From Nostoc sp. NMS4 (GTDB lineage Bacteria; Cyanobacteriota; Cyanobacteriia; Cyanobacteriales; Nostocaceae), in NCBI RefSeq assembly GCF_017115095.1, contig NZ_JABXKI010000265.1, positions 1 through 64,000 on the forward strand: a stretch of 64,000 nt of DNA, given 5' to 3'. Below are positions 1 through 64,000 of this stretch, one piece after another. Numbering within the stretch: the stretch's first letter is position 1; the number at the start of each line of letters is the position of its first letter. The notes beneath the pieces are model-generated. The model had not been told where the DNA came from, made no database searches, and saw only the letters and a list, made by a program, of their open reading frames with translations. The position numbers and the translations under genes are program-made.

Positions 1-1263
1 AGTGTAATAATTCTATACCATCAGTTCGTAAAGAGGACTCACTTGTTGCCATATATATTACCTTTGTTGTAACTCCTATTCCTGAGAAGTGGAGCTGCGT
101 ATATTTTCTTCTAAGCTGTCATCATTTTCCTTAGTCAAGCCAGAATAAGCCATCGTCGTTTCACTGAACTTATCAGGGGTCGAACTCCATAATTCAGTAT
201 TTGTACGCATGATTTTGCGAACCCCTCTGTTACAGGTGATTTTCGCTTTTTACATAACTCTTGAATAGTAAATAATCTTTAGCTTTTGCAACAAAAACTA
301 GCTATTTATGCTGAAAAATGCATAACTGAACTAATACCTATCAGTCATACTGAGTGCAAGTGGATCGGTACTGAATTAATCGCAAAATAAACTGAGCAAT
401 TTTATCTCTTAGTAGGCACTGTCATTAAGAAAGGTCGAAAATCCAAATTGGAAGTTGGGTTGAGTAACAAAACCCAATCTACAAAAAATAGAATTCCGAC
501 TCATTTTTATGGCGATTTGTACTTAGTTAGGTATTGATACCATTTCTTTGTGAGGCTGCGCCAAATTTTCTTTCTTTGTGTCCTTCTCTGACAAGACGCT
601 GCGCGTAGCTTGCTTCTCCGTAGGAGTATGCGCCTTTGCGGTTCGTTCCTCATATAGTTTGACGCATCTTCATGCAGAATTGGTATGACGGGCATTTCCG
701 TTCAATATTGCTAAGGAACGTGAATTAAATAAAATGCAAAACTTCATCTTGTATCTAGCTTCCCTCTCCTTTATAAGGAGAGGGATTGAGGGTGAGGTAA
801 GCCAGGGACATAAATTGTATGTTATTTAATTCTTATTCCTAAGATTAAATCTCCGTCACAAAACGTTCTGTCTGTAGAGGCTCTTTACTTAACCTCCCAA
901 ACTTTGTTAAATATAAAATAAACTTTTAGTTTGTAGTGAGCGATTTATCGCTCAGAGCAAGGATTATCAGGACTAAAGTCCTTATTACAAACTTTAATTT
1001 ATTTATGCCTAAGTACTTATCAGCATCATGTAACGGAAACGTTTGTAGTTTTTTCAGATAAAAGTGAAACCTTTTTGTGCATATAGAATTGTGCGCGAAC
1101 AACTAGAACCAAAATTTCAGGTTGTGCAATTGTAAGTATTTATAAGCCTTTTAGGGTTTATTTCCTAACAGAATAGTTGAAATAAACCCAGGTTTTTGGT
1201 ACAGTCTTATGCTGTAGAGATTTTAGATTATCCTCTCACGAAAGTGATGGAAGCTCGATAGTA

Positions 1264-2325
1264 CTAATTAGTAGTTCTTCGTTTTATATGTGGGTTATAA
1301 GAAATGTCAAAAGCTGATTTGTTACCCATCACATAGTATTGAATTCGACGCTCAATAATATTTTTCAATCGCAAAATAAAATCAAAAACAAAGTATGGAT
1401 TTTTACTAACTTCTGTTAATACGGTTAACCATCTCCCTTGTTTGATAGGCATTACCACTTGATAATAAGCTAGATTTTTATTATAGACTGCAAGGTTATA
1501 AGACAAAGCACGGACTAAAGCTGGATTTTTTTTCACAACTTCTTGTTCCATAAAATAATTAGTAGCACTCAAGTATTGATTGAGAGATGACAATATATTT
1601 TGACGTACAAGAGAAAAAGGACGCGAACGGTAAAAATAATAGGGTTTTGGCACAAGAAAAAAGCGAGCGCCATTAATTAAAAATTTCATATCAAGCCAAA
1701 AGTCTTCGGCTATGCTGAGGGTTTCATCGTATATAATGCCGTGCTTAACCAGAAATTCTCGTTTGAATAGAGGTTTGCTTAAACCAAGATGCAAACCTGG
1801 TTTTCCGTAGACATCAGTTTCCACAAAATAAACAATGTCAATTTGGATAATTTTATCTATACTTTCTCCACTTTCTTGAATCAATGTACTCCAAGGAGAT
1901 GTTGCACCATCTTTGATAAGATAAAGATCGTCAGCAATCATATCTGCATTTCTTTCATCTGCTAGAGAAACAAGATCGGATAATCTTTCGGGAAGATACC
2001 AATCATCTGAATCAAGCACCGCAATCCATTCTCCTTTGGCTGCTCTCAAAGCACGATTACGCGCAGCAGAAACCCCAAGGTTTTGTTTATTAACCATTAC
2101 TTTGAGACGACGATCGGTAAAACTCTTAGCGATTTCTAAAGTTTTATCACTTGAACCATCATCTACCACAATAACTTCAATATCATCGAGCGTTTGCTCT
2201 AAAGCTGACTCTATTGCCTTCGCAATATAAGCTTCAGTATTGTAAGCAGGGATAATGACTGAGACTTTAGGATTCACGAAGCTAAAACTCCAAACTACAC
2301 GGTTAGATAAAATGCATCTACACAA
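1264..2325 (-). CDS. Glycosyltransferase family 2 (GT-A)
   Basis: PKVSVIIPAYNTEAYIAKAIESALEQT...IEVIVVDDGSSDKT and LDSDDWY motifs; true start may be internal, near VNPKVSVIIPAYN. Confidence 0.93.
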   Translation of the reverse strand: MCRCILSNRVVWSFSFVNPKVSVIIPAYNTEAYIAKAIESALEQTLDDIEVIVVDDGSSDKTLEIAKSFTDRRLKVMVNKQNLGVSAARNRALRAAKGEWIAVLDSDDWYLPERLSDLVSLADERNADMIADDLYLIKDGATSPWSTLIQESGESIDKIIQIDIVYFVETDVYGKPGLHLGLSKPLFKREFLVKHGIIYDETLSIAEDFWLDMKFLINGARFFLVPKPYYFYRSRPFSLVRQNILSSLNQYLSATNYFMEQEVVKKNPALVRALSYNLAVYNKNLAYYQVVMPIKQGRWLTVLTEVSKNPYFVFDFILRLKNIIERRIQYYVMGNKSAFDISYNPHIKRRTTN

Positions 2326-2504
2326 TTCAATATCTTTGCCAAAAAGAGAGTTAGTCTAACTTTTGACGAACAGCCCAAGACAAGCATTAACTATATTTAT
2401 AGGCAAAAGTCAAACCCCATTTAACGCGACAGGAAAGTATAAAGGACTTCCACAAAAACTAATACCTTCGACAATTTATAAGCCTTGATATAGAACAAAC
2501 CTAA

Positions 2505-2556
2505 GATTTTATTGGCTCAGTTTTTGTTGGATAGCAACAACTGAGCCAATAAAATC
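2505..2556. repeat. Perfect 18-bp inverted repeat (hairpin, 16-nt loop)
   Basis: GATTTTATTGGCTCAGTT ... AACTGAGCCAATAAAATC. Confidence 0.9.
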
Positions 2557-3249
2557 CTCTATGGTTTGTGTAGAAGTAATAATGAAAGTCAGGTACTTGT
2601 ATACTGGGGTTTTACCTTTTGCCTAATAACCAAGCATGGTCTTGTGTTGGGCTATTTGGGCAAAAGGTAGACTACTTCTTTTTTGACTAAAGTATTGCAA
2701 AAACTATCAAGTATTTTCTTGACTAGGCTTTTTGCCATCCGACAAAAACAAGTGTGTATTATCTAGATTTGCTCTATCCTAATCCTCGTAAATTGGCGAA
2801 GGTATTGATTGAATATTGCACTTTGTCTTGGCATAACTATGAAGAGGTGATGTCAAAACTGTGACAAAATTACACGATCTTTGACCGACGACAGGGTTTT
2901 TGTGTATTTAAATACGATGTATTTTAACAAGTCAAGGAATTGTGAGGATAATTTATCTAGCAGTCCAGCATATTTAATAAAGGTGAATAAGCCGGGGCTA
3001 TCTTATTCTAAATATAGACAAAATATGGTGGTTAATCAACATCACTCCAGAGGGGGCAGAAACAAGCAATCAGTCTAAACAATTAGCGATCGCCCCGTGG
3101 ACTATCCACAGGATACACTGTACATCAATGGATAGAGCTTCAGCTTGGGGCTTTTTAGCTTCGTCGAACTCACGTTAATTTTTAACAATATAGCCGCCCT
3201 TCAGATTTGGCAACGATATTAAATCCTTGGCTGTTAACCACAAAGATTT

Positions 3250-3330
3250 TTGACACTCCCCGCGAGTAAGAGCGACGGGGATTCTTGAATCTAAGACATG
3301 ACTTGCTCAATCAGGCTTGCGCTCCTATTG
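3250..3330 (-). mobile_element. Probable right-end region of the TnpB element (hairpin; possible omega/reRNA 3' part)
   Basis: CCCCG/CGGGG hairpin (minus strand: gaatccccgtcgctcttactcgcggggagtgtcaa) just downstream of tnpB. Confidence 0.5.
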
Positions 3331-4487
3331 AGTAGAGGACTCATCTCCCCAAGCGTTGCTTGCATCTAGTGCAAAGGTTCCGGTATGCCCTACCGTACCC
3401 AATCCTCGACTAAGGATATTTCTAGCTGCGTTTTCGTCCCTATCCATCAGACAACCACACTTACAAACGTGCGTCCTAGTAGATAGCGTTTTTTTAACAA
3501 TGACACTACAACTAGAGCATTCTTGGCTCGCATATTGCGGTTTAACCGCAACCGAGACTCTTGAAAATACTTTTGCAAAGTACTCAACCCATATACGAAA
3601 CTGATACCAAGATGCGTCATTAATGGACTTGGCTAAACAGTGATTTTTCACCATATTTTTAATCCTCAAATCTTCATAGGCTATCAAGTCGTTAGACTGA
3701 ACTACGCACCGTGCTAATTTCACAGCATGGTCTTTACGTTGCCTACTTATTTTGAGGTGGCGTTTCCCTAAAATCTGCCTAGCCTTGCCCCTATTTTTTG
3801 AACCTTTCACCCTTCTAGAAACGCGACGTTGTGAACGCTTGAGAACTTTTTCACTCCTCAGAAGAAACTTAGGGTTATCAACCATTGTCCCATCAGAATC
3901 GGTGTAGTATTCCTTTAAACCAACGTCTAACCCCACCGTTTTACGAGTAGGTTCTATGTTTTCAGAACGGTCTACATCAATACAAAATTGAACATACACG
4001 CCATCCGCACGTTTTACCAATCTTACCCGTTTAATTTGGTTTATTTGGTAGAAGTGCAGGTCACGAGTACCTTTGAGCTTTAATCTCCCAATCCCCTTTT
4101 TATCACTGAAAGTTATGGATTTACGATTATCTGCAAGTTTCCATCCTGATGTTTTGTACTCAACAGAACGACAATCTTTCTGAAATTGAGGATATCCTTT
4201 CAAACCTTGAATACCTTTCTTGCAGTTTTCATAAAACCGAGAGATAGAAGACCATGCCCGTTCTGCGCTGGCTTGACGAGCCATTGAATTGAATTGAGTT
4301 CGTTAGCAAAGGGAAAGTTAGCTGCAAGTACAGCACAATATTTCTGCAAATCGTTTTTACCCGTACCTTTAACGTCCATCCACAAGCGAATACAGCTATT
4401 GCGAACAAACTTCGCAGTCCGAATTGCATCATCTCTTGCCGCTATCTGCGCTGACTTTCCATAAGCTTTAAACTCAAAAACAAGCAT
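3325..4487 (-). pseudogene. tnpB: IS200/IS605-type TnpB (OrfB, RuvC-like plus C-terminal zinc ribbon), frameshifted
   Basis: ORFs 4200-4532 and 3325-4284 are the N- and C-terminal parts. RuvC motifs GLDVGLKEY, YEDLRIKNM and DRDENAARN and a CSSC...CKCGC zinc ribbon are present. A 5-bp tandem duplication explains the frameshift. Confidence 0.9.
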
Positions 4488-4492
4488 CGCTT

Positions 4493-4753
4493 TTACCGAA
4501 AAAATGGGTTTAAAGCCCCGTGCTTCTAGCACGGCTTTAAAGTAATAAGTAATAAGTAATGAGTAATGAGTAAGAATATTAACTTATTACTTATTACTTA
4601 TTACTTATTACTTATTACTCCAGAATCACCGTGGCTTCAGTCCGGTGAGGATGTCAACTCCTATGTTATACTACCATATTTGGTATAAGATAAATCAAAT
4701 ACAATATAAAGCCGTCCTAGAAGGACGGGGCTTTAAACCCAATTTTTCGGTAA
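4493..4753. repeat. ~48-bp inverted repeat arms flanking an STRR hairpin (MITE-like or duplicated IS end)
   Basis: TTACCGAAAAAATGGGTTTAAAGCCCCGTGCTTCTAGCACGGCTTTA at 4493-4540; near-identical reverse complement at 4706-4753. Confidence 0.85.
4541..4619. repeat. Heptameric STRR-type repeat (TAATAAG/TAATGAG) in inverted arrangement
   Basis: agtaataagtaataagtaatgagtaatgagtaa-gaatatt-aacttattacttattacttattacttattact. Confidence 0.9.
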
Positions 4754-4799
4754 GAATTAGGAATAAGCAGAACGTTTTCCTAAAAAACAGTATTTCAAT

Positions 4800-5528
4800 A
4801 TGAGCAATACCAGTAATTTTCGTGAAGCTATCCGTGAGGCTAAATCTCACGCCCTCGTTGGCCCAAACGTGATTGCCAACGCCCTCCCCTACGTCGGTGG
4901 TGGATTGGTGCTAACGGCATTAGGAACCTACGGTGGTTTGGGAGTTATCCGTACTAACCCCGAAATATTCTTTCCCACCTTCATTGGTGCGGTGATTTTG
5001 GAGTTAATTTTGTTCTTTGTTGCCCAAAATGTTGCCCAAAAAGGTAATAAGGGTCTTGCATTACCCCTGTTGGCAACCTACAGCCTGTTGTCTGGATATA
5101 CTCTCAGTGGCTTGATATTTGTCGCCTTGAGATCCCAAGGTGTAGGCATTCAAGGTATTGGATTGGCTGCCCTTGGTTGTGGTGTCACCTTTATTGCTGC
5201 CCGTCAAATTGGTTCAAATCTTTCTGAACAGGATGGGATGGCTTTGACGAAAACCATCAATCTTGGCGTTATTGCCTTGGTGGTTGTGTGTTTAGCGCAA
5301 TTCGGCTTTGCCATGTTTGGTGTTTACACGCCCAATTGGTTAGAAATTGCCATCTCCGGTTTGGGGGTGTTTCTATTTGTTGGGGTTTCTGTAGTTGATT
5401 TCTACATCTTGCCCCGCACTTACAGCGACGATCAATATCTACCTGCTGCTTTGTCGATGTACTTAACTTACATCAACTTGTTCGTCTTTATCTTGCGGTT
5501 GCTAATTGCCATCAATGGCCGCGATTAA
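4800..5528 (+). CDS. Bax inhibitor-1 / YccA family membrane protein
   Basis: Multi-TM protein; GLxLTALGTYGG...AFVGVSVVDFYILPRTYSDDQ...ALSMYLTYINLFVFILRLL, typical of the BI-1/UPF0005 family. Confidence 0.75.
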   Translation: MSNTSNFREAIREAKSHALVGPNVIANALPYVGGGLVLTALGTYGGLGVIRTNPEIFFPTFIGAVILELILFFVAQNVAQKGNKGLALPLLATYSLLSGYTLSGLIFVALRSQGVGIQGIGLAALGCGVTFIAARQIGSNLSEQDGMALTKTINLGVIALVVVCLAQFGFAMFGVYTPNWLEIAISGLGVFLFVGVSVVDFYILPRTYSDDQYLPAALSMYLTYINLFVFILRLLIAINGRD

Positions 5529-5568
5529 TTCTCTGTAGACACTAACACAAGTAAAGTTTTATAAAGTA

Positions 5569-5605
5569 AAAACCGTGGTTTAATTTTTAGCAGCCACGGT
5601 TTTTT
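5569..5605 (+). terminator. Rho-independent-type terminator
   Basis: AAACCGTGG ... CCACGGTTTTTT downstream of the Bax inhibitor-1-like CDS. Confidence 0.8.
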
Positions 5606-5909
5606 CATCGTTTTAATAGTAAATTATTTGCGATGCCTACGGCTGGCTACGCCTACGCACTAGCCCAAAATGTCCAGCTTGACGAAATTCAACCCCGACA
5701 GATAAAATCTCTATCCAGCAAGCTCATTCGGGAATATATCTTGCATCTTGACAAGTTCAGTGGGTAAAGAAGCACTTGAGAATTTCAAGTAACTTTTGTA
5801 ACTAGTGGATCAAAAATTTGCCCAACTACAGCTAAAATCAAGAAACATAACTAGAATAAAGAGCAATTTTCCAATCAAAAGCGCTCTATCTATCATTCAG
5901 CAAGCATTT

Positions 5910-7032
5910 ATGGATGTCCTAGAACTCAAACGCGAAATCGAAACGTTGTCTGGCCGCCTGGGTAAAACCCAGGACTATCTTTGACGTACCTGCACTGACA
6001 GCCAAAATTCAAGACCTCGAAAAAACATCAGCACAGCCAGAATTTTGGGATGACCAAACCCAGGCCCAACAAACCCTACAAGAACTCAACGACCTGAAAG
6101 CCCACATTGAGCAATACGATCGCTGGCACGCCAATTTAGAAGATACTAAGGCAGTTGTTGAGTTGTTGGAGTTAGAAACCGATGAGGCACTACTCCAAGA
6201 AGCCGAATCTACCATCACTAAACTGAATCGTGACCTGGATCAGTGGGAGTTACAACAATTACTTTCTGGCCCCTATGATGCGGAAGGTGCTGTAGTGACA
6301 ATTAGTGCTGGTGCTGGTGGTACTGATGCTCAAGACTGGGCATTTATGCTAATGCGGATGTACACCCGTTGGGGCGAAGCTCACGGCTATAAGGTAACTT
6401 TAGCTGAAGAGTCGGAGGGTGATGAAGCTGGAATTAAATCGGCAACCTTAGAAATTACCGGTCGCTATGCTTATGGTTATTTGCGATCGGAAATGGGTAC
6501 ACATCGCTTAGTGCGGATTTCACCTTTTAATGCTAACGGTAAGCGACAAACCAGTTTTGCCGGGGTGGAAGTGATGCCACAGATTGATAACTCTGTGCAA
6601 TTGGATATTCCAGATAAGGATTTGGAAATCACCACAACTCGCTCTGGTGGTAAAGGTGGACAAAATGTCAACAAAGTAGAAACTGCGGTGCGGATTGTTC
6701 ACCTTCCTACAGGTCTTGCCGTGCGTTGTACAGAGGAGCGATCGCAGCTGCAAAATAAAGAAAAAGCCCTAAATCGTCTGAAAGCCAAGCTCTTGGTCAT
6801 CGCCAAAGAGCAACGCGCCCAAGAAATTGCCGAAATTCGTGGCGATATGGTAGAAGCCTCTTGGGGAAACCAAATCCGTAACTATGTGTTTCACCCTTAC
6901 CAAATGGTGAAAGATTTGCGTACAACTACGGAGACTACAGCCATTGGCGATGTGATGAATGGTGAACTTGATACATTCATCCAAGCTTATCTGCGCCAAG
7001 AAAATAAACTAGTAGAAAACACTCTGGCATAG
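5910..7032 (+). CDS. prfB: Peptide chain release factor 2, with programmed +1 frameshift at CTT-TGA-C
   Basis: ATG at 5910 reads [24 protein letters not shown] then TGA (5982-5984); a +1 shift gives [14 protein letters not shown]... GGQ motif [19 protein letters not shown]. Confidence 0.97.
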
Positions 7033-7061
7033 AGGCGCTGATTACATAACACCCAATTGTT

Positions 7062-7086
7062 AAGGCGTTTCACACAGAAACGCCTT
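7062..7086 (+). terminator. Hairpin terminator downstream of prfB
   Basis: AAGGCGTTT-cacacag-AAACGCCTT followed by a T/C-rich stretch. Confidence 0.6.
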
Positions 7087-7162
7087 CTTCATATATAAGC
7101 GATCGCAATTCTAGCCCAGACCAACTGTTACAGTTATAAAAGAGTCTGTAGACAAATAACTT

Positions 7163-7318
7163 ATGAGCAACTCACCTTCAACAGAACCTCAACCTAGCTA
7201 CGTCAAACTCGCCATGCGAAACATGGTGCGGAAGGGTGGAACTTCTCTAAAGCATTTTGGATTGACTGCTGTAGGGCTTTTAGCTCTACTTGTTGGTCTT
7301 GCTTACCTGACTCATTAA
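7163..7318 (+). CDS. Small single-TM protein (DUF3285-like)
   Basis: 51-aa ORF MSNSPSTEPQPSYVKLAMRNMVRKGGTSLKHFGLTAVGLLALLVGLAYLTH between prfB and ybeY; missing from the supplied ORF track because it is short. Confidence 0.6.
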   Translation: MSNSPSTEPQPSYVKLAMRNMVRKGGTSLKHFGLTAVGLLALLVGLAYLTH

Positions 7319-7351
7319 CGACAAATCGTAAACCTCAGACAAGGAGACTGT

Positions 7352-7885
7352 GTGCCCCTGAGAGTTGAACTATATGTGGAGGAGTATTTTTATGAGTTGT
7401 CCCCGACAACTTCTCTAAAAATTGACGAGACTGATGCCCGAATTACCCCTGAAACTTGGGAAAACTGGTTTAATCAGTGGTTGGAAATACTTCAGCCTCA
7501 GATTCCAGCAGCGCTAAGTTATGAAATCGGGCTGCGTTTGACAGATGACTTGCAAATTCAAGAACTGAATGCTCAGTATCGTCAGCAAAATAAGCCGACA
7601 GACGTTTTAGCCTTCGCTGCTTTGGAGGTGGATTTTCCGCAAAGCAAAGAAATGCTTGCCTCTGTACCATTATACTTAGGTGATATTATTGTGTCTGTAG
7701 ATACAGCACAACGCCAAGCCCAACAACAGGAACATAGCTTACCAACCGAGTTAGCGTGGTTAGCTGCTCACGGTTTATTACACCTGTTGGGCTGGGATCA
7801 TCCTGATGAAAAAACTTTAGAGCGAATGTTAAAACAGCAAGTGAGATTGCTGAATGCAATAGGTATTGCTATTGACATGCAATAG
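7352..7885 (+). CDS. ybeY: Endoribonuclease YbeY (rRNA maturation)
   Basis: HGLLHLLGWDH metal-binding motif (H3xH5xH). Confidence 0.95.
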   Translation: MPLRVELYVEEYFYELSPTTSLKIDETDARITPETWENWFNQWLEILQPQIPAALSYEIGLRLTDDLQIQELNAQYRQQNKPTDVLAFAALEVDFPQSKEMLASVPLYLGDIIVSVDTAQRQAQQQEHSLPTELAWLAAHGLLHLLGWDHPDEKTLERMLKQQVRLLNAIGIAIDMQ

Positions 7886-8038
7886 CAGTAGCTGATGTAT
7901 CTCTTGATGTCAATTTTGGGTAATACTTTTATAATACTTCTGTGGAAAATTGCTGAAAGATTGCCTCAAAGTTAATTCTGCCATTAAGATCGGCGAATAT
8001 TCCCACTGTAGCAACTCTGTTCTTGTGTTTTTAAGTCT

Positions 8039-8494
8039 ATGTCCCAAAAAATTTCTCCATCACCAACGCCTACCTCGTTACAAACACTGGTGTCTAACGA
8101 ACGGGAATTCTCCTGGAAAGTGGCCTCTAATTTATTTGTTAGTTTTAAATATGCCTGGGCTGGAATCAGCTATAGTTTTCAAACTCAACGTAATTTTCGC
8201 ATCCACGTAAGTGTTTGTGCATTAGCGATCGCCTTAAGCGTTTTTTTGCATCTGCAAGCGGTAGAAATAGCGGTAATTGGTATAACTAGTGGTTTAGTTT
8301 TGGCATTAGAGTTACTAAATACAGCGATCGAGTCTGTTGTGGACTTAACCGTTAAGCAGACATACCACGATTTGGCAAAAATTGCTAAAGATTGTGCGGC
8401 GGGTGCAGTGCTTGTTTCTGCTTTGGTAGCAATGCTAGTAGCTGGTATTCTATTGCTCCCTCCTCTGGTAACTTTAATTATATCGGCTTTGTAG
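8039..8494 (+). CDS. dgkA: Diacylglycerol kinase (prokaryotic DgkA family)
   Basis: ALELLNTAIESVVDL...KDCAAGAVLVSAL motif; three TM segments. Confidence 0.85.
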   Translation: MSQKISPSPTPTSLQTLVSNEREFSWKVASNLFVSFKYAWAGISYSFQTQRNFRIHVSVCALAIALSVFLHLQAVEIAVIGITSGLVLALELLNTAIESVVDLTVKQTYHDLAKIAKDCAAGAVLVSALVAMLVAGILLLPPLVTLIISAL

Positions 8495-8788
8495 GGGTGA
8501 TTTTTAGGTGCTGCTCACAAAGAGAATCACGCTCTATGCGATCGCCTTTGCAGAATATATTCAAAATTTAAGTAGTCCAATGTCTACGACGGGCTACGCC
8601 TACTTGTCAAGCATCCCGGCTAAAGGATTACTTCGTAATCTTTAGCAAGTGGCCGCAAAATAGCCGCTTTGCTTTACACTTATGCGTCTACGTCAGCGTT
8701 ATTTTTACACCTAACGAAAAAATAGCATGAGATACTTAATCTATGCTTTTTGCAACTGATGAGTGGTAAAAACCAGGAGTGATCAGCT

Positions 8789-9388
8789 TTGATTATAGTT
8801 ATCGACAATTACGACAGTTTTACATATAACTTAGTGCAGTATCTGGGAGAATTGGCATCAGAGTTCCCAGTGGCAGACGAGATTAAAGTTTTTCGTAACG
8901 ACAAGATATCCATAGATGAGATTCGGGCGTTAAAGCCGGAAGCCGTAGTTATTTCTCCTGGGCCAGGTCGCCCGGAAGATGCTGGCATTTCTTTAGAATT
9001 GATTGAAAAACTAGGACAAGAGTTACCAATTTTGGGTGTCTGTTTGGGACATCAAAGCATTGGTCAAGTATTCGGTGGTAAAATAATTCCTGCTCCAGAG
9101 TTGATGCATGGCAAAACCTCTCAGGTTTCTCACACTGGAGTGGGGGTTTTCCGGGGATTAGAAAATCCTCTAACCGCCACCAGGTATCATAGTTTGGTAA
9201 TCGAACGTGAGACTTGCCCAGATGTGTTAGAAATCACCGCTTGGGTTGAAGATAACACCATTATGGGAGTGCGACACCGGAACTATCCTCACATTCAGGG
9301 CGTTCAATTTCACCCAGAGAGTGTCCTGACATCTTCAGGAAAACAGTTATTGCGAAATTTTCTGGAACAGTTACAGTCAAGAGCATAA
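8789..9388 (+). CDS. trpG: Anthranilate / aminodeoxychorismate synthase component II (glutamine amidotransferase)
   Basis: [49 protein letters not shown]. Confidence 0.88.
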
Positions 9389-9391
9389 TTA

Positions 9392-10159
9392 ATGAAACGA
9401 CGACAGTTGATGGGCTATGCTGGGGCGGGGTTGGTAACAGCTTTGGTTACTACCTTGGGTTCTGAATCTCAAGCTGACGCACAATCTAGCGGTTTATCAG
9501 TTCAGTGGTTGGGTCATACTTGCTTTCTTTTTACTGGTGGTGGTGCGAAAATTATCGTCAATCCATTTCGAGCGATCGGCTGTACTGCTGGGTATCGTAC
9601 CCCAAAAGTTGCAGCAGATTTGGTACTGATTAGCAGCCAACTCCTAGATGAAGGTGCGGTGGATGTACTACCGGGAAATGCAAAACTCATCTACGAACCA
9701 GGAGTTTACGAGTTTAAAGGCATTAAGTTCCAAGGAATTGCTATAGACCACGATCGCAAAGGTGGTAAGCAGTTTGGTTCCAATACTGCTTGGAGTTGGA
9801 AGCAAGGCGGAATTAATATCTTACACTTAGGCGGAGCTGCTGCACCCATTTCCATTGAGCAAAAAATCTTGATGGGTCGTCCCGATGTAGCGTTTATCCC
9901 AGTGGGAGGCAGTGCAAAAGCCTACAATGCTGAGGAAGCAAAGCAAGCTGTTCAAATATTAAATCCCAAGTTGGTGATTCCGACTCATTACCGCACACAA
10001 GCTGCTGATCCTGCTAAGTGCGATATTGCGCCACTGGATAATTTTTTGACCTTGATGCAAGGTATTACAGTGCGGCGTAGCAATGGAGATAGTATTTCCA
10101 TTAGCCCTGGTAAATTGCCGGAAAAGGGAGAAATTCAGGTTTTGAGTTACAAGTTTTGA
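9392..10159 (+). CDS. MBL-fold metallo-hydrolase with signal peptide (UlaG-like/DUF-type)
   Basis: Signal-like N-terminus; QWLGHTCFLFTGGGAKIIVNPF, LGGAAAPIS, PTHYRTQ. Confidence 0.75.
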   Translation: MKRRQLMGYAGAGLVTALVTTLGSESQADAQSSGLSVQWLGHTCFLFTGGGAKIIVNPFRAIGCTAGYRTPKVAADLVLISSQLLDEGAVDVLPGNAKLIYEPGVYEFKGIKFQGIAIDHDRKGGKQFGSNTAWSWKQGGINILHLGGAAAPISIEQKILMGRPDVAFIPVGGSAKAYNAEEAKQAVQILNPKLVIPTHYRTQAADPAKCDIAPLDNFLTLMQGITVRRSNGDSISISPGKLPEKGEIQVLSYKF

Positions 10160-10250
10160 ATAAAGGGGACTGGGAAAAAAGCAGGGGAAGCAGGGATACA
10201 ATAATCACTCCTGCCTCCACCTTCTGAATTCTGAATTCTGAATTCTTATT

Positions 10251-11492
10251 TTAGAAAGTATACCACTCTCCGGTCAGCTTATCTGCGTCGCTGATGGGGT
10301 TATCAACGGCTGTCGTTCCATCTATAGTCCAAATGGTGTCTGCACCTGCTGTCTGATCGCGCCAGTAGATATCGGTCTTACCATCGCCGTTGAAATCGCC
10401 AAGGGATGGTGTCAATGCCGCGTTATTAGCCGGTAAGAAAGCTTCAGTAGCAACTGTTGTACCATCCATCAACCAAGCGGTGTTCTCACCTGTGGTACCA
10501 TTGTGCCAGAAGATATCGGTCTTGCCATCGCCGTTGAAGTCACCAATTTTAGAAGTCCAGGCTGAGTCAAGTGTTCCCAAAGCACCTTCTGTAACTAAGA
10601 TGCCATTCATTGTCCAAACCTTGTTCTCACCTGTTTGGGCGTTTCTCCACAGAATGTCAGTCTTATAGTCGCCGTTGAAATCACCAAGGCTAGCAGTCCA
10701 GGCGGCATCTTGTGATTGTAGAGTAAATTCGGTCTTTTGCGTACCATCCATAAACCAAGCGACGTTATCGCCACTTGTCTGATTGCGCCAGAAGATATCA
10801 CTCTTGCCATTGCCGTCGAAATCAACAATGGTAGGAGTATACGTTGGATCTGTTTTATCTAAAACAGTTGCATTCAGAACTGTGGTGCCATCCATCTCCC
10901 AAATAGCGTTCTCGCCAGTTGTGGTATTATGCCAGAAAATATCGGTTTTGCGATCGCCATTGAAATCTCCAATCTGAGGAGTCCAAGCTGGATCGACGCT
11001 AGTTAGAGAAGCTGCACTACCAACTTTGGTTCCATCCATCAGCACAATACTATTCTCACCGGTTGTCTTATTGCGTAATAAGAAGTCGGTTTTGCCATCA
11101 GCATTAAAGTCAGCAATTTTATAATCATAAGCGGATAGGTCAAATTGACCTAGAGAACCCTGTTCCAAAACTTTTGTGCCATCCATCAACCGAATGATAA
11201 TCTCACCAGTTGAAGAATTGACCCAAACTTTGTCCGTTTTGCCATCACCGTTAAAGTCAGGAGTAATCGCCGCACTAGTTAAGTAAGGATTAGGATTGGG
11301 ATTTGCTGAAATTTTAACAGGTGTAGTCGCTGGTTCACTTTCTATTGCTAGTGAGGAACTCTTATTTCCAAACCCCAAATCATAATTTGAACTATTAAGA
11401 GAAGTTGTCAATATTTGTGATTTTGCCAAAGAATCTGATAACAATCGAGATGTATTCAAAGATAAGGGTGAGGAATTTTGATTTCCAGACAT
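10251..11492 (-). CDS. FG-GAP/VCBS repeat protein
   Basis: Seven or more repeats of the form DFNGDGKTDIFWHNTTTGENAIWEMDGT. Confidence 0.92.
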   Translation of the reverse strand: MSGNQNSSPLSLNTSRLLSDSLAKSQILTTSLNSSNYDLGFGNKSSSLAIESEPATTPVKISANPNPNPYLTSAAITPDFNGDGKTDKVWVNSSTGEIIIRLMDGTKVLEQGSLGQFDLSAYDYKIADFNADGKTDFLLRNKTTGENSIVLMDGTKVGSAASLTSVDPAWTPQIGDFNGDRKTDIFWHNTTTGENAIWEMDGTTVLNATVLDKTDPTYTPTIVDFDGNGKSDIFWRNQTSGDNVAWFMDGTQKTEFTLQSQDAAWTASLGDFNGDYKTDILWRNAQTGENKVWTMNGILVTEGALGTLDSAWTSKIGDFNGDGKTDIFWHNGTTGENTAWLMDGTTVATEAFLPANNAALTPSLGDFNGDGKTDIYWRDQTAGADTIWTIDGTTAVDNPISDADKLTGEWYTF

Positions 11493-12041
11493 GGTGTATT
11501 TTTATGATTGGTTGTTATATTCTTTTAACTTTCTTTGGCAATCTCTTTCTGTAACGAAATAACATTTGCCAGAGTTTCAATATTTCTTTATAACTATTTT
11601 TTCTTTATTAATATCACTTTTTGAAGATAATTATCTGTTTGTTTTAAACTATAACTCGTAAATTTTCAAGTTCTAGATAAGCAATTACAAAATATTTTTT
11701 GTATTGCATATAAGACTAGTATTTGATTTTTGAAATGCACGTAGTAGACTGTCTACTTCCGACGTAGGTTGGGTTGAGTGGACATATTTTTTACTGTGCG
11801 TTGTTAGATTTATGAAAAAATACCAGAATTTAGATAAGAGAAGAATTCGTAGAGTGTGCGTAAGTCCTACCAGGTATAAAGCGTGTTTTACTGCTGAATT
11901 CTGTATTCTGCTGTATAACTTGAGTGGAAACAAATATTGGTTAGAATAACTGAGATTCGCAACTATTAAGAGGCATCATCTGTGCATCTACTAGTTGCAA
12001 GAAGCGTAAAATAACACAATACTTTTAGAAGTACATCAATT

Positions 12042-13352
12042 ATGCAAGCAGAATATCGGCAGCGTCGTGAGCAGTTAATGGCAAAAATTGGTGATGGTAC
12101 AGCCATTTTTCGCAGTGCGCCAATGGCAGTGATGCACAACGATGTCGAGTATGTTTATCGCCAAGATAGTGATTTTTTTTACTTAACTGGTTTTAATGAA
12201 CCACAAGCAGTCGCAGTGTTAGCACCGCATCATTCAGAACATCGGTTTGTGCTATTTGTGCAACCGAAGGATCGCGAAAAGGAAGTATGGACTGGTTATC
12301 TTTGTGGGGTAGATGCAGCCAAGGAAATTTATGGTGCTGATGAAGCATACCCCATTAGCGAGTTAGATGAAAAGTTGCCGCAGTATTTAGAAAAAGCCAG
12401 CCGGATTTACTATCACTTAGGACGCGATCGCAATTTTAACGATCAAATCCTCAAACATTACCAAAGTTTACTGCGGACTTATCCGAAACGCGGTACAGGA
12501 CCGATCGCTATTGAAGATACTGGCCCTGTCCTCAACAGCATGAGATTGATCAAAAGTGAAGCTGAGTTGCAATTGATGCGTCAAGCGGCGGCGATCGCTA
12601 CTGTTGCACACAATTATGCCCAAGAAATCGCCGCACCCGGACGTTATGAGTATGAAATACAGGCGGAGATGGAACGGATCTTTCGAGTCCGGGGTGGGTT
12701 AGGGCCGGCTTATCCTTCCATTGTGGCTTCCGGTGTAAATGCTTGCGTGCTGCACTACATTGAAAATAATCGTCAAATGCAGGATGGAGAATTATTGCTA
12801 ATTGATGCCGGTTGTGCTTATGGTTATTACAACTCTGATATTACGCGGACATTTCCTGTTGGAGGTAAGTTTACGGCAGAACAAAAGACGCTGTATGAGC
12901 TTGTTTTGGAGGCACAAAAACAAGCGATCGCTCAAGTACAACCAGGTAATCCCTTCAAGTTAATTCATGATACAGCAGTCCGCGTCCTCACAGAAGGTTT
13001 AGTAGAACTTGGCATCCTCAAAGGTGAAATTGATAAGTTAATTGAAGAAGAAAAATACAAGCCATATTATATGCATCGCACGAGTCATTGGTTAGGTTTG
13101 GATGTCCATGATGTCGGTGTTTATCAGCATGGTGAAGACAAACCACAGATTTTACAACCAGGTCAAATTTTGACAGTGGAACCGGGACTATATATTGTGC
13201 CAGATACCAAATTAGCAGAAGACCAACCAGAGACTGATTCTCGATGGGTTGGTATTGGTATTCGGATTGAGGATGATGTGTTAGTTACACCTGGCGGACA
13301 TGAGGTGTTAACTGCGGGGGTTCCCAAAGCTGTAGATGAAATAGAAAGTTGA
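12042..13352 (+). CDS. pepP: Xaa-Pro aminopeptidase (aminopeptidase P)
   Basis: N-terminal AMP_N domain; M24 motifs LLIDAGCAYGYYNSDITRTFPVGG, HRTSHWLGLDVHD, LTVEPGLYI. Confidence 0.9.
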   Translation: MQAEYRQRREQLMAKIGDGTAIFRSAPMAVMHNDVEYVYRQDSDFFYLTGFNEPQAVAVLAPHHSEHRFVLFVQPKDREKEVWTGYLCGVDAAKEIYGADEAYPISELDEKLPQYLEKASRIYYHLGRDRNFNDQILKHYQSLLRTYPKRGTGPIAIEDTGPVLNSMRLIKSEAELQLMRQAAAIATVAHNYAQEIAAPGRYEYEIQAEMERIFRVRGGLGPAYPSIVASGVNACVLHYIENNRQMQDGELLLIDAGCAYGYYNSDITRTFPVGGKFTAEQKTLYELVLEAQKQAIAQVQPGNPFKLIHDTAVRVLTEGLVELGILKGEIDKLIEEEKYKPYYMHRTSHWLGLDVHDVGVYQHGEDKPQILQPGQILTVEPGLYIVPDTKLAEDQPETDSRWVGIGIRIEDDVLVTPGGHEVLTAGVPKAVDEIES

Positions 13353-13672
13353 AGGAGGCAGAGGGCAGACAGTCTTCCTCGATAAAAAATGGGCATGGTA
13401 TACAGGACTTACGCATTGAATTCATCTCCTGAAAGGGGGAAGGCGAAGGAACAAACACTATTACAATCAAGCAAATGGATGGAGTATTGATTTATCATGC
13501 CCTACAGTCAATTTAACAATTTCTGAAACTAGAAGGGCAAACAGTCACAATTGATTTAATGGATTATTCTCTTCCTCCTATCGAACCAATTCTAAGCTTT
13601 TTGGTATGGATGGTGAAAACAGGTTAATTTCATTCACAAATTGATCGTTAAAATAACTATCTAGTGAAAAAA

Positions 13673-13700
13673 TAGAGACGTAGCAATGCTACATCTCTAC
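13673..13700. repeat. Short palindromic repeat (AGAGACG...CATCTCTAC family)
   Basis: tagagacgtagcaatgctacatctctac; related copies at 39544-39570 and 42714-42741. Confidence 0.7.
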
Positions 13701-14101
13701 AAGGGTTCTGGATAACAGATATTTAATTTTTGGAGATTATCTATCAGGACTTACTCATGACAGATTAGACAACAAGTGTAATAGGAAAAAGAAGAAAAAA
13801 TATGCGATCGCTAGTCGGTAAGTGAGTGGAAAGTTGGATAATTTACCTTCTAAAAAATTTTGGACAAGTGAAAGTATTTCGGAGAAATTTAAACAACGAA
13901 ATCCACAGATATTACATCATGTATGTGCCTAACAAAGATGCGCTCTTTTATTACTCTCGTCAGATTAAATTTGAAACCCTATTTTGGCTTTGTTTGTGTA
14001 GCCGCGATTTCTAATCGCTTGGATTATTCTCTCTCCAGAGTCATAAAAGAGCGTTAATTACTCTCGCCAAGTATAAGGAGTTGCATTCGATTCATTGAGG
14101 A

Positions 14102-14182
14102 ATTGAATATTATCATCGAGCCATCAAGCAAGTGTGTGGAATCGAACTATTCATGGTGAGGACATCTGAGGCAATGAAATAA
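14102..14182 (+). pseudogene. Transposase C-terminal remnant (IS701/IS4-like)
   Basis: Translates to IEYYHRAIKQVCGIELFMVRTSEAMK*, resembling the YHRAIKQ.CGIE motif of cyanobacterial DDE transposases; no full ORF. Confidence 0.65.
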
Positions 14183-14456
14183 ATTTAATCTTTAATTAAA
14201 CAAGCTTAAACAGAGTTAAATCGTTTATTAATTTATTAATGAATTATAAATGGTATATTTAGTTCACTAAATACCATTTAATTTATATCGTGACAAACAA
14301 TATGTTTGAAAATATGGCATAAGCTCGACGATTATATTCCTTTGAATTAGACACACTTAAGCAGCTTTTTAGAAGGAAATAGCCCTGCCTTTGCCCTGAA
14401 GATATTAACCATTGTGGAATAGTTCAAAAATTACGTGCATTTTCCCAGGAGTGAAA

Positions 14457-17400
14457 ATGGAAAACCATAAAATTGAGTTATTGGAAAAACAGCCTGCTAA
14501 TTTAGAGGTTAAGCGAGAGTATCCTCATGTCTGTATTCATGACCTGTTTGAGCTTCAGGTAGAACGAACACCGTTAAATGTTGCAGTAATTTTTGAAAAA
14601 CAGCAACTGACCTACCGAGAATTAAATTCCCGTTCCAATCAGCTAGCGCACTATCTGCGGAGTCTGGGTGTTGGAGCCGAAGTTCTGGTTGGGATTTGTT
14701 TAGAACGCTCGCTCGATACAGTCATTGGACTACTAGGTATTCTCAAAGCTGGTGGGTCTTACGTGCCATTAGATCCAACTTATCCACAAGAGCGCCTAGC
14801 CTATATGGTAAAAGATGCCAAATTACCAGTGCTATTAACTCAAAAAAAAATGCTGGAAATTTGTGCTAATTTTCTACCCCACGAACAGTCAAATTCTGAA
14901 GTCAAAAGTCCGATAATAATCAGCATTGATAGTGATTGGGAGAAAATTGCCCAATATAACAAAGAAGACCTAATCAGCGAAGTAACGGCTAAAAATTTGG
15001 CCTATACCATCTACACTTCAGGCTCTACTGGTAAACCCAAAGGAGTACAGATTGAGCATCAATCTGTAATTAACCTTTTAATTTCTATGACCCGAGAGCC
15101 AGGGATAACAGCAGCAGATGTACTTTTGGCAGTTACTACTATATCTTTTGATATTGCTGGATTAGAAATTTACTTGCCCCTAATTGTGGGGGCAAGTCTG
15201 ATTTTGGTCAGTCGGGAAGTTGTGATTGACGGAGCAAAATTGATCAAGCAAATAGAGCAAGCAGATGCCACGCTCATGCAAGCAACTCCCTCTACTTGGC
15301 AAATGCTTCTGGCTGCTGGATGGCAGGGCAACAAACAACTAAAAATTCTTTGTGGTGGTGAAGCACTTTCACAAAAACTCGCGGCTCAATTGCAAGAAAA
15401 GAGTGCTTCTTTGTGGAATATGTACGGTCCCACCGAAACTACGATTTGGTCAACTATTTACCAAGTCAAGTCCAAAGATGAGAAAATCTCCATCGGACAC
15501 CCGATTGCCAATACTCAAATTTATATCCTAGATCATCAGTTGGAGAGCCAAACAGACTCATACCAGCTTGTTCCTATTGGCGAGGTAGGAGAATTGTACA
15601 TTGGTGGAGATGGTTTAGCTAGAGGCTATCTCAACCAATCAAAACTAACTGAGCAGAAATTTATTCTTGACCCCTTTAGTAATTCCCCTGACTCTCGCCT
15701 CTATAAAACAGGAGATTTAGTTCGCTACCTGCCAGATGGCAACATTGAATATATTGGACGCATAGATCACCAAGTTAAGATTCGCGGCTTCCGTATAGAG
15801 ACTGGAGAAATCGAAGCGACACTTAGTCAACACCCTAATGTGTTAGAAACTGTAGTTATTGCCCACAATGAAACGAACGGCGACAAACGCTTGGTAGCTT
15901 ATGTGGTTCCTTCTACAAAAGCCCAGGATGGATCTGATGATCTCAATCAGGTCAGCGAATTTCAAGCGGAACAGACTGCACAGTGGCAACAGATATGGGA
16001 CGAAGCTTATAGCCAGCCGACACTAGAAGACGACCCCACATTCAATATCAACGGCTGGAATAACAGTTATACAGGTCTGCCTGTTCCACCCCCAGAAGTA
16101 AAGGAGTGGGTTGAGCATACGGTGGCACGCATTCTCTCCCTTCAACCCAAACGCCTACTGGAGATTGGTTGTGGTACGGGTATGCTACTGTTTCGGATTG
16201 CTCCTCACTGCGCTCATTATTTTGGCACAGACATCGCTGAAGCATCTGTGCGTTATATTGAAGAGCAACTGAGCCAACAGGAGCAGAATGGGTTACAAGT
16301 AAGCCTGGCTCAAAAAGCCGCAGATAACCTAGAAGGGTTAGAAAATGAAGCTTTCGATACTGTAGTTATCAACTCCGTAATTCAGTATTTTCCCAGTATT
16401 AGTTACCTTGTTCAAGTTTTAGAAGGTATTGTACGGCACGTAGAGCCGGGAGGCTGTATCTTTGTTGGTGATGTTCTGAGTCTGCCTCTGTTACAAGCTT
16501 TCCACACCTCTGTACAGTTGTATCAAGCTCCCGCATCATTATCTACAGTTCAGTTGCGGCAGCGTATCCAGAAACGTATCAGCCAAGAAAAGAGGTTGGT
16601 CATCGACCCAGCTTTTTTTCTTGCTCTCAAGCAGCACTTACCACAGATTAGTGATGTAGAGATTCAGCTAAAGCGGGGACGCTATCATAATGAATTGGTT
16701 CGCTTCCGTTATGATGTAGTTCTGCGAGTAGGAATTGAGAACAAATCTACAATAGAGCATCCTTGGTTAGATTGGCAGCAAAAGCAGTTGACATTAAAAG
16801 CACTGCGGGAAATACTAGTCGAAACCGAACCGCCAATATTAGGAATACGCGGTATCCCTAATGCACGGATTTTCACAGATGTGAAGGCTCAAGAATTACT
16901 GGCTAGGAAAGATATCCCTCCCACTGTCGGAGAAGTACGCAATCTATTACAACAACTGACTCAATGGGTTATAGAACCAGAGGATATTTGGGCATTAAGC
17001 CAAGAATTACCTTATTTCATTAACATTACTTGGTCGCAGAATCATGGCGATGGCTGCTTTGATGTAGTCTTCCAACGCCAAAAAGTAGTATTAGCAAGGG
17101 AATCAAATGGCAAGATGGAATCTGCTGGCTTTTTCAAACCTTGGATTGCCTATGCCAATAACCCTGTACAAGAAAATAGTACAGAGCAGTTAGTGCCTCA
17201 GCTACGCAGTTTCCTGAAAGAAAAGCTGGCTGACTACATGATGCCCTCTGCTTTTGTAGTTATGGATAAATTGCCACTAACACCAAGCGGTAAAGTAGAT
17301 AGACAATCACTTCCTGCCCCTAATCAAACCAGACCAGTTTTAGAATCATTATTTGTTCCCCCTCGAGATGAAATTGAGGATAAATTGGCTGAAATTTGGG

Positions 17401-18815
17401 CGGAGGCACTAGAAATTGAGCCAGTAGGGATTTATGACAACTTCTTTGAACTGGGTGGACATTCGTTGCTAACTACTCAGATATTTAATCAGATTCGAGA
17501 ATTTTTCCAACTAGAGTTATCTCTACTTAACTTTTTTGAAAATCCCACTGTCAGTGGACTTGCGGCAGCGATTAATAATCGTGAACAGTCAGGTGTAAAC
17601 CACACAATCAAAGCCATAGATTTGCAAGCAGAAGTAGTTTTAGATGACCGTATTTATCCACCGGATGATTCAAAACAGCTAGTAACGGAACCTGCTCAAA
17701 TTTTCTTAACCGGGGCAACCGGATTTTTAGGAGCTTTTTTACTGCAAGAACTCTTGCAGCAAACCCAAGCCAATATTTACTGCTTGGTTCGGGCTACTAA
17801 TATTCAGGAAGCTCAACGGAAAATCCAAAAAAATCTGGAACATTATTTCCTAGAGAATGAATCTTTAAATCCGAGAATTATTCCCGTTTTAGGAAATTTA
17901 TCACAGCCGCTTTTAGGACTGTCTGAGTATGATTTTCGTCAGTTGGCTACCGAAGTTGATGTTATCTATCACAATGGGGCTTTGACCAATTTAATCTATC
18001 CCTATTCGGCGCTGAAAGCAACCAATGTATTAGGAACTCAAGAAGTTTTGAGATTAGCCAGTCAAATCAAACTCAAACCAGTTCATTATATCTCTACACT
18101 TGCCGTATTTGAGTCAGATACTTATTCTGGGATGAAGGGGATCAAAGAAGATGACGAGTTGGAAAAAACTGAAGGTCTTGATAATGGCTATGCTCAAAGT
18201 AAATGGGTAGCGTGTAAGCTTTTAAAAGCTGCTTCTCTGCGAGGAATTCCGATTAGTATCTATAGACCTGGTATGATCTCAGGGCATAGCCAAACTGGTG
18301 TCAGCAACACCAATGATATTATGTGCCGCTTGCTGAAAGCTTTTATCCAACTCGGAAATGCGCCTGCGTTGGATTGGATAATGGATATGACACCTGTTGA
18401 CTACGTAAGCAGTAGCATTGTTCATTTATCAAGGCAGAAAGAATCTATCGGCAAAGCTTTTCACTTGGTGAATACTCAGTCTTTGCACTTGAGCCAACTA
18501 ATTCAGGAAATTAACTCACTGGGCTATTCTATCCGACAAATTCCCTATCCTGATTGGCAAAAACAATTCCAAGAAGTAGTAAAGAATTATATTGATAATT
18601 CCCTCAGTTCTCTGTTACCAATCGTAACTGAAAAGATGCCTGGAAAGGAACTAACTTATTTAGAAACATCTTCAATGACATCTCAATCGTTTGATACTCA
18701 GAATACTCTGAATGGATTGGCGAAAACTTCTATTATTTGCCCGACAGTAGATGTTCAATTACTTAGGACTTACTTTTCTTATTTTCAATCTAGCGGTTTT
18801 GTCGGTACTCCCTAA
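14457..18815 (+). CDS. NRPS-like synthetase: adenylation domain with embedded methyltransferase, PCP, thioester reductase (no condensation domain)
   Basis: A domain (AYTIYTSGSTGKPKG, NMYGPTETTIW, YKTGDLVRY, GRIDHQVKIRGFRIE); SAM-MT (RLLEIGCGTGMLLF) between A8 and A10; PCP (DNFFELGGHSLLTTQ); reductase (IFLTGATGFLGAFLL, YAQSKW). SD (AGGAG) before ATG at 14457. Confidence 0.95.
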   Translation: MENHKIELLEKQPANLEVKREYPHVCIHDLFELQVERTPLNVAVIFEKQQLTYRELNSRSNQLAHYLRSLGVGAEVLVGICLERSLDTVIGLLGILKAGGSYVPLDPTYPQERLAYMVKDAKLPVLLTQKKMLEICANFLPHEQSNSEVKSPIIISIDSDWEKIAQYNKEDLISEVTAKNLAYTIYTSGSTGKPKGVQIEHQSVINLLISMTREPGITAADVLLAVTTISFDIAGLEIYLPLIVGASLILVSREVVIDGAKLIKQIEQADATLMQATPSTWQMLLAAGWQGNKQLKILCGGEALSQKLAAQLQEKSASLWNMYGPTETTIWSTIYQVKSKDEKISIGHPIANTQIYILDHQLESQTDSYQLVPIGEVGELYIGGDGLARGYLNQSKLTEQKFILDPFSNSPDSRLYKTGDLVRYLPDGNIEYIGRIDHQVKIRGFRIETGEIEATLSQHPNVLETVVIAHNETNGDKRLVAYVVPSTKAQDGSDDLNQVSEFQAEQTAQWQQIWDEAYSQPTLEDDPTFNINGWNNSYTGLPVPPPEVKEWVEHTVARILSLQPKRLLEIGCGTGMLLFRIAPHCAHYFGTDIAEASVRYIEEQLSQQEQNGLQVSLAQKAADNLEGLENEAFDTVVINSVIQYFPSISYLVQVLEGIVRHVEPGGCIFVGDVLSLPLLQAFHTSVQLYQAPASLSTVQLRQRIQKRISQEKRLVIDPAFFLALKQHLPQISDVEIQLKRGRYHNELVRFRYDVVLRVGIENKSTIEHPWLDWQQKQLTLKALREILVETEPPILGIRGIPNARIFTDVKAQELLARKDIPPTVGEVRNLLQQLTQWVIEPEDIWALSQELPYFINITWSQNHGDGCFDVVFQRQKVVLARESNGKMESAGFFKPWIAYANNPVQENSTEQLVPQLRSFLKEKLADYMMPSAFVVMDKLPLTPSGKVDRQSLPAPNQTRPVLESLFVPPRDEIEDKLAEIWAEALEIEPVGIYDNFFELGGHSLLTTQIFNQIREFFQLELSLLNFFENPTVSGLAAAINNREQSGVNHTIKAIDLQAEVVLDDRIYPPDDSKQLVTEPAQIFLTGATGFLGAFLLQELLQQTQANIYCLVRATNIQEAQRKIQKNLEHYFLENESLNPRIIPVLGNLSQPLLGLSEYDFRQLATEVDVIYHNGALTNLIYPYSALKATNVLGTQEVLRLASQIKLKPVHYISTLAVFESDTYSGMKGIKEDDELEKTEGLDNGYAQSKWVACKLLKAASLRGIPISIYRPGMISGHSQTGVSNTNDIMCRLLKAFIQLGNAPALDWIMDMTPVDYVSSSIVHLSRQKESIGKAFHLVNTQSLHLSQLIQEINSLGYSIRQIPYPDWQKQFQEVVKNYIDNSLSSLLPIVTEKMPGKELTYLETSSMTSQSFDTQNTLNGLAKTSIICPTVDVQLLRTYFSYFQSSGFVGTP

Positions 18816-19052
18816 GCAGCAATTTTCATTTGAGTAGAAGACAATGCCTGCCTTCGGCTCCCCTCTTCTTATACCATTTTGGATTTTGGATTGGGAATTG
18901 CCTTCTGCGTCTAGACTTTGTGAAAGCATCTGTCGCAATCATGTTCCAAATTGGTATTAGTAATGAGAGGGGCTGGAGGTAAGGTTTGACTTTCTAATGA
19001 ATGAATTTTAAATTTTGAATTGGTATTACTGAGCAATAGTAGGAGTTATTCA

Positions 19053-19367
19053 ATGGCTTGGGTTTACCTAATATCAGCAATTCTCTTGGAAGTAGCAGGA
19101 ACAACCTGCATGAAGTTATCTCAAGGTTTCACCCGAATAGTGCCTTCTATATTCATGTTTATCTTCTATGGGCTTTGTTTTAGTTTTTTAACAATGGCTC
19201 TCAAAAAAATTGAAGTAAGCGTTGCTTATTCTGTCTGGTCAGGTATGGGAACTGTCCTGATTGTTAGCATTGGCATCGGGTGGTTTCAAGAATCTGTTAC
19301 TACTATAAAATTTTTATCTATAGCCATGATCATTATGGGAGTAATTGGCTTGAATTCCGGGAAATAA
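19053..19367 (+). CDS. Small multidrug resistance (SMR/EmrE-like) transporter
   Basis: MAWVYLISAILLEVAGTTCMKLSQGF; Glu in TM1; AYSVWSGMGTVLI. Confidence 0.92.
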   Translation: MAWVYLISAILLEVAGTTCMKLSQGFTRIVPSIFMFIFYGLCFSFLTMALKKIEVSVAYSVWSGMGTVLIVSIGIGWFQESVTTIKFLSIAMIIMGVIGLNSGK

Positions 19368-19403
19368 AGCGATTAAAAATTCAACATGAGTTAAAAATTC
19401 AAC

Positions 19404-20240
19404 ATGAGTCAAGAAAAATATCTCAAAAATCGTGTTGCTCTAGTTACAGGGGGAGCCTCTGGTATGGGTCGCGCTATGGCTCTGGCTTTTGCTGAGGCTG
19501 GAGCTGATGTTGTCGTTGGTTCTCTGCTGACAGGTGGCGGGAGTAAAGCTCCTGGAGAACTCGTTTATCTGCCTGGTGCTGCGGAACTGGACAGGATAAA
19601 AAAGGAAATTGAGGCGCGGGGGGTGAGGGCGATCGCTACCAATCTTGATGTTTGCTCAATGGACTCTGTACAAGCTTTTTACGATGCAACAATTAAGGCA
19701 TTCGGAAAAGTAGATATCCTTGCTAATGCTGCTGGAATTAGCGCTGAACAGACAATCTGCGGTCATCCTGATCAGCTTTGGCATAAAGTCGTAGATGTCA
19801 ACGTCAATGGTGTTTATCGCACTATCAAGCTTTGTCTACCGGGAATGATTGAACGTAAGTGGGGGCGAATTATCAATATTGCCTCGACCGCAGCATCAGT
19901 AGGTGCCCCCGCTTCTGCTGCTTACTGTGCTTCCAAAGCAGCAGTAGTGGGCTTAACCCGTTGCGTAGCATTAGAGGGAGCACCGCACGGCGTATCCTGC
20001 AATGCCATTAGTCCTGGTTGGGTGCAAACTAACTTTGGTAAAATCTGGATGGTGCACATTGCCGAAACAGCGGAGGGGCAAAACAAAGATGAATATATCC
20101 AAGAAATAAAACAGATTAATCCTCAGAAGAGAATGATCCAACCCGAAGAGATTGGAGCGATCGCAGCCTTTCTGTGCCGCGAGGAAGCTTTTGGTATCAC
20201 CATGCAGGATATAACAATATCCGCAGGTTCGCTCTGGTAG
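19404..20240 (+). CDS. Short-chain dehydrogenase/reductase
   Basis: VALVTGGASGMGRAMA, NAAGIS, YCASKAAVVGLTR. Confidence 0.93.
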   Translation: MSQEKYLKNRVALVTGGASGMGRAMALAFAEAGADVVVGSLLTGGGSKAPGELVYLPGAAELDRIKKEIEARGVRAIATNLDVCSMDSVQAFYDATIKAFGKVDILANAAGISAEQTICGHPDQLWHKVVDVNVNGVYRTIKLCLPGMIERKWGRIINIASTAASVGAPASAAYCASKAAVVGLTRCVALEGAPHGVSCNAISPGWVQTNFGKIWMVHIAETAEGQNKDEYIQEIKQINPQKRMIQPEEIGAIAAFLCREEAFGITMQDITISAGSLW

Positions 20241-20532
20241 GGGTCATCGCGCTCAATACCTTAATTATCCTCTTGCTCTAGGGGTAAATGCTCAAAATCC
20301 TTCTGATTTTTTGGGTTTTTCCGCTTAATTCCCCAAGCTTTTGTGTCCAAGGCATGGGTTTTAACAGCATACTTTTGGAGTACAGGTAATTACAACCTGC
20401 ATCACCGTAAAGACATTCGAGTTTTATTAAAATTATACCATGATTAATTTGTACAGTGCGTAAGTTCTATCTATTTAGCAGAAGTAAAGTAAGTATTAAT
20501 CAGCCAAAATATCACTCACATATAAAAAGCGC

Positions 20533-21507
20533 ATGACTACTAAACCAAAGATTTTTATTGATGGGGAATCGGGAACCACAGGCTTACAAATATATTCACG
20601 TCTCAACCAGCGTGATGATATCGAGTTAGTTAGCATTGAAGCATCTAAACGTAGGGATGCAACTGAGCGAACCAAACTAATTAATGCTGTTGATGTGATC
20701 ATTCTCTGTCTGCCTGATGATGCTGCACGCGAAGCTGTTAGCTTAGTCAGTAATACTAGGGTTAAGATCCTTGATGCTAGTACTGCCCATCGCACAGCTA
20801 ATGACTGGGTATATGGCTTCCCTGAACTAAATCCAGGACAGCGAGAGAAAATCGCCAGCGCCCAGTTTGTCAGCAATCCCGGCTGTTATCCCACAGGATT
20901 TTTAGCTTGTATCCGTCCGTTGATTGCTAAAGGACTCCTGAACAGTAACTTTCCCATCACAGTTAATGCAGTATCAGGTTACTCTGGTGGCGGAAAAAAT
21001 CTCATTAAACAATATGATACCTTACACGAACAGCAAGCCGGGGCAGAATCACTCTACCCTTATGGTATCTACGGTTTGCAGTTTGGGCATAAGCACGTCA
21101 AAGAAATGCATCATTATTCAGGGTTAGCATCACCGCCACTTTTCGTACCAGCAGTAGGAGATTTTGAGCAGGGAATGCTAGTACAGATACCTTTGCCACT
21201 GGGAAGTTTAGATAATCCACCATCAGGTAAGGTTATCTATGAAGCGATCGCAAACTACTACCAAAGTGAAAAGTTCGTACAAGTTACACCATACCAAGAT
21301 TCTACTCTGTTGCGAGACGGAATATTTCTAGATGCGATTGCAATCAACGGCACTAATATTGTTCAGGTTTTTGTATTTGCCAATGACACTACCAAAGAAG
21401 TGTTACTAGTTGCTCGTCTTGACAACCTGGGTAAAGGTGCATCAGGAGCCGCAATCCAAAACCTAAACATCATGCTGGGTTTTCCAGAAGAGTTGGGATT
21501 GTTATAA
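20533..21507 (+). CDS. argC: N-acetyl-gamma-glutamyl-phosphate reductase (type 2)
   Basis: IFIDGESGTTGLQIYSRL, SNPGCYPTGFLACIRPL, YGLQFGHKHVKEMH. Confidence 0.92.
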   Translation: MTTKPKIFIDGESGTTGLQIYSRLNQRDDIELVSIEASKRRDATERTKLINAVDVIILCLPDDAAREAVSLVSNTRVKILDASTAHRTANDWVYGFPELNPGQREKIASAQFVSNPGCYPTGFLACIRPLIAKGLLNSNFPITVNAVSGYSGGGKNLIKQYDTLHEQQAGAESLYPYGIYGLQFGHKHVKEMHHYSGLASPPLFVPAVGDFEQGMLVQIPLPLGSLDNPPSGKVIYEAIANYYQSEKFVQVTPYQDSTLLRDGIFLDAIAINGTNIVQVFVFANDTTKEVLLVARLDNLGKGASGAAIQNLNIMLGFPEELGLL

Positions 21508-21526
21508 AAGGCTCAGATTAAGTAAT

Positions 21527-21608
21527 GGCACTAAGTTAAGATACAGCCCTTGTCCCAACTGGTTCCCAGCCTAGAGGCTGGGAACCCATTCCCAGAGGCT
21601 CCGCCTCC
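21527..21608. repeat. MITE-like repeat, partial copy
   Basis: ggcactaagttaagatacagcccttgtcccaactggttcccagcctagaggctgggaacccattcccagaggctccgcctcc; matches 27077 onwards. Confidence 0.8.
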
Positions 21609-21699
21609 AGTAGCTCGCCACTACAAGACTACTGACTGAGATTTTTTCAGAAATCAAATATGATTCCTATATAAGGACAAAACCTCACTCTTAAAGCTT

Positions 21700-22020
21700 A
21701 TGAACGCCATCACTTTGAATATCCCCAACCTGGGTATCAAGGGGTTTTATGAACTTTGTCAAGCTAATCAAAATTTGCAGTTAGAACGTGCTGCAAGTGG
21801 AGAAGTTATAATTATGCCTCCGACGTATCCGTGGACAGGTAAGAAAAACTCTGGTTTAAATGCTCAACTATGGAACTGGAACGATCGCACAAATTTAGGT
21901 ATTGTATTTGACTCCTCCAGTGGTTTTACAATTGAACTTAACGGCTGAACAGATTTTTCAAGCTGGAGGTCTACCAAACGTAGCCACAACCACACCCGAA
22001 TGATTTTGAAGACACTAAGA
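21700..22020 (+). pseudogene. Uma2 (DUF820) family endonuclease remnant
   Basis: MNAITLNIPNLGIKGFYELCQANQNLQLERAASGEVIIMPPT...SSSGFTIELNG* then C-terminal-like LTAEQIFQAGGLPNVATTTPE* in another frame; middle and catalytic part missing. Confidence 0.65.
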
Positions 22021-22108
22021 AAAGCTCTAAGCTATGAAGAGGTAAAGAAGAGAAATTTAAAACTGATTCGCCTATCAAATTTTTTGCGATAGACCATTAG
22101 TTTTGAAG

Positions 22109-22166
22109 GTTTGTAGTAAGCACTTTAGTGCTTAAAATAATCAGGACTAAAGTGCTTACTACGAAC
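22109..22166. repeat. Imperfect palindromic repeat (GTTTGTAGTAAGC...GCTTACTACGAAC)
   Basis: Same architecture as 929-992 and 33923-33963. Confidence 0.75.
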
Positions 22167-22207
22167 TTACTTATCCATCAATTTAAACTTGACAGACTAC
22201 TAGATAT

Positions 22208-25200
22208 CTATTTCACCTTACCCCGGAAACGGATAAAGCCATAAGAATTAACTGGTGTACCTGGTGCAGTTGCATTTGGCACATTTCCCAAATTCACAAT
22301 TACTACACCGTTAGTATTACTACCATCACATTGAATACCAGGGTACTTAATCTTAGGGTCAACACCTGGGGAGAAATATTCTGCTGAATCTCCATCGCTG
22401 GTATTAGTTAAGGATTCAGTTGCACCATTATTTTGCCAAATGATACCCCGATCGCCACCTGGAAGACCACTGCTGTTTTTGGTGGGGAAACTATTGAATG
22501 CAGTCGGGATAAAAGTCATATTATCAGGAACGCGATCGCAGATCAAAACATTATTTGCTGTTCCATCACCTGCGGAGAGGAAATAGATAGTATATTCGAT
22601 TTCATCACTGGGCTTGACATTACCGCCATTGATGCCACCGAGCATGAAGCTATTTAAGGATGGCCATTTGTCGCTGTCCTTGGGCGGATCTGTTGGCGTG
22701 GGTTGGGTGGGAATGGTAATGGTATTATCATCGTAGGCATTACTTGGGGCATCAATATACCCGATCAAAGAATCCCCGCCAACGGTGGTAGTGCCGCCAT
22801 TAATCGCTGTGATTCGTTTGACTAAGAGAACATTCGGGTTATTGACCACTGCTGCGATCGCTACTGCATAATCTTCCACTTCACCAGCACTCCCAGCACC
22901 TGTTGGGCTGGGTGTTGTAACTGTACTAGTCGTAAACCGGAAATGAGCAAAGCTACTACCAAGGGTTGCATTGCTGGGTACGGTAAAGGTTAAAGTATTG
23001 TTTCCGGCATTGAGCGGAACATTATTAACTGTTGCAGCCGTTCCATTGGTGACGTTGGTCAAATTGAGCTGTTCGCCAGTATCAAAGACCCCATTTTTAT
23101 TAAAATCGATCCAGCTATTGAGAAAGCCCGCTGTTGAAGCGTTAACAGTAATTGTTGCAGTTTTGCCGGGAGCAAGACTTGAGGGCAAGGTCACGCCATC
23201 ATCCCCAGCATCGCCATTGGCATTTGCACTGTAGAATTGGCTATATTCTCCCGTTACAGTCGCGCCGAGGGTGGGATTACTACAACTGGGTGCGTGGGAA
23301 ACTTCACCATAACTGTTCGGTGCATCACCAAAGTCAGATACAAACTCAGTCTTGACGAAAAACCCACCAATAGAACCATAGTTCGAGAGGCGAATCTCAA
23401 CGATATCGCCAGCGTTCACCGAAATTGTGGATACGCTGCTTGCTGGTAAGTTAGTAGTATAAGTTAGAGTTGGATTTCCAACCCGCACTCCATTGACATA
23501 AATTTCCATCGCATCGTCAATATAAGCCCCTGGTTGTCCAAGGGTAATTCGGCCTTTAGTGGTTACTTGCCGCTTAAACACGATCGCCCAGTTAGGCTCA
23601 TCACCAGTGCTTCCGTAAGTTCTAAGTGGATAGTCTCCGTTAATCGGAACGTAGCCCTGAGATGGAAAGCTGCCGTTGATAACTGTTCGTAGCGGATTAA
23701 CAGCAGGATTTACGCTAATTGTTTGATCGTTAAAAGTAAAGGTGGGAATTCCTGCGCCAAATTTCGCAGTCCCACGCAGCGTTGGTAATCCAGTTGTACC
23801 ATAGTAGCCATTCGCAACAGTTTCGCTAGCAGCTGCCCCAGGAATCGGAAAATGACCAGTATAGAGTTGAGCGTCCCATTCACAGGTTAAAGGGGGATAG
23901 AAACCAAAATCTTGTCCGGTGATATTGGTAGTGCTAACTGTGACTGGCAAATTATCAGAAGTACCCAGTGTGTAGCCCAGAGGCACATCTGTATCAGCAA
24001 TGTCTACTTTAATTTTGTAAGTTCCAGCAACTACGTTAGTAAATTGATAAGTGCCGTCAGCTAGAGTTGTTACTTGCTGGATGATTTCACTCGTCGTATT
24101 AAGTTCATCATTGTTATCGTTATCTTTGTAGAGAATCACACGAATATTACCAATTCCCGGCTCACCATTATTTGTACTACTGCGATCGCTATCCTGGTAA
24201 AGCGTCCCAGAAATGCTGATGGGCTGCTTAATCCCAAAGTCCTTACTAGAGATGTTTGTGCCGGTATTAAAAGCAGCCGTCGTTAGTGGGCTAGTATTGA
24301 CCCAGCTAGAAGGGAGCGATGCTGTAGGGGCAGTATTACCGACTGTGCCAGCAGTCGTACTTAAGATAATTTTGACGTTATTTTGATTCAGGGGGACATC
24401 AAGAAAGGTGTAAGTACCATCTGCGGCGACAGGTGTTGTTTTTAAGACCTTATTATTAGAATCTACGAGAATGGCATTTAACAATCCACCTGCATTAGTG
24501 CCAGTTTCCGAGCCAGTATTAATATTAGTAAAAGTATTATTAGCACTATTGTCTACATCATTCCAAACCTTACCACTGAGGAAATCATCATCATAGATGG
24601 TGTAGTCAGAAACACTTGTTGGGGTACCGCCACAAGTCGTTGTCGAACTGTTAAAAAAACTAGATGAAGGTTGGATTGTGAATACAATTGTCCTCACACC
24701 TTGAGGAATGTTGTTATTAATAACAGTAAAGGGAATGGTAAAGACACTAGTGGCGTTACTACCGTCATAGTTGCCCGCAGGGATAGTGACATTAAAAGTA
24801 GATGTGCCGGATGTTGTATTGTAGTCTGTACCCAGAACCGCTGTACCAGAGACGGAAATCGGAACAGTGATTCCCCCAGTTGGCACTAAACCAACAATCC
24901 TGAGTTTTGGGGGGTTGCTGGTAGGATTAGTTTCTGATTCTGCTGCACCACCAGAACTCGCTGTAAACTCGACCACAGCTTTACCAGCAAATTGGACTTC
25001 ATCAAGGAAGTTACCTATAGTATTGTTCGCACCGGCTGTAGAAACAGCTGCAAATCCTACAGGTTTATTCCCAGAAGCACCAGTGTAAGGAACAGTGCCA
25101 GTGTATCGTACCCAGCCATTTCCGGCGTTATTGTTACTTACAGTAGGAATAGTTGCACCATTTTGGGCGACTGGTTGTGCCGTAACTTTTCCATTGCTAG

Positions 25201-25726
25201 TTGTTGAAAATGTGCCAAAAACAGTTGGTGCTGGATCGGTATTTAGTCCAATTAAAAAATTGGCTACATCAGCAATAGTTGAACTTGAACGCCCACGATG
25301 TAAAAAAGAGAATGTAATCGTCTCATTTTTAATTAAGCACATATTCTGATACAACTCAGAATTTTGTTCAGCATTTAACTCAGCAAATTGATTTCCTGCA
25401 CTAGTTGGTGTCGTTGCTGTGCTAACACTATTAAATCCTGTTGTCCAAATCTCAATCAGTGGTACTGTTCCTGGAGATGCATAACCATTACAGTTACCTC
25501 CTCCCGCCTTGACTGAGCCATGAGTTGTTTCCCAACCAGGGATAATACCTGGCGACACTTGAACGTAACATTTTTGACCAGCAGAACCGAAAACAGGTGA
25601 CTCAAAACTGGGATTTATAAACGATCGCTGGATATATTGAGCTTGCGCTTGTGTAGGTTGAAGTACTAATGTCGCACCAATCAGCCCCCAGCCAAAAGTA
25701 TTAAAATTTTGCCATAAATTCTTCAT
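22208..25726 (-). CDS. Large secreted protein with SdrD-B-like, Calx-beta-like, GEVED and DUF11-like domains
   Basis: Signal peptide; ISGTLYQDSDRSSTNNGEPGIGNIRVILYKD..DGTYQFTNVVAGTYKI; DFGDAPNSYG...GEVEDYAVA. Confidence 0.85.
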   Translation of the reverse strand: MKNLWQNFNTFGWGLIGATLVLQPTQAQAQYIQRSFINPSFESPVFGSAGQKCYVQVSPGIIPGWETTHGSVKAGGGNCNGYASPGTVPLIEIWTTGFNSVSTATTPTSAGNQFAELNAEQNSELYQNMCLIKNETITFSFLHRGRSSSTIADVANFLIGLNTDPAPTVFGTFSTTSNGKVTAQPVAQNGATIPTVSNNNAGNGWVRYTGTVPYTGASGNKPVGFAAVSTAGANNTIGNFLDEVQFAGKAVVEFTASSGGAAESETNPTSNPPKLRIVGLVPTGGITVPISVSGTAVLGTDYNTTSGTSTFNVTIPAGNYDGSNATSVFTIPFTVINNNIPQGVRTIVFTIQPSSSFFNSSTTTCGGTPTSVSDYTIYDDDFLSGKVWNDVDNSANNTFTNINTGSETGTNAGGLLNAILVDSNNKVLKTTPVAADGTYTFLDVPLNQNNVKIILSTTAGTVGNTAPTASLPSSWVNTSPLTTAAFNTGTNISSKDFGIKQPISISGTLYQDSDRSSTNNGEPGIGNIRVILYKDNDNNDELNTTSEIIQQVTTLADGTYQFTNVVAGTYKIKVDIADTDVPLGYTLGTSDNLPVTVSTTNITGQDFGFYPPLTCEWDAQLYTGHFPIPGAAASETVANGYYGTTGLPTLRGTAKFGAGIPTFTFNDQTISVNPAVNPLRTVINGSFPSQGYVPINGDYPLRTYGSTGDEPNWAIVFKRQVTTKGRITLGQPGAYIDDAMEIYVNGVRVGNPTLTYTTNLPASSVSTISVNAGDIVEIRLSNYGSIGGFFVKTEFVSDFGDAPNSYGEVSHAPSCSNPTLGATVTGEYSQFYSANANGDAGDDGVTLPSSLAPGKTATITVNASTAGFLNSWIDFNKNGVFDTGEQLNLTNVTNGTAATVNNVPLNAGNNTLTFTVPSNATLGSSFAHFRFTTSTVTTPSPTGAGSAGEVEDYAVAIAAVVNNPNVLLVKRITAINGGTTTVGGDSLIGYIDAPSNAYDDNTITIPTQPTPTDPPKDSDKWPSLNSFMLGGINGGNVKPSDEIEYTIYFLSAGDGTANNVLICDRVPDNMTFIPTAFNSFPTKNSSGLPGGDRGIIWQNNGATESLTNTSDGDSAEYFSPGVDPKIKYPGIQCDGSNTNGVVIVNLGNVPNATAPGTPVNSYGFIRFRGKVK

Positions 25727-25920
25727 TAGTAAATCACCATAAAATTACCTTTAAAAGATGCTGAATAATGCATTTGGCAAATGTTTTATTTTCAGCACAA
25801 AATTTTTCCTGGAGAGATAACAAATTTCAAGTCTCTAAATTGTTGCAATTCGGACAGTGCGATCGCTTATTTTTAGGTTTAGCAACGTGTAAAAAAAATA
25901 ACAGCATATCAAGATTTATC

Positions 25921-27642
25921 CTAGTGATTGTTCTTAGATAGATCAATTGACCGGACTATCACGTTGATAGCAGGTTCAGAAGTACCATATTGGGGATGAG
26001 TAGCGATCGCACTGAAGCGATCGCCCGCTTTTAGGTTTCCCGATTTATACGAGAATCTACCATCAGAATTCACATTCACCTTTGCAATTACTTTATTTAG
26101 CGTCCCCGGATTTTCCGTATCTTCACTAACTCGATAAATTTCTACTACAGAACCAGGGCTAGCAAACCCATCTAAAACCACTGTTCCATCCTGGGTACTA
26201 ATGAAAAATTCTGGACTCAAAAAGCGTGGGGCATCAATGCCAAAATTACCTGTTTTGCGATGACGCTGATATGTGTCATTTACCGGATTCGCCCCATCAC
26301 CTTGCTGATAGTCTTGCACACCAACATGGTATTGAGTCACCAAGTCAATGCTCAATCCTTTTAAATCAGCAAACTGATTATTTTGAATCCGGTTTCCCTG
26401 GCTTGGGGGATAAGCCGCTACTACCACACCTGGCCCAGACTGATCGCTAATCTGGTTATTGATTACTTCATGGTTATTACCCATCAAATAAATCGCCGCC
26501 CGTCGCAACATCTGACCATTATTTGCGATCGTATTAGAATCAATTTTTACTGAACCTTCTGGCTTAAAAAGATATACTGCACTACCAGCATTTTTATCGA
26601 TTTGGTTGCCGATAATTTGAGAATTATTAATTAGCCCTTCTAAACGAATAGCATCAGGCATTCCAGCAAAACCATTGCCAGTAATAATATTGTTTTTAAC
26701 TAGCAAATTTTCTGCTCTAACTGAGGTAATAATGGCGCTACCATCATGATTAGCAATGCGGTTATTTTGGATAACTGTATTTACACCATTAAAAACAGAA
26801 ACTCCAAAGGCAGAATTGCTTGGAGGTCTAGTTTCAATGATAATATTTGGTGATATACCCAACCAGTTATTTTCGATGACGACATTCGTTGGTGGTGGTT
26901 GTTTAATATCGATTGGGCTAATGAAAATATCCGCAGGGGGAAGACTCGCCGTATCACCGTGGCGAGAAGTGAAACCATAGAGGCTCAAACCCCGAATCGT
27001 GATATTACTTGCTGCTACCGTCAAACCGCGAAAAATTACAGAATTATATGCGGGAGTTATGGTGACAGTTGGTGTTGGCACTGAGTTAAGATACTGCCCT
27101 TGCCCCAACGGCCCTAACTGCCCTAACTGGTTCCCAGTCTGTAGGCTGGGAACCCATTCTGGGAGGCTCCGCCTCCTCTTTGTTGACGAGAGGCAGAGCC
27201 TCTCGAAATACATTCCCAGCCTAGAGGCTGGGAACGAGGTTAACGAGGTGACACAAGCTTTTGAGCTTTTTTTAGTGCCATTGGTAACAGATGGTGTTGA
27301 TGTGCCTTCAATTACTAAGCCTGGATTAGTCAGAGGTGGTAAGATTTCTCTGAGTTGGATAGTATTTTGTTCGGAAGGCAAATTAAACTCAATGCGGGAC
27401 GTACCTTTAGCAGCGAGAGATTGCACTTGAGTTTTTTCGCGATCGCTCAACTTATCAATAGACAAAGTACCATTGACAATGGCGATCGCCTCACGTAAAG
27501 TCACGACATCATCAGCTTTGATAGCGCCATCTTGATTACTATTCACCACAACTCGCACAGACAAGTTTTGAGTCTGACTAACAGCAATATCTGGTAGTGT
27601 CACCAGAAACAAAAAAACAGCTAGACTAATTTGAAGTTTCAT
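25921..27642 (-). CDS. Secreted right-handed parallel beta-helix protein
   Basis: Signal peptide; repeated NNxI/NNxxxG ladder (VIQNNRIANHDGSAI, LVKNNIITGNGFAGM, IIGNQIDKNAGSAV); N-terminal DDVVTLREAIAIVN. Confidence 0.85.
   Translation of the reverse strand: MKLQISLAVFLFLVTLPDIAVSQTQNLSVRVVVNSNQDGAIKADDVVTLREAIAIVNGTLSIDKLSDREKTQVQSLAAKGTSRIEFNLPSEQNTIQLREILPPLTNPGLVIEGTSTPSVTNGTKKSSKACVTSLTSFPASRLGMYFERLCLSSTKRRRSLPEWVPSLQTGNQLGQLGPLGQGQYLNSVPTPTVTITPAYNSVIFRGLTVAASNITIRGLSLYGFTSRHGDTASLPPADIFISPIDIKQPPPTNVVIENNWLGISPNIIIETRPPSNSAFGVSVFNGVNTVIQNNRIANHDGSAIITSVRAENLLVKNNIITGNGFAGMPDAIRLEGLINNSQIIGNQIDKNAGSAVYLFKPEGSVKIDSNTIANNGQMLRRAAIYLMGNNHEVINNQISDQSGPGVVVAAYPPSQGNRIQNNQFADLKGLSIDLVTQYHVGVQDYQQGDGANPVNDTYQRHRKTGNFGIDAPRFLSPEFFISTQDGTVVLDGFASPGSVVEIYRVSEDTENPGTLNKVIAKVNVNSDGRFSYKSGNLKAGDRFSAIATHPQYGTSEPAINVIVRSIDLSKNNH
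27077..27279. mobile_element. MITE-like repeat inserted within the beta-helix CDS
   Basis: Inverted ends ggcactgag...ttagtgcc; internal hairpins ggttcccag...ctgggaacc and ggctccgcctcc...; second partial copy at 21527. Confidence 0.75.
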
Positions 27643-30600
27643 ATTTTCCCTACCTCTGTTACCTTGCCCCTTTGCTGGCGGATTTTTTGGATCAGGGTTT
27701 GCACTGTGGACTCTTTGTGCTGACGGGGAGCAATCTTTTGTTGTCCAAAGCCATCAAACAATTCGTTGAGTTTGACTGTTAAACCTAAATACGCACCTCC
27801 CGCAGAACGTGCGCCAGAAAAATCTCGGTCATCAACTTTACCAAACACGTATCCAGCCGAAAGGCGCAGATTAGGAGTCAGATAGTAACCTGTTTCCAAA
27901 ACAAAGCCTGTCTCAGAATAGTTAGATTGACCAATCCAACGAGCCTCACCGACTAAATCCCAGCTATATCCCAAACGATAAGTTGCTCGCAATTGAGCCA
28001 GATTAACTGTGCTAGTACCAGCTAAATCGTTGGCTATGTAAGAAGTACTATTACGTAGAGCATACTTACCATAGAATTCCCATTGCCAGTTAGGAGCATA
28101 GATAGTTTCTAATGCGAAGGTATGGTCTTGGGAACCCGTACCACTTCCTAACAAAATGGTGTCAGGGATGGTTGAAGGATTTTGACGATATTCATAACGC
28201 AATAAAGCATTAAAGTTATCGTTGTTTGGGTCACGGTAAGCTAAACCCAACTTCAAGTTAGCGGTATCTCCCAATCCTGAAAGCTTTTGATTGGAAGAAC
28301 CGGCTTGTTGATAACGTACTAAAGCCGTGAGAGCCGGAGAAATTTTACCTGTAGCCCCGGCGGTAATTACTGTATTACTACCACTAGAAGATGAGCGATG
28401 TTCATAGCGGGCGCTAGCTTGAAATTGCGGATTATCAGTGTATTCCAACCCGACGCTATAACTATCACCACCCTCAAATCCGATCGCTGATGCAGATTGA
28501 CCAACAGCAAAGGGTTGAGCAAATTGTTGACCTGCTCCAGTCCGTCCGAAGAAGTTCCCAAATACGTGTTCGTAAGCTGTGTTTAACCGCAATCCTGGAG
28601 CAATAGTCCAACGGTTATTTAGACCGATCGCCCCTTGGGTAGTCATTTCATTGGCACCACCCAATATTGAGTAACGACCGGTCAAGGTAGTATCTGATCC
28701 GAGTTTGTGTTCACCGTTGACACTCAAGCTGGTGATGGCATTACCCGAATATTGACCACTAGTGTAAAACTGTTGAGCTAGACTGACATTGACACCAGGA
28801 ATTACCGCCCAATTCAACCCTAAAATAGTCCGATCTGGATAAACACTATCTTTTTGGGAAGATAAGCTGAGTTCATTTTGGGCTTGGAAAGTCAGGTTTT
28901 TAGCTAGAGGAACTGAAAAACGCGATCGCAATTGATCGGAATTACCACTTAAAGCAGCGTCGGGGATGCGGTCTTCTCGTTGACGATGAATCCAATCCAC
29001 ATCGAGAGTAGCTTTACCTAAACGTTGTTGAATACCGGCGGAAATCGTTGTCAGGGAATTATCAACCTTACTTCCAGGTATGGCCTCAGAACGCGGAGCA
29101 AAGAGTTCTTCTAAGGTATCTAGTGGTTGGGGAGCAATACCAAAATTGTCTTCGTGGTCATATTGCACCCTGACGTTAGTGCTTGGGGTAACTTTAGCTG
29201 TAACCTGCGCTCCATAACGAGTTTGTCCGGGGACAAAGCTGATGGTGGCATTATTGGCAAAACCGGTATCAGCAAAACGATAATAGGCGCGGCCTTGAAT
29301 CCCATTCGCAATTTGTCCCTCAGCTTCTAACCGATACGCATCACCTCTGACTTTTCCTACCACATCAGAATCATTACTAGAATGGGCATATTCTGCGATT
29401 AATCTACCCTTTTCACCCAAAGAAATCAGTGCATCTGCACCGTAGAGTTGAAAGTCACGCACTCCCTGATGTTCTTGGACGTAAGTTGCTCCAATCCAAC
29501 TTTCCTGGTTCAACTTGCGGGAAAGATTATATTGCAAACGACCAGCATAGATACTGCCGTCAGAGTCTTGGCTGTCGTATTGATAGGTAACAACAATCCG
29601 ACGTACCAATACTTGTCCAGCTTCATCAATATCAGTACGAAGAATCGGTTCGCGGAATATTAAGGTACCGCGATCATAGTCGATTTCGTAGTCTGGTCCT
29701 CGGTTTAGCTGCTTCCGTTTTAGTACAGTACCAGGACGATTGAGTTCTTCTAACTCAATAAAGACATTTTCACTACCTGGTTGTAATATTCGGCGAGAGA
29801 GGAAGTAATAACCACTAGTACCATCGGGAGCAATAGTATCTCGTTGAAAGCCTTCTAAATGGTTGCCATACAAACCTGTAATTTGTAAGTCTCCTAAGTT
29901 GTAGTTGGCTTTAAAGCCGTGGAGTTGACGGGTGATAGAAGTAAATTGCTGCGATCGCCGCGCAAATTCTTCTGTGTTGTAGTCACCCCACATGGCATAA
30001 TCAGGACTGGAGCCAGGGATACTAGTCGATCGCTCAAGACGCAGAAATACACTGTCAATAGAAGGAGTGACAACATCAACTTTCGAGCTATCGCCGTAGA
30101 CAGGATAGTTTTGCTCGCTAGATTGGTAAGTTCTAAACAGGCGATTATTGCAGTCGCAATCTTCATTCAGACTACGAGAACTGTTATATGCACCTGTAAA
30201 CAACCATTCGCCGATCGCACCAGTCGCAAATACTGCTGAGTGAAAATCTAATTGCGTTCCGTTGTTTTTGTCAGGAGGAAGAAAATCACGGAAACTGCCG
30301 TAATAATTTGTCCCTCTAGCGCCCAAACGTAAATCTACTACCCCTGTCACCAAACTTGGACGGAGTGCGGTTTCAAATTGTAGTTGAGTAAAAGCTTCTA
30401 AATCATTAGCTGTGGCGCGAATTGTGACAGTTTCAGCTTTGAGTTGCGATCGCAAACTCGCTGTAAATTGTCCTCCTTTCGCCTCCACTTGAAATCCAGG
30501 TTGATCGGGTTTGAAGTCTGTTCCCACAAACTCTCCAGCACTGGGTATCAAAGTGATAACAGCATCGCGGTTAGAGCGATTACCATTAGCATCAATCAGT

Positions 30601-31544
30601 TGACCCTTGATTGTAGCCGTCGAACGTCCATCTGCGGGAATACGAGACTCAACTGTTTCTAAAGTTAGTTTTCCTGGCGCTCCCCGGACTGCAACTTGCA
30701 CCGTTACAGGGGGTTCTGTTGCACCAACAACTTGTGCAGATATGGTGTTTATACCTTCTTTTAACGAGACACCATACCATGTCTGCGTCATTAAGTTAGT
30801 AGTGGCATCAGTTTCCGTTCGTCCAATTAAGGAAGAGTCTGCTAAGTTGCCATTCACCCGCAATTCCACTTTACTACCAACAGGAAATTGCAAAACGACG
30901 GTGGTAGCTTGTACATCTACAACACTGTCAGGCGTTGGAGTCAGGATTTTGATTCCTGTAGAGATGGGGGGGGATGGGGGAGATGGGGGAGGTGGGGGAG
31001 GTGGGGTAGTTTCGGCTACTCCGGCAATTTTGCGTAAACCTTTAGGTAAATCGACAGAAGTTGCTGGCTGAAATGGTTGTATTTCTGTTGGAGAAGCTTG
31101 AAACTGTTGCTCAGTGTCTTTGGCTTCGTCGTTATTATCCTCTACTCCGGCAATTTTGCGTAAGCCTCTAGGCAAATTAACCGAAGTTGCTGGTTGAAAT
31201 GGTTGTATTTCCGTTTCAGTTGGCTGGATATCTGCAATTGAAGGATTAGTAGCTGGTGCTGGAGGAGTGGAGGCAATTTCTAGAGGTGCAAACTGCTGCT
31301 GAGAACTTCCCAAAAGATCGGCAGAATTTAGGCGTTGCTGAATTCTTCTCCTTAGCTTTGCACCTTTGTCTTCAAACGTTTTCATAGCTGGGTTAGGCTG
31401 CGCCAACATGGGCTTCTGGCGATCGGAGTTTTCGCTGAGTTCTGCTTTGACTATTGCAGGATACAAAACGAGGCTGAGAGCTACTACTGGCATCGCCCCC
31501 ATCAATTTCAGATTAAATATACTATGGTGCAGTCTGGGTTTCAT
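27639..31544 (-). CDS. Large cell-envelope protein with predicted C-terminal outer-membrane beta-barrel and Ig-like/invasin-type N-terminal region
   Basis: Signal peptide; duplicated EIQPFQPATSVxLPxGLRKIAGV; Pro-rich linker; long alternating beta-barrel-like C-terminal region. Confidence 0.7.
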   Translation of the reverse strand: MKPRLHHSIFNLKLMGAMPVVALSLVLYPAIVKAELSENSDRQKPMLAQPNPAMKTFEDKGAKLRRRIQQRLNSADLLGSSQQQFAPLEIASTPPAPATNPSIADIQPTETEIQPFQPATSVNLPRGLRKIAGVEDNNDEAKDTEQQFQASPTEIQPFQPATSVDLPKGLRKIAGVAETTPPPPPPPSPPSPPISTGIKILTPTPDSVVDVQATTVVLQFPVGSKVELRVNGNLADSSLIGRTETDATTNLMTQTWYGVSLKEGINTISAQVVGATEPPVTVQVAVRGAPGKLTLETVESRIPADGRSTATIKGQLIDANGNRSNRDAVITLIPSAGEFVGTDFKPDQPGFQVEAKGGQFTASLRSQLKAETVTIRATANDLEAFTQLQFETALRPSLVTGVVDLRLGARGTNYYGSFRDFLPPDKNNGTQLDFHSAVFATGAIGEWLFTGAYNSSRSLNEDCDCNNRLFRTYQSSEQNYPVYGDSSKVDVVTPSIDSVFLRLERSTSIPGSSPDYAMWGDYNTEEFARRSQQFTSITRQLHGFKANYNLGDLQITGLYGNHLEGFQRDTIAPDGTSGYYFLSRRILQPGSENVFIELEELNRPGTVLKRKQLNRGPDYEIDYDRGTLIFREPILRTDIDEAGQVLVRRIVVTYQYDSQDSDGSIYAGRLQYNLSRKLNQESWIGATYVQEHQGVRDFQLYGADALISLGEKGRLIAEYAHSSNDSDVVGKVRGDAYRLEAEGQIANGIQGRAYYRFADTGFANNATISFVPGQTRYGAQVTAKVTPSTNVRVQYDHEDNFGIAPQPLDTLEELFAPRSEAIPGSKVDNSLTTISAGIQQRLGKATLDVDWIHRQREDRIPDAALSGNSDQLRSRFSVPLAKNLTFQAQNELSLSSQKDSVYPDRTILGLNWAVIPGVNVSLAQQFYTSGQYSGNAITSLSVNGEHKLGSDTTLTGRYSILGGANEMTTQGAIGLNNRWTIAPGLRLNTAYEHVFGNFFGRTGAGQQFAQPFAVGQSASAIGFEGGDSYSVGLEYTDNPQFQASARYEHRSSSSGSNTVITAGATGKISPALTALVRYQQAGSSNQKLSGLGDTANLKLGLAYRDPNNDNFNALLRYEYRQNPSTIPDTILLGSGTGSQDHTFALETIYAPNWQWEFYGKYALRNSTSYIANDLAGTSTVNLAQLRATYRLGYSWDLVGEARWIGQSNYSETGFVLETGYYLTPNLRLSAGYVFGKVDDRDFSGARSAGGAYLGLTVKLNELFDGFGQQKIAPRQHKESTVQTLIQKIRQQRGKVTEVGKI

Positions 31545-33082
31545 TTCTTGACTGGCTCCTGAAATGTGGGGGTGACAGCGAAGTTCATGCGTACCAAGCC
31601 ACCAGGCTCTAAACGCACCAAACGAGATTGACTATTCCGTTCGCGGAATTTTTGGTTAGGAGCTAAGGTATAACCAGGGAGACTGCTGAGGTCTAATACA
31701 CCTGTGTGGTATCCAGGTAAGGCATTAGCTAAGGAGAACAAACCATTGGGATCTGTAGTGATGCGGTTTCCGTCCTCCAGAAAAATCACTGCATTTGGGA
31801 TTCCAGGTTCACCGGGTTGCTGTTCACCGTCAAAGTTTTTATCAACAAACACGCGACCGATAATCGTGCCACAGTCAGAAACAATTCCAGGACTAATTTT
31901 CAATTGATGGGTTGCTGGGCCATCCTTGACGCTAAAATTGTTATCATCTCGTTGGGCATTTGCGATCGCACTATTACGACCATCACCACGCAACGAATCG
32001 GGTGTTAGTTGAGCAGCATAGGCAATATTCAAGACTTTCTCGCTAGGAATCGTGACGTTTGTGCGGAATGTCACTGTGTTACCATTGCGCTCTGAGGTAA
32101 TCGCCACTGGTTGACCATCCACCTCTCCCCGCAAAACTTTCGGCAAAAAATCGAATCCTAAAGGGAGGCTGTCGGTGACAAATATATTATTCAAACCAGC
32201 ATCAGCAAGATTTTTTAGCGACAGGCGATAGATTACCGTATCTCCAGGTTCAGCAGCAGCGCGATCGCCTGTTTTGATAATCTGCAACTGATTGGCTTGG
32301 CACATATTTGTAGTGAATTCAAAGGCTGATAAGTCTAGTCCTACTGTTTCTGCATTAGGAACTACAACAACTGTTTGCTCTACTCTGGTTTCGCCTGTAA
32401 GATTGATTGGTTGACCATCTAGAGAACTAGCTACATATCGCACCACATTATTACTTTGTGTGCTAGTGCTAGTAAGAATTTCAATCTTGATCCGTCGCTG
32501 TTTGTAGATAGAATTTGGTGGTGCATTGACTACAAAAATGTAGATTCTACCCGGATCGGTTTGACCTCTATTCGGATCGAGTAGGAAATTGTAGACACCC
32601 GCAGGGTCATTGTTAAGAAAGTAGGGGTTACTATTCTCGGTATTTGGCGATTTACCGCCAGGAATTTTGTTGTTAGGAATATCTGGGAACTCTGTTCGAG
32701 TTAAAGCAAGCAAGCTACCCAATTCTGTCCCCGTTGGGTCGCTAGGATTAGGTTCATATAAGCCAACTGAAAAATTTGTATAGTCAGGTAAAATTGAGCC
32801 AGCGCAACCTAAAATCCGTCCTAATGGATCGATTAATGGTGCAGGAGTAACACTAAGCTGACTAGAATTTCCTTGATATTGATAATTAGTAGCCGAATCT
32901 GTATAAGTATAAGCAGCTTGATTGATGAATGGCACAGACGCAGCCAGATTCTTAGTCTGTTGTGCGATCGCTGGTAAAACTATAGTAGTATGCAAAAAAC
33001 TTCCCAGGAGAACAGTTGTTGTTAACCGTCGCCACCAGTTCTTGCTAGAAGTAATTTGCTTTTGGTATTGAGGACGGCTCAC
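31541..33082 (-). CDS. DUF11 / SdrD-B-like secreted protein
   Basis: LQIIKTGDRAAAEPGDTVIYRLSLKNLADAGLNNIFVTDSLP; GTIIGRVFVDKNFDGEQQPGEPGIPNAVIFLEDG. Confidence 0.85.
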   Translation of the reverse strand: MSRPQYQKQITSSKNWWRRLTTTVLLGSFLHTTIVLPAIAQQTKNLAASVPFINQAAYTYTDSATNYQYQGNSSQLSVTPAPLIDPLGRILGCAGSILPDYTNFSVGLYEPNPSDPTGTELGSLLALTRTEFPDIPNNKIPGGKSPNTENSNPYFLNNDPAGVYNFLLDPNRGQTDPGRIYIFVVNAPPNSIYKQRRIKIEILTSTSTQSNNVVRYVASSLDGQPINLTGETRVEQTVVVVPNAETVGLDLSAFEFTTNMCQANQLQIIKTGDRAAAEPGDTVIYRLSLKNLADAGLNNIFVTDSLPLGFDFLPKVLRGEVDGQPVAITSERNGNTVTFRTNVTIPSEKVLNIAYAAQLTPDSLRGDGRNSAIANAQRDDNNFSVKDGPATHQLKISPGIVSDCGTIIGRVFVDKNFDGEQQPGEPGIPNAVIFLEDGNRITTDPNGLFSLANALPGYHTGVLDLSSLPGYTLAPNQKFRERNSQSRLVRLEPGGLVRMNFAVTPTFQEPVKK

Positions 33083-33284
33083 GGAACATATCTCCTCTGG
33101 GATGCCAAGCTTGTTATTAATAAAAACACTGCTTTATTTAGGAAAATCTAAATTATGAAATGGGACTTACTGCAAGTAAACTGCCACAGTAATCCGATTT
33201 GATTATGTAAAACATTCGGTGAAACTTGTTCTTGGTCATTTATAATTACAAATGACGAAGGACAAAAAACAAGCCTAATTTCAA

Positions 33285-33863
33285 TTACCGGACTTGGGTT
33301 TGATAAGTCGCCTTGACTGCTGTTTTGGCTGCAACTGACGGAATCTGTAAACGGATGTGGGTGTAAGCAATGGCTGGTGCTGGTTTAGTTTCCACTTTGC
33401 CGTCAGGAAGAGTAACTTTAACAGTGGGATTTTCGACAAAGCTGCGCCCACCATCAATGCTGTAACTAATTTTTGCACTATTGGTTACACTAGCAGACTT
33501 AAGTACGTATACCATTCCTTTGGGAATTGGTTGATTGAGAGTCAAATTAGTGACTGGGCGATCGCTCTTATTTTCGCCAGTTAAGGTATATCGCAACACA
33601 TCACCGGGTTGTACCACAGCTTGACCTTTTAAAGGTTGCCATGTTTTGCTTTGCTTACCTTGTTGATCCTGTGCAACCACTTGCTTTTCTGCTTCTAAGC
33701 GCAATTGAATTTGCCCTTTAGTTTGGACATTTTGAGCAACGGCACTTGTAGAATGCCAAATATTAGCCACTCCGGGAACTTGACTAACAAATGGTACTGT
33801 AGCAATGAGTGCGATCGCTCCTAAACCTGCAATAGAAAGACGCTTCATAATTAATAACCTCAA
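33285..33863 (-). CDS. Small secreted DUF11-like protein
   Basis: Signal peptide; VVQPGDVLRYTLTGENKSDRPVTNLTLNQPIPKGMVYV. Confidence 0.75.
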   Translation of the reverse strand: MRLLIMKRLSIAGLGAIALIATVPFVSQVPGVANIWHSTSAVAQNVQTKGQIQLRLEAEKQVVAQDQQGKQSKTWQPLKGQAVVQPGDVLRYTLTGENKSDRPVTNLTLNQPIPKGMVYVLKSASVTNSAKISYSIDGGRSFVENPTVKVTLPDGKVETKPAPAIAYTHIRLQIPSVAAKTAVKATYQTQVR

Positions 33864-33980
33864 AAAACTTTCACAATATTGATTACTGACTTATCTTTCC
33901 CCGTTTTGCTAGGGAATAATCAGTTTGTAGTTAGCGGTTTATGGCTAAATCGCCAACTACAAATACAAATGCACTTATTA

Positions 33981-34008
33981 CACCCCTCTTTATTGGCAAA
34001 GAGGGGTG
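33981..34008. terminator. Perfect 11-bp hairpin between two genes of the surface-protein operon
   Basis: CACCCCTCTTT-attggc-AAAGAGGGGTG. Confidence 0.6.
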
Positions 34009-34020
34009 AAGTCAAACTAT

Positions 34021-36576
34021 CTAGTTAACCTTGCGTTGGAAGGTAAACGTTCTTTGAACACCAGGCGCAACTTGTCCGGTTGCAGTATCTACATACTTGG
34101 TGACATCGGTAGTAACGGTAGTTCCAGTTTGGTCGATGCCAGAGCTAGTAGCTGGATTACCACTGAAGAACTGAATAGTCGAAGCACCAGAATCTTGAGC
34201 TGAACCAACAACGTTGCTAGTATCAATTTGAGTGTTGGTATCGTTGTCTTTCGCCCAGTTGTTGGGGGCTTGTGTACCATCTTCACTAATCACGACTTTG
34301 TTAGCATTCAAAATCACGTTACCGGTTCCAGCTTGAGCATCAGAAATATTTTTGTATCTGATTTGGTACTCAATAATGTTGCCTGGAGCAGGATTTCTGG
34401 GTACATCAGCAACTCCTGAATTCGGATCGATACCGTTAAAAGCTGGTGTAGATTCAAAGTCATCTTGACCTGTACCAACAGATGGACCGGTTCCTGGCAG
34501 AACTCGTGACACTTTCACCAGTTTTAAGAAACCAGTGTAGACGCGATCGATAGTGGTGTTTGTGCTAATAGCCCCGCTGACATTAATGGAAGCAATAATG
34601 GGTACAGGGAAGCCAAATTCTGTATCGCCAGCGTAGTCAGCGATCGTATCAGTTGATAGAGACGTGTTAGCTGGTAGATTAACTTCTACACCATAGTTGA
34701 CAGTTGCACCAGGAGCAACGTTAGGAATTGTAATTGGTGTACTAGCTGTTGTAAAGATTCCTGTTGCTTGATCGTAGGTATAGACAGCAGAACTACTAGC
34801 ATAGGTAATAGTTACCTGAGTGCCATTTGGTAAATCTAGTTTATTTGTTGGTTGCGTTGGAGCTAGTGTAATAGTCCCAGGGTTAGTACCACTATTACTA
34901 ATGGTGTTGGTGAAAGCAACTGCTGAGGGGTCTAATTTGGAACCAGGTAAGGTATTAGCAGGAACAAGTGAAGATTTGTTAGTGAAGTCATCGTTAGTCA
35001 GACCTGAAGGCCCAGTAGCATCTGGCTTATTCTGTGGCCCGTTAAGTACTGCTGAGGCTACAGGTGCTTGAATTGTAAAGGTGTTTGCTTCACCACCCGT
35101 TGAACCATCGCCAGTGTTGTTGTTAGCTGTGTCAACACCAGTTTCAGGAGATGCTGGCGTATCAATATAGCCATCATCAACACTGGTAAGTGGCAGAGTA
35201 TCAGGAACACCATCAGCATTGGTATCTGTACCAGGAGGAGGAGTCATAGCACCTGGAGCGCCGTCGTAGTTGCTGGGATTTTGGTCGCCAGATTCATCGT
35301 ATACCGGGGCGTTAGTGCCGGGTGTTTGACCAAATAATTGAGCGATGTTAGCAACGGTTAAAGGTGAAGTTGCACCTGATTCAATTGCTAGTTGAATTGA
35401 GAAGCCATTGACTGTTGTACCAGGAGCGACGGAAGTAACGGTTCCTGGCTTATTGATAAAACCAACGCGAGTGACTGAGGCTAGAGAGGCTGGTGCTGTT
35501 CTAGTCCAACTAGCTGTATTCGCATCAGTTGTAACTGGATCGACAGAATAGACAGCTTCCCAACCAAGAGGGGGAGTTGGTGCAACTGCCAAATCAGTAC
35601 CCGCAGGAATGGCATCAGAAACTAAGATATAGTTGCCAGGATTACCATCAACTGTAATGCTTGTACCTGTCAAAGCGGCTGGGGTAATTCCTTGTCCTGT
35701 AGGATCGTTAGACTCAACTCGCAAACTTAAATCGTAGGTAAGTTTGTCATCTGTAATCGCTGTTGTGCCAGCATTGTTGTAAGCACTGCGAGTCTTAAGA
35801 ACAGTGGCTAAAGAGAAGGTTTTAACAGTTGTACCAACTTTGATTTGCTCGGTAGAACTAGCTTCACGAGTACCGTTAACTGGTACGCCATTTACTTCAC
35901 CAGGAGTATTATCGGGGTTATCTACGGTGTAAACGTCACCACCATCTGGACTCCGCAATTGGTTTTGAGCATCCCCAGGGGTTTCACCAAGGGTAACGGT
36001 AATGATGTCATTGGCTTGAGCGCCAGCTTGGACGGTAACTGGTACACGCACTAATACACTACCACCAGGGGCGATGGAGGGTATGATTGCCTCTGTGCCA
36101 GTGATATTTTGCCAAGTTGTGCCGCCATCAGTGCTGTATTGGAGGTTATTGGGTGTACCACCATTTGGTAATGTGCCGGAAACTGTTCCAGGCCCAGTTG
36201 TTTTAGCTAAGTTAGGAACCCGGAATTGGGTTGCGTCGTTACCTACGTTTGTCAAAGTGTAGGTGTAGATGAGTAAATCACCAACCGCAACAGTACCACC
36301 ATTGCTATCTGTAACTCCAGAAGCGTTGAGAGTGATACCAGCAACTTCTGCCACAGTTACAACAACAGTGTTTGAGGCGGTATTTATGGTTGTCCCTGGA
36401 TCGTTAGGATCTTCGTAGGTCGCTGTCGCCGTGTTGCTGATGGATTGACCCGCAGCTGTACCGTCAGCTAATACAGGTGCAATAAATTGGAAAAGGCTAC
36501 TAGTTAATAATGCTGTTGCTACTACAGATTGATAGCGCTGGCGTTTCTTGTTAACTGATCTGTTTCGGTTTACCAT
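34021..36576 (-). CDS. Large secreted DUF11-repeat protein
   Basis: Signal peptide; GQSISNTATATYEDPNDPGTTINTASNTVVVTV; several conserved-repeat-domain-like segments. Confidence 0.85.
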   Translation of the reverse strand: MVNRNRSVNKKRQRYQSVVATALLTSSLFQFIAPVLADGTAAGQSISNTATATYEDPNDPGTTINTASNTVVVTVAEVAGITLNASGVTDSNGGTVAVGDLLIYTYTLTNVGNDATQFRVPNLAKTTGPGTVSGTLPNGGTPNNLQYSTDGGTTWQNITGTEAIIPSIAPGGSVLVRVPVTVQAGAQANDIITVTLGETPGDAQNQLRSPDGGDVYTVDNPDNTPGEVNGVPVNGTREASSTEQIKVGTTVKTFSLATVLKTRSAYNNAGTTAITDDKLTYDLSLRVESNDPTGQGITPAALTGTSITVDGNPGNYILVSDAIPAGTDLAVAPTPPLGWEAVYSVDPVTTDANTASWTRTAPASLASVTRVGFINKPGTVTSVAPGTTVNGFSIQLAIESGATSPLTVANIAQLFGQTPGTNAPVYDESGDQNPSNYDGAPGAMTPPPGTDTNADGVPDTLPLTSVDDGYIDTPASPETGVDTANNNTGDGSTGGEANTFTIQAPVASAVLNGPQNKPDATGPSGLTNDDFTNKSSLVPANTLPGSKLDPSAVAFTNTISNSGTNPGTITLAPTQPTNKLDLPNGTQVTITYASSSAVYTYDQATGIFTTASTPITIPNVAPGATVNYGVEVNLPANTSLSTDTIADYAGDTEFGFPVPIIASINVSGAISTNTTIDRVYTGFLKLVKVSRVLPGTGPSVGTGQDDFESTPAFNGIDPNSGVADVPRNPAPGNIIEYQIRYKNISDAQAGTGNVILNANKVVISEDGTQAPNNWAKDNDTNTQIDTSNVVGSAQDSGASTIQFFSGNPATSSGIDQTGTTVTTDVTKYVDTATGQVAPGVQRTFTFQRKVN

Positions 36577-37302
36577 AGAAGTAGTTTGTTTATTTGCTGA
36601 ACTTGTATCTTGGACTTTAAGACAGGATAAGGTTCGGCAATTCCTTTAAGAATGACCGATTACATCTACCCAAAGCTTTGACGTTTCACTTTGGAAATAC
36701 ATCTTTAAGGAGTTAAGTTATTTACACTCCTTAAAAATTATCTTGAGGCAATAGGCAGAAATATTTACCAACTTTTTTGATGCTGACCTTTAAGAACCAG
36801 GCTAGCGATCGCAAGTATCTTTAACTTCTGATTGTGTCCCTGCTGATTTTCTTGATACAAGTATAAATGTAACTTTTATAGCAAAAATAGTCTTCAGTGT
36901 ATATAAGTAACTTCGATAGCTGTCAATAATTGCATCAAAGCTGAAAAATTAACTTTAATTTTGCAATATAAATAACTTTAATTATAAGCAAAAAAGACTA
37001 CAACCTATAGACAACAATGCTTTTGGCTCTTTATTGCTATATATTCAGACTACTCAGCACAGTTCTTTTAAATCGAATAAATAAAATTAATTAAGTGATT
37101 GAGATCACTAGAAAGTGATGATAAGTTAATTCTATGCAATTTTGTCATATATAAAATGCAATTTAGTCATAACAGATATCAGTGTTAAAACTGAGTAGCA
37201 CGAGCTACTGCCTTGATTTGTAAAATAAAACAGTTCAGCGTAACTACTAAATTTGGTGATTACTGAGTATAAAAGGTTTATAAAAATCATTCCTTTGATT
37301 AC

Positions 37303-37337
37303 CAAACATACCCGACAAAATTTGTCGGGTATGTTTG
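37303..37337. promoter_or_regulatory. 35-nt perfect palindrome (single-base centre) in the thrC leader
   Basis: CAAACATACCCGACAAA-A-TTTGTCGGGTATGTTTG, 63 nt upstream of the thrC ATG. Confidence 0.75.
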
Positions 37338-37400
37338 ACTGGTATTTTTGCTCGTGTTACTATCAAGCGACAGTGACAGACAAACAGGGAAAGCTAGTTT

Positions 37401-38705
37401 ATGACTCAGGCAATCACAACCCAAACTACAACCAGCACTGCCTACTTTCAAGCCTTGAAATGTAAGGAATGTGGTGCAGAATACGAACTCAAGGCCAGTA
37501 ATGTTTGTGAGTTATGTTTTGGGCCGTTAGAAGTAAAGTATGACTACAACGCCCTACGTCTGACTGTCACTCGTGAAACAATTCAAGCTGGCCCCAATTC
37601 AATTTGGCGCTATCGTCCCTTTTTGCCCGTCGCCACTGACAATGTTATAGATGTGGGAACGGGGATGACTCCCTTGGTTCGTTCTCACCGTCTTGCCCGT
37701 CGCCTGGGTCTAAATAAACTTTATATAAAAAATGATGCCGTTAATATGCCCACCCTGAGCTTTAAGGATCGGGTGGTGTCAGTCGCTCTATCGAGGGCGC
37801 GGGAGTTGGGTTTTACTACTGTTTCTTGCGCTAGCACGGGTAACTTGGCAAATTCTACAGCTGCGATCGCAGCTCACGCCGGTTTAGATTGCTGTGTGTT
37901 TATCCCCGCAGATTTAGAAGCCGGTAAAATTCTTGGTAGTTTGATATATAGTCCCACGCTGATGGCCGTTAAGGGTAACTACGATCAAGTCAATCGTCTC
38001 TGTTCGGAAGTTGCGAATACATACGGCTGGGGTTTTGTCAACATTAATCTCCGCCCTTATTACTCTGAAGGTTCTAAGACGCTAGGCTTTGAAGTTGCAG
38101 AACAACTAGGCTGGGAACTACCCGATCATGTAGTTGCTCCTTTGGCATCTGGTTCGCTCTTTACAAAAATTTATAAAGGCTTCCAAGAATTTGTCGAAGT
38201 TGGTTTAGTAAAAAACAAGAGCGTGCGTTTCAGTGGCGCTCAAGCTGAAGGTTGTTCGCCCATCGCCCAAGCCTTTAAAGAAGGACGCGACTTTATTAAG
38301 CCAGTCAAACCGAATACAATTGCTAAATCCCTAGCGATCGGCAACCCAGCAGACGGTATTTATGCTGTGGAGTTAGCTCAGAAGACTGGTGGTAATATTG
38401 AATCAGTCAATGATGCCGAAATTATTGATGGCATCAAGTTGCTGGCAGAAACCGAAGGCATCTTCACAGAAACGGCTGGTGGTACAACTGTGGCCGTGCT
38501 GAAAAAACTGGTAGAAGCTGGCAAAATCGATCCAGATGAAACTACCGTGATTTACATCACCGGCAATGGTCTAAAAACCCAAGAAGCAATCCAAGGCTAC
38601 GTTGGTGAACCCTTGACTATTGATGCTAAACTAGATAGTTTTGAACGCGCATTAGAGCGATCGCGTACTCTCGATCGCTTGGAATGGCAACAAGTTCTCG
38701 TTTAA
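37401..38705 (+). CDS. thrC: Threonine synthase
   Basis: LKCKECGAEYEL zinc-binding N-terminus; PTLSFKDRVVSVALSRARELGF (PLP Lys), CASTGNLANSTAAIAAHAG. Confidence 0.95.
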   Translation: MTQAITTQTTTSTAYFQALKCKECGAEYELKASNVCELCFGPLEVKYDYNALRLTVTRETIQAGPNSIWRYRPFLPVATDNVIDVGTGMTPLVRSHRLARRLGLNKLYIKNDAVNMPTLSFKDRVVSVALSRARELGFTTVSCASTGNLANSTAAIAAHAGLDCCVFIPADLEAGKILGSLIYSPTLMAVKGNYDQVNRLCSEVANTYGWGFVNINLRPYYSEGSKTLGFEVAEQLGWELPDHVVAPLASGSLFTKIYKGFQEFVEVGLVKNKSVRFSGAQAEGCSPIAQAFKEGRDFIKPVKPNTIAKSLAIGNPADGIYAVELAQKTGGNIESVNDAEIIDGIKLLAETEGIFTETAGGTTVAVLKKLVEAGKIDPDETTVIYITGNGLKTQEAIQGYVGEPLTIDAKLDSFERALERSRTLDRLEWQQVLV

Positions 38706-38795
38706 TTATGAGTTAGGAGTTATAAGTTACGAGTTTTTTTATTCCTAACTCCTAACTCCTAACTCCTAACTTCTCACTCCTAACTCTTCACTTTT
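38706..38795. repeat. Heptameric STRR repeats (CTAACTC)
   Basis: cctaactcctaactcctaactcctaacttctcactcctaactc. Confidence 0.9.
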
Positions 38796-38802
38796 TACTT
38801 CT

Positions 38803-39081
38803 ATGGCTGTAAAAGTTTTAGTTCCGACGACTCTTCAGAGTTTTACTAATAATCAAGCTACTTTAGAATCTAGCGGTAGCACTATTGCTGAATTACTAGA
38901 TTCCTTAGAACAAAGCTTTCCTGGTATTAAATCTCGGTTGTGCGATGAACAAGGTAAGCTACGCCGGTTTGTAAATTTTTACGTCGATAGCGAAGATATC
39001 CGCCATTTAGATGGTATTAACACAACTCTTAAAGATGGCGATGAAGTAAGTATTGTCCCAGCTGTCGCCGGTGGTTGTTAA
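38803..39081 (+). CDS. MoaD/ThiS-family ubiquitin-like sulfur-carrier protein
   Basis: [16 protein letters not shown]...[16 protein letters not shown]...[17 protein letters not shown]. Confidence 0.9.
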
Positions 39082-39120
39082 TATATAGCATTTTGCATTT
39101 AAATGAAGTACATTCTTCAC

Positions 39121-39370
39121 ACCCCTTAATCCCCCCTTTATAAGGGGGAAATTGTCAATCTAGTTCCCTCCCCAATACATCTACGGTGTATACACAAGTC
39201 TGAAATAGCTGATTAACCAAGGTTTTACCCCACCCTAACCCTCCCCTTGCAAAGGGGAGGGAACTAGATTTATTATTTCCCCCCAATATATCGGGGGGAT
39301 TAAGGGGGGTAGTTTGACTTGTGTATATACGGTAGCCCCAATACATACGGGGAGGGTTAGGGAGGGGTAT
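39121..39370. repeat. Nested inverted-repeat cluster (CCCCCTTAATCC.../CTACGGTGTATACACAAGTC...)
   Basis: ctacggtgtatacacaagtct (39180s) versus the reverse complement of gacttgtgtatatacggtag (39314-39335). Confidence 0.75.
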
Positions 39371-39625
39371 TTTTGTACTTCATTAACTTACAATCCGTTG
39401 TATAGATAGAACACCAAAGTAAAAGCCTAACTATCCGGGGCTTTGTTGGGTTGCGCTTTGCTAACGCAACCTACAGTTTTTCTTAACTCTCTGTGTCCTC
39501 TGCGCCTCTGTGGTTCGACTTTCAATACTGTTCGGTTAAGACAAGAGACGCGATGAATCGCCGTTTCTACAATAATAAATTCGGCGGACATGATATCAAT
39601 CCTAAAGCGTCAATTTCAGGGTTGC

Positions 39626-41767
39626 TTAGGGTTTGGTTGGCGGTGGATTGGTGGAATTAGGAAATGGCAGAGTTGGTACGATTATAGGCTTTGGTTTTTC
39701 GTCTTGCAGTTGGCCTTGTAGTTGAATTTGGGCTTGATTGCGAGCGTCTATTGCTTGTTGGTAATTAGGCTTGTATTTTATGGCACGATCGTAAGAAGCG
39801 ATCGCATCTTGATATCGTTTCAAATTTAATAGAGCGTTACCTCTGCTAAACCAGCTTTCGGAATGGTCTGGTTTATAACGAACTGCCTTATTATAAGACG
39901 CGATCGCATCTTCGTATTTCTGCAATATGTATTGTGAATTTCCTAAATTGTACCAGAGTTGATAGTCGTTTTGCTTAATAGTTGCCGCCTTATTATAAGA
40001 TTCTATTGCTTCTTCATAGCGTTTATTTTGATGCAGCGACCAACCCAAATTATACCAGGCTTGATAGCTTCTGGGATTGTATTTAATTACTTGATTAAAA
40101 GATTCAATCGCTTCTGGATAACGTTGCAAATTCAGCAATATATTACCTCTAGATAACCAAGCTTGATAATAAGTTGGTTGATATTGCACCGATTTATCAT
40201 AAGCTGTAAACGCATCTTGATAGCGTTTTAAATTGACTAGTGCATTCCCTAAATTATACCAGGCTTGCTCATAATCTGGTTTTAAATCAACGACTTTTTG
40301 ATAGGCTGCGATCGCTTCTTCATATCGTTTAGAATTCTGCAAAGCTAATCCTTTTTTATACCAAGCTTCGTAATTATCTGGTTTGAGTTCAATCGCCTTT
40401 TCATAAGATTTAATTGCTTGGTCATATTGGTTTAAATTACTGAAAGCTTCACCCTTAGCATTCCAGACATCTGAGTTGTCATTATTTAATTCTAAGGCTT
40501 TGTCAAAAGAGGCGATCGCTTCTTGATATCGCTGTAAATTTCCCAATACAGAACCACGTCCAATCCAAGCATCTAAATAATCTGGCTGAATTTGAATTGC
40601 TTTGTCATAGGCTGCTAATGCGTCTTTGTATTTTTTTAATTTATTTAGCGTTTTGCCTTGACCATTCCAGCCTTGAGCATAATCTGGTCTAATATCAACT
40701 GCTTTTTCATATACTTCTAGTGCGTCTTGATAGCGTTGCAAATCAAAAAGCGTATTTCCTTGTTTAGATAATTCTATAGCATTCTTTGAATTAATGTGAT
40801 TCCAAATAAATATTGATGCTACTGTGCCAACAGCCAGGAAAAATATTGTTAGTAAAATTTTACCCAATATACCTTTTTTGGGTTGAGGTTTGTAGATATT
40901 TTTTGGTGGAGAAGGAGGAATTAACGCTATTGTTTCAACAGGTGGTTGGGTTAACTCTTTCAGCGCTCGTAATGCCACAGTTGCCGAAGGATAGCGTTGT
41001 CGAAAGTCGTAGCACACCATTCTATCTAAGAATTGAGCAAATTCTGGTGTTACCGTAGCTTTATCATGCCAGATAATTTCATTAGTATCAGCATCTTTGA
41101 CTATTTCCTCTGGTGATAATCCAGTCAAAGCTTGAATAGCAATTATTCCCGCAGCATAGATATCACTGCTCAATTTGGGCGTACCATGAGCTTGTTCGCC
41201 AGGGATATATCCAGGAGTACCGATAGCGACTGTTGCGATAGTTTGACCTTGAGGAGTAATAACTTGAGTAGCAATTTGTTTGACTGCACCAAAATCAATT
41301 AAAATTAATTTGCCATCTGGTTGTCGTCTGAGGATATTTCGGGGATTGACATCACGATGAATTACATTTTGTTGGTGGACAAATTCTAAGATTGCTAAAA
41401 GTTCTTGTAAAAGTGAAATTACTTCTTCTTGAGTGAGGATTTTACCTGAAGTTAATTCTTGACTCAAATCGTGACCTTCGATCAATTCTTGTACAAGATA
41501 GAATTCGGCATTTTCTTCAAAATAAGCTAAAAGTTGGGGAATGCGATCGTGAGTTCCTAATTTATACAGAACTTGCGCTTCCGTATCAAATAAACGCCTA
41601 GCTGTTTCCAAAGTTACCGGATCGCTTGCCTGGAGTTTGAGTTTCTTGACGACACATAGAGGTGAACCAGGTAATTGGGTATCACAAGCCACAAAAGTTT
41701 CACCAAAACCCCCACCTCCCAAGTTGCTAATAATTTGGTATCTTCCTACAAGTGTGTTTCCTAGCAT
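39626..41767 (-). CDS. Serine/threonine protein kinase with C-terminal TPR repeats
   Basis: GGGGFGETFVACD, VIHRDVNPRNILRR, LIDFGAVKQ; one TM; about 10 TPR units (YQDAIASYDKAIKYKPN). Confidence 0.97.
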   Translation of the reverse strand: MLGNTLVGRYQIISNLGGGGFGETFVACDTQLPGSPLCVVKKLKLQASDPVTLETARRLFDTEAQVLYKLGTHDRIPQLLAYFEENAEFYLVQELIEGHDLSQELTSGKILTQEEVISLLQELLAILEFVHQQNVIHRDVNPRNILRRQPDGKLILIDFGAVKQIATQVITPQGQTIATVAIGTPGYIPGEQAHGTPKLSSDIYAAGIIAIQALTGLSPEEIVKDADTNEIIWHDKATVTPEFAQFLDRMVCYDFRQRYPSATVALRALKELTQPPVETIALIPPSPPKNIYKPQPKKGILGKILLTIFFLAVGTVASIFIWNHINSKNAIELSKQGNTLFDLQRYQDALEVYEKAVDIRPDYAQGWNGQGKTLNKLKKYKDALAAYDKAIQIQPDYLDAWIGRGSVLGNLQRYQEAIASFDKALELNNDNSDVWNAKGEAFSNLNQYDQAIKSYEKAIELKPDNYEAWYKKGLALQNSKRYEEAIAAYQKVVDLKPDYEQAWYNLGNALVNLKRYQDAFTAYDKSVQYQPTYYQAWLSRGNILLNLQRYPEAIESFNQVIKYNPRSYQAWYNLGWSLHQNKRYEEAIESYNKAATIKQNDYQLWYNLGNSQYILQKYEDAIASYNKAVRYKPDHSESWFSRGNALLNLKRYQDAIASYDRAIKYKPNYQQAIDARNQAQIQLQGQLQDEKPKPIIVPTLPFPNSTNPPPTKP

Positions 41768-41968
41768 CTCGTTTGCCTAGTTAAGTGCGATGCGATCTGA
41801 TTTCAATCTTGCCACAGGTTAGGGGAGAGTGAGGGAGCAATCAATTCAAAATTCAAAATTCAAAATTAAAGAACTTCTGCCTCCTACCTTCTCTTTCCCA
41901 ATGCCCAATCCCCAAATAAACCCAAAAATTACAAATTACGAATTACGAATTACGAATTACGAATTAAT

Positions 41969-42670
41969 ATGATTCCTATTAGTGATAACATTCGTTGTTG
42001 GAATAAGCCGATTATTAATTATTGGCTAATTGGTATTAATATCGCCGTATTCTTATGGGAACTCCAACTAGAATTTAGTGATACGTTGGGCTATTTTGTC
42101 AATAGTTGGGGTGTGATTCCAGCCCAGATTAGTGGGGCAATTACAAATGCATTCTTGTTCAACAATTCTGCTGCTTGGATAGTTGTAATTTGGCGGGCAT
42201 TTTCACTAGTTTTTGGAATGTTTCTGCACGGTAGTTTTAGTCAAATATTAGGAAATCTGCTATTTTTGTGGGTTTTTGGGAAGACTGTAGAAAATATTCT
42301 GGGACACAGACGCTATCTAGAATTTTATCTGGCATCTGGCGCGATCGCAGGGGTAATACAAATTTTGGCTGAACCGAGTTTGACAGTTCCATTGATTGGG
42401 GCAAATGGTGCGATCGCAGCGATTTTAGGAGCATACATTACGAAGTTCCCTAAAGCTAAAATTGACACGATTTTACCGCTAATAATTTTGTATATCCCTA
42501 TCCAAATGCCAGCCTTTTTCTATATATTTTGGTGGTTTGTGCAACAACTATTTTATGGTATCGGGAGTTTAAATATTCCTCCTGTTGGCGTAAATCAATC
42601 GGGTGTTGTCTTCTTAGGGCAGGTTGTGGCATTATTTATTGGTGCAGCTTTCATAAAATTTAAAAAATAA
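41969..42670 (+). CDS. Rhomboid-family membrane protein, predicted catalytically inactive
   Basis: FGMFLHGSFSQILGNLLFLWVFGKTVENILGHRRYLEFYL; GANGAIAAILGAY in place of GxSG; GQVVALFIG in place of the His-containing motif. Confidence 0.85.
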   Translation: MIPISDNIRCWNKPIINYWLIGINIAVFLWELQLEFSDTLGYFVNSWGVIPAQISGAITNAFLFNNSAAWIVVIWRAFSLVFGMFLHGSFSQILGNLLFLWVFGKTVENILGHRRYLEFYLASGAIAGVIQILAEPSLTVPLIGANGAIAAILGAYITKFPKAKIDTILPLIILYIPIQMPAFFYIFWWFVQQLFYGIGSLNIPPVGVNQSGVVFLGQVVALFIGAAFIKFKK

Positions 42671-42681
42671 CCTTTCTTTAG

Positions 42682-42781
42682 CTAGTGGTTTATCAAATCC
42701 ATTTTGACGGTTGGAGAGATGCGATAAATCGCCGTCTCTACAGAAAACTTATTCGTCAATTATTTCTTGACAGACTACTAG
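42682..42781. mobile_element. MITE-like element (~100 bp) with inverted ends CTAGTGGTTTATCAA...TTGACAGACTACTAG
   Basis: Terminal inverted repeats by inspection; right end shared with 22188-22203. Confidence 0.65.
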
Positions 42782-43070
42782 TTAGCTATAAGTCAATACG
42801 GTTCAGTTAAGGCTAAAACTCTGTTATCCAAGTCAATTTTTTAACGAACCGCCAAGGCGCAGAGGACGCAGAGAGAAGAAAGAGAAGGAAAAAATTGCTT
42901 AACTGAACTGTATTGAGCTATAAGTAATTAAAATCTGTAACATAAATTACGAATTACGAATTAATTATGTACCTTTTGATAGATTACATTTGATAGCTGA
43001 AAAATTCATAGATCGAACTAGTGATACCTACTCTTCAAGTCGATATTGTCGATATTATTAAAAATTAGCG

Positions 43071-44957
43071 GTGTACAATATGCAAGATGTTGATAAAATT
43101 AACTTTGAACTCACTGATGAATTGGCAGTTTTGCGGCAGCGTGTAGCTGAGTTAGAGCAATCAGAGATATTTTATCAACAAAGGCAAACAGCGCTTGAGG
43201 AGCAATTAACAGAACTAAAAAGAAAGCTGCCAGTAGAAGCAGAAAATCTTCATAATAAAGTTGGACATTTTAATCTGCCAACAGATGAAGCAGTAATTTT
43301 AGAGCAACTCCAACAAGAAATTGCACAGCGACAGCAGGTAGAAGTAATTCTCAAAGAAAGTGAAGAACGGCTGAGGCTAGCTTTAGATGTATCCCAAATG
43401 GTCTTGTGGGATTGGAATATTGTTAGCAATCAAGTCATCTGGTCGGAAAATTATGAATTGCTTTTTGGTCTAGTTCCAAGTATTTTTGATAGCCCTTACG
43501 AGACATTTAAAAAGTGCGTTCATCCTGAAGATAGCCAATCTGTAATGCAAGCGATCGCCAGCGCTTTGGCAGAAAAAACTGACTACAATGATGAATTTCG
43601 CATAGTTCGCTCAAACCAAAGTACACATTGGATTTCTGCCAAAGGAAAGTTTATCTATGACGCTCAAGGACAAGCGGTGCGGATGATTGGCGTTTGTATG
43701 GATATTACCGATGTCTACGAAGAACAACTCTTAGAAACGCTACGCGATCGCTTAGGCAAATTGACTGAAAAAGAATGCAATCGCCTACTCGACTGCGAAA
43801 GAACAGCACGACAACAAACAGAAATCGCCAACAAAATTAAAGATGAATTTCTGGCGGTTCTCTCCCATGAACTGCGAACCCCACTCAACCCGATTTTGGG
43901 ATGGTCGAAAATGCTGCAAACTCGCAAGTTCGATCAAAAAACTACTAACCACGCCTTAGAAACCATTGAACGCAACGCCAAGTTACAAACTCACCTAATT
44001 GAAGATTTGTTGGATGTGTCTCGCATCCTTGAAGGAAAATTAAATTTGAATATCTGTCCAGTCAGCTTGGTAATGGTAGTTGAAGCAGCATTAAAAACGG
44101 TACGACTAGCAGCACAAGCTAAATCAATTCAAATTCAGACCGTATTTGATGCTAGTTTAGGACAAGTGATGGGCGACCAAAATCGGTTGCAACAAGTCGT
44201 GTGGAACTTACTTTCTAATGCGGTAAAATTTACACCAGCAGGAGGACGGGTAGAAATTCGACTCATGGAAGCTGGTAATCAGGCTCAAATTCAAGTCAGC
44301 GATACAGGTAAGGGAATTAGCTTAGACTTTTTGCCTTATGTGTTTGATTACTTTCGCCAAGCTGATGGTACAACTACACGGACATTTGGTGGACTAGGCT
44401 TAGGATTAGCGATCGTGCGTAAAGTTGTAGAAATGCATGGGGGAAAAGTTCAAACCGAAAGTCTTGGAGAAGGATTGGGTGCAACCTTCAGTGTCGAGTT
44501 ACCGCTTTTAGTCAGAAATGAACAGATTCGGGGTGAAGAAAATCAGTCTTCATATTCTGAGCCAGAATCCTTGCTTCTTGCGGACACTCAAATTTTGATA
44601 GTGGATGATGAACCAGATATCCGCGACTTAATCACCTTTATTTTACAAGACTACGGCGTACAAGTAACTGCCGTATCATCAGCACAAGAAGCACTACAAG
44701 CACTGTCTGAGTCGATACCAGATGTTTTAATTAGCGATATTGGAATGCCAAAAACAGACGGTTATATGCTGATACGTGAAGTGCGATCGCGATCGCCTCA
44801 ACAAGGAGGAAACGTACCAGCGATCGCTCTGACAGCTTATGCAGGGGAAATGAATCAGCAGCAAGCATTAGCCGCAGGATTTCAAATGCATATTTCCAAA
44901 CCAGTAGATCCAGATGTATTGATGAAAGCGATCGCTGATTTGATTGAAGCAAGCTGA
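43071..44957 (+). CDS. Hybrid sensor histidine kinase (PAS, HisKA, HATPase, receiver)
   Basis: FLAVLSHELRTPLNPILGWSKML; NLLSNAVKFTP; GGLGLGLAIVRKVVEMHGG; ILIVDDEPDIRDLI; SDIGMPKTDGY. Confidence 0.96.
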   Translation: MYNMQDVDKINFELTDELAVLRQRVAELEQSEIFYQQRQTALEEQLTELKRKLPVEAENLHNKVGHFNLPTDEAVILEQLQQEIAQRQQVEVILKESEERLRLALDVSQMVLWDWNIVSNQVIWSENYELLFGLVPSIFDSPYETFKKCVHPEDSQSVMQAIASALAEKTDYNDEFRIVRSNQSTHWISAKGKFIYDAQGQAVRMIGVCMDITDVYEEQLLETLRDRLGKLTEKECNRLLDCERTARQQTEIANKIKDEFLAVLSHELRTPLNPILGWSKMLQTRKFDQKTTNHALETIERNAKLQTHLIEDLLDVSRILEGKLNLNICPVSLVMVVEAALKTVRLAAQAKSIQIQTVFDASLGQVMGDQNRLQQVVWNLLSNAVKFTPAGGRVEIRLMEAGNQAQIQVSDTGKGISLDFLPYVFDYFRQADGTTTRTFGGLGLGLAIVRKVVEMHGGKVQTESLGEGLGATFSVELPLLVRNEQIRGEENQSSYSEPESLLLADTQILIVDDEPDIRDLITFILQDYGVQVTAVSSAQEALQALSESIPDVLISDIGMPKTDGYMLIREVRSRSPQQGGNVPAIALTAYAGEMNQQQALAAGFQMHISKPVDPDVLMKAIADLIEAS

Positions 44958-45297
44958 TAAAAGTAAGCGAACATTCCCAAAAAAGGTCATTAATTAATGG
45001 GCAAGTGTAAAGGGCGAAAAGGAGTGAAAGCTTAGTTTTACAGTGTAAAATTCGGATTTGTCCTACATCATTTTTGGGGAAGTTAGTAAATCAATAAAGC
45101 GTACTCTGCAATATTTGTTTACAACCTGTTCCATCCCAAATTACACATATCTCGGCTACCACCCTAATAGGCGATTTTTTACGGATGAGGGAGCAAGCGT
45201 TACTGAGTGACACCTTTCGCAATCTTGCGAAAGATAGTATGCTCAATTTGTATCAAAAGCTCAAACATTAACGTATTTTATCGGAGCCAATATAAAT

Positions 45298-46278
45298 ATG
45301 ACCCAAACCTTCAGGCAAGGGTATGCTGTTATTATCGGAGTAGGTTACGACTTGCCTATCACAATTGATGATGCTACTGCCGTTGCGAATCTACTACGCG
45401 ATTCATCTCGTTGTGCCTATCCTAGTGAGCAAGTACGTTTGCTAACTGGTGAAGAAGCAACTGTTACAAATATCTTATCTGCTTTAAGTTGGCTGGCTGA
45501 TGTAACTGGAAAAGATGATACAGCTATCGTTTACTTTTCTGGTCACGGAATGGAAACACCAGATTATTATTTATTACCTTACGGATACAATCTGGAAAAT
45601 TTGCAGCATACAGCGATTCTTGGGTCAATATTCACCGAACGTTTGCAAGCTATTCAGGCAAAGAAATTACTGGTACTCCTTGATTGCTGCCATGCTGGTG
45701 GACAAGCTGAAGCTAAGGGAGCAATCAAATCACCTTTACCACCATCAGCGATCGCGCAGTTAGGAAGCAGCAGTGGTCGAGTTATACTAGCTTCGTCACG
45801 GAAAGATGAAGTTTCTTGGACAGGCGATCCCTATAGTAAGTACACAGCAGCTTTATTAGAAGGGCTAGCTGGCTATGGAGCATTTGAGCAAGACGGCTAC
45901 TCCCGTGTATTGGATTTGGCAATGTGGGTAGGACGCAAAGTTCCAGAACGGACAGATGACAAACAACACCCCATTATTAAAGTTAGGAATTTAGAAGATA
46001 ATTTTGCTTTAGCTTGGTATGCTGCGGGTGAAAAAAGACCTTATGCGCTACCAAATTGGACAGCTAATATTCCATCAATTACACCAGGGTTGGATACCAC
46101 TCAAGTGGCTACCTGGAAACGAATGTTAATTAATTATCGTAAAAACCTACAACTGATTGATGAGCGGATGAGTGAGTATATTGATTTCACTACTATTCCA
46201 CTACAACTAGAGAATAATCGACGCTCTACAGAAAGCAAGATTGCAGAACTGGAACAAAAACTAGGAATGAGACTTTAA
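45298..46278 (+). CDS. Caspase-family (C14, metacaspase-like) peptidase
   Basis: GYAVIIGVGYD; IVYFSGHGMET (catalytic His); KLLVLLDCCHAGGQ (catalytic Cys). Confidence 0.95.
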   Translation: MTQTFRQGYAVIIGVGYDLPITIDDATAVANLLRDSSRCAYPSEQVRLLTGEEATVTNILSALSWLADVTGKDDTAIVYFSGHGMETPDYYLLPYGYNLENLQHTAILGSIFTERLQAIQAKKLLVLLDCCHAGGQAEAKGAIKSPLPPSAIAQLGSSSGRVILASSRKDEVSWTGDPYSKYTAALLEGLAGYGAFEQDGYSRVLDLAMWVGRKVPERTDDKQHPIIKVRNLEDNFALAWYAAGEKRPYALPNWTANIPSITPGLDTTQVATWKRMLINYRKNLQLIDERMSEYIDFTTIPLQLENNRRSTESKIAELEQKLGMRL

Positions 46279-46294
46279 ACATAATGCTAAAGTA

Positions 46295-47374
46295 ATGACT
46301 CAGGAAGAAATAAAATCTATTGAGAAACAGATAGCCGAAATTGAAGATAATTTGCTTTTAATTAATGAAAATGAATCCCAACACCCAGAAAAAGAAAAAA
46401 TTCCATTAAGTTTAACAAAAAATAAACGCCAATTTGAAAAACAATTGCAAAAGCTACGTGACGAACTTGCACGACTCATAACTGTTGCGCCTAGTTCAGT
46501 AGCCTTACCTGATTATCTTTATCTACTACCTGATTACCTTAATCGGAGCGGACAAGAGTCCGCGCTTAGTGCTGCAATAAATAATCTTGATAAGAGAAAA
46601 ACTAAACCACTGCTTTGTATTTTTCATGGTGATGAATATCAATGTCACAATCCATTTTATGAACGTTTAATAAAAAGTTCTATTCCTGAATTACTTGAAA
46701 TTAAAGATTCTGAAAAAACCAGCATTAAATGCTATTATCCAAGCTTTCCTATAAATTTTAAAGATAGAGATAATTTTGATTATATGCTTCAACAAAGTTT
46801 AGCTAAAAACATAAGTGAAGTTAGTCGAAATGTATCCAATCAAACAATCAATGATTGTTTAGCTAAATATCCCGGGCCTGTAATATTATATATACATCTT
46901 TTAGCTAATGATTTACCAAAATCTAGTTTAAAATCGACTCTCAATAGTTTTATAGACTTTTGGAATAGATGGCCTACTCTTGCTGAAAAGCAGCAATTAA
47001 TCGTGTTTTTATCTATTAAATATTATCAGAAAAAAAAGCGTTTAATTAATTTCATGTCCGACAGAAATGATATTTCAATGATTATTGAAGAACATTTACC
47101 TACTCAATTATCTAGTTGTAAGAGATTGATTGGCATAGTTTTGCCAAAACTTGAAGGAATTACTAGACATGAAGTAGAAGAATGGGTACAAGCTCAGTGC
47201 AGAAACTATTTCTTTGAAAAAGTCGATTTCAACCAATATATTGAGCCGAAAATTCGAGAAATTTTTGAGCAGTACAAATCAAATGATTTACCTAAAAGAA
47301 TTCCTATGGAAAATTTAGCTTCTCAATTGAGAAGTATTTTGGATGAATACATTAGAAGGAGCGAAAGCACATGA
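46295..47374 (+). CDS. iSTAND-like (inactive STAND) protein with N-terminal coiled coil
   Basis: N-terminal coiled coil; KPLLCIFHGDEYQCHNPFYERL at the position of a P-loop strand; located between caspase and MoxR genes. Confidence 0.6.
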   Translation: MTQEEIKSIEKQIAEIEDNLLLINENESQHPEKEKIPLSLTKNKRQFEKQLQKLRDELARLITVAPSSVALPDYLYLLPDYLNRSGQESALSAAINNLDKRKTKPLLCIFHGDEYQCHNPFYERLIKSSIPELLEIKDSEKTSIKCYYPSFPINFKDRDNFDYMLQQSLAKNISEVSRNVSNQTINDCLAKYPGPVILYIHLLANDLPKSSLKSTLNSFIDFWNRWPTLAEKQQLIVFLSIKYYQKKKRLINFMSDRNDISMIIEEHLPTQLSSCKRLIGIVLPKLEGITRHEVEEWVQAQCRNYFFEKVDFNQYIEPKIREIFEQYKSNDLPKRIPMENLASQLRSILDEYIRRSEST

Positions 47375-48369
47375 AGTTTCCCTTTTATCTTAGTGATGGC
47401 AAAAAGCGAAGTGATGTACCGGCAACTTTGCCTGTATCACGGCGTTCCCAGATAATGCAGCCAGAAAACTATATTGCAGATCCTGGACTGGTTGATGCTT
47501 GTAATATTGCTCTGCTTCTAGGACAACCCCTCTTACTGACTGGAGAACCAGGTACTGGTAAAACCCAATTTGCTTATAGCGTTGCTTGGCAACTTGGTTT
47601 TGAAATACCACTCAAATTTGAAACTAAATCTACAAGTACTGCCCGCGATCTATTTTACACTTATGATACTTTGAGACAATTTCAAGATGTACAGAATGGT
47701 ATAAAAGATAGAAGCTCTCTCAACTATTTAACATATCATGCTTTGGGCAAAGCAATTTTGCTGACTAAAGAAAAGTCAGACATTGCGGAACTGCTTCCAC
47801 CAAATTTTGAGCATCCTGGTAAAAGACGCTCTATAGTTCTCATTGACGAAGTAGATAAAGCACCCCGCGACTTCTCTAACGATATTCTCAACGAATTGGA
47901 ACACCTGTATTTTCGAGTACCGGAACTAGGTAACGACGCAATTCGAGTTAATCCCGAATTACAACCCATTATTATCATTACCAGTAATTCTGAGAAAGAC
48001 CTTCCAGATGCCTTTTTACGGCGTTGCATCTATTACAACGTCCCCTTTCCAGAGAAGGAGCGTTTACGAGAAATTGTTACTAATCGATTAGGTTTAAACT
48101 CTCACAGTAACAATGATTTTCTTACCACAGCATTGGATCTGTTTTACAAGCTACGACACTCATCAAGTGGCTTACGCAAGAAACCAACGACTGCTGAACT
48201 TTTGGGTTGGATGATAGCGCTGCGAGAAATATCTCCCAACCATCCAGAGAATCCACTTAAAAACCCTGACTTAGCTCTATCAACACTTAGTAATTTGATC
48301 AAAAGAGCAGAAGATCAAGAGAAGGCTCAGATCATAGTTAAAACATGGATAAGCAACCCCAAGAAGTAA
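47371..48369 (+). CDS. MoxR-type AAA+ ATPase
   Basis: PLLLTGEPGTGKTQFAYSVA (Walker A); RRSIVLIDEVDKAPRDFSNDILNELE (Walker B); sensor IIIITSNSEKDLPDAFLRRC. Confidence 0.95.
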   Translation: MKFPFYLSDGKKRSDVPATLPVSRRSQIMQPENYIADPGLVDACNIALLLGQPLLLTGEPGTGKTQFAYSVAWQLGFEIPLKFETKSTSTARDLFYTYDTLRQFQDVQNGIKDRSSLNYLTYHALGKAILLTKEKSDIAELLPPNFEHPGKRRSIVLIDEVDKAPRDFSNDILNELEHLYFRVPELGNDAIRVNPELQPIIIITSNSEKDLPDAFLRRCIYYNVPFPEKERLREIVTNRLGLNSHSNNDFLTTALDLFYKLRHSSSGLRKKPTTAELLGWMIALREISPNHPENPLKNPDLALSTLSNLIKRAEDQEKAQIIVKTWISNPKK

Positions 48370-51308
48370 ATCTAGATCGGCTAAATTTAGAGACGCTAAT
48401 CGAGTTCATGGATGAACTGCGGGAGGCAGACTATCAAATCGGGATATCGCAGTATATTGCCGTCCAAAACCTGATGCTTGCGCTTATTGCTCAAGGAGAT
48501 AATCTAGATCGTCCTCAGAGATTCAAAACTCTTCTTAGTCCATTGCTTTGCCACTCACCTACTGAACAAGAAGATTTCTATCAACGATTTGACCAATGGC
48601 TGAAACGCCTGGGTTTTAGCGTCAACAATGCTGCACCAATAGACACGAAGGCAGAGAAACTACGGCAGGAGTTGCGGAAACTTAAGAACCAGAAGCGGAA
48701 ATGGTGGTGGTTTGCGATAATTGCTCTTCTTGCGTTTATAGGTGTGCTTTCTGTGAGATCAATGCCGTTCCAGCCTAAACTTATAATAGCTAAACCTTCA
48801 ATATTTAGAACTAGCAAACCTACACCTCTTCAGCCTAAACTTTCAATATTTAAAACTAGCAAACCTACACCTCTTCAGCCTAAACCTTCAATATTTAGAA
48901 CTAGCAAACCTACACCTCTTCAGCCTAAACCTTCAATATTTCAAACTAGCAAACCTACGCCTCAAAGCCAGGTTACGCAATGGCAACTCATAGTATTAGT
49001 AGTACTTCTACCAGTTTTGATATTTTTCGTTTGGCGACTTTGGTGGTTTTTCCAAGCGGATCGATTTCTAGTGCGTCATTCGACCAATCAACAGCCTCAA
49101 TTAGAGCAAGTGTATATTGTTGGTTTGGATGAGGAATTGTTTCCCAAAGTTTTATTTTTACATATCGCTCAAGGTTTTAGACGGCGTATCCCAATTTCAT
49201 TCTACGAACTCAATGTTAAAAAAACGGTAGAAAAGAGTGTGCAGTTAGGAGGTTACTTCACTCCAGTATATAGTTATCGCCAGCTTCTCCCTGAATATCT
49301 GGTGCTAATTGATCGCACTAATTACAATGACCACCAGGCGAGATTTGCTAAGGAAATAATTGACAGGTTAAGCCAAAATCAGGTTTTTCTCATAGGATAC
49401 TACTTTGATAGCGATCCACGCGTCTGCTTTCCGGTGGCAGGTAAAGGAACTCCCCGCACACTGCACGAAATGGCCAGAAAATACAGTCAGTATCGCCTGA
49501 TTCTATTCTCAGATGCTGAAGGGTTGTTTAGTTCCCGTACTGGTGAACTGGAATCTTGGAATCATTTGTTTACAAATTGGAGCGATCGCGCTATTTTAAC
49601 TCCAAAACCCTCAGAACATTGGGGATATCAAGAATTGGAATTATCCCGGCAGTTCGCTGTTCTACCTGCTACATCTGAGGGGTTAATGAAGTTGGTACAT
49701 AGTATTAAGTATGAAGAATTGCCTTATACACCTTCAGATAATTTTAGGGCACCTTTTCCAGAAATATTGAGAGTGCGATCGCGTCGCTGGATTGAACGAG
49801 ATCCCCCGGAATCATTGCTAATTGATGAGGTTTTAAAATCTCTCCAAGGCTATTTAGGTAAAGCTGGTTATCGCTGGTTGAGTGCTTGTGCTATCTTCCC
49901 ACAAATGCATTGGAATCTCACGCTCTACTTGGGTTATAACCTCAGCACAGAATATAAATCTACCTTGCTCCAAGATTCTCAGATCACTGATCTAGCTCGC
50001 TTACCGTGGTTCCGGGATGGTTATATGCCTGACTGGTTGCGGATACGTTTGATTTCCGAAATTCCCCGTCCAGAGGAAAAAAAGATCCGTTTAGCAATTG
50101 AAGCGTTGTTAGTAACTGCTGTTGAAGGCTCTGTTGGATTTCCGGAATTAGAAAGTGTCAAGAATAACTTTTATAAGCTTATGTTGGCTCAACCTCTGCT
50201 TAATTTGCTAGCTAAGAAAGCACCTGAAGATAGTCTTTTGCAAGACTACATTTTTCAAGAATTCATGGCTGGTAAAAAAAATAAGCTAGCGGTTCGGATG
50301 CGAAAAGCTTCGCGTAATGTACTCTCTTCCAAAAGAACAGAATCGTGGTTTTGGCTTCAATGGTTCTTGGTCACTACCTTAAGTCAAACTTTAGGTTGGG
50401 GTGTAGGGTGGTTGGGTGAGTCAATTATTATGCTGACTCTATCATTAGCTTTTAGTGGAGTTATAGCGGGAGTTATACAGCTGTACATCTTGATCTTGTA
50501 TGTACCAGAGTATGTGGCTAAGAGCAGTCGCTGGATATTAGCTAGCTGGATACTGACCAACTCAATCTCAAGTATCGGCTTATTATTTGCCGCAATTGTA
50601 GTTTTCGCAAAAGCCGGAACCTTCGCTGGAGAAGGATCTGTAGCCTTGGCCTTAACTATAACTGGAGCCGTAGTCTTAGCCTTAGGGGTAGCCTTAGCTG
50701 GATCTACTGCCGTAGCCTTTGCCGCAGTCTTAGCCGCAGTCTTAGCCATAGTCTTAGGCTTAGTTGGAGCCTTAAATTTAGCCTTAATCGTAGCTGTAGC
50801 CGGAGGTATAGCTATAGCCGGAGTAATAGTCTTAGCCATAACCGGGCCTATAGCCAAAGCCATAGCCCAAGTTTTAAATATAGCTAAAGCTAAGGCCGAA
50901 GCCTTAGATATAGTCTTAGCTAAAGCCGAAGCCTTAGCTGGAGCCGGAATCTTAACCGGAGCGGGAATCTTAGCTTTAGCTGGAATATTATCCGCAGACA
51001 AAATCGGAATCTTAGCCGGAGTCATAATCTTAGCTGGAGTCAGAATAATTCAATCGCTGATCTTAGATGGAATCTTGAACCAGACTATATCGTTGTATCG
51101 GGTATGGACGTTATCGCGCATCTTGAGTGATGTTGTTAGCTGTCTAGCTATCCCAGTAGCCTACGGGGTTACAAACTTCATGGAAAATTATGTAAGTACT
51201 TCCGTGGCAAAAATCGCTTTCGGGGCTACTCTGGGAACTGGTTCGGGGATTGTATCAGGAGCAATTACAGGCATTGCATTGCTTTGGCTATTGCGACAAC
51301 GTCAGTAG
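48345..51308 (+). CDS. Large multi-TM protein with vWA-like central region (MoxR partner, candidate effector)
   Basis: Overlaps the MoxR ORF by 25 bp. N-terminal helical domain, TM, Pro-rich tandem repeats, TM, YLVLIDRTNYNDHQARFAKEIIDRL...LILFSDAEGLF vWA-like segment, long hydrophobic C-terminus. Confidence 0.7.
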   Translation: MDKQPQEVNLDRLNLETLIEFMDELREADYQIGISQYIAVQNLMLALIAQGDNLDRPQRFKTLLSPLLCHSPTEQEDFYQRFDQWLKRLGFSVNNAAPIDTKAEKLRQELRKLKNQKRKWWWFAIIALLAFIGVLSVRSMPFQPKLIIAKPSIFRTSKPTPLQPKLSIFKTSKPTPLQPKPSIFRTSKPTPLQPKPSIFQTSKPTPQSQVTQWQLIVLVVLLPVLIFFVWRLWWFFQADRFLVRHSTNQQPQLEQVYIVGLDEELFPKVLFLHIAQGFRRRIPISFYELNVKKTVEKSVQLGGYFTPVYSYRQLLPEYLVLIDRTNYNDHQARFAKEIIDRLSQNQVFLIGYYFDSDPRVCFPVAGKGTPRTLHEMARKYSQYRLILFSDAEGLFSSRTGELESWNHLFTNWSDRAILTPKPSEHWGYQELELSRQFAVLPATSEGLMKLVHSIKYEELPYTPSDNFRAPFPEILRVRSRRWIERDPPESLLIDEVLKSLQGYLGKAGYRWLSACAIFPQMHWNLTLYLGYNLSTEYKSTLLQDSQITDLARLPWFRDGYMPDWLRIRLISEIPRPEEKKIRLAIEALLVTAVEGSVGFPELESVKNNFYKLMLAQPLLNLLAKKAPEDSLLQDYIFQEFMAGKKNKLAVRMRKASRNVLSSKRTESWFWLQWFLVTTLSQTLGWGVGWLGESIIMLTLSLAFSGVIAGVIQLYILILYVPEYVAKSSRWILASWILTNSISSIGLLFAAIVVFAKAGTFAGEGSVALALTITGAVVLALGVALAGSTAVAFAAVLAAVLAIVLGLVGALNLALIVAVAGGIAIAGVIVLAITGPIAKAIAQVLNIAKAKAEALDIVLAKAEALAGAGILTGAGILALAGILSADKIGILAGVIILAGVRIIQSLILDGILNQTISLYRVWTLSRILSDVVSCLAIPVAYGVTNFMENYVSTSVAKIAFGATLGTGSGIVSGAITGIALLWLLRQRQ
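48795..48968 (+). repeat. 45-bp in-frame tandem repeats (about 4 copies) encoding PSIFRTSKPTPLQPK
   Basis: ccttcaatatttagaactagcaaacctacacctcttcagcctaaa repeated. Confidence 0.92.
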
Positions 51309-51418
51309 ACCGAAAAGTTGTGTATTATATCCAAACGAGAACCGCTAACACTACTAAAGGTACTAGTTATCCCTTTTAAAATCGCTATAAGATGACAACA
51401 AGGGTCTTCTAAGTTTGG

Positions 51419-52759
51419 ATGAAAATGACCGAGCAAGGTGATGCTGACTTACCATCAACCGATTCTCAGCAATTGAGTGAACCGACCGACAAAACGATTA
51501 CCAAGTCGGTCGATAATTCCTGGACAAATCAGATTGCTGGTGTCTGGAACAAAGCAACAACACGTCTAACGCAACTCCTACCCGTAGAACAACTGGCACA
51601 GACAGTTGTGGAATGGTTTAGTGTGAGCGATACTCAGGTTGCAGAGATTTTAGAGAAAATCCGAGCCGAACTGCCAACCACAGAAGCGCTGCTAATTGGT
51701 AAACCCCAAGCCGGAAAAAGTTCTATTGTCCGAGGATTAACGGGAGTTTCTGCCGAAATTGTTGGTCAAGGATTTCGCCCACACACACAACACACCCAGC
51801 GCTATGCCTATCCTTCCAATGATTTGCCGTTACTGATTTTTACTGATACCGTGGGGCTGGGTGATGTCAAACAAGATACTCAAACAATTATTCAGGAGTT
51901 AGTTGGCGATTTACAACAGGAAACTCGTTCCGCCAGAATCCTGCTTTTGACTGTCAAAATCAATGATTTTGCAACTGACACCCTACGACAAATTGCTCAA
52001 CAACTGCGCCAGAAATATCCAGACATTCCCTGTCTGCTGGTAGTTACCTGCTTGCACGAAGTTTATCCTAGCGATACCGTCGATCATCCCATCTATCCGC
52101 CAGATTATCAGGAAGTCAACCGCGCATTTGCCGCAATGCAACAAGCCTTTGCAGGAATAAGCGATCGCTCTGTACTCATTGACTTTACTTTAGAAGAAGA
52201 TGGCTACACTCAGGTATTTTATGGCTTAGAAGCACTGCGAGATTCCTTAGCAGAACTGCTCCCACAAGCAGAAGCCCAGGCGATTTATCAGTTATTAGAT
52301 CGAGAAGAAGTTGGGAAGCAAATTGGCAACCTTTATCGAGATGCTGCACGCCGTTATATTTTGCCATTTGCGATTATGTCTGCAACTCTGGCGGCTGTCC
52401 CTCTGCCATTTGCGACAATGCCCGTACTCACTGCTTTGCAAGTATCAATGGTGGGTTTGTTGGGTAAATTATATGGGCAGACAGTTACTCCATCTCAGGC
52501 AGGAGGCGTTGTGAGTGCGATCGCAGGTGGTTTTTTAGCACAGGCAATTGCCCGGGAGTTAATTAAATTTATACCAGGTATTGGCAGTGCGATCGCCGCT
52601 TCTTGGGCAGCCGCCTATACCTGGGCATTAGGGGAAGCAGCTTGTGTTTACTTTGGTGATTTAATGGGAGGTAAGAAACCCGATCAAGAGAAAATTCAGT
52701 TAGTAATGCAAGAAGCATTTAAAGCGGCGCAAGAAAGGTTTAAAGGAATCAAACTTTAG
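51419..52759 (+). CDS. GTPase with C-terminal DUF697-like (YcjF-type) membrane domain
   Basis: ALLIGKPQAGKSSIVRGLTG (G1); LIFTDTVGLGDVKQ (G3); C-terminal hydrophobic helical domain. Confidence 0.8.
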   Translation: MKMTEQGDADLPSTDSQQLSEPTDKTITKSVDNSWTNQIAGVWNKATTRLTQLLPVEQLAQTVVEWFSVSDTQVAEILEKIRAELPTTEALLIGKPQAGKSSIVRGLTGVSAEIVGQGFRPHTQHTQRYAYPSNDLPLLIFTDTVGLGDVKQDTQTIIQELVGDLQQETRSARILLLTVKINDFATDTLRQIAQQLRQKYPDIPCLLVVTCLHEVYPSDTVDHPIYPPDYQEVNRAFAAMQQAFAGISDRSVLIDFTLEEDGYTQVFYGLEALRDSLAELLPQAEAQAIYQLLDREEVGKQIGNLYRDAARRYILPFAIMSATLAAVPLPFATMPVLTALQVSMVGLLGKLYGQTVTPSQAGGVVSAIAGGFLAQAIARELIKFIPGIGSAIAASWAAAYTWALGEAACVYFGDLMGGKKPDQEKIQLVMQEAFKAAQERFKGIKL

Positions 52760-53244
52760 GGGTAGTTATTGGGGTTTTCAACAATTAGACCTTCACTTGC
52801 TGCGGCTGCATTCAATTCGAAATCAGCAGATACAAATGTCACCAAAGGTAAACTGTTAGCTATGCAGAGGGCATTTACCGCACGACCAGACCCTAGCTGA
52901 ACTGCATCGTAGCCTCGTAACCCGTATGCTTCAGCTAATACCATTGCAGAGTTGATAATGCTCTCTGTGATTTCGACAACTTGGTATTCAGACTGGAGAT
53001 CGCTTTTAAACTGATTACATACTGCGATCGCATCTGTAGTAATGATACTTCCACCACGCGTTCCCCCCAGGGGTTGCCGTAGGCATCGTCGTGTAATGGC
53101 AGCGACAATTTCAACACTAGTAATAGCAGCAATTAGTACATCATTTTTTAGTCGCGGGTCAAATAAACTCAAAACCCATGCTGAACCTATCTCACTGACG
53201 TAGCGTTTGACCAGCGCACTGCTATCTAAATAATAAGCTGCCAT
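52756..53244 (-). CDS. PIN-domain (VapC-like) toxin
   Basis: YYLDSSALVKRYV, TSVEIVAAI, YDAVQLGSG, FVSADFELNAAA acidic residues. Confidence 0.9.
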   Translation of the reverse strand: MAAYYLDSSALVKRYVSEIGSAWVLSLFDPRLKNDVLIAAITSVEIVAAITRRCLRQPLGGTRGGSIITTDAIAVCNQFKSDLQSEYQVVEITESIINSAMVLAEAYGLRGYDAVQLGSGRAVNALCIANSLPLVTFVSADFELNAAAASEGLIVENPNNYP

Positions 53245-53508
53245 CTAGCAGCGTTCCTCAATGATTGTTTCAGAAACAGTTTTACCCTGTACCTGAATAA
53301 GTTGGTGTTCAGTTTGCTGAATGTAAACTGGTTGCTTGAGTTGTTTTACCAACCCAGAAGTTAACAGTGCTTTGTGAAATGTTGTCCGTTGAGTAACTTG
53401 TTCTTGCTCAACAATATATCTTTGTATAGCCTGATTCAACTGCTGTAACTCTTCTGGCTCTAAAATTTCAAGCTGATTGAGGATTTGGTTAAGAATTGCC
53501 TGTGGCAT
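53245..53508 (-). CDS. Antitoxin-like partner of the PIN toxin
   Basis: 87-aa ORF directly upstream of the PIN gene (adjacent stop/start); LNQILNQLEILEPEELQQLNQAIQRYI. Confidence 0.65.
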   Translation of the reverse strand: MPQAILNQILNQLEILEPEELQQLNQAIQRYIVEQEQVTQRTTFHKALLTSGLVKQLKQPVYIQQTEHQLIQVQGKTVSETIIEERC

Positions 53509-53642
53509 AGGCTTCTACGGTTCACCTGAGCTAGTTTATCTATTATTTTACGGTGGATATAACTTTACTTAATCATTTGTAAACAACTCGTAGGGTAGCA
53601 CAGTTAGCTGTGCGCCCAAAGCATGGGTTACATACCGCTCTC

Positions 53643-54875
53643 CTATACCTTGTCCTTGGCTGCTGGCACAATCCCAAACTTATTTAAACCTGCATCGATT
53701 TCCCTAAGTGCTTTAAAATCTTCCTCTGGTAAAGGATAGCTGCTACTGCTCAACAAATCACCACTAACAATCGGCTGCTTTTCCAAAAAAGAGAAAGCTT
53801 GGCGAAACTGATGCCCTTGGGCTTTAATCGGTGAATCAAAGTGGCAAGAAATAACCCACTCGAAGTCCCAACTTGCAACTTTATCAGCCCAGTCAATGGT
53901 TTCCTTCGGGGCGCGGTTGAGAATTAGCGTCTGTAAAATTGGTGCCACAAATAAACGCCCATCACCTCGCAGGGCATCAAACGATCGCAGCCAATCTGAC
54001 TCCCATTTAAAAGGATACAATCCAAAATAAGCTTTCCTGGATCGTTCTGGGGCTTTCAAGGAATCTTGTAAAACCTGACTCCATTGGGGTATATCTAATG
54101 CCCTTGGTCGAAAGTATAAAGCAAACAGACAGATGCGCTGCCAACCCTTACGGCGATTTACCTGACTATCTGCAACAATATCAGAAGCGCGATCCTTGGC
54201 ATGAAATAATAAAGGATATGGATCTAATAAAACGATCGCAGGTGGATCTTCTGGGATAGAAAGTACAGAATCTGTCACTAAAAGAGTATGCGATCGCTTG
54301 TGGAAAAAAGCAACTTCCGCAAACCTACCAAGGCCAAGACCAATAGGGCCAAGTATTGCATAATCAAACTCGTCAGCAAAGGGGGTTTTGCTGCTATCTT
54401 CTGGAAGTACTTGAGTGCGTTTTGGAGGTAAGCCAAGCCAGCTAAGGGGAAGATTTAGCGGGAAACTCCACTGATGGGGAGCCACAAACACCTGTGCAGT
54501 CGGAAAGTATCTGGCGAAGGGGCCAACAAAAACTTTGTGTTCTATACCAGAGATAGTTGGCAGAATAATGTACTTAATATCGCCATATTCTGCCACCAAC
54601 TCATTCACAAGTCTGATGCACTCTGGGGTTGGTGCAACAGGCGCATAGACAAGAAGACCCCTAGTTTCTAACTTCACAACAGTCATGCGAATTGGTACAA
54701 CAACGTAGAAAATGCCCTGAATTTGGTCAAAATTCCAGATTGTCTCTTTAAGCACTTCTTGACGAATTGTCTGCCGCCTACCATAGGGGTAGAGTGGCAC
54801 AACAGGCCATAATCCCCAGGAAAAATCCTTTGGATAAATCTGTTGTGTATTGACTATGCGTTCATCATTAGCCAC
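53643..54875 (-). CDS. DUF4336 (MBL-like fold) protein
   Basis: VVPIRMTVVKLETRGLLVYAPVAPTPECIRLV...IKYIILPT.SGIEHKVFVGPFARYFP, typical of DUF4336. Confidence 0.8.
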   Translation of the reverse strand: MANDERIVNTQQIYPKDFSWGLWPVVPLYPYGRRQTIRQEVLKETIWNFDQIQGIFYVVVPIRMTVVKLETRGLLVYAPVAPTPECIRLVNELVAEYGDIKYIILPTISGIEHKVFVGPFARYFPTAQVFVAPHQWSFPLNLPLSWLGLPPKRTQVLPEDSSKTPFADEFDYAILGPIGLGLGRFAEVAFFHKRSHTLLVTDSVLSIPEDPPAIVLLDPYPLLFHAKDRASDIVADSQVNRRKGWQRICLFALYFRPRALDIPQWSQVLQDSLKAPERSRKAYFGLYPFKWESDWLRSFDALRGDGRLFVAPILQTLILNRAPKETIDWADKVASWDFEWVISCHFDSPIKAQGHQFRQAFSFLEKQPIVSGDLLSSSSYPLPEEDFKALREIDAGLNKFGIVPAAKDKV

Positions 54876-55221
54876 TCTGCAACCCCCTCCAAATTCCCAA
54901 TACTCAAATTGTTTTTATTTGCTCTCCAGGAAGTTGGAGTTTAGCAAATTGTTGAGATAATAATACCAATTTGTAATTCGTAATACTCACCAAAGGCAAA
55001 AAGCAAGCTACGTAATTCGTAATTCGTAATTAAAAGGGGTTAGATTTTTTAAATACCCCTAAATCCCCCTTAAAAAGGCTATGGTGTACACACAAGTCGG
55101 AGAACTATTCAGTGCGACAGGCTGTACCTTTGAACCTAGCGCTTACCAACTGTACTGGTAGGGGTTATTAAATATGCTAGTCAAGGTGCATTTGCAGATC
55201 GTACAGTCTTGGGCAATACTA

Positions 55222-55324
55222 TACAGCACTTCCGGCAGCTATGAGGTACATCCTCAAAACTGAAAGCTATGCTAGGAGGGGGCAAGGATAAAAACTGTAT
55301 TGCATAATAGCCGGAAGCGCTGTA
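55222..55324. mobile_element. 103-bp MITE-like element with TIR TACAGCRCTTCCGGC
   Basis: tacagcacttccggc ... gccggaagcgctgta; ends in TA. Confidence 0.7.
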
Positions 55325-55330
55325 ACGCCT

Positions 55331-55480
55331 ATGGGAGTTGGCTCGGTGATTGGAGCCATAATCGGAGGAATGCTTGTTGGTATTGTTCCACCACGGGTAC
55401 TAAAGGTCATACTAGGGATAATCTTGAATATATCCGCGTTTCGAGTCTTTCACAAAGTAAAGTCCTCTGATGGGAAGTAA
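55331..55480 (+). pseudogene. C-terminal remnant of a TauE/SafE-family permease
   Basis: MGVGSVIGAIIGGMLVGIVPPRVLKVILGIILNISAFRVFHKVKSSDGK*. Confidence 0.7.
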
Positions 55481-55539
55481 CAAAGCTTTTCAGATTTTGA
55501 TTGCACTTTTTTGTGTCGATATCAGTGCGATCGCCAAAA

Positions 55540-55592
55540 GAAACCCCCTCTGCTTTTGCCATAGTAAAGTGATTACAACGCAGAGGGGTTTC
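55540..55592. terminator. Hairpin terminator
   Basis: GAAACCCCCTCTGC ... GCAGAGGGGTTTC followed by a T-rich stretch. Confidence 0.65.
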
Positions 55593-55716
55593 ATTTATTT
55601 TAATATTTTTGTGGAGGCAGGTTTTAAGGATAATCCTGGCAAAAAACTAGTTTATTTGATTTAAAACCCGCCAAAACCTATGTTGAATTGATTTTAAGCT
55701 GTGTACTCAGTTAGGC

Positions 55717-56172
55717 CTATTTCCAATCGGGAATTTCAGCATCTTCTCCCCCAATCCCGATTCCAGTGTTAAATATTTCCGCACCAGTAAGATTTAGATC
55801 GTTCATTGATGCTTGATACACATTAGAATCGTGAATCGTCGCGCGAGTAAAATTTACTCCGTTGAGATTAACTTGCTTCAAATTCACATTGGTTACATAA
55901 GCAGATGTTAGGTTAGCACCTGCCAAGTTTGCACCAGTTAAGTCAGCACCTTCGAGGTTAGCTCCTACAAGGTTGGCTCCTTGGAGCTTCGAGCCTCTCA
56001 AGTCAGCACCAATCAAATGAGCGCCACTGAGGTTAGCTCCTGATAGATCGCACTTAACACATTCCCCAGTTGAAAGCAGCTTTTGTAAATCCTGTGGATT
56101 CTCGGCTCTAACCGAGCTAGCGAAAAATAGGGGTGTTGCTAAGGCCATGGCCGCTAATAGCTGGAGTTTCAT
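55717..56172 (-). CDS. Secreted pentapeptide-repeat protein
   Basis: Signal peptide; DLSGANLSGAHLIGADLRGSKLQGANLVGANLEGADLTGANLAGANL. Confidence 0.95.
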   Translation of the reverse strand: MKLQLLAAMALATPLFFASSVRAENPQDLQKLLSTGECVKCDLSGANLSGAHLIGADLRGSKLQGANLVGANLEGADLTGANLAGANLTSAYVTNVNLKQVNLNGVNFTRATIHDSNVYQASMNDLNLTGAEIFNTGIGIGGEDAEIPDWK

Positions 56173-56582
56173 AATTTTCCCCCTTAATATATCGAGTTGC
56201 GTCCGTTCTGTCCCTCACAACTCTATTATCTCACTAAATTTCGTAAGGTCAATCTATCTTGTGACAATCTATCTTGTGACAAGTTAGTTGTGATCTGAAA
56301 CACAGTTAACAATTCAAAATTCAAAATTCAAAATTAAAGACATTTCAGACTCTTGATTTAAACCCCGACTGAAATTGGTGCTACATATAGATTGCAGGTT
56401 ATTAAACCCTTTAATTTACGATAAAGGTGATGCCAAAAATGCCATTAATTCCGAATCTCTGGCGATTTTTACTCAATAATTCCCCAAAAACTGCCAGTGT
56501 TAAATCACTATTAAATCTTTTTAAAAGTAAAAGCTGGCAGCAACTTAAACAAGTATTTATACTTATCAATTGATAGTTTAGC

Positions 56583-57447
56583 TTAAGTCTTCAGAAATTC
56601 TCGCATATACTGATTAACCAATTCTGGCTGTTCTTGCTGCACCCAATGACCACAATTAGGAATGTACTTGATTTGAAAATCCCTGACATAAGTGGCGGTA
56701 TCGTAGGTTAGTTCCTTGCCAAGTACGGTGTCATTTTCTCCCCAAATCATCAGTGTTGACACTTCCAGAATGCCCCAATTTGGATTTAACATTCTCTGTT
56801 GAAAAACATTGCGGTAGTAGTTCAACATTGCTGTAAGCGCACCGCGTTTTGCCGCAGCATTTTTGTACGCATCAATATCCGCTTTAGTGAAAGCACCTTT
56901 GTTAACTGCTGTACCTTTAAAAATTGTTTCAATTGCTTGATAATCTGAAGATTGTAAGAATATTTCTGGTATCCAGGGTAGTTGAAAGAGGAAGATATAG
57001 TAACTTCGCTGCAACTGTTGGAGGGTGCGTAATCCTTGGGCAAACTTGGCAGGATGAGGTAGGTTAAGAATAATTAATCGTTCTACCATTTCGGGATAAG
57101 TGTATGCAAAAGCCCAAGCGATCGCACCTCCCCAATCGTGTCCAACTAATACACATTCTTGGTATCCTAACGCTTTAATTATCCCCTCAACATCTTTGAT
57201 AAATTCATTCATCACATAAGCTGATTGTTCCCGTGGTTTATCACTGTCGTTGTAGCCACGCAAGTCAAGAGCGACGACTTTAAAATCTTGGGCAAATTCT
57301 GGTATTTGATGCCGCCAAGAGTACCAAAACTCAGGAAACCCATGCAACATCAACATTAAGGGACCTTCACCTTGGTTAACGTAGTGTAGTTTTACACCGT
57401 TGGTGGTTATATATTCGTGTTTCCAAGAAGTTTCTATTAGGGACATA
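56583..57447 (-). CDS. Alpha/beta hydrolase (epoxide hydrolase-like)
   Basis: MLHGFPEFWYSWRHQIPEFA, VGHDWGGAIAW nucleophile elbow, CGHWVQQEQPE; likely start MSLIETSW at 57447. Confidence 0.92.
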
Positions 57448-57714
57448 ATTAAAATAATTCGTAATGACGCTCGTTCGCTCTTAGCGTCTCCCCTTGGGAG
57501 AAGACTCGCTACCGCTACGCTAACGTAATTCGTAATGATGCATACTCTACTTAATAACTGTAAGATTATTTTGAGCAGTCTCACGTCTATTGAATAGAAA
57601 AAAATTAGATAATTTGCCCTGGGGTAGATGTGAATCGTGGATAAATTTTGGTAAAGGGTAGATATTATCCCCAATTAGCATGAGACAACAGTTGACAAAC
57701 CATGCTTCAGAGAA

Positions 57715-58797
57715 ATGGCAATAATAGAAACCCGTGGTATCTGGTTGACCACTACTGATAGTAAAGTTCTCAGATCGAAGGAACGCATTGCTGAAGCGAT
57801 GGATTTCTTGGCCGAGACGGGATTTAATGTAGTGTTTCCCGTGGTTTGGAATAAAGCAGTAACTTTATATCCTAGTCAAACAATGCGGCGAACTTTTGGG
57901 GTCGAAATTGACCCGATGTTTGTAGGGCGCGACCCTTTAGAAGAAGTGGTAATTGAGGCGCGGCGAGTGGGTTTAAAAGTCATTCCTTGGTTTGAATACG
58001 GTTTTGCCAGTTCATACAATTTGAATGGTGGTGTACTTTTACAAAAAAAACCGGAATGGGCTGCGCGCGATCGCAACGGTAACTTACTGAAGAAAAACGG
58101 CTTTGAGTGGTTGAATGCACTCGACTCACAGGTGCAAGAATTCTTGTTGAACTTGGTACTGGAAGTTGTAAAGAATTATGATGTCGATGGTGTTCAAGGA
58201 GACGATCGCTTTCCGGCGTTACCCTCTGAAGGTGGGTATGATCAGGGAACTGTCACTCGCTATCGTCAGGAATTCGATCGCAATCCGCCACAGAACTCCA
58301 AAGATAGGCAATGGTTACAGTGGCGCGCAGATATTCTAACTGAATTTTTGGCGCGTCTCTACCGAGAGGTGAAAGCGGTGAATCCTAATTTGTTAGTTGC
58401 GATCGCACCTAATATTTATGATTGGGCATTCCAAGAATATCTGCAAGACTCGCCCGCATGGATGAAGCGGGGAATAGTTGATCTGATTCAGCCGCAGATT
58501 TATCGCCGTGACTTTAGGAGTTACGCTGCGATCGCTGATAAACTAGTAAACCAGCAGTTCACAGATGCGACACTGCCCAAGTTAGCACCGGGAATCCTGA
58601 TGAAGCTTGGCTCTTACTGCATTAGTCCAGAATATCTCGTGCAAGCAATTGCATACAATCGTCAACTTGGTATTCAAGGAGAGGTATTCTTTTTTTACGA
58701 AGGTTTGCGTGAAAATAACAATACCCTTGCTAAAGTTTTGCAAAATGGACTTTATGCTGAGTCTGCATCATTTCCCACTGTGTCAGATTTGAGTTAA
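57715..58797 (+). CDS. Family 10-like glycosyl hydrolase (GHL10/DUF187)
   Basis: RGIWLTTTDSKVL...FNVVFPVVWNKAVTLYPS...DVDGVQGDDRFP...VDLIQPQIYRRDF. Confidence 0.85.
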   Translation: MAIIETRGIWLTTTDSKVLRSKERIAEAMDFLAETGFNVVFPVVWNKAVTLYPSQTMRRTFGVEIDPMFVGRDPLEEVVIEARRVGLKVIPWFEYGFASSYNLNGGVLLQKKPEWAARDRNGNLLKKNGFEWLNALDSQVQEFLLNLVLEVVKNYDVDGVQGDDRFPALPSEGGYDQGTVTRYRQEFDRNPPQNSKDRQWLQWRADILTEFLARLYREVKAVNPNLLVAIAPNIYDWAFQEYLQDSPAWMKRGIVDLIQPQIYRRDFRSYAAIADKLVNQQFTDATLPKLAPGILMKLGSYCISPEYLVQAIAYNRQLGIQGEVFFFYEGLRENNNTLAKVLQNGLYAESASFPTVSDLS

Positions 58798-58976
58798 GTC
58801 TGGAAACACTACTCAGAAAACTGCATAAAAAAACTCAACTGGATCTATTAACTCACTGAAAGGTTTTAAACCGACAATCTGGAATGCTATTGTTTGCCTT
58901 TGTAGTTAAGTATCTACGGTATAGGCTCCCTAGTAGTTCAGCTGAAAGTATATATTAAACAGGAACAAGGCTTGAT

Positions 58977-59312
58977 ATGCAAAAGCAAATTTTGAGTTTA
59001 GCGATCGCATTACCAACGATATTATTCACTGCCTTACCGACTTTGGCAAATCCTATAGAATCTATTACACCCAAAGTTGGTAATTTACAACCAGTTTTGG
59101 TACAAGGGGAGTTTCAAGATTCTGTAATTAATAATCAACTCAGAAACCCAGGGGATGGCCAATCACCGGGGCCAGAAGGTGGTAGCAAACCGGTAAAAGG
59201 CCCAGGCCCCAAACCTCCTCGCAAAGATACGTTGTTGCAAAACCTGGGTACAGGTTTACAACAAGATAGGATCAATAATTTGAACATAGCGAACCCCGTT
59301 CTAGGTCGCTAA
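58977..59312 (+). CDS. Small secreted Pro/Gly-rich protein of unknown function
   Basis: Signal peptide [49 protein letters not shown]. Confidence 0.65.
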
Positions 59313-62300
59313 TATTCGGGTTAGTTTTGAGATAATCCTTTAGCAAATGACAACTGCGAATCAGTAGATTGTCTAAATCTTGGGTTTGCAGTTCTGTACT
59401 AAGAAGATGCCAAAGTTTAGCTGTACCATCAAAACTGGCAGAAGCTAAAAATTTCCCATCAGGGCTAAAACTGAGGCTCAATACTGCATCAGCATGACCT
59501 GGGAGAGTTTTGAGTTCTCTACCATCACGGTTCCAAAGTTTGATGCTTCCATCACCGCTAGCTGAGGCTATTATCTTACCATCAGGACTAAAGCTGACGC
59601 TGTAGACACCATCAGTATGTCCCGTAAGAGTTTGCAGTAAAGTTCCATTGCTGACTTGCCAGAGTTTGATAGTTTTATCAGCACTAGCCGAGGCGAGTAC
59701 TTGACCATCGGGACTAAAACTAATGGCGTTGACAGCGTTAGTATGTCCTGCTAGATAATACAGTAACTTGCCATTCTTAACTCTCCAAAGCAAAACTTTG
59801 TTATCTCTACCAGCCGAGGCGAGTACTTGACCATCAGGGCTGAAACGAACGCTCAAAACTTCAGCCGAATGTCCTTGGAGAGTTTTAATTAAAGCTTTTT
59901 TCTGAATATTCCAAAGTTTAATGGTCATATCAGCACTGGCGCTGGCCAGAATTTGACTATTAGGGCTAAAACTGAGACTATTGACATTGCTGCGATGACC
60001 TTGGAGGGTTTTAATCATATAGCCGTCATGAGTCCGCCAAAGCTTAATGTAATGGTCTTGACTCGCTGAGGCTAATATCTCGCCATCAGGACTGAAGGCT
60101 AAACCGTAGATTTCAGCACTGTGTCCATAAATTGAAGTACTATGACCTTCCAGGGTTTGGCGCAAAGTTCCGTCAGGCCGCCAAAGTTTAATTGTAGTAT
60201 CAAGGCCTGCGGAGGCTAAAGTTTGCCCATCGGGGCTAAAACTCACACTATAGAGTTGACCTTGATTTCCTGTCAGAGTTTTAAATAGAGGATTATCTCG
60301 CTGCCAAAGTCTAACAGTTTTATCAGCGCCAGCCGAAACTAAAGTCTGGTCATCTGGGCTAAAACTGGCGCTGTAGACTGCAATGCTATGTCCTAGTAAA
60401 GTTTGGCGTAAAGAGCCATCCTTAGAACTCCAAAGTTTTATTGTGCTATCAGCGCTGGTGGAAGCTAAGGTTTGACCATCATGACTGAAGTTGATGCTGA
60501 GAACTCCTGCATTGTGTGCGGCAATAATTTTTAGCAGTGTGCCGTCTCTGCGCCAGAGTCTCACGGTTTTATCTTCACTGGCTGAAGCTAGAGTTTGACC
60601 ATCGGGGCTAAAAGCGACACTGGAAACTCCGGCGCTATGCCCAAGTAGGGTTTTTTGCAACAATCCATCGCTAACACTCCAAAGTTTAACAGTTTTGTCT
60701 GCACTAGCGATCGCCAAAATTTTCCCATCAGGGCTAAAACTTACACTATTAACAAAATCCCTATATCCGCTAAAAGTTCTTAGCAAATGACCATCGCTAA
60801 CTTGCCAAATTTTAGCAGTGCGATCGGCGCTACCAGTGGCGATCGCTTCACCGTTGCTAGACCAAGATAAGCTCACAACTTCCGCAGTATGACCGTTTAG
60901 TGTTCTAATTAAACCACCGTCGCTAGTTCTCCACAGCTTGACGGTACGATCAAAACTAGCAGTTGCAATCATTTGGCCATCAGGGCTGAAACTGACACTC
61001 CGTACTTTATCAGTATGTCCTATTAATGTTCGTAGCTTTGTGCCATCTCGTCCCCAAAGTATGGCTGTTTTGTCATTACTAGCTGATACAATTGTTTTGC
61101 CGTCAGGACTGAAACTCACGCTCAATACTTCATCACTATGCCCTTCTAAGCGGTTGCGCTCTTGGGTTCCAGAAATTACTTGTTGTAAAACACTCAGAGT
61201 CTGAGTTTGTAAATCAGTTGGTGCTACAAAAGTATTTTTTAGCTGTTTACCTGCTTTGAGACTAGCAATCACTGCTTCTAACTGCTGATGTGATAAAAGA
61301 TTAGCTTGAGATGAGGCATTTAAGGCTTCAATTTCTCGCAATTGGGCTGCTTGAGATTTCCAATAGGCTAAAGAGCCGAAACAGACAGCTGCTAATCCCA
61401 AAATACTGAGTGCAACTACAGCCCTTTGAGCTTGCTTGAGTCTGGTTTTCTCTTGTAGTTGCTGTTGTTTTCTTTGTACTAAACAAGCTTCAATAAACCG
61501 TTGCACATCAGCAGAAAGTTCGTCAGTATATTTAATATAGATATCTTCTGCCTCAGCTAGTCGCACTCCTTGCAACAAAAAATCAGCTTGCTGACTACGT
61601 TGCAGCCACAATTGGGAAGCTTGCTCAATTTGCCTTTGTCTTCGCAAGCGATCGCGGTTTTCTTCTAACCACCAGCGTAAAGTTGACCAATGACGGATGA
61701 GGATTTCATGGGCAACTTCTACTGTTATGGGGGAAGGGGAAGAGGACAAGGGGGACAAGGGGGACAGAGGGGAAGTTTTTGGTTGTTCTGGTTGGGTACT
61801 TGTTCTGTTGTCTCCTTTGCTACCCTCGGCAATATTTGTATCTTCTTCTAAATTCATCACCACTAACTTGGCAAAAGTTAAGGCGTTGAGGGTTTTTTCT
61901 ACCAATGCGACGGGATATTTTTTGACTATTAACTCTGATTTATGTACCCGTCTGCGAGTATCTTCTGTACCCTCACCTAGTTGTGTCAAAGATAAAAAAA
62001 TCCATTTAGCACACTCCCGCATTTGCGGATCTAAACTTTCGTAAACAGCCTGAGACGATCGCTCTAATGCTCCTTGAATTCCGCCTAGTTGCTCTTGATA
62101 GGTTTGTAAAGTCAACTCACCAGCAACTCGATGTTGCCATAATTGCTCTAAAACAAATTCCAGTAACGGTAAGTCTCCTGGTGAGTGATTTAGCTCCCGC
62201 AATAATACTTCCACCAGTTCTGCTTCTACTTTTAACCCGACTTGTTGAGCCGGATTGAGAATCACCCGCCGATAATCATCCAAACTTAGCTTCGGTGGAA

Positions 62301-64000
62301 CTAACACGCTCAAATCCTGCAAAGCTTTCGCCAGTGCTGGCACTTCTAAACAGGAGGCAATAAAGTCTGCTCGTAAAGTAATAATTAATTTGAAGCGATC
62401 GCCAGCATATTGCACCGCTCCCAATAATAATTCTAAAAATAGCTCTCTGTCTGCGGTTGACGCTAAGGTAAAAACTTCCTCAAACTGATCTACTACTAGC
62501 ACCACAACTCGATGGGGTTGGTTGCGTATCCAGTAAACAAATCCCTCTACCCCTTGGTGAAATATTCCCTCTAACAAAAGATGGGGGGATTGGGGACTGG
62601 GGATTGGGGACTGGGGATTGGGAAAATGGTAAGAATAATTCTTTTGCTCTTTTGCTCCCCCTGCCCCCCCTGCCCCTCTGCTCCCCTGCTCCCCCGCTCC
62701 CCCAAGCCGCCGCGCTAAAGCTTCAAGCGGATTTGCCCCAGGACGAATGCTTCCAATCCACCATTGTTCGCTACTTGGTATTTGTTTACCCAATCGCAGT
62801 TGGGGAATTACACCAGCTTGCACAATTGAAGATTTGCCGCTTCCAGAAGCACCGATGACGGCTAGAAAAGAGCGATCGCGTAGTTGGTGAATTAACTGCT
62901 GAGTTAAAGCTTCTCTGCCGTAAAAATACTGGCTATCTTCTTCCAAAAAAGCACTTAACCCCATGTAAGGGCATACTCCCAAATCCAATCCTGTGGTTGT
63001 TTCTGGTGTGTTTGTGTAACTTTTTGCTTGGAGAATTTCTATAATGCCTTGTGTGCCTGATAGCCAGATGGAAAGAGGGACACCACTACCTGCCAAGGAT
63101 AATTGTAATTGAGCGATCGCTCCGGCGGCTGAGAGTCCATCTGTATATGTTGCCGCCATCAAAGTATCGAGAAATTTTTGGGCAAAGCGTTTTGGTGCGT
63201 CAGATGGTGAGGCGTAGGCGATTAAACATTGTCCTTGGTGGGAGTCAATTTGCAAATCTTCTACCCAATCTTGCAAGGATGTATTAGCTACAGGACAATC
63301 CAGGATGACAATTTGTTGAGTGGTGCAGAGGCGTAACTGTTGTTTCAACCAAGAACGCTTGATGCGGATATTTTCTCCCAGCAATAACCATTCACCTGTT
63401 TCGGTTTCTTCAATTCGTCCTCGCAGATAAAGCAGAATCACTTCTGATGCTGGTTGTTGTAAATGACGAGCGATCGCTTCTTTAATGCGATCGGCAGATA
63501 CTTTTGTTGCTGGCAAATACTCTAGTGCAAAACCTCCAGCACTTCCGAGAAATTTGCTAATATCTAATGTTGTTTTGCTGGCTGATAATCCCTCTACTAC
63601 TATTCCGATCCGGCGACGCACCCCAATGTTTGCCTGAGTTAACCTTTTCCCGACAATTAGTTCCCCAACACCTTCAACAATTCGTTTAGGAGTTTGCAAC
63701 GGATATTCTCTAAAAAGTTGAGTTTCTCCTTTAACTTTTTTCTGCTGATTAATCAGCCGCAACTGTTGATTACTTTTATCTATATATTGTAGAGTTTGAT
63801 GATATACATATCGATACAAACTATCCACATAAATTAAGCCTTGACTATCTGCCGCTTCACCTTGTAACCCTTTCATTAAATAATAAGTAAATACCCCATG
63901 TCCCAATTCGGGAAACTCCCAAGATTGCTGGTTAGTATCACAGGAAAGCAAGGCATAAAAACCTTTACTTTTAGTAGCACTCTGTTGTAATACTTCAACC
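59272..64000 (-). CDS. Caspase-domain / nSTAND1 NTPase / WD40-repeat protein (5' end beyond the window)
   Basis: Frame stays open to the window edge; caspase C-terminal part ([29 protein letters not shown]); [21 protein letters not shown] and [19 protein letters not shown]; about 14 WD40 repeats ([23 protein letters not shown]). Confidence 0.95.

Follow-up and report, generated by a model that had tools for sequence, protein, structure and literature searches.

A condensation-free synthetase with a glycine code

The 64,000-nucleotide stretch of Nostoc sp. NMS4 DNA analysed here (the window) contains a single open reading frame with an ATG start that encodes a stand-alone NRPS, behind which lie two further genes, an SMR and an SDR, both of which proved to be real. 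The following features were recognized.

14447-14451, + strand: Shine-Dalgarno-like AGGAG ahead of the ATG at 14457, read from the sequence
14457-18815, + strand: stand-alone NRPS, A-MT-PCP-R, 1452 aa, without a condensation (C) domain
14547-15926, + strand: adenylation (A) domain, aa 31-490, code DILQLGMIWK (Gly)
15954-17006, + strand: SAM methyltransferase (MT), aa ~500-850, an insertion separating A8 from A10; closest relative of known structure TioS MT (5WMM)
17283-17303, + strand: A10 motif PSGKVDR, whose lysine K946 is invariant
17379-17573, + strand: peptidyl carrier protein (PCP), Ppant serine within GGHSL
17697-18800, + strand: terminal thioester reductase (R) domain, TGATGFLG and YAQSK; closest relative of known structure MxaA R (4U7W)
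19053-19367, + strand: SMR exporter, EmrE/Qac-like, TM1 glutamate kept
19404-20240, + strand: classical short-chain dehydrogenase/reductase (SDR), Y-x3-K kept, ~17-residue insertion compared with its relatives

All Pfam matches of the synthetase lie far over the cut-off (AMP-binding 31-392, Methyltransf_12 568-668, PP-binding 975-1039, NAD_binding_4 1084-1321). A Pfam search of the 1452-aa protein gave no Condensation match, and tblastn with C-domain queries found no remnant in the 1.1 kb upstream of the gene, in agreement with the original prediction of a single module that lacks this domain. Its placing of the MT between A8 and A10 was likewise upheld by the order of the Pfam matches and by the motif positions, the MT following A8 (KIRGFRIE, about 441-448) and preceding A10 (PSGKVDR, 943-949). 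With the A-domain core motifs and the A10 lysine preserved around the insertion, the protein has the architecture of an interrupted, methylating A domain, and the MT motifs, checked for degeneracy, are intact (EIGCGTG). The closest solved relative of the MT aligns over 307 residues. The proposed PCP and terminal reductase are equally evident from GGHSL, TGATGFLG and YAQSK, all intact, and from a TIGR01746 thioester reductase match over the cut-off (aa 1081-1448, 369 bits); a C-terminal R domain with both the nucleotide motif and YxxxK is that of a reductase-terminated NRPS. The match to MxaA R (372 bits) covers the full length of the R domain. A PPTase is also encoded in the genome.

Motif-anchored extraction of the specificity code (D232, I233, L236, Q275, L298, G300, M322, I330, W331, K946) returned exactly the residues that had been read by eye. 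The earlier description of this code as very close to that of glycine was right as to type and understated as to degree, since DILQLGMIWK itself has been reported for four Gly-activating domains (PMC12283262). The same code is kept in the two nearest relatives of the window synthetase (L009 and L117). Codes are imperfect substrate predictors, and relatives of the same architecture carry the Ala code DLFNNALTYK or DAEDIG-type codes, so that another small substrate, such as alanine or an unusual amino acid, might be used here, or the locus might be silent or decaying; given the identity with a reported Gly code and the integrity of every catalytic motif within the 1452-aa frame, this is considered improbable.

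Glycine is the probable substrate. The earlier interpretation is partly supported. The domain order, the Gly code and the predicted N-methylation and reductive release follow from the intact motifs and from the nearest solved relatives TioS and MxaA, and the predicted route from Gly by way of carrier-bound N-methyl-Gly to an amino-aldehyde or amino-alcohol fits this anatomy. The A domain would adenylate glycine and load the PCP, and the embedded MT, judged by its homology to TioS MT, would convert the glycyl to the sarcosyl thioester by N-methylation. The R domain may then use NADPH to release N-methylaminoacetaldehyde, or 2-(methylamino)ethanol upon a second reduction.

The adjoining SMR and SDR genes

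The genes flanking the synthetase encode the SMR, the SDR, ArgC and aminopeptidase P. The grouping of NRPS, SMR and SDR into one three-gene cluster, as originally suggested, is supported by an independent genome of another genus (G124, locus L117), where the three proteins share 62-64%, 73% and 69% identity respectively with those of the window although the gene order differs, and by the rarity of the SDR. Strong SDR matches were found in only 4 of the 218 family genomes, in each case next to such NRPS genes or pieces of them, and the window was the only case among 390 class genomes. The SMR, a four-helix protein whose TM1 glutamate assigns it to the EmrE/Qac subtype, was rejected as a cassette-specific marker with such SMRs present in 127 of the 218 family genomes; the specific gene of the two is the SDR. 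The window SMR resembles stand-alone SMRs of other genomes (74-75% identity) no less than those at related loci (70-71%), and its adjacency to the synthetase could therefore be a late recruitment. The SMR probably exports the cationic product, and the aldehyde/alcohol step, or some related redox step, is probably the work of the SDR.

The SDR is found next to C-A-MT-PCP/PKS hybrids as well, and hence may act on something besides a free aldehyde. In one genome a row of MT, SDR and SMR continues into a partial C-A-MT-PCP and KS-AT (G085:C697), and in another a partial C-A-MT-PCP-KS-AT-KR-ACP-TE is followed by MT, SDR and a sulfotransferase (G032:C147). The window cassette might accordingly be part of, or reduced from, a hybrid NRPS-PKS cluster in which SDR and SMR act for a polyketide primed with sarcosine; the present copy would then supply a building block or some remnant product. 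Neither KS nor AT was found among its flanking genes, however; the R-terminated form is kept together with SMR and SDR in G124 with no adjacent PKS, and in a further genome (G106) the SDR is adjoined by an R fragment. A hybrid origin is therefore thought unlikely, and a free small product remains the preferred reading.

Relatives and known systems

Stand-alone A-MT-PCP-R enzymes are present across Cyanobacteriia, and the window synthetase is one clade of this class-wide family, mostly with a receptor kinase partner, rather than an isolated oddity. Closely similar modules with Gly-type codes also close larger NRPSs as C-A-MT-PCP-R (L019, L123, L124, L127, L128), and the place of the window clade with respect to modules that contain a C domain has a support of only 16 on the tree. 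Such modules lend some weight to a split terminal module acting in trans, where a C domain encoded elsewhere would use the sarcosyl-PCP and the R domain would release a peptide aldehyde or alcohol. This too appears unlikely, given that no C-domain partner was found in the surveyed neighbourhood, that the C-less form has stayed stable in several clades across great divergence and that the partners of the relatives are sensors, not other NRPS genes.

For an enzyme acting alone, several characterised systems offer partial parallels. Reductive release of NRPS products to alcohols was reportedly described by Barajas in 2015, as cited in PMC8949500. MxaA, which supplied the closest solved R domain, is the terminus of the long PKS-NRPS line of myxalamid, whereas the window module stands by itself and is predicted to N-methylate; TioS has an interrupted A domain with MT but is a module of the thiocoraline assembly line, neither C-less nor reductive. 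The fungal glycine betaine reductase, an ATRR-type NRPS-like enzyme, reduces an N-methylated glycine on its carrier, but it loads ready-made betaine and has two reductases and no MT. Read and Walsh are said to have described four-electron release for LtxA in 2007, as cited in PMC11659414. This cyanobacterial NRPS, the lyngbyatoxin synthetase, ends in an NADPH-dependent reductase (PMC3252866); it is, however, bimodular, makes a dipeptide and contains a C domain, unlike the single-module, C-less window enzyme.

One reductase-terminated system belongs to a signalling pathway. HamD has a single-module architecture, and to our knowledge it belongs to diazeniumdiolate chemistry and has neither an embedded MT nor a dCache kinase partner. 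The signal clusters of the ham/pvf kind (valdiazen, leudiazen) have N-oxygenase partners encoded beside the NRPS, and the flanking genes of the window locus include none. HamD of the ham (valdiazen) cluster is a reductase-terminated NRPS, the alcohol product of its pathway being a bacterial signal (PMC11659414). The literature searched contained no report of a cyanobacterial one-module NRPS whose product is a free amino-aldehyde or amino-alcohol with N-methylation, and nothing relevant on a matching product, a characterised family or an NRPS-kinase pair, in keeping with the earlier remark that the product is not obvious from known cyanobacterial pathways.

Synthetase code and sensor in the kinase operons

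At 19 loci the synthetase gene is followed directly downstream by one for a hybrid histidine kinase; these kinases are orthologous and have a dCache sensor. A kinase operon of this sort is present in Nostoc carneum NIES-2107, and L118 exemplifies the Gly-type and L132 the Ala-type sensor. A detailed comparison was made of 16 such operons with synthetase codes for Gly or Ala. Columns separating the two types numbered 24 in the sensor against none in the MT, PCP, R, kinase core, REC and second kinase, and the observed Gly/Ala assignment was the best of 12870 labelings for sensor co-variation. Along the operon two isolated peaks of co-variation were seen, and the sensor tree requires a single change of code versus six on the kinase-backbone tree. 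In these relatives synthase and sensor specificity thus vary together, separately from the remainder of the operon, which suggests that the two genes would encode an enzyme that makes a signal and the receptor cognate to it.

By sequence profile, the nearest solved relatives of the sensor are the amine receptors PacA (7PSG) and an M. mazei histidine kinase (3LIB), and a Foldseek search with a predicted model of a Gly-type sensor placed amine receptors prominently among the top structural matches (3LIB, MkcA, PacA, TlpQ). In both sequence and predicted fold the sensor therefore appears nearest to the dCache_1AM amine receptors. PacA and the M. mazei kinase have environmental amines as ligands and, unlike the operon kinases, are not NRPS-co-encoded as described in their source. 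In the alignment with 3LIB the Asp of GLDINV is invariant, the carboxylate Arg is replaced and the hydrophobic and Ser/Thr positions are kept, while the Arg-Asp pair was not located. An RxWY amino-acid motif was also considered, but it occurs in some Gly-type sensors only and falls off the ligand Arg position of the alignment.

The two-component genes might instead regulate the synthetase upon an unrelated cue, with the match of code and sensor due to linked inheritance and not to ligand recognition. Neighbouring genes can travel together, and well-supported branches provided only 4 independent contrasts (sign test p 0.125). Yet the MT, PCP and R domains separating the two co-varying segments co-vary not at all or barely, the kinase core behind the sensor and the second kinase show no co-variation, and the relatives of the sensor are amine receptors. 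Linked inheritance is accordingly given about one chance in four in our judgement, and cognate recognition is favoured.

As most sampled relatives have a downstream dCache kinase whose sensor matches the substrate, a secreted amine signal is the best interpretation of what the family makes. We put at roughly 55% the probability of the account as a whole, in which a small N-methylated amine would be made by a single enzyme, processed by SDR redox chemistry and exported by the SMR, the product of the family serving as such a signal. The window cassette has no receptor kinase gene, and no homologue of the kinase sensor was found in the genome at E<=1e-40; the signalling reading is consequently not directly transferable to the window, and a signalling role is a weaker inference for its clade, where the kinase may have been lost from the locus or never present. 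The second kinase (c2) was set aside as a specific marker, c2-like kinases occurring in 7 of 7 genomes tested and often in many copies, so that only the c1 sensor is informative.

More tentatively, with odds slightly short of even, these operons may represent an undescribed form of cyanobacterial amine signalling, in which a single-module NRPS would build an N-methyl amino-aldehyde or amino-alcohol with Gly, Ala or a basic amino acid as its starting material, to be read by the co-encoded dCache hybrid kinase. The A and sensor domains would be exchanged as a specificity pair on a constant kinase backbone, and the window locus would be a receptor-less branch of the synthetase to which an exporter and an SDR were added. 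Should the operon reading be right, these bacteria would have a small-molecule signal together with a receptor matched to it, and the operons would offer a natural specificity-swap set for studying the co-evolution of synthase and sensor. The prediction is open to test with small, stable candidate ligands such as 2-(methylamino)ethanol and N-methylalaninol.

The stand-alone synthetase in the window

The window NRPS and its domains (aa, residues of the protein) were delimited as follows.

14457-18815, + strand: NRPS ORF of 1452 aa, with an ATG start preceded by AGGAG
aa 31-490: adenylation (A) domain
aa about 500-850: methyltransferase (MT) domain
aa 943-949: A10 motif
aa 975-1039: peptidyl carrier protein (PCP)
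aa 1081-1448: terminal thioester reductase (R) domain

The order A, MT, A10, PCP, R, with no condensation (C) domain and no C-domain remnant found by tblastn with C-domain queries in the 1.1 kb upstream, bears out the original prediction of a C-less A-MT-PCP-R module, and every catalytic motif checked is intact. The closest solved structures are the interrupted A-MT protein TioS for the MT (5WMM, E 3e-47) and the myxalamid reductase MxaA for the R domain (4U7W, E 3e-110). Motif-anchored extraction of the A-domain specificity code returned the ten residues predicted by eye, DILQLGMIWK, which a survey of A domains from bacteria, published in 2025, gives letter for letter for four Gly-activating domains (PMC12283262). 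Judged from its sequence, the enzyme may be interpreted as a single-module synthetase that would load glycine, N-methylate it and release it reductively. The downstream SMR, which is EmrE-like and has the TM1 glutamate, is probably its exporter. The SDR, its probable redox partner, is a classical one that has the Y-x3-K motif and differs from its nearest relatives by some 17 inserted residues specific to the window.

Amongst 218 family genomes, the two closest full-length relatives of the NRPS are on contigs G085:C36 (66%; cut by the contig end) and G124:C88 (64%), and the three form one fully supported clade sharing the Gly code. An SMR (73%, divergent) and an SDR (69%) flank the NRPS of G124 in a gene order different from that of the window. 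Strong matches to the window SDR occur in only four of the 218 genomes: the window's own, G124, G106, where it adjoins an R-domain fragment, and G032. On G032:C147 (locus L164, 3258-15341) one partial C-A-MT-PCP-KS-AT-KR-ACP-TE protein is followed by MT, SDR and sulfotransferase genes. G085:C697 (L163, 1-9857) carries, one after another, genes for an MT, an SDR with an assembly frameshift, an SMR, a partial C-A-MT-PCP protein and a KS-AT protein, possibly a sarcosine-primed hybrid cluster. As G124, G106, G032 and G085 show, the SDR goes together with N-methylating glycine modules of this kind; the association of the SMR with the NRPS is weaker, since such SMRs are common.

A wider family with an adjoining kinase

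A dozen further family genomes encode stand-alone A-MT-PCP-R proteins, as do about 16 of the 390 class genomes sampled. Their codes fall into three groups: Gly type (DILQLGxxWK, DMPQLGMVWK and one DIPELGLVWK), Ala type (DLFNNALTYK) and the DAEDIG/DTEDIG/DVENIS types, which presumably specify basic amino acids and whose downstream accessory genes fit amine chemistry. Behind synthetases with DTEDIG/DAEDIG codes lie an NNMT/PNMT-like methyltransferase gene (L207, 12154-12924; homologue in L206) and a HalD-like halogenase gene (L208, 12146-12880). PPTase genes adjoin L038 and L204.

In 19 loci, all outside the window (L118, 7067-15793, and 18 others), the synthetase forms a conserved operon with an orthologous hybrid histidine kinase, c1 (dCache sensor, HisKA, HATPase, REC), the next downstream gene on the same strand at 46-379 nt; a REC-kinase, c2, usually comes next. 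At L215, c1 comes after a split-off R-domain ORF. All sensors of at least 68% identity in the family search (12 of 12) adjoin a stand-alone A-MT-PCP-R protein. The window genome gave no c1 sensor match at E<=1e-40.

Co-variation of A-domain code and sensor

Sixteen operons from several families were compared, eight with Ala and eight with Gly codes, these labels being read from the codes and not from assays. The tests were not blind, as the pattern was first noticed in the alignment and measured afterwards. Identity within a type exceeded that between types by 48 points for the A specificity region and by 13 for the sensor, against 2.5 for R, 1.5 for MT and close to 0 for PCP, kinase core, REC and c2. 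For the sensor, the true labeling was unbeaten among 12870 labelings, its mirror aside. The two types had no residue in common at 67 columns of the A specificity region and at 24 of the sensor; no such column occurred in MT, PCP, R, kinase core, REC or c2. Along the operon, a sliding window peaked at just two separate places, NRPS residues 121-390 and kinase residues 61-240; values between them and beyond the second were close to zero.

Among genus g4 loci of both code types, c2 matches that of the Gly-type locus L118 at 94-97% identity, while the A domain and sensor differ. Gly/Ala A-domain swaps at one syntenic locus were also observed (L131, L132 and L133 versus L118 and L119; c2 93-99% identical). 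The sensor tree has one change of code and the kinase-backbone tree six, and a single Ala clade is rejected on the kinase backbone (p-AU 1e-84) and on the MT-PCP-R tree (p-AU 5e-6). Only four independent contrasts lie on well-supported branches (six on all), which limits the test; all four are concordant (sign test p 0.125).

Sensor relatives and neighbouring genes

In a 17-sensor profile search, the best PDB relatives of the sensor were PacA (betaine) and the M. mazei kinase 3LIB, ranking above the amino-acid receptor PctA. Top structural matches of its AlphaFold model (pLDDT 88, pTM 0.84) include 3LIB, MkcA, PacA and TlpQ, a receptor for histamine. Dimethylamine is bound by 3LIB at 0.5 uM, and ethanolamine at 2.3 uM by another member of its domain class (PMC10104139). 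These sensors do not conserve the Arg with which amino-acid receptors hold the carboxylate, as one would expect if the ligand's carboxylate had been reduced. Of the full amine motif, the Arg-Asp pair was not located; the Asp in GLDINV is invariant, and hydrophobic and Ser/Thr positions are kept in the alignment with 3LIB. The family is a candidate for an amine signal synthase encoded together with its receptor; as the window's clade is without the kinase, we infer the link from family to window. The individual parts of such a system are already known. In the papers searched we found neither a conserved family of such stand-alone reductive, N-methylating synthetases in cyanobacteria nor a sensor matched to one; a characterised cluster could have escaped this comparison, made with papers and not with MIBiG.

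Elsewhere in the window, all on the - strand, are a series of large ORFs at 22208-33082 (one has a GEVED domain, one encodes a beta-helix protein and two match no Pfam family), a Ser/Thr kinase-TPR protein (39626-41767) and an nSTAND1-WD40 protein (59272-63951).
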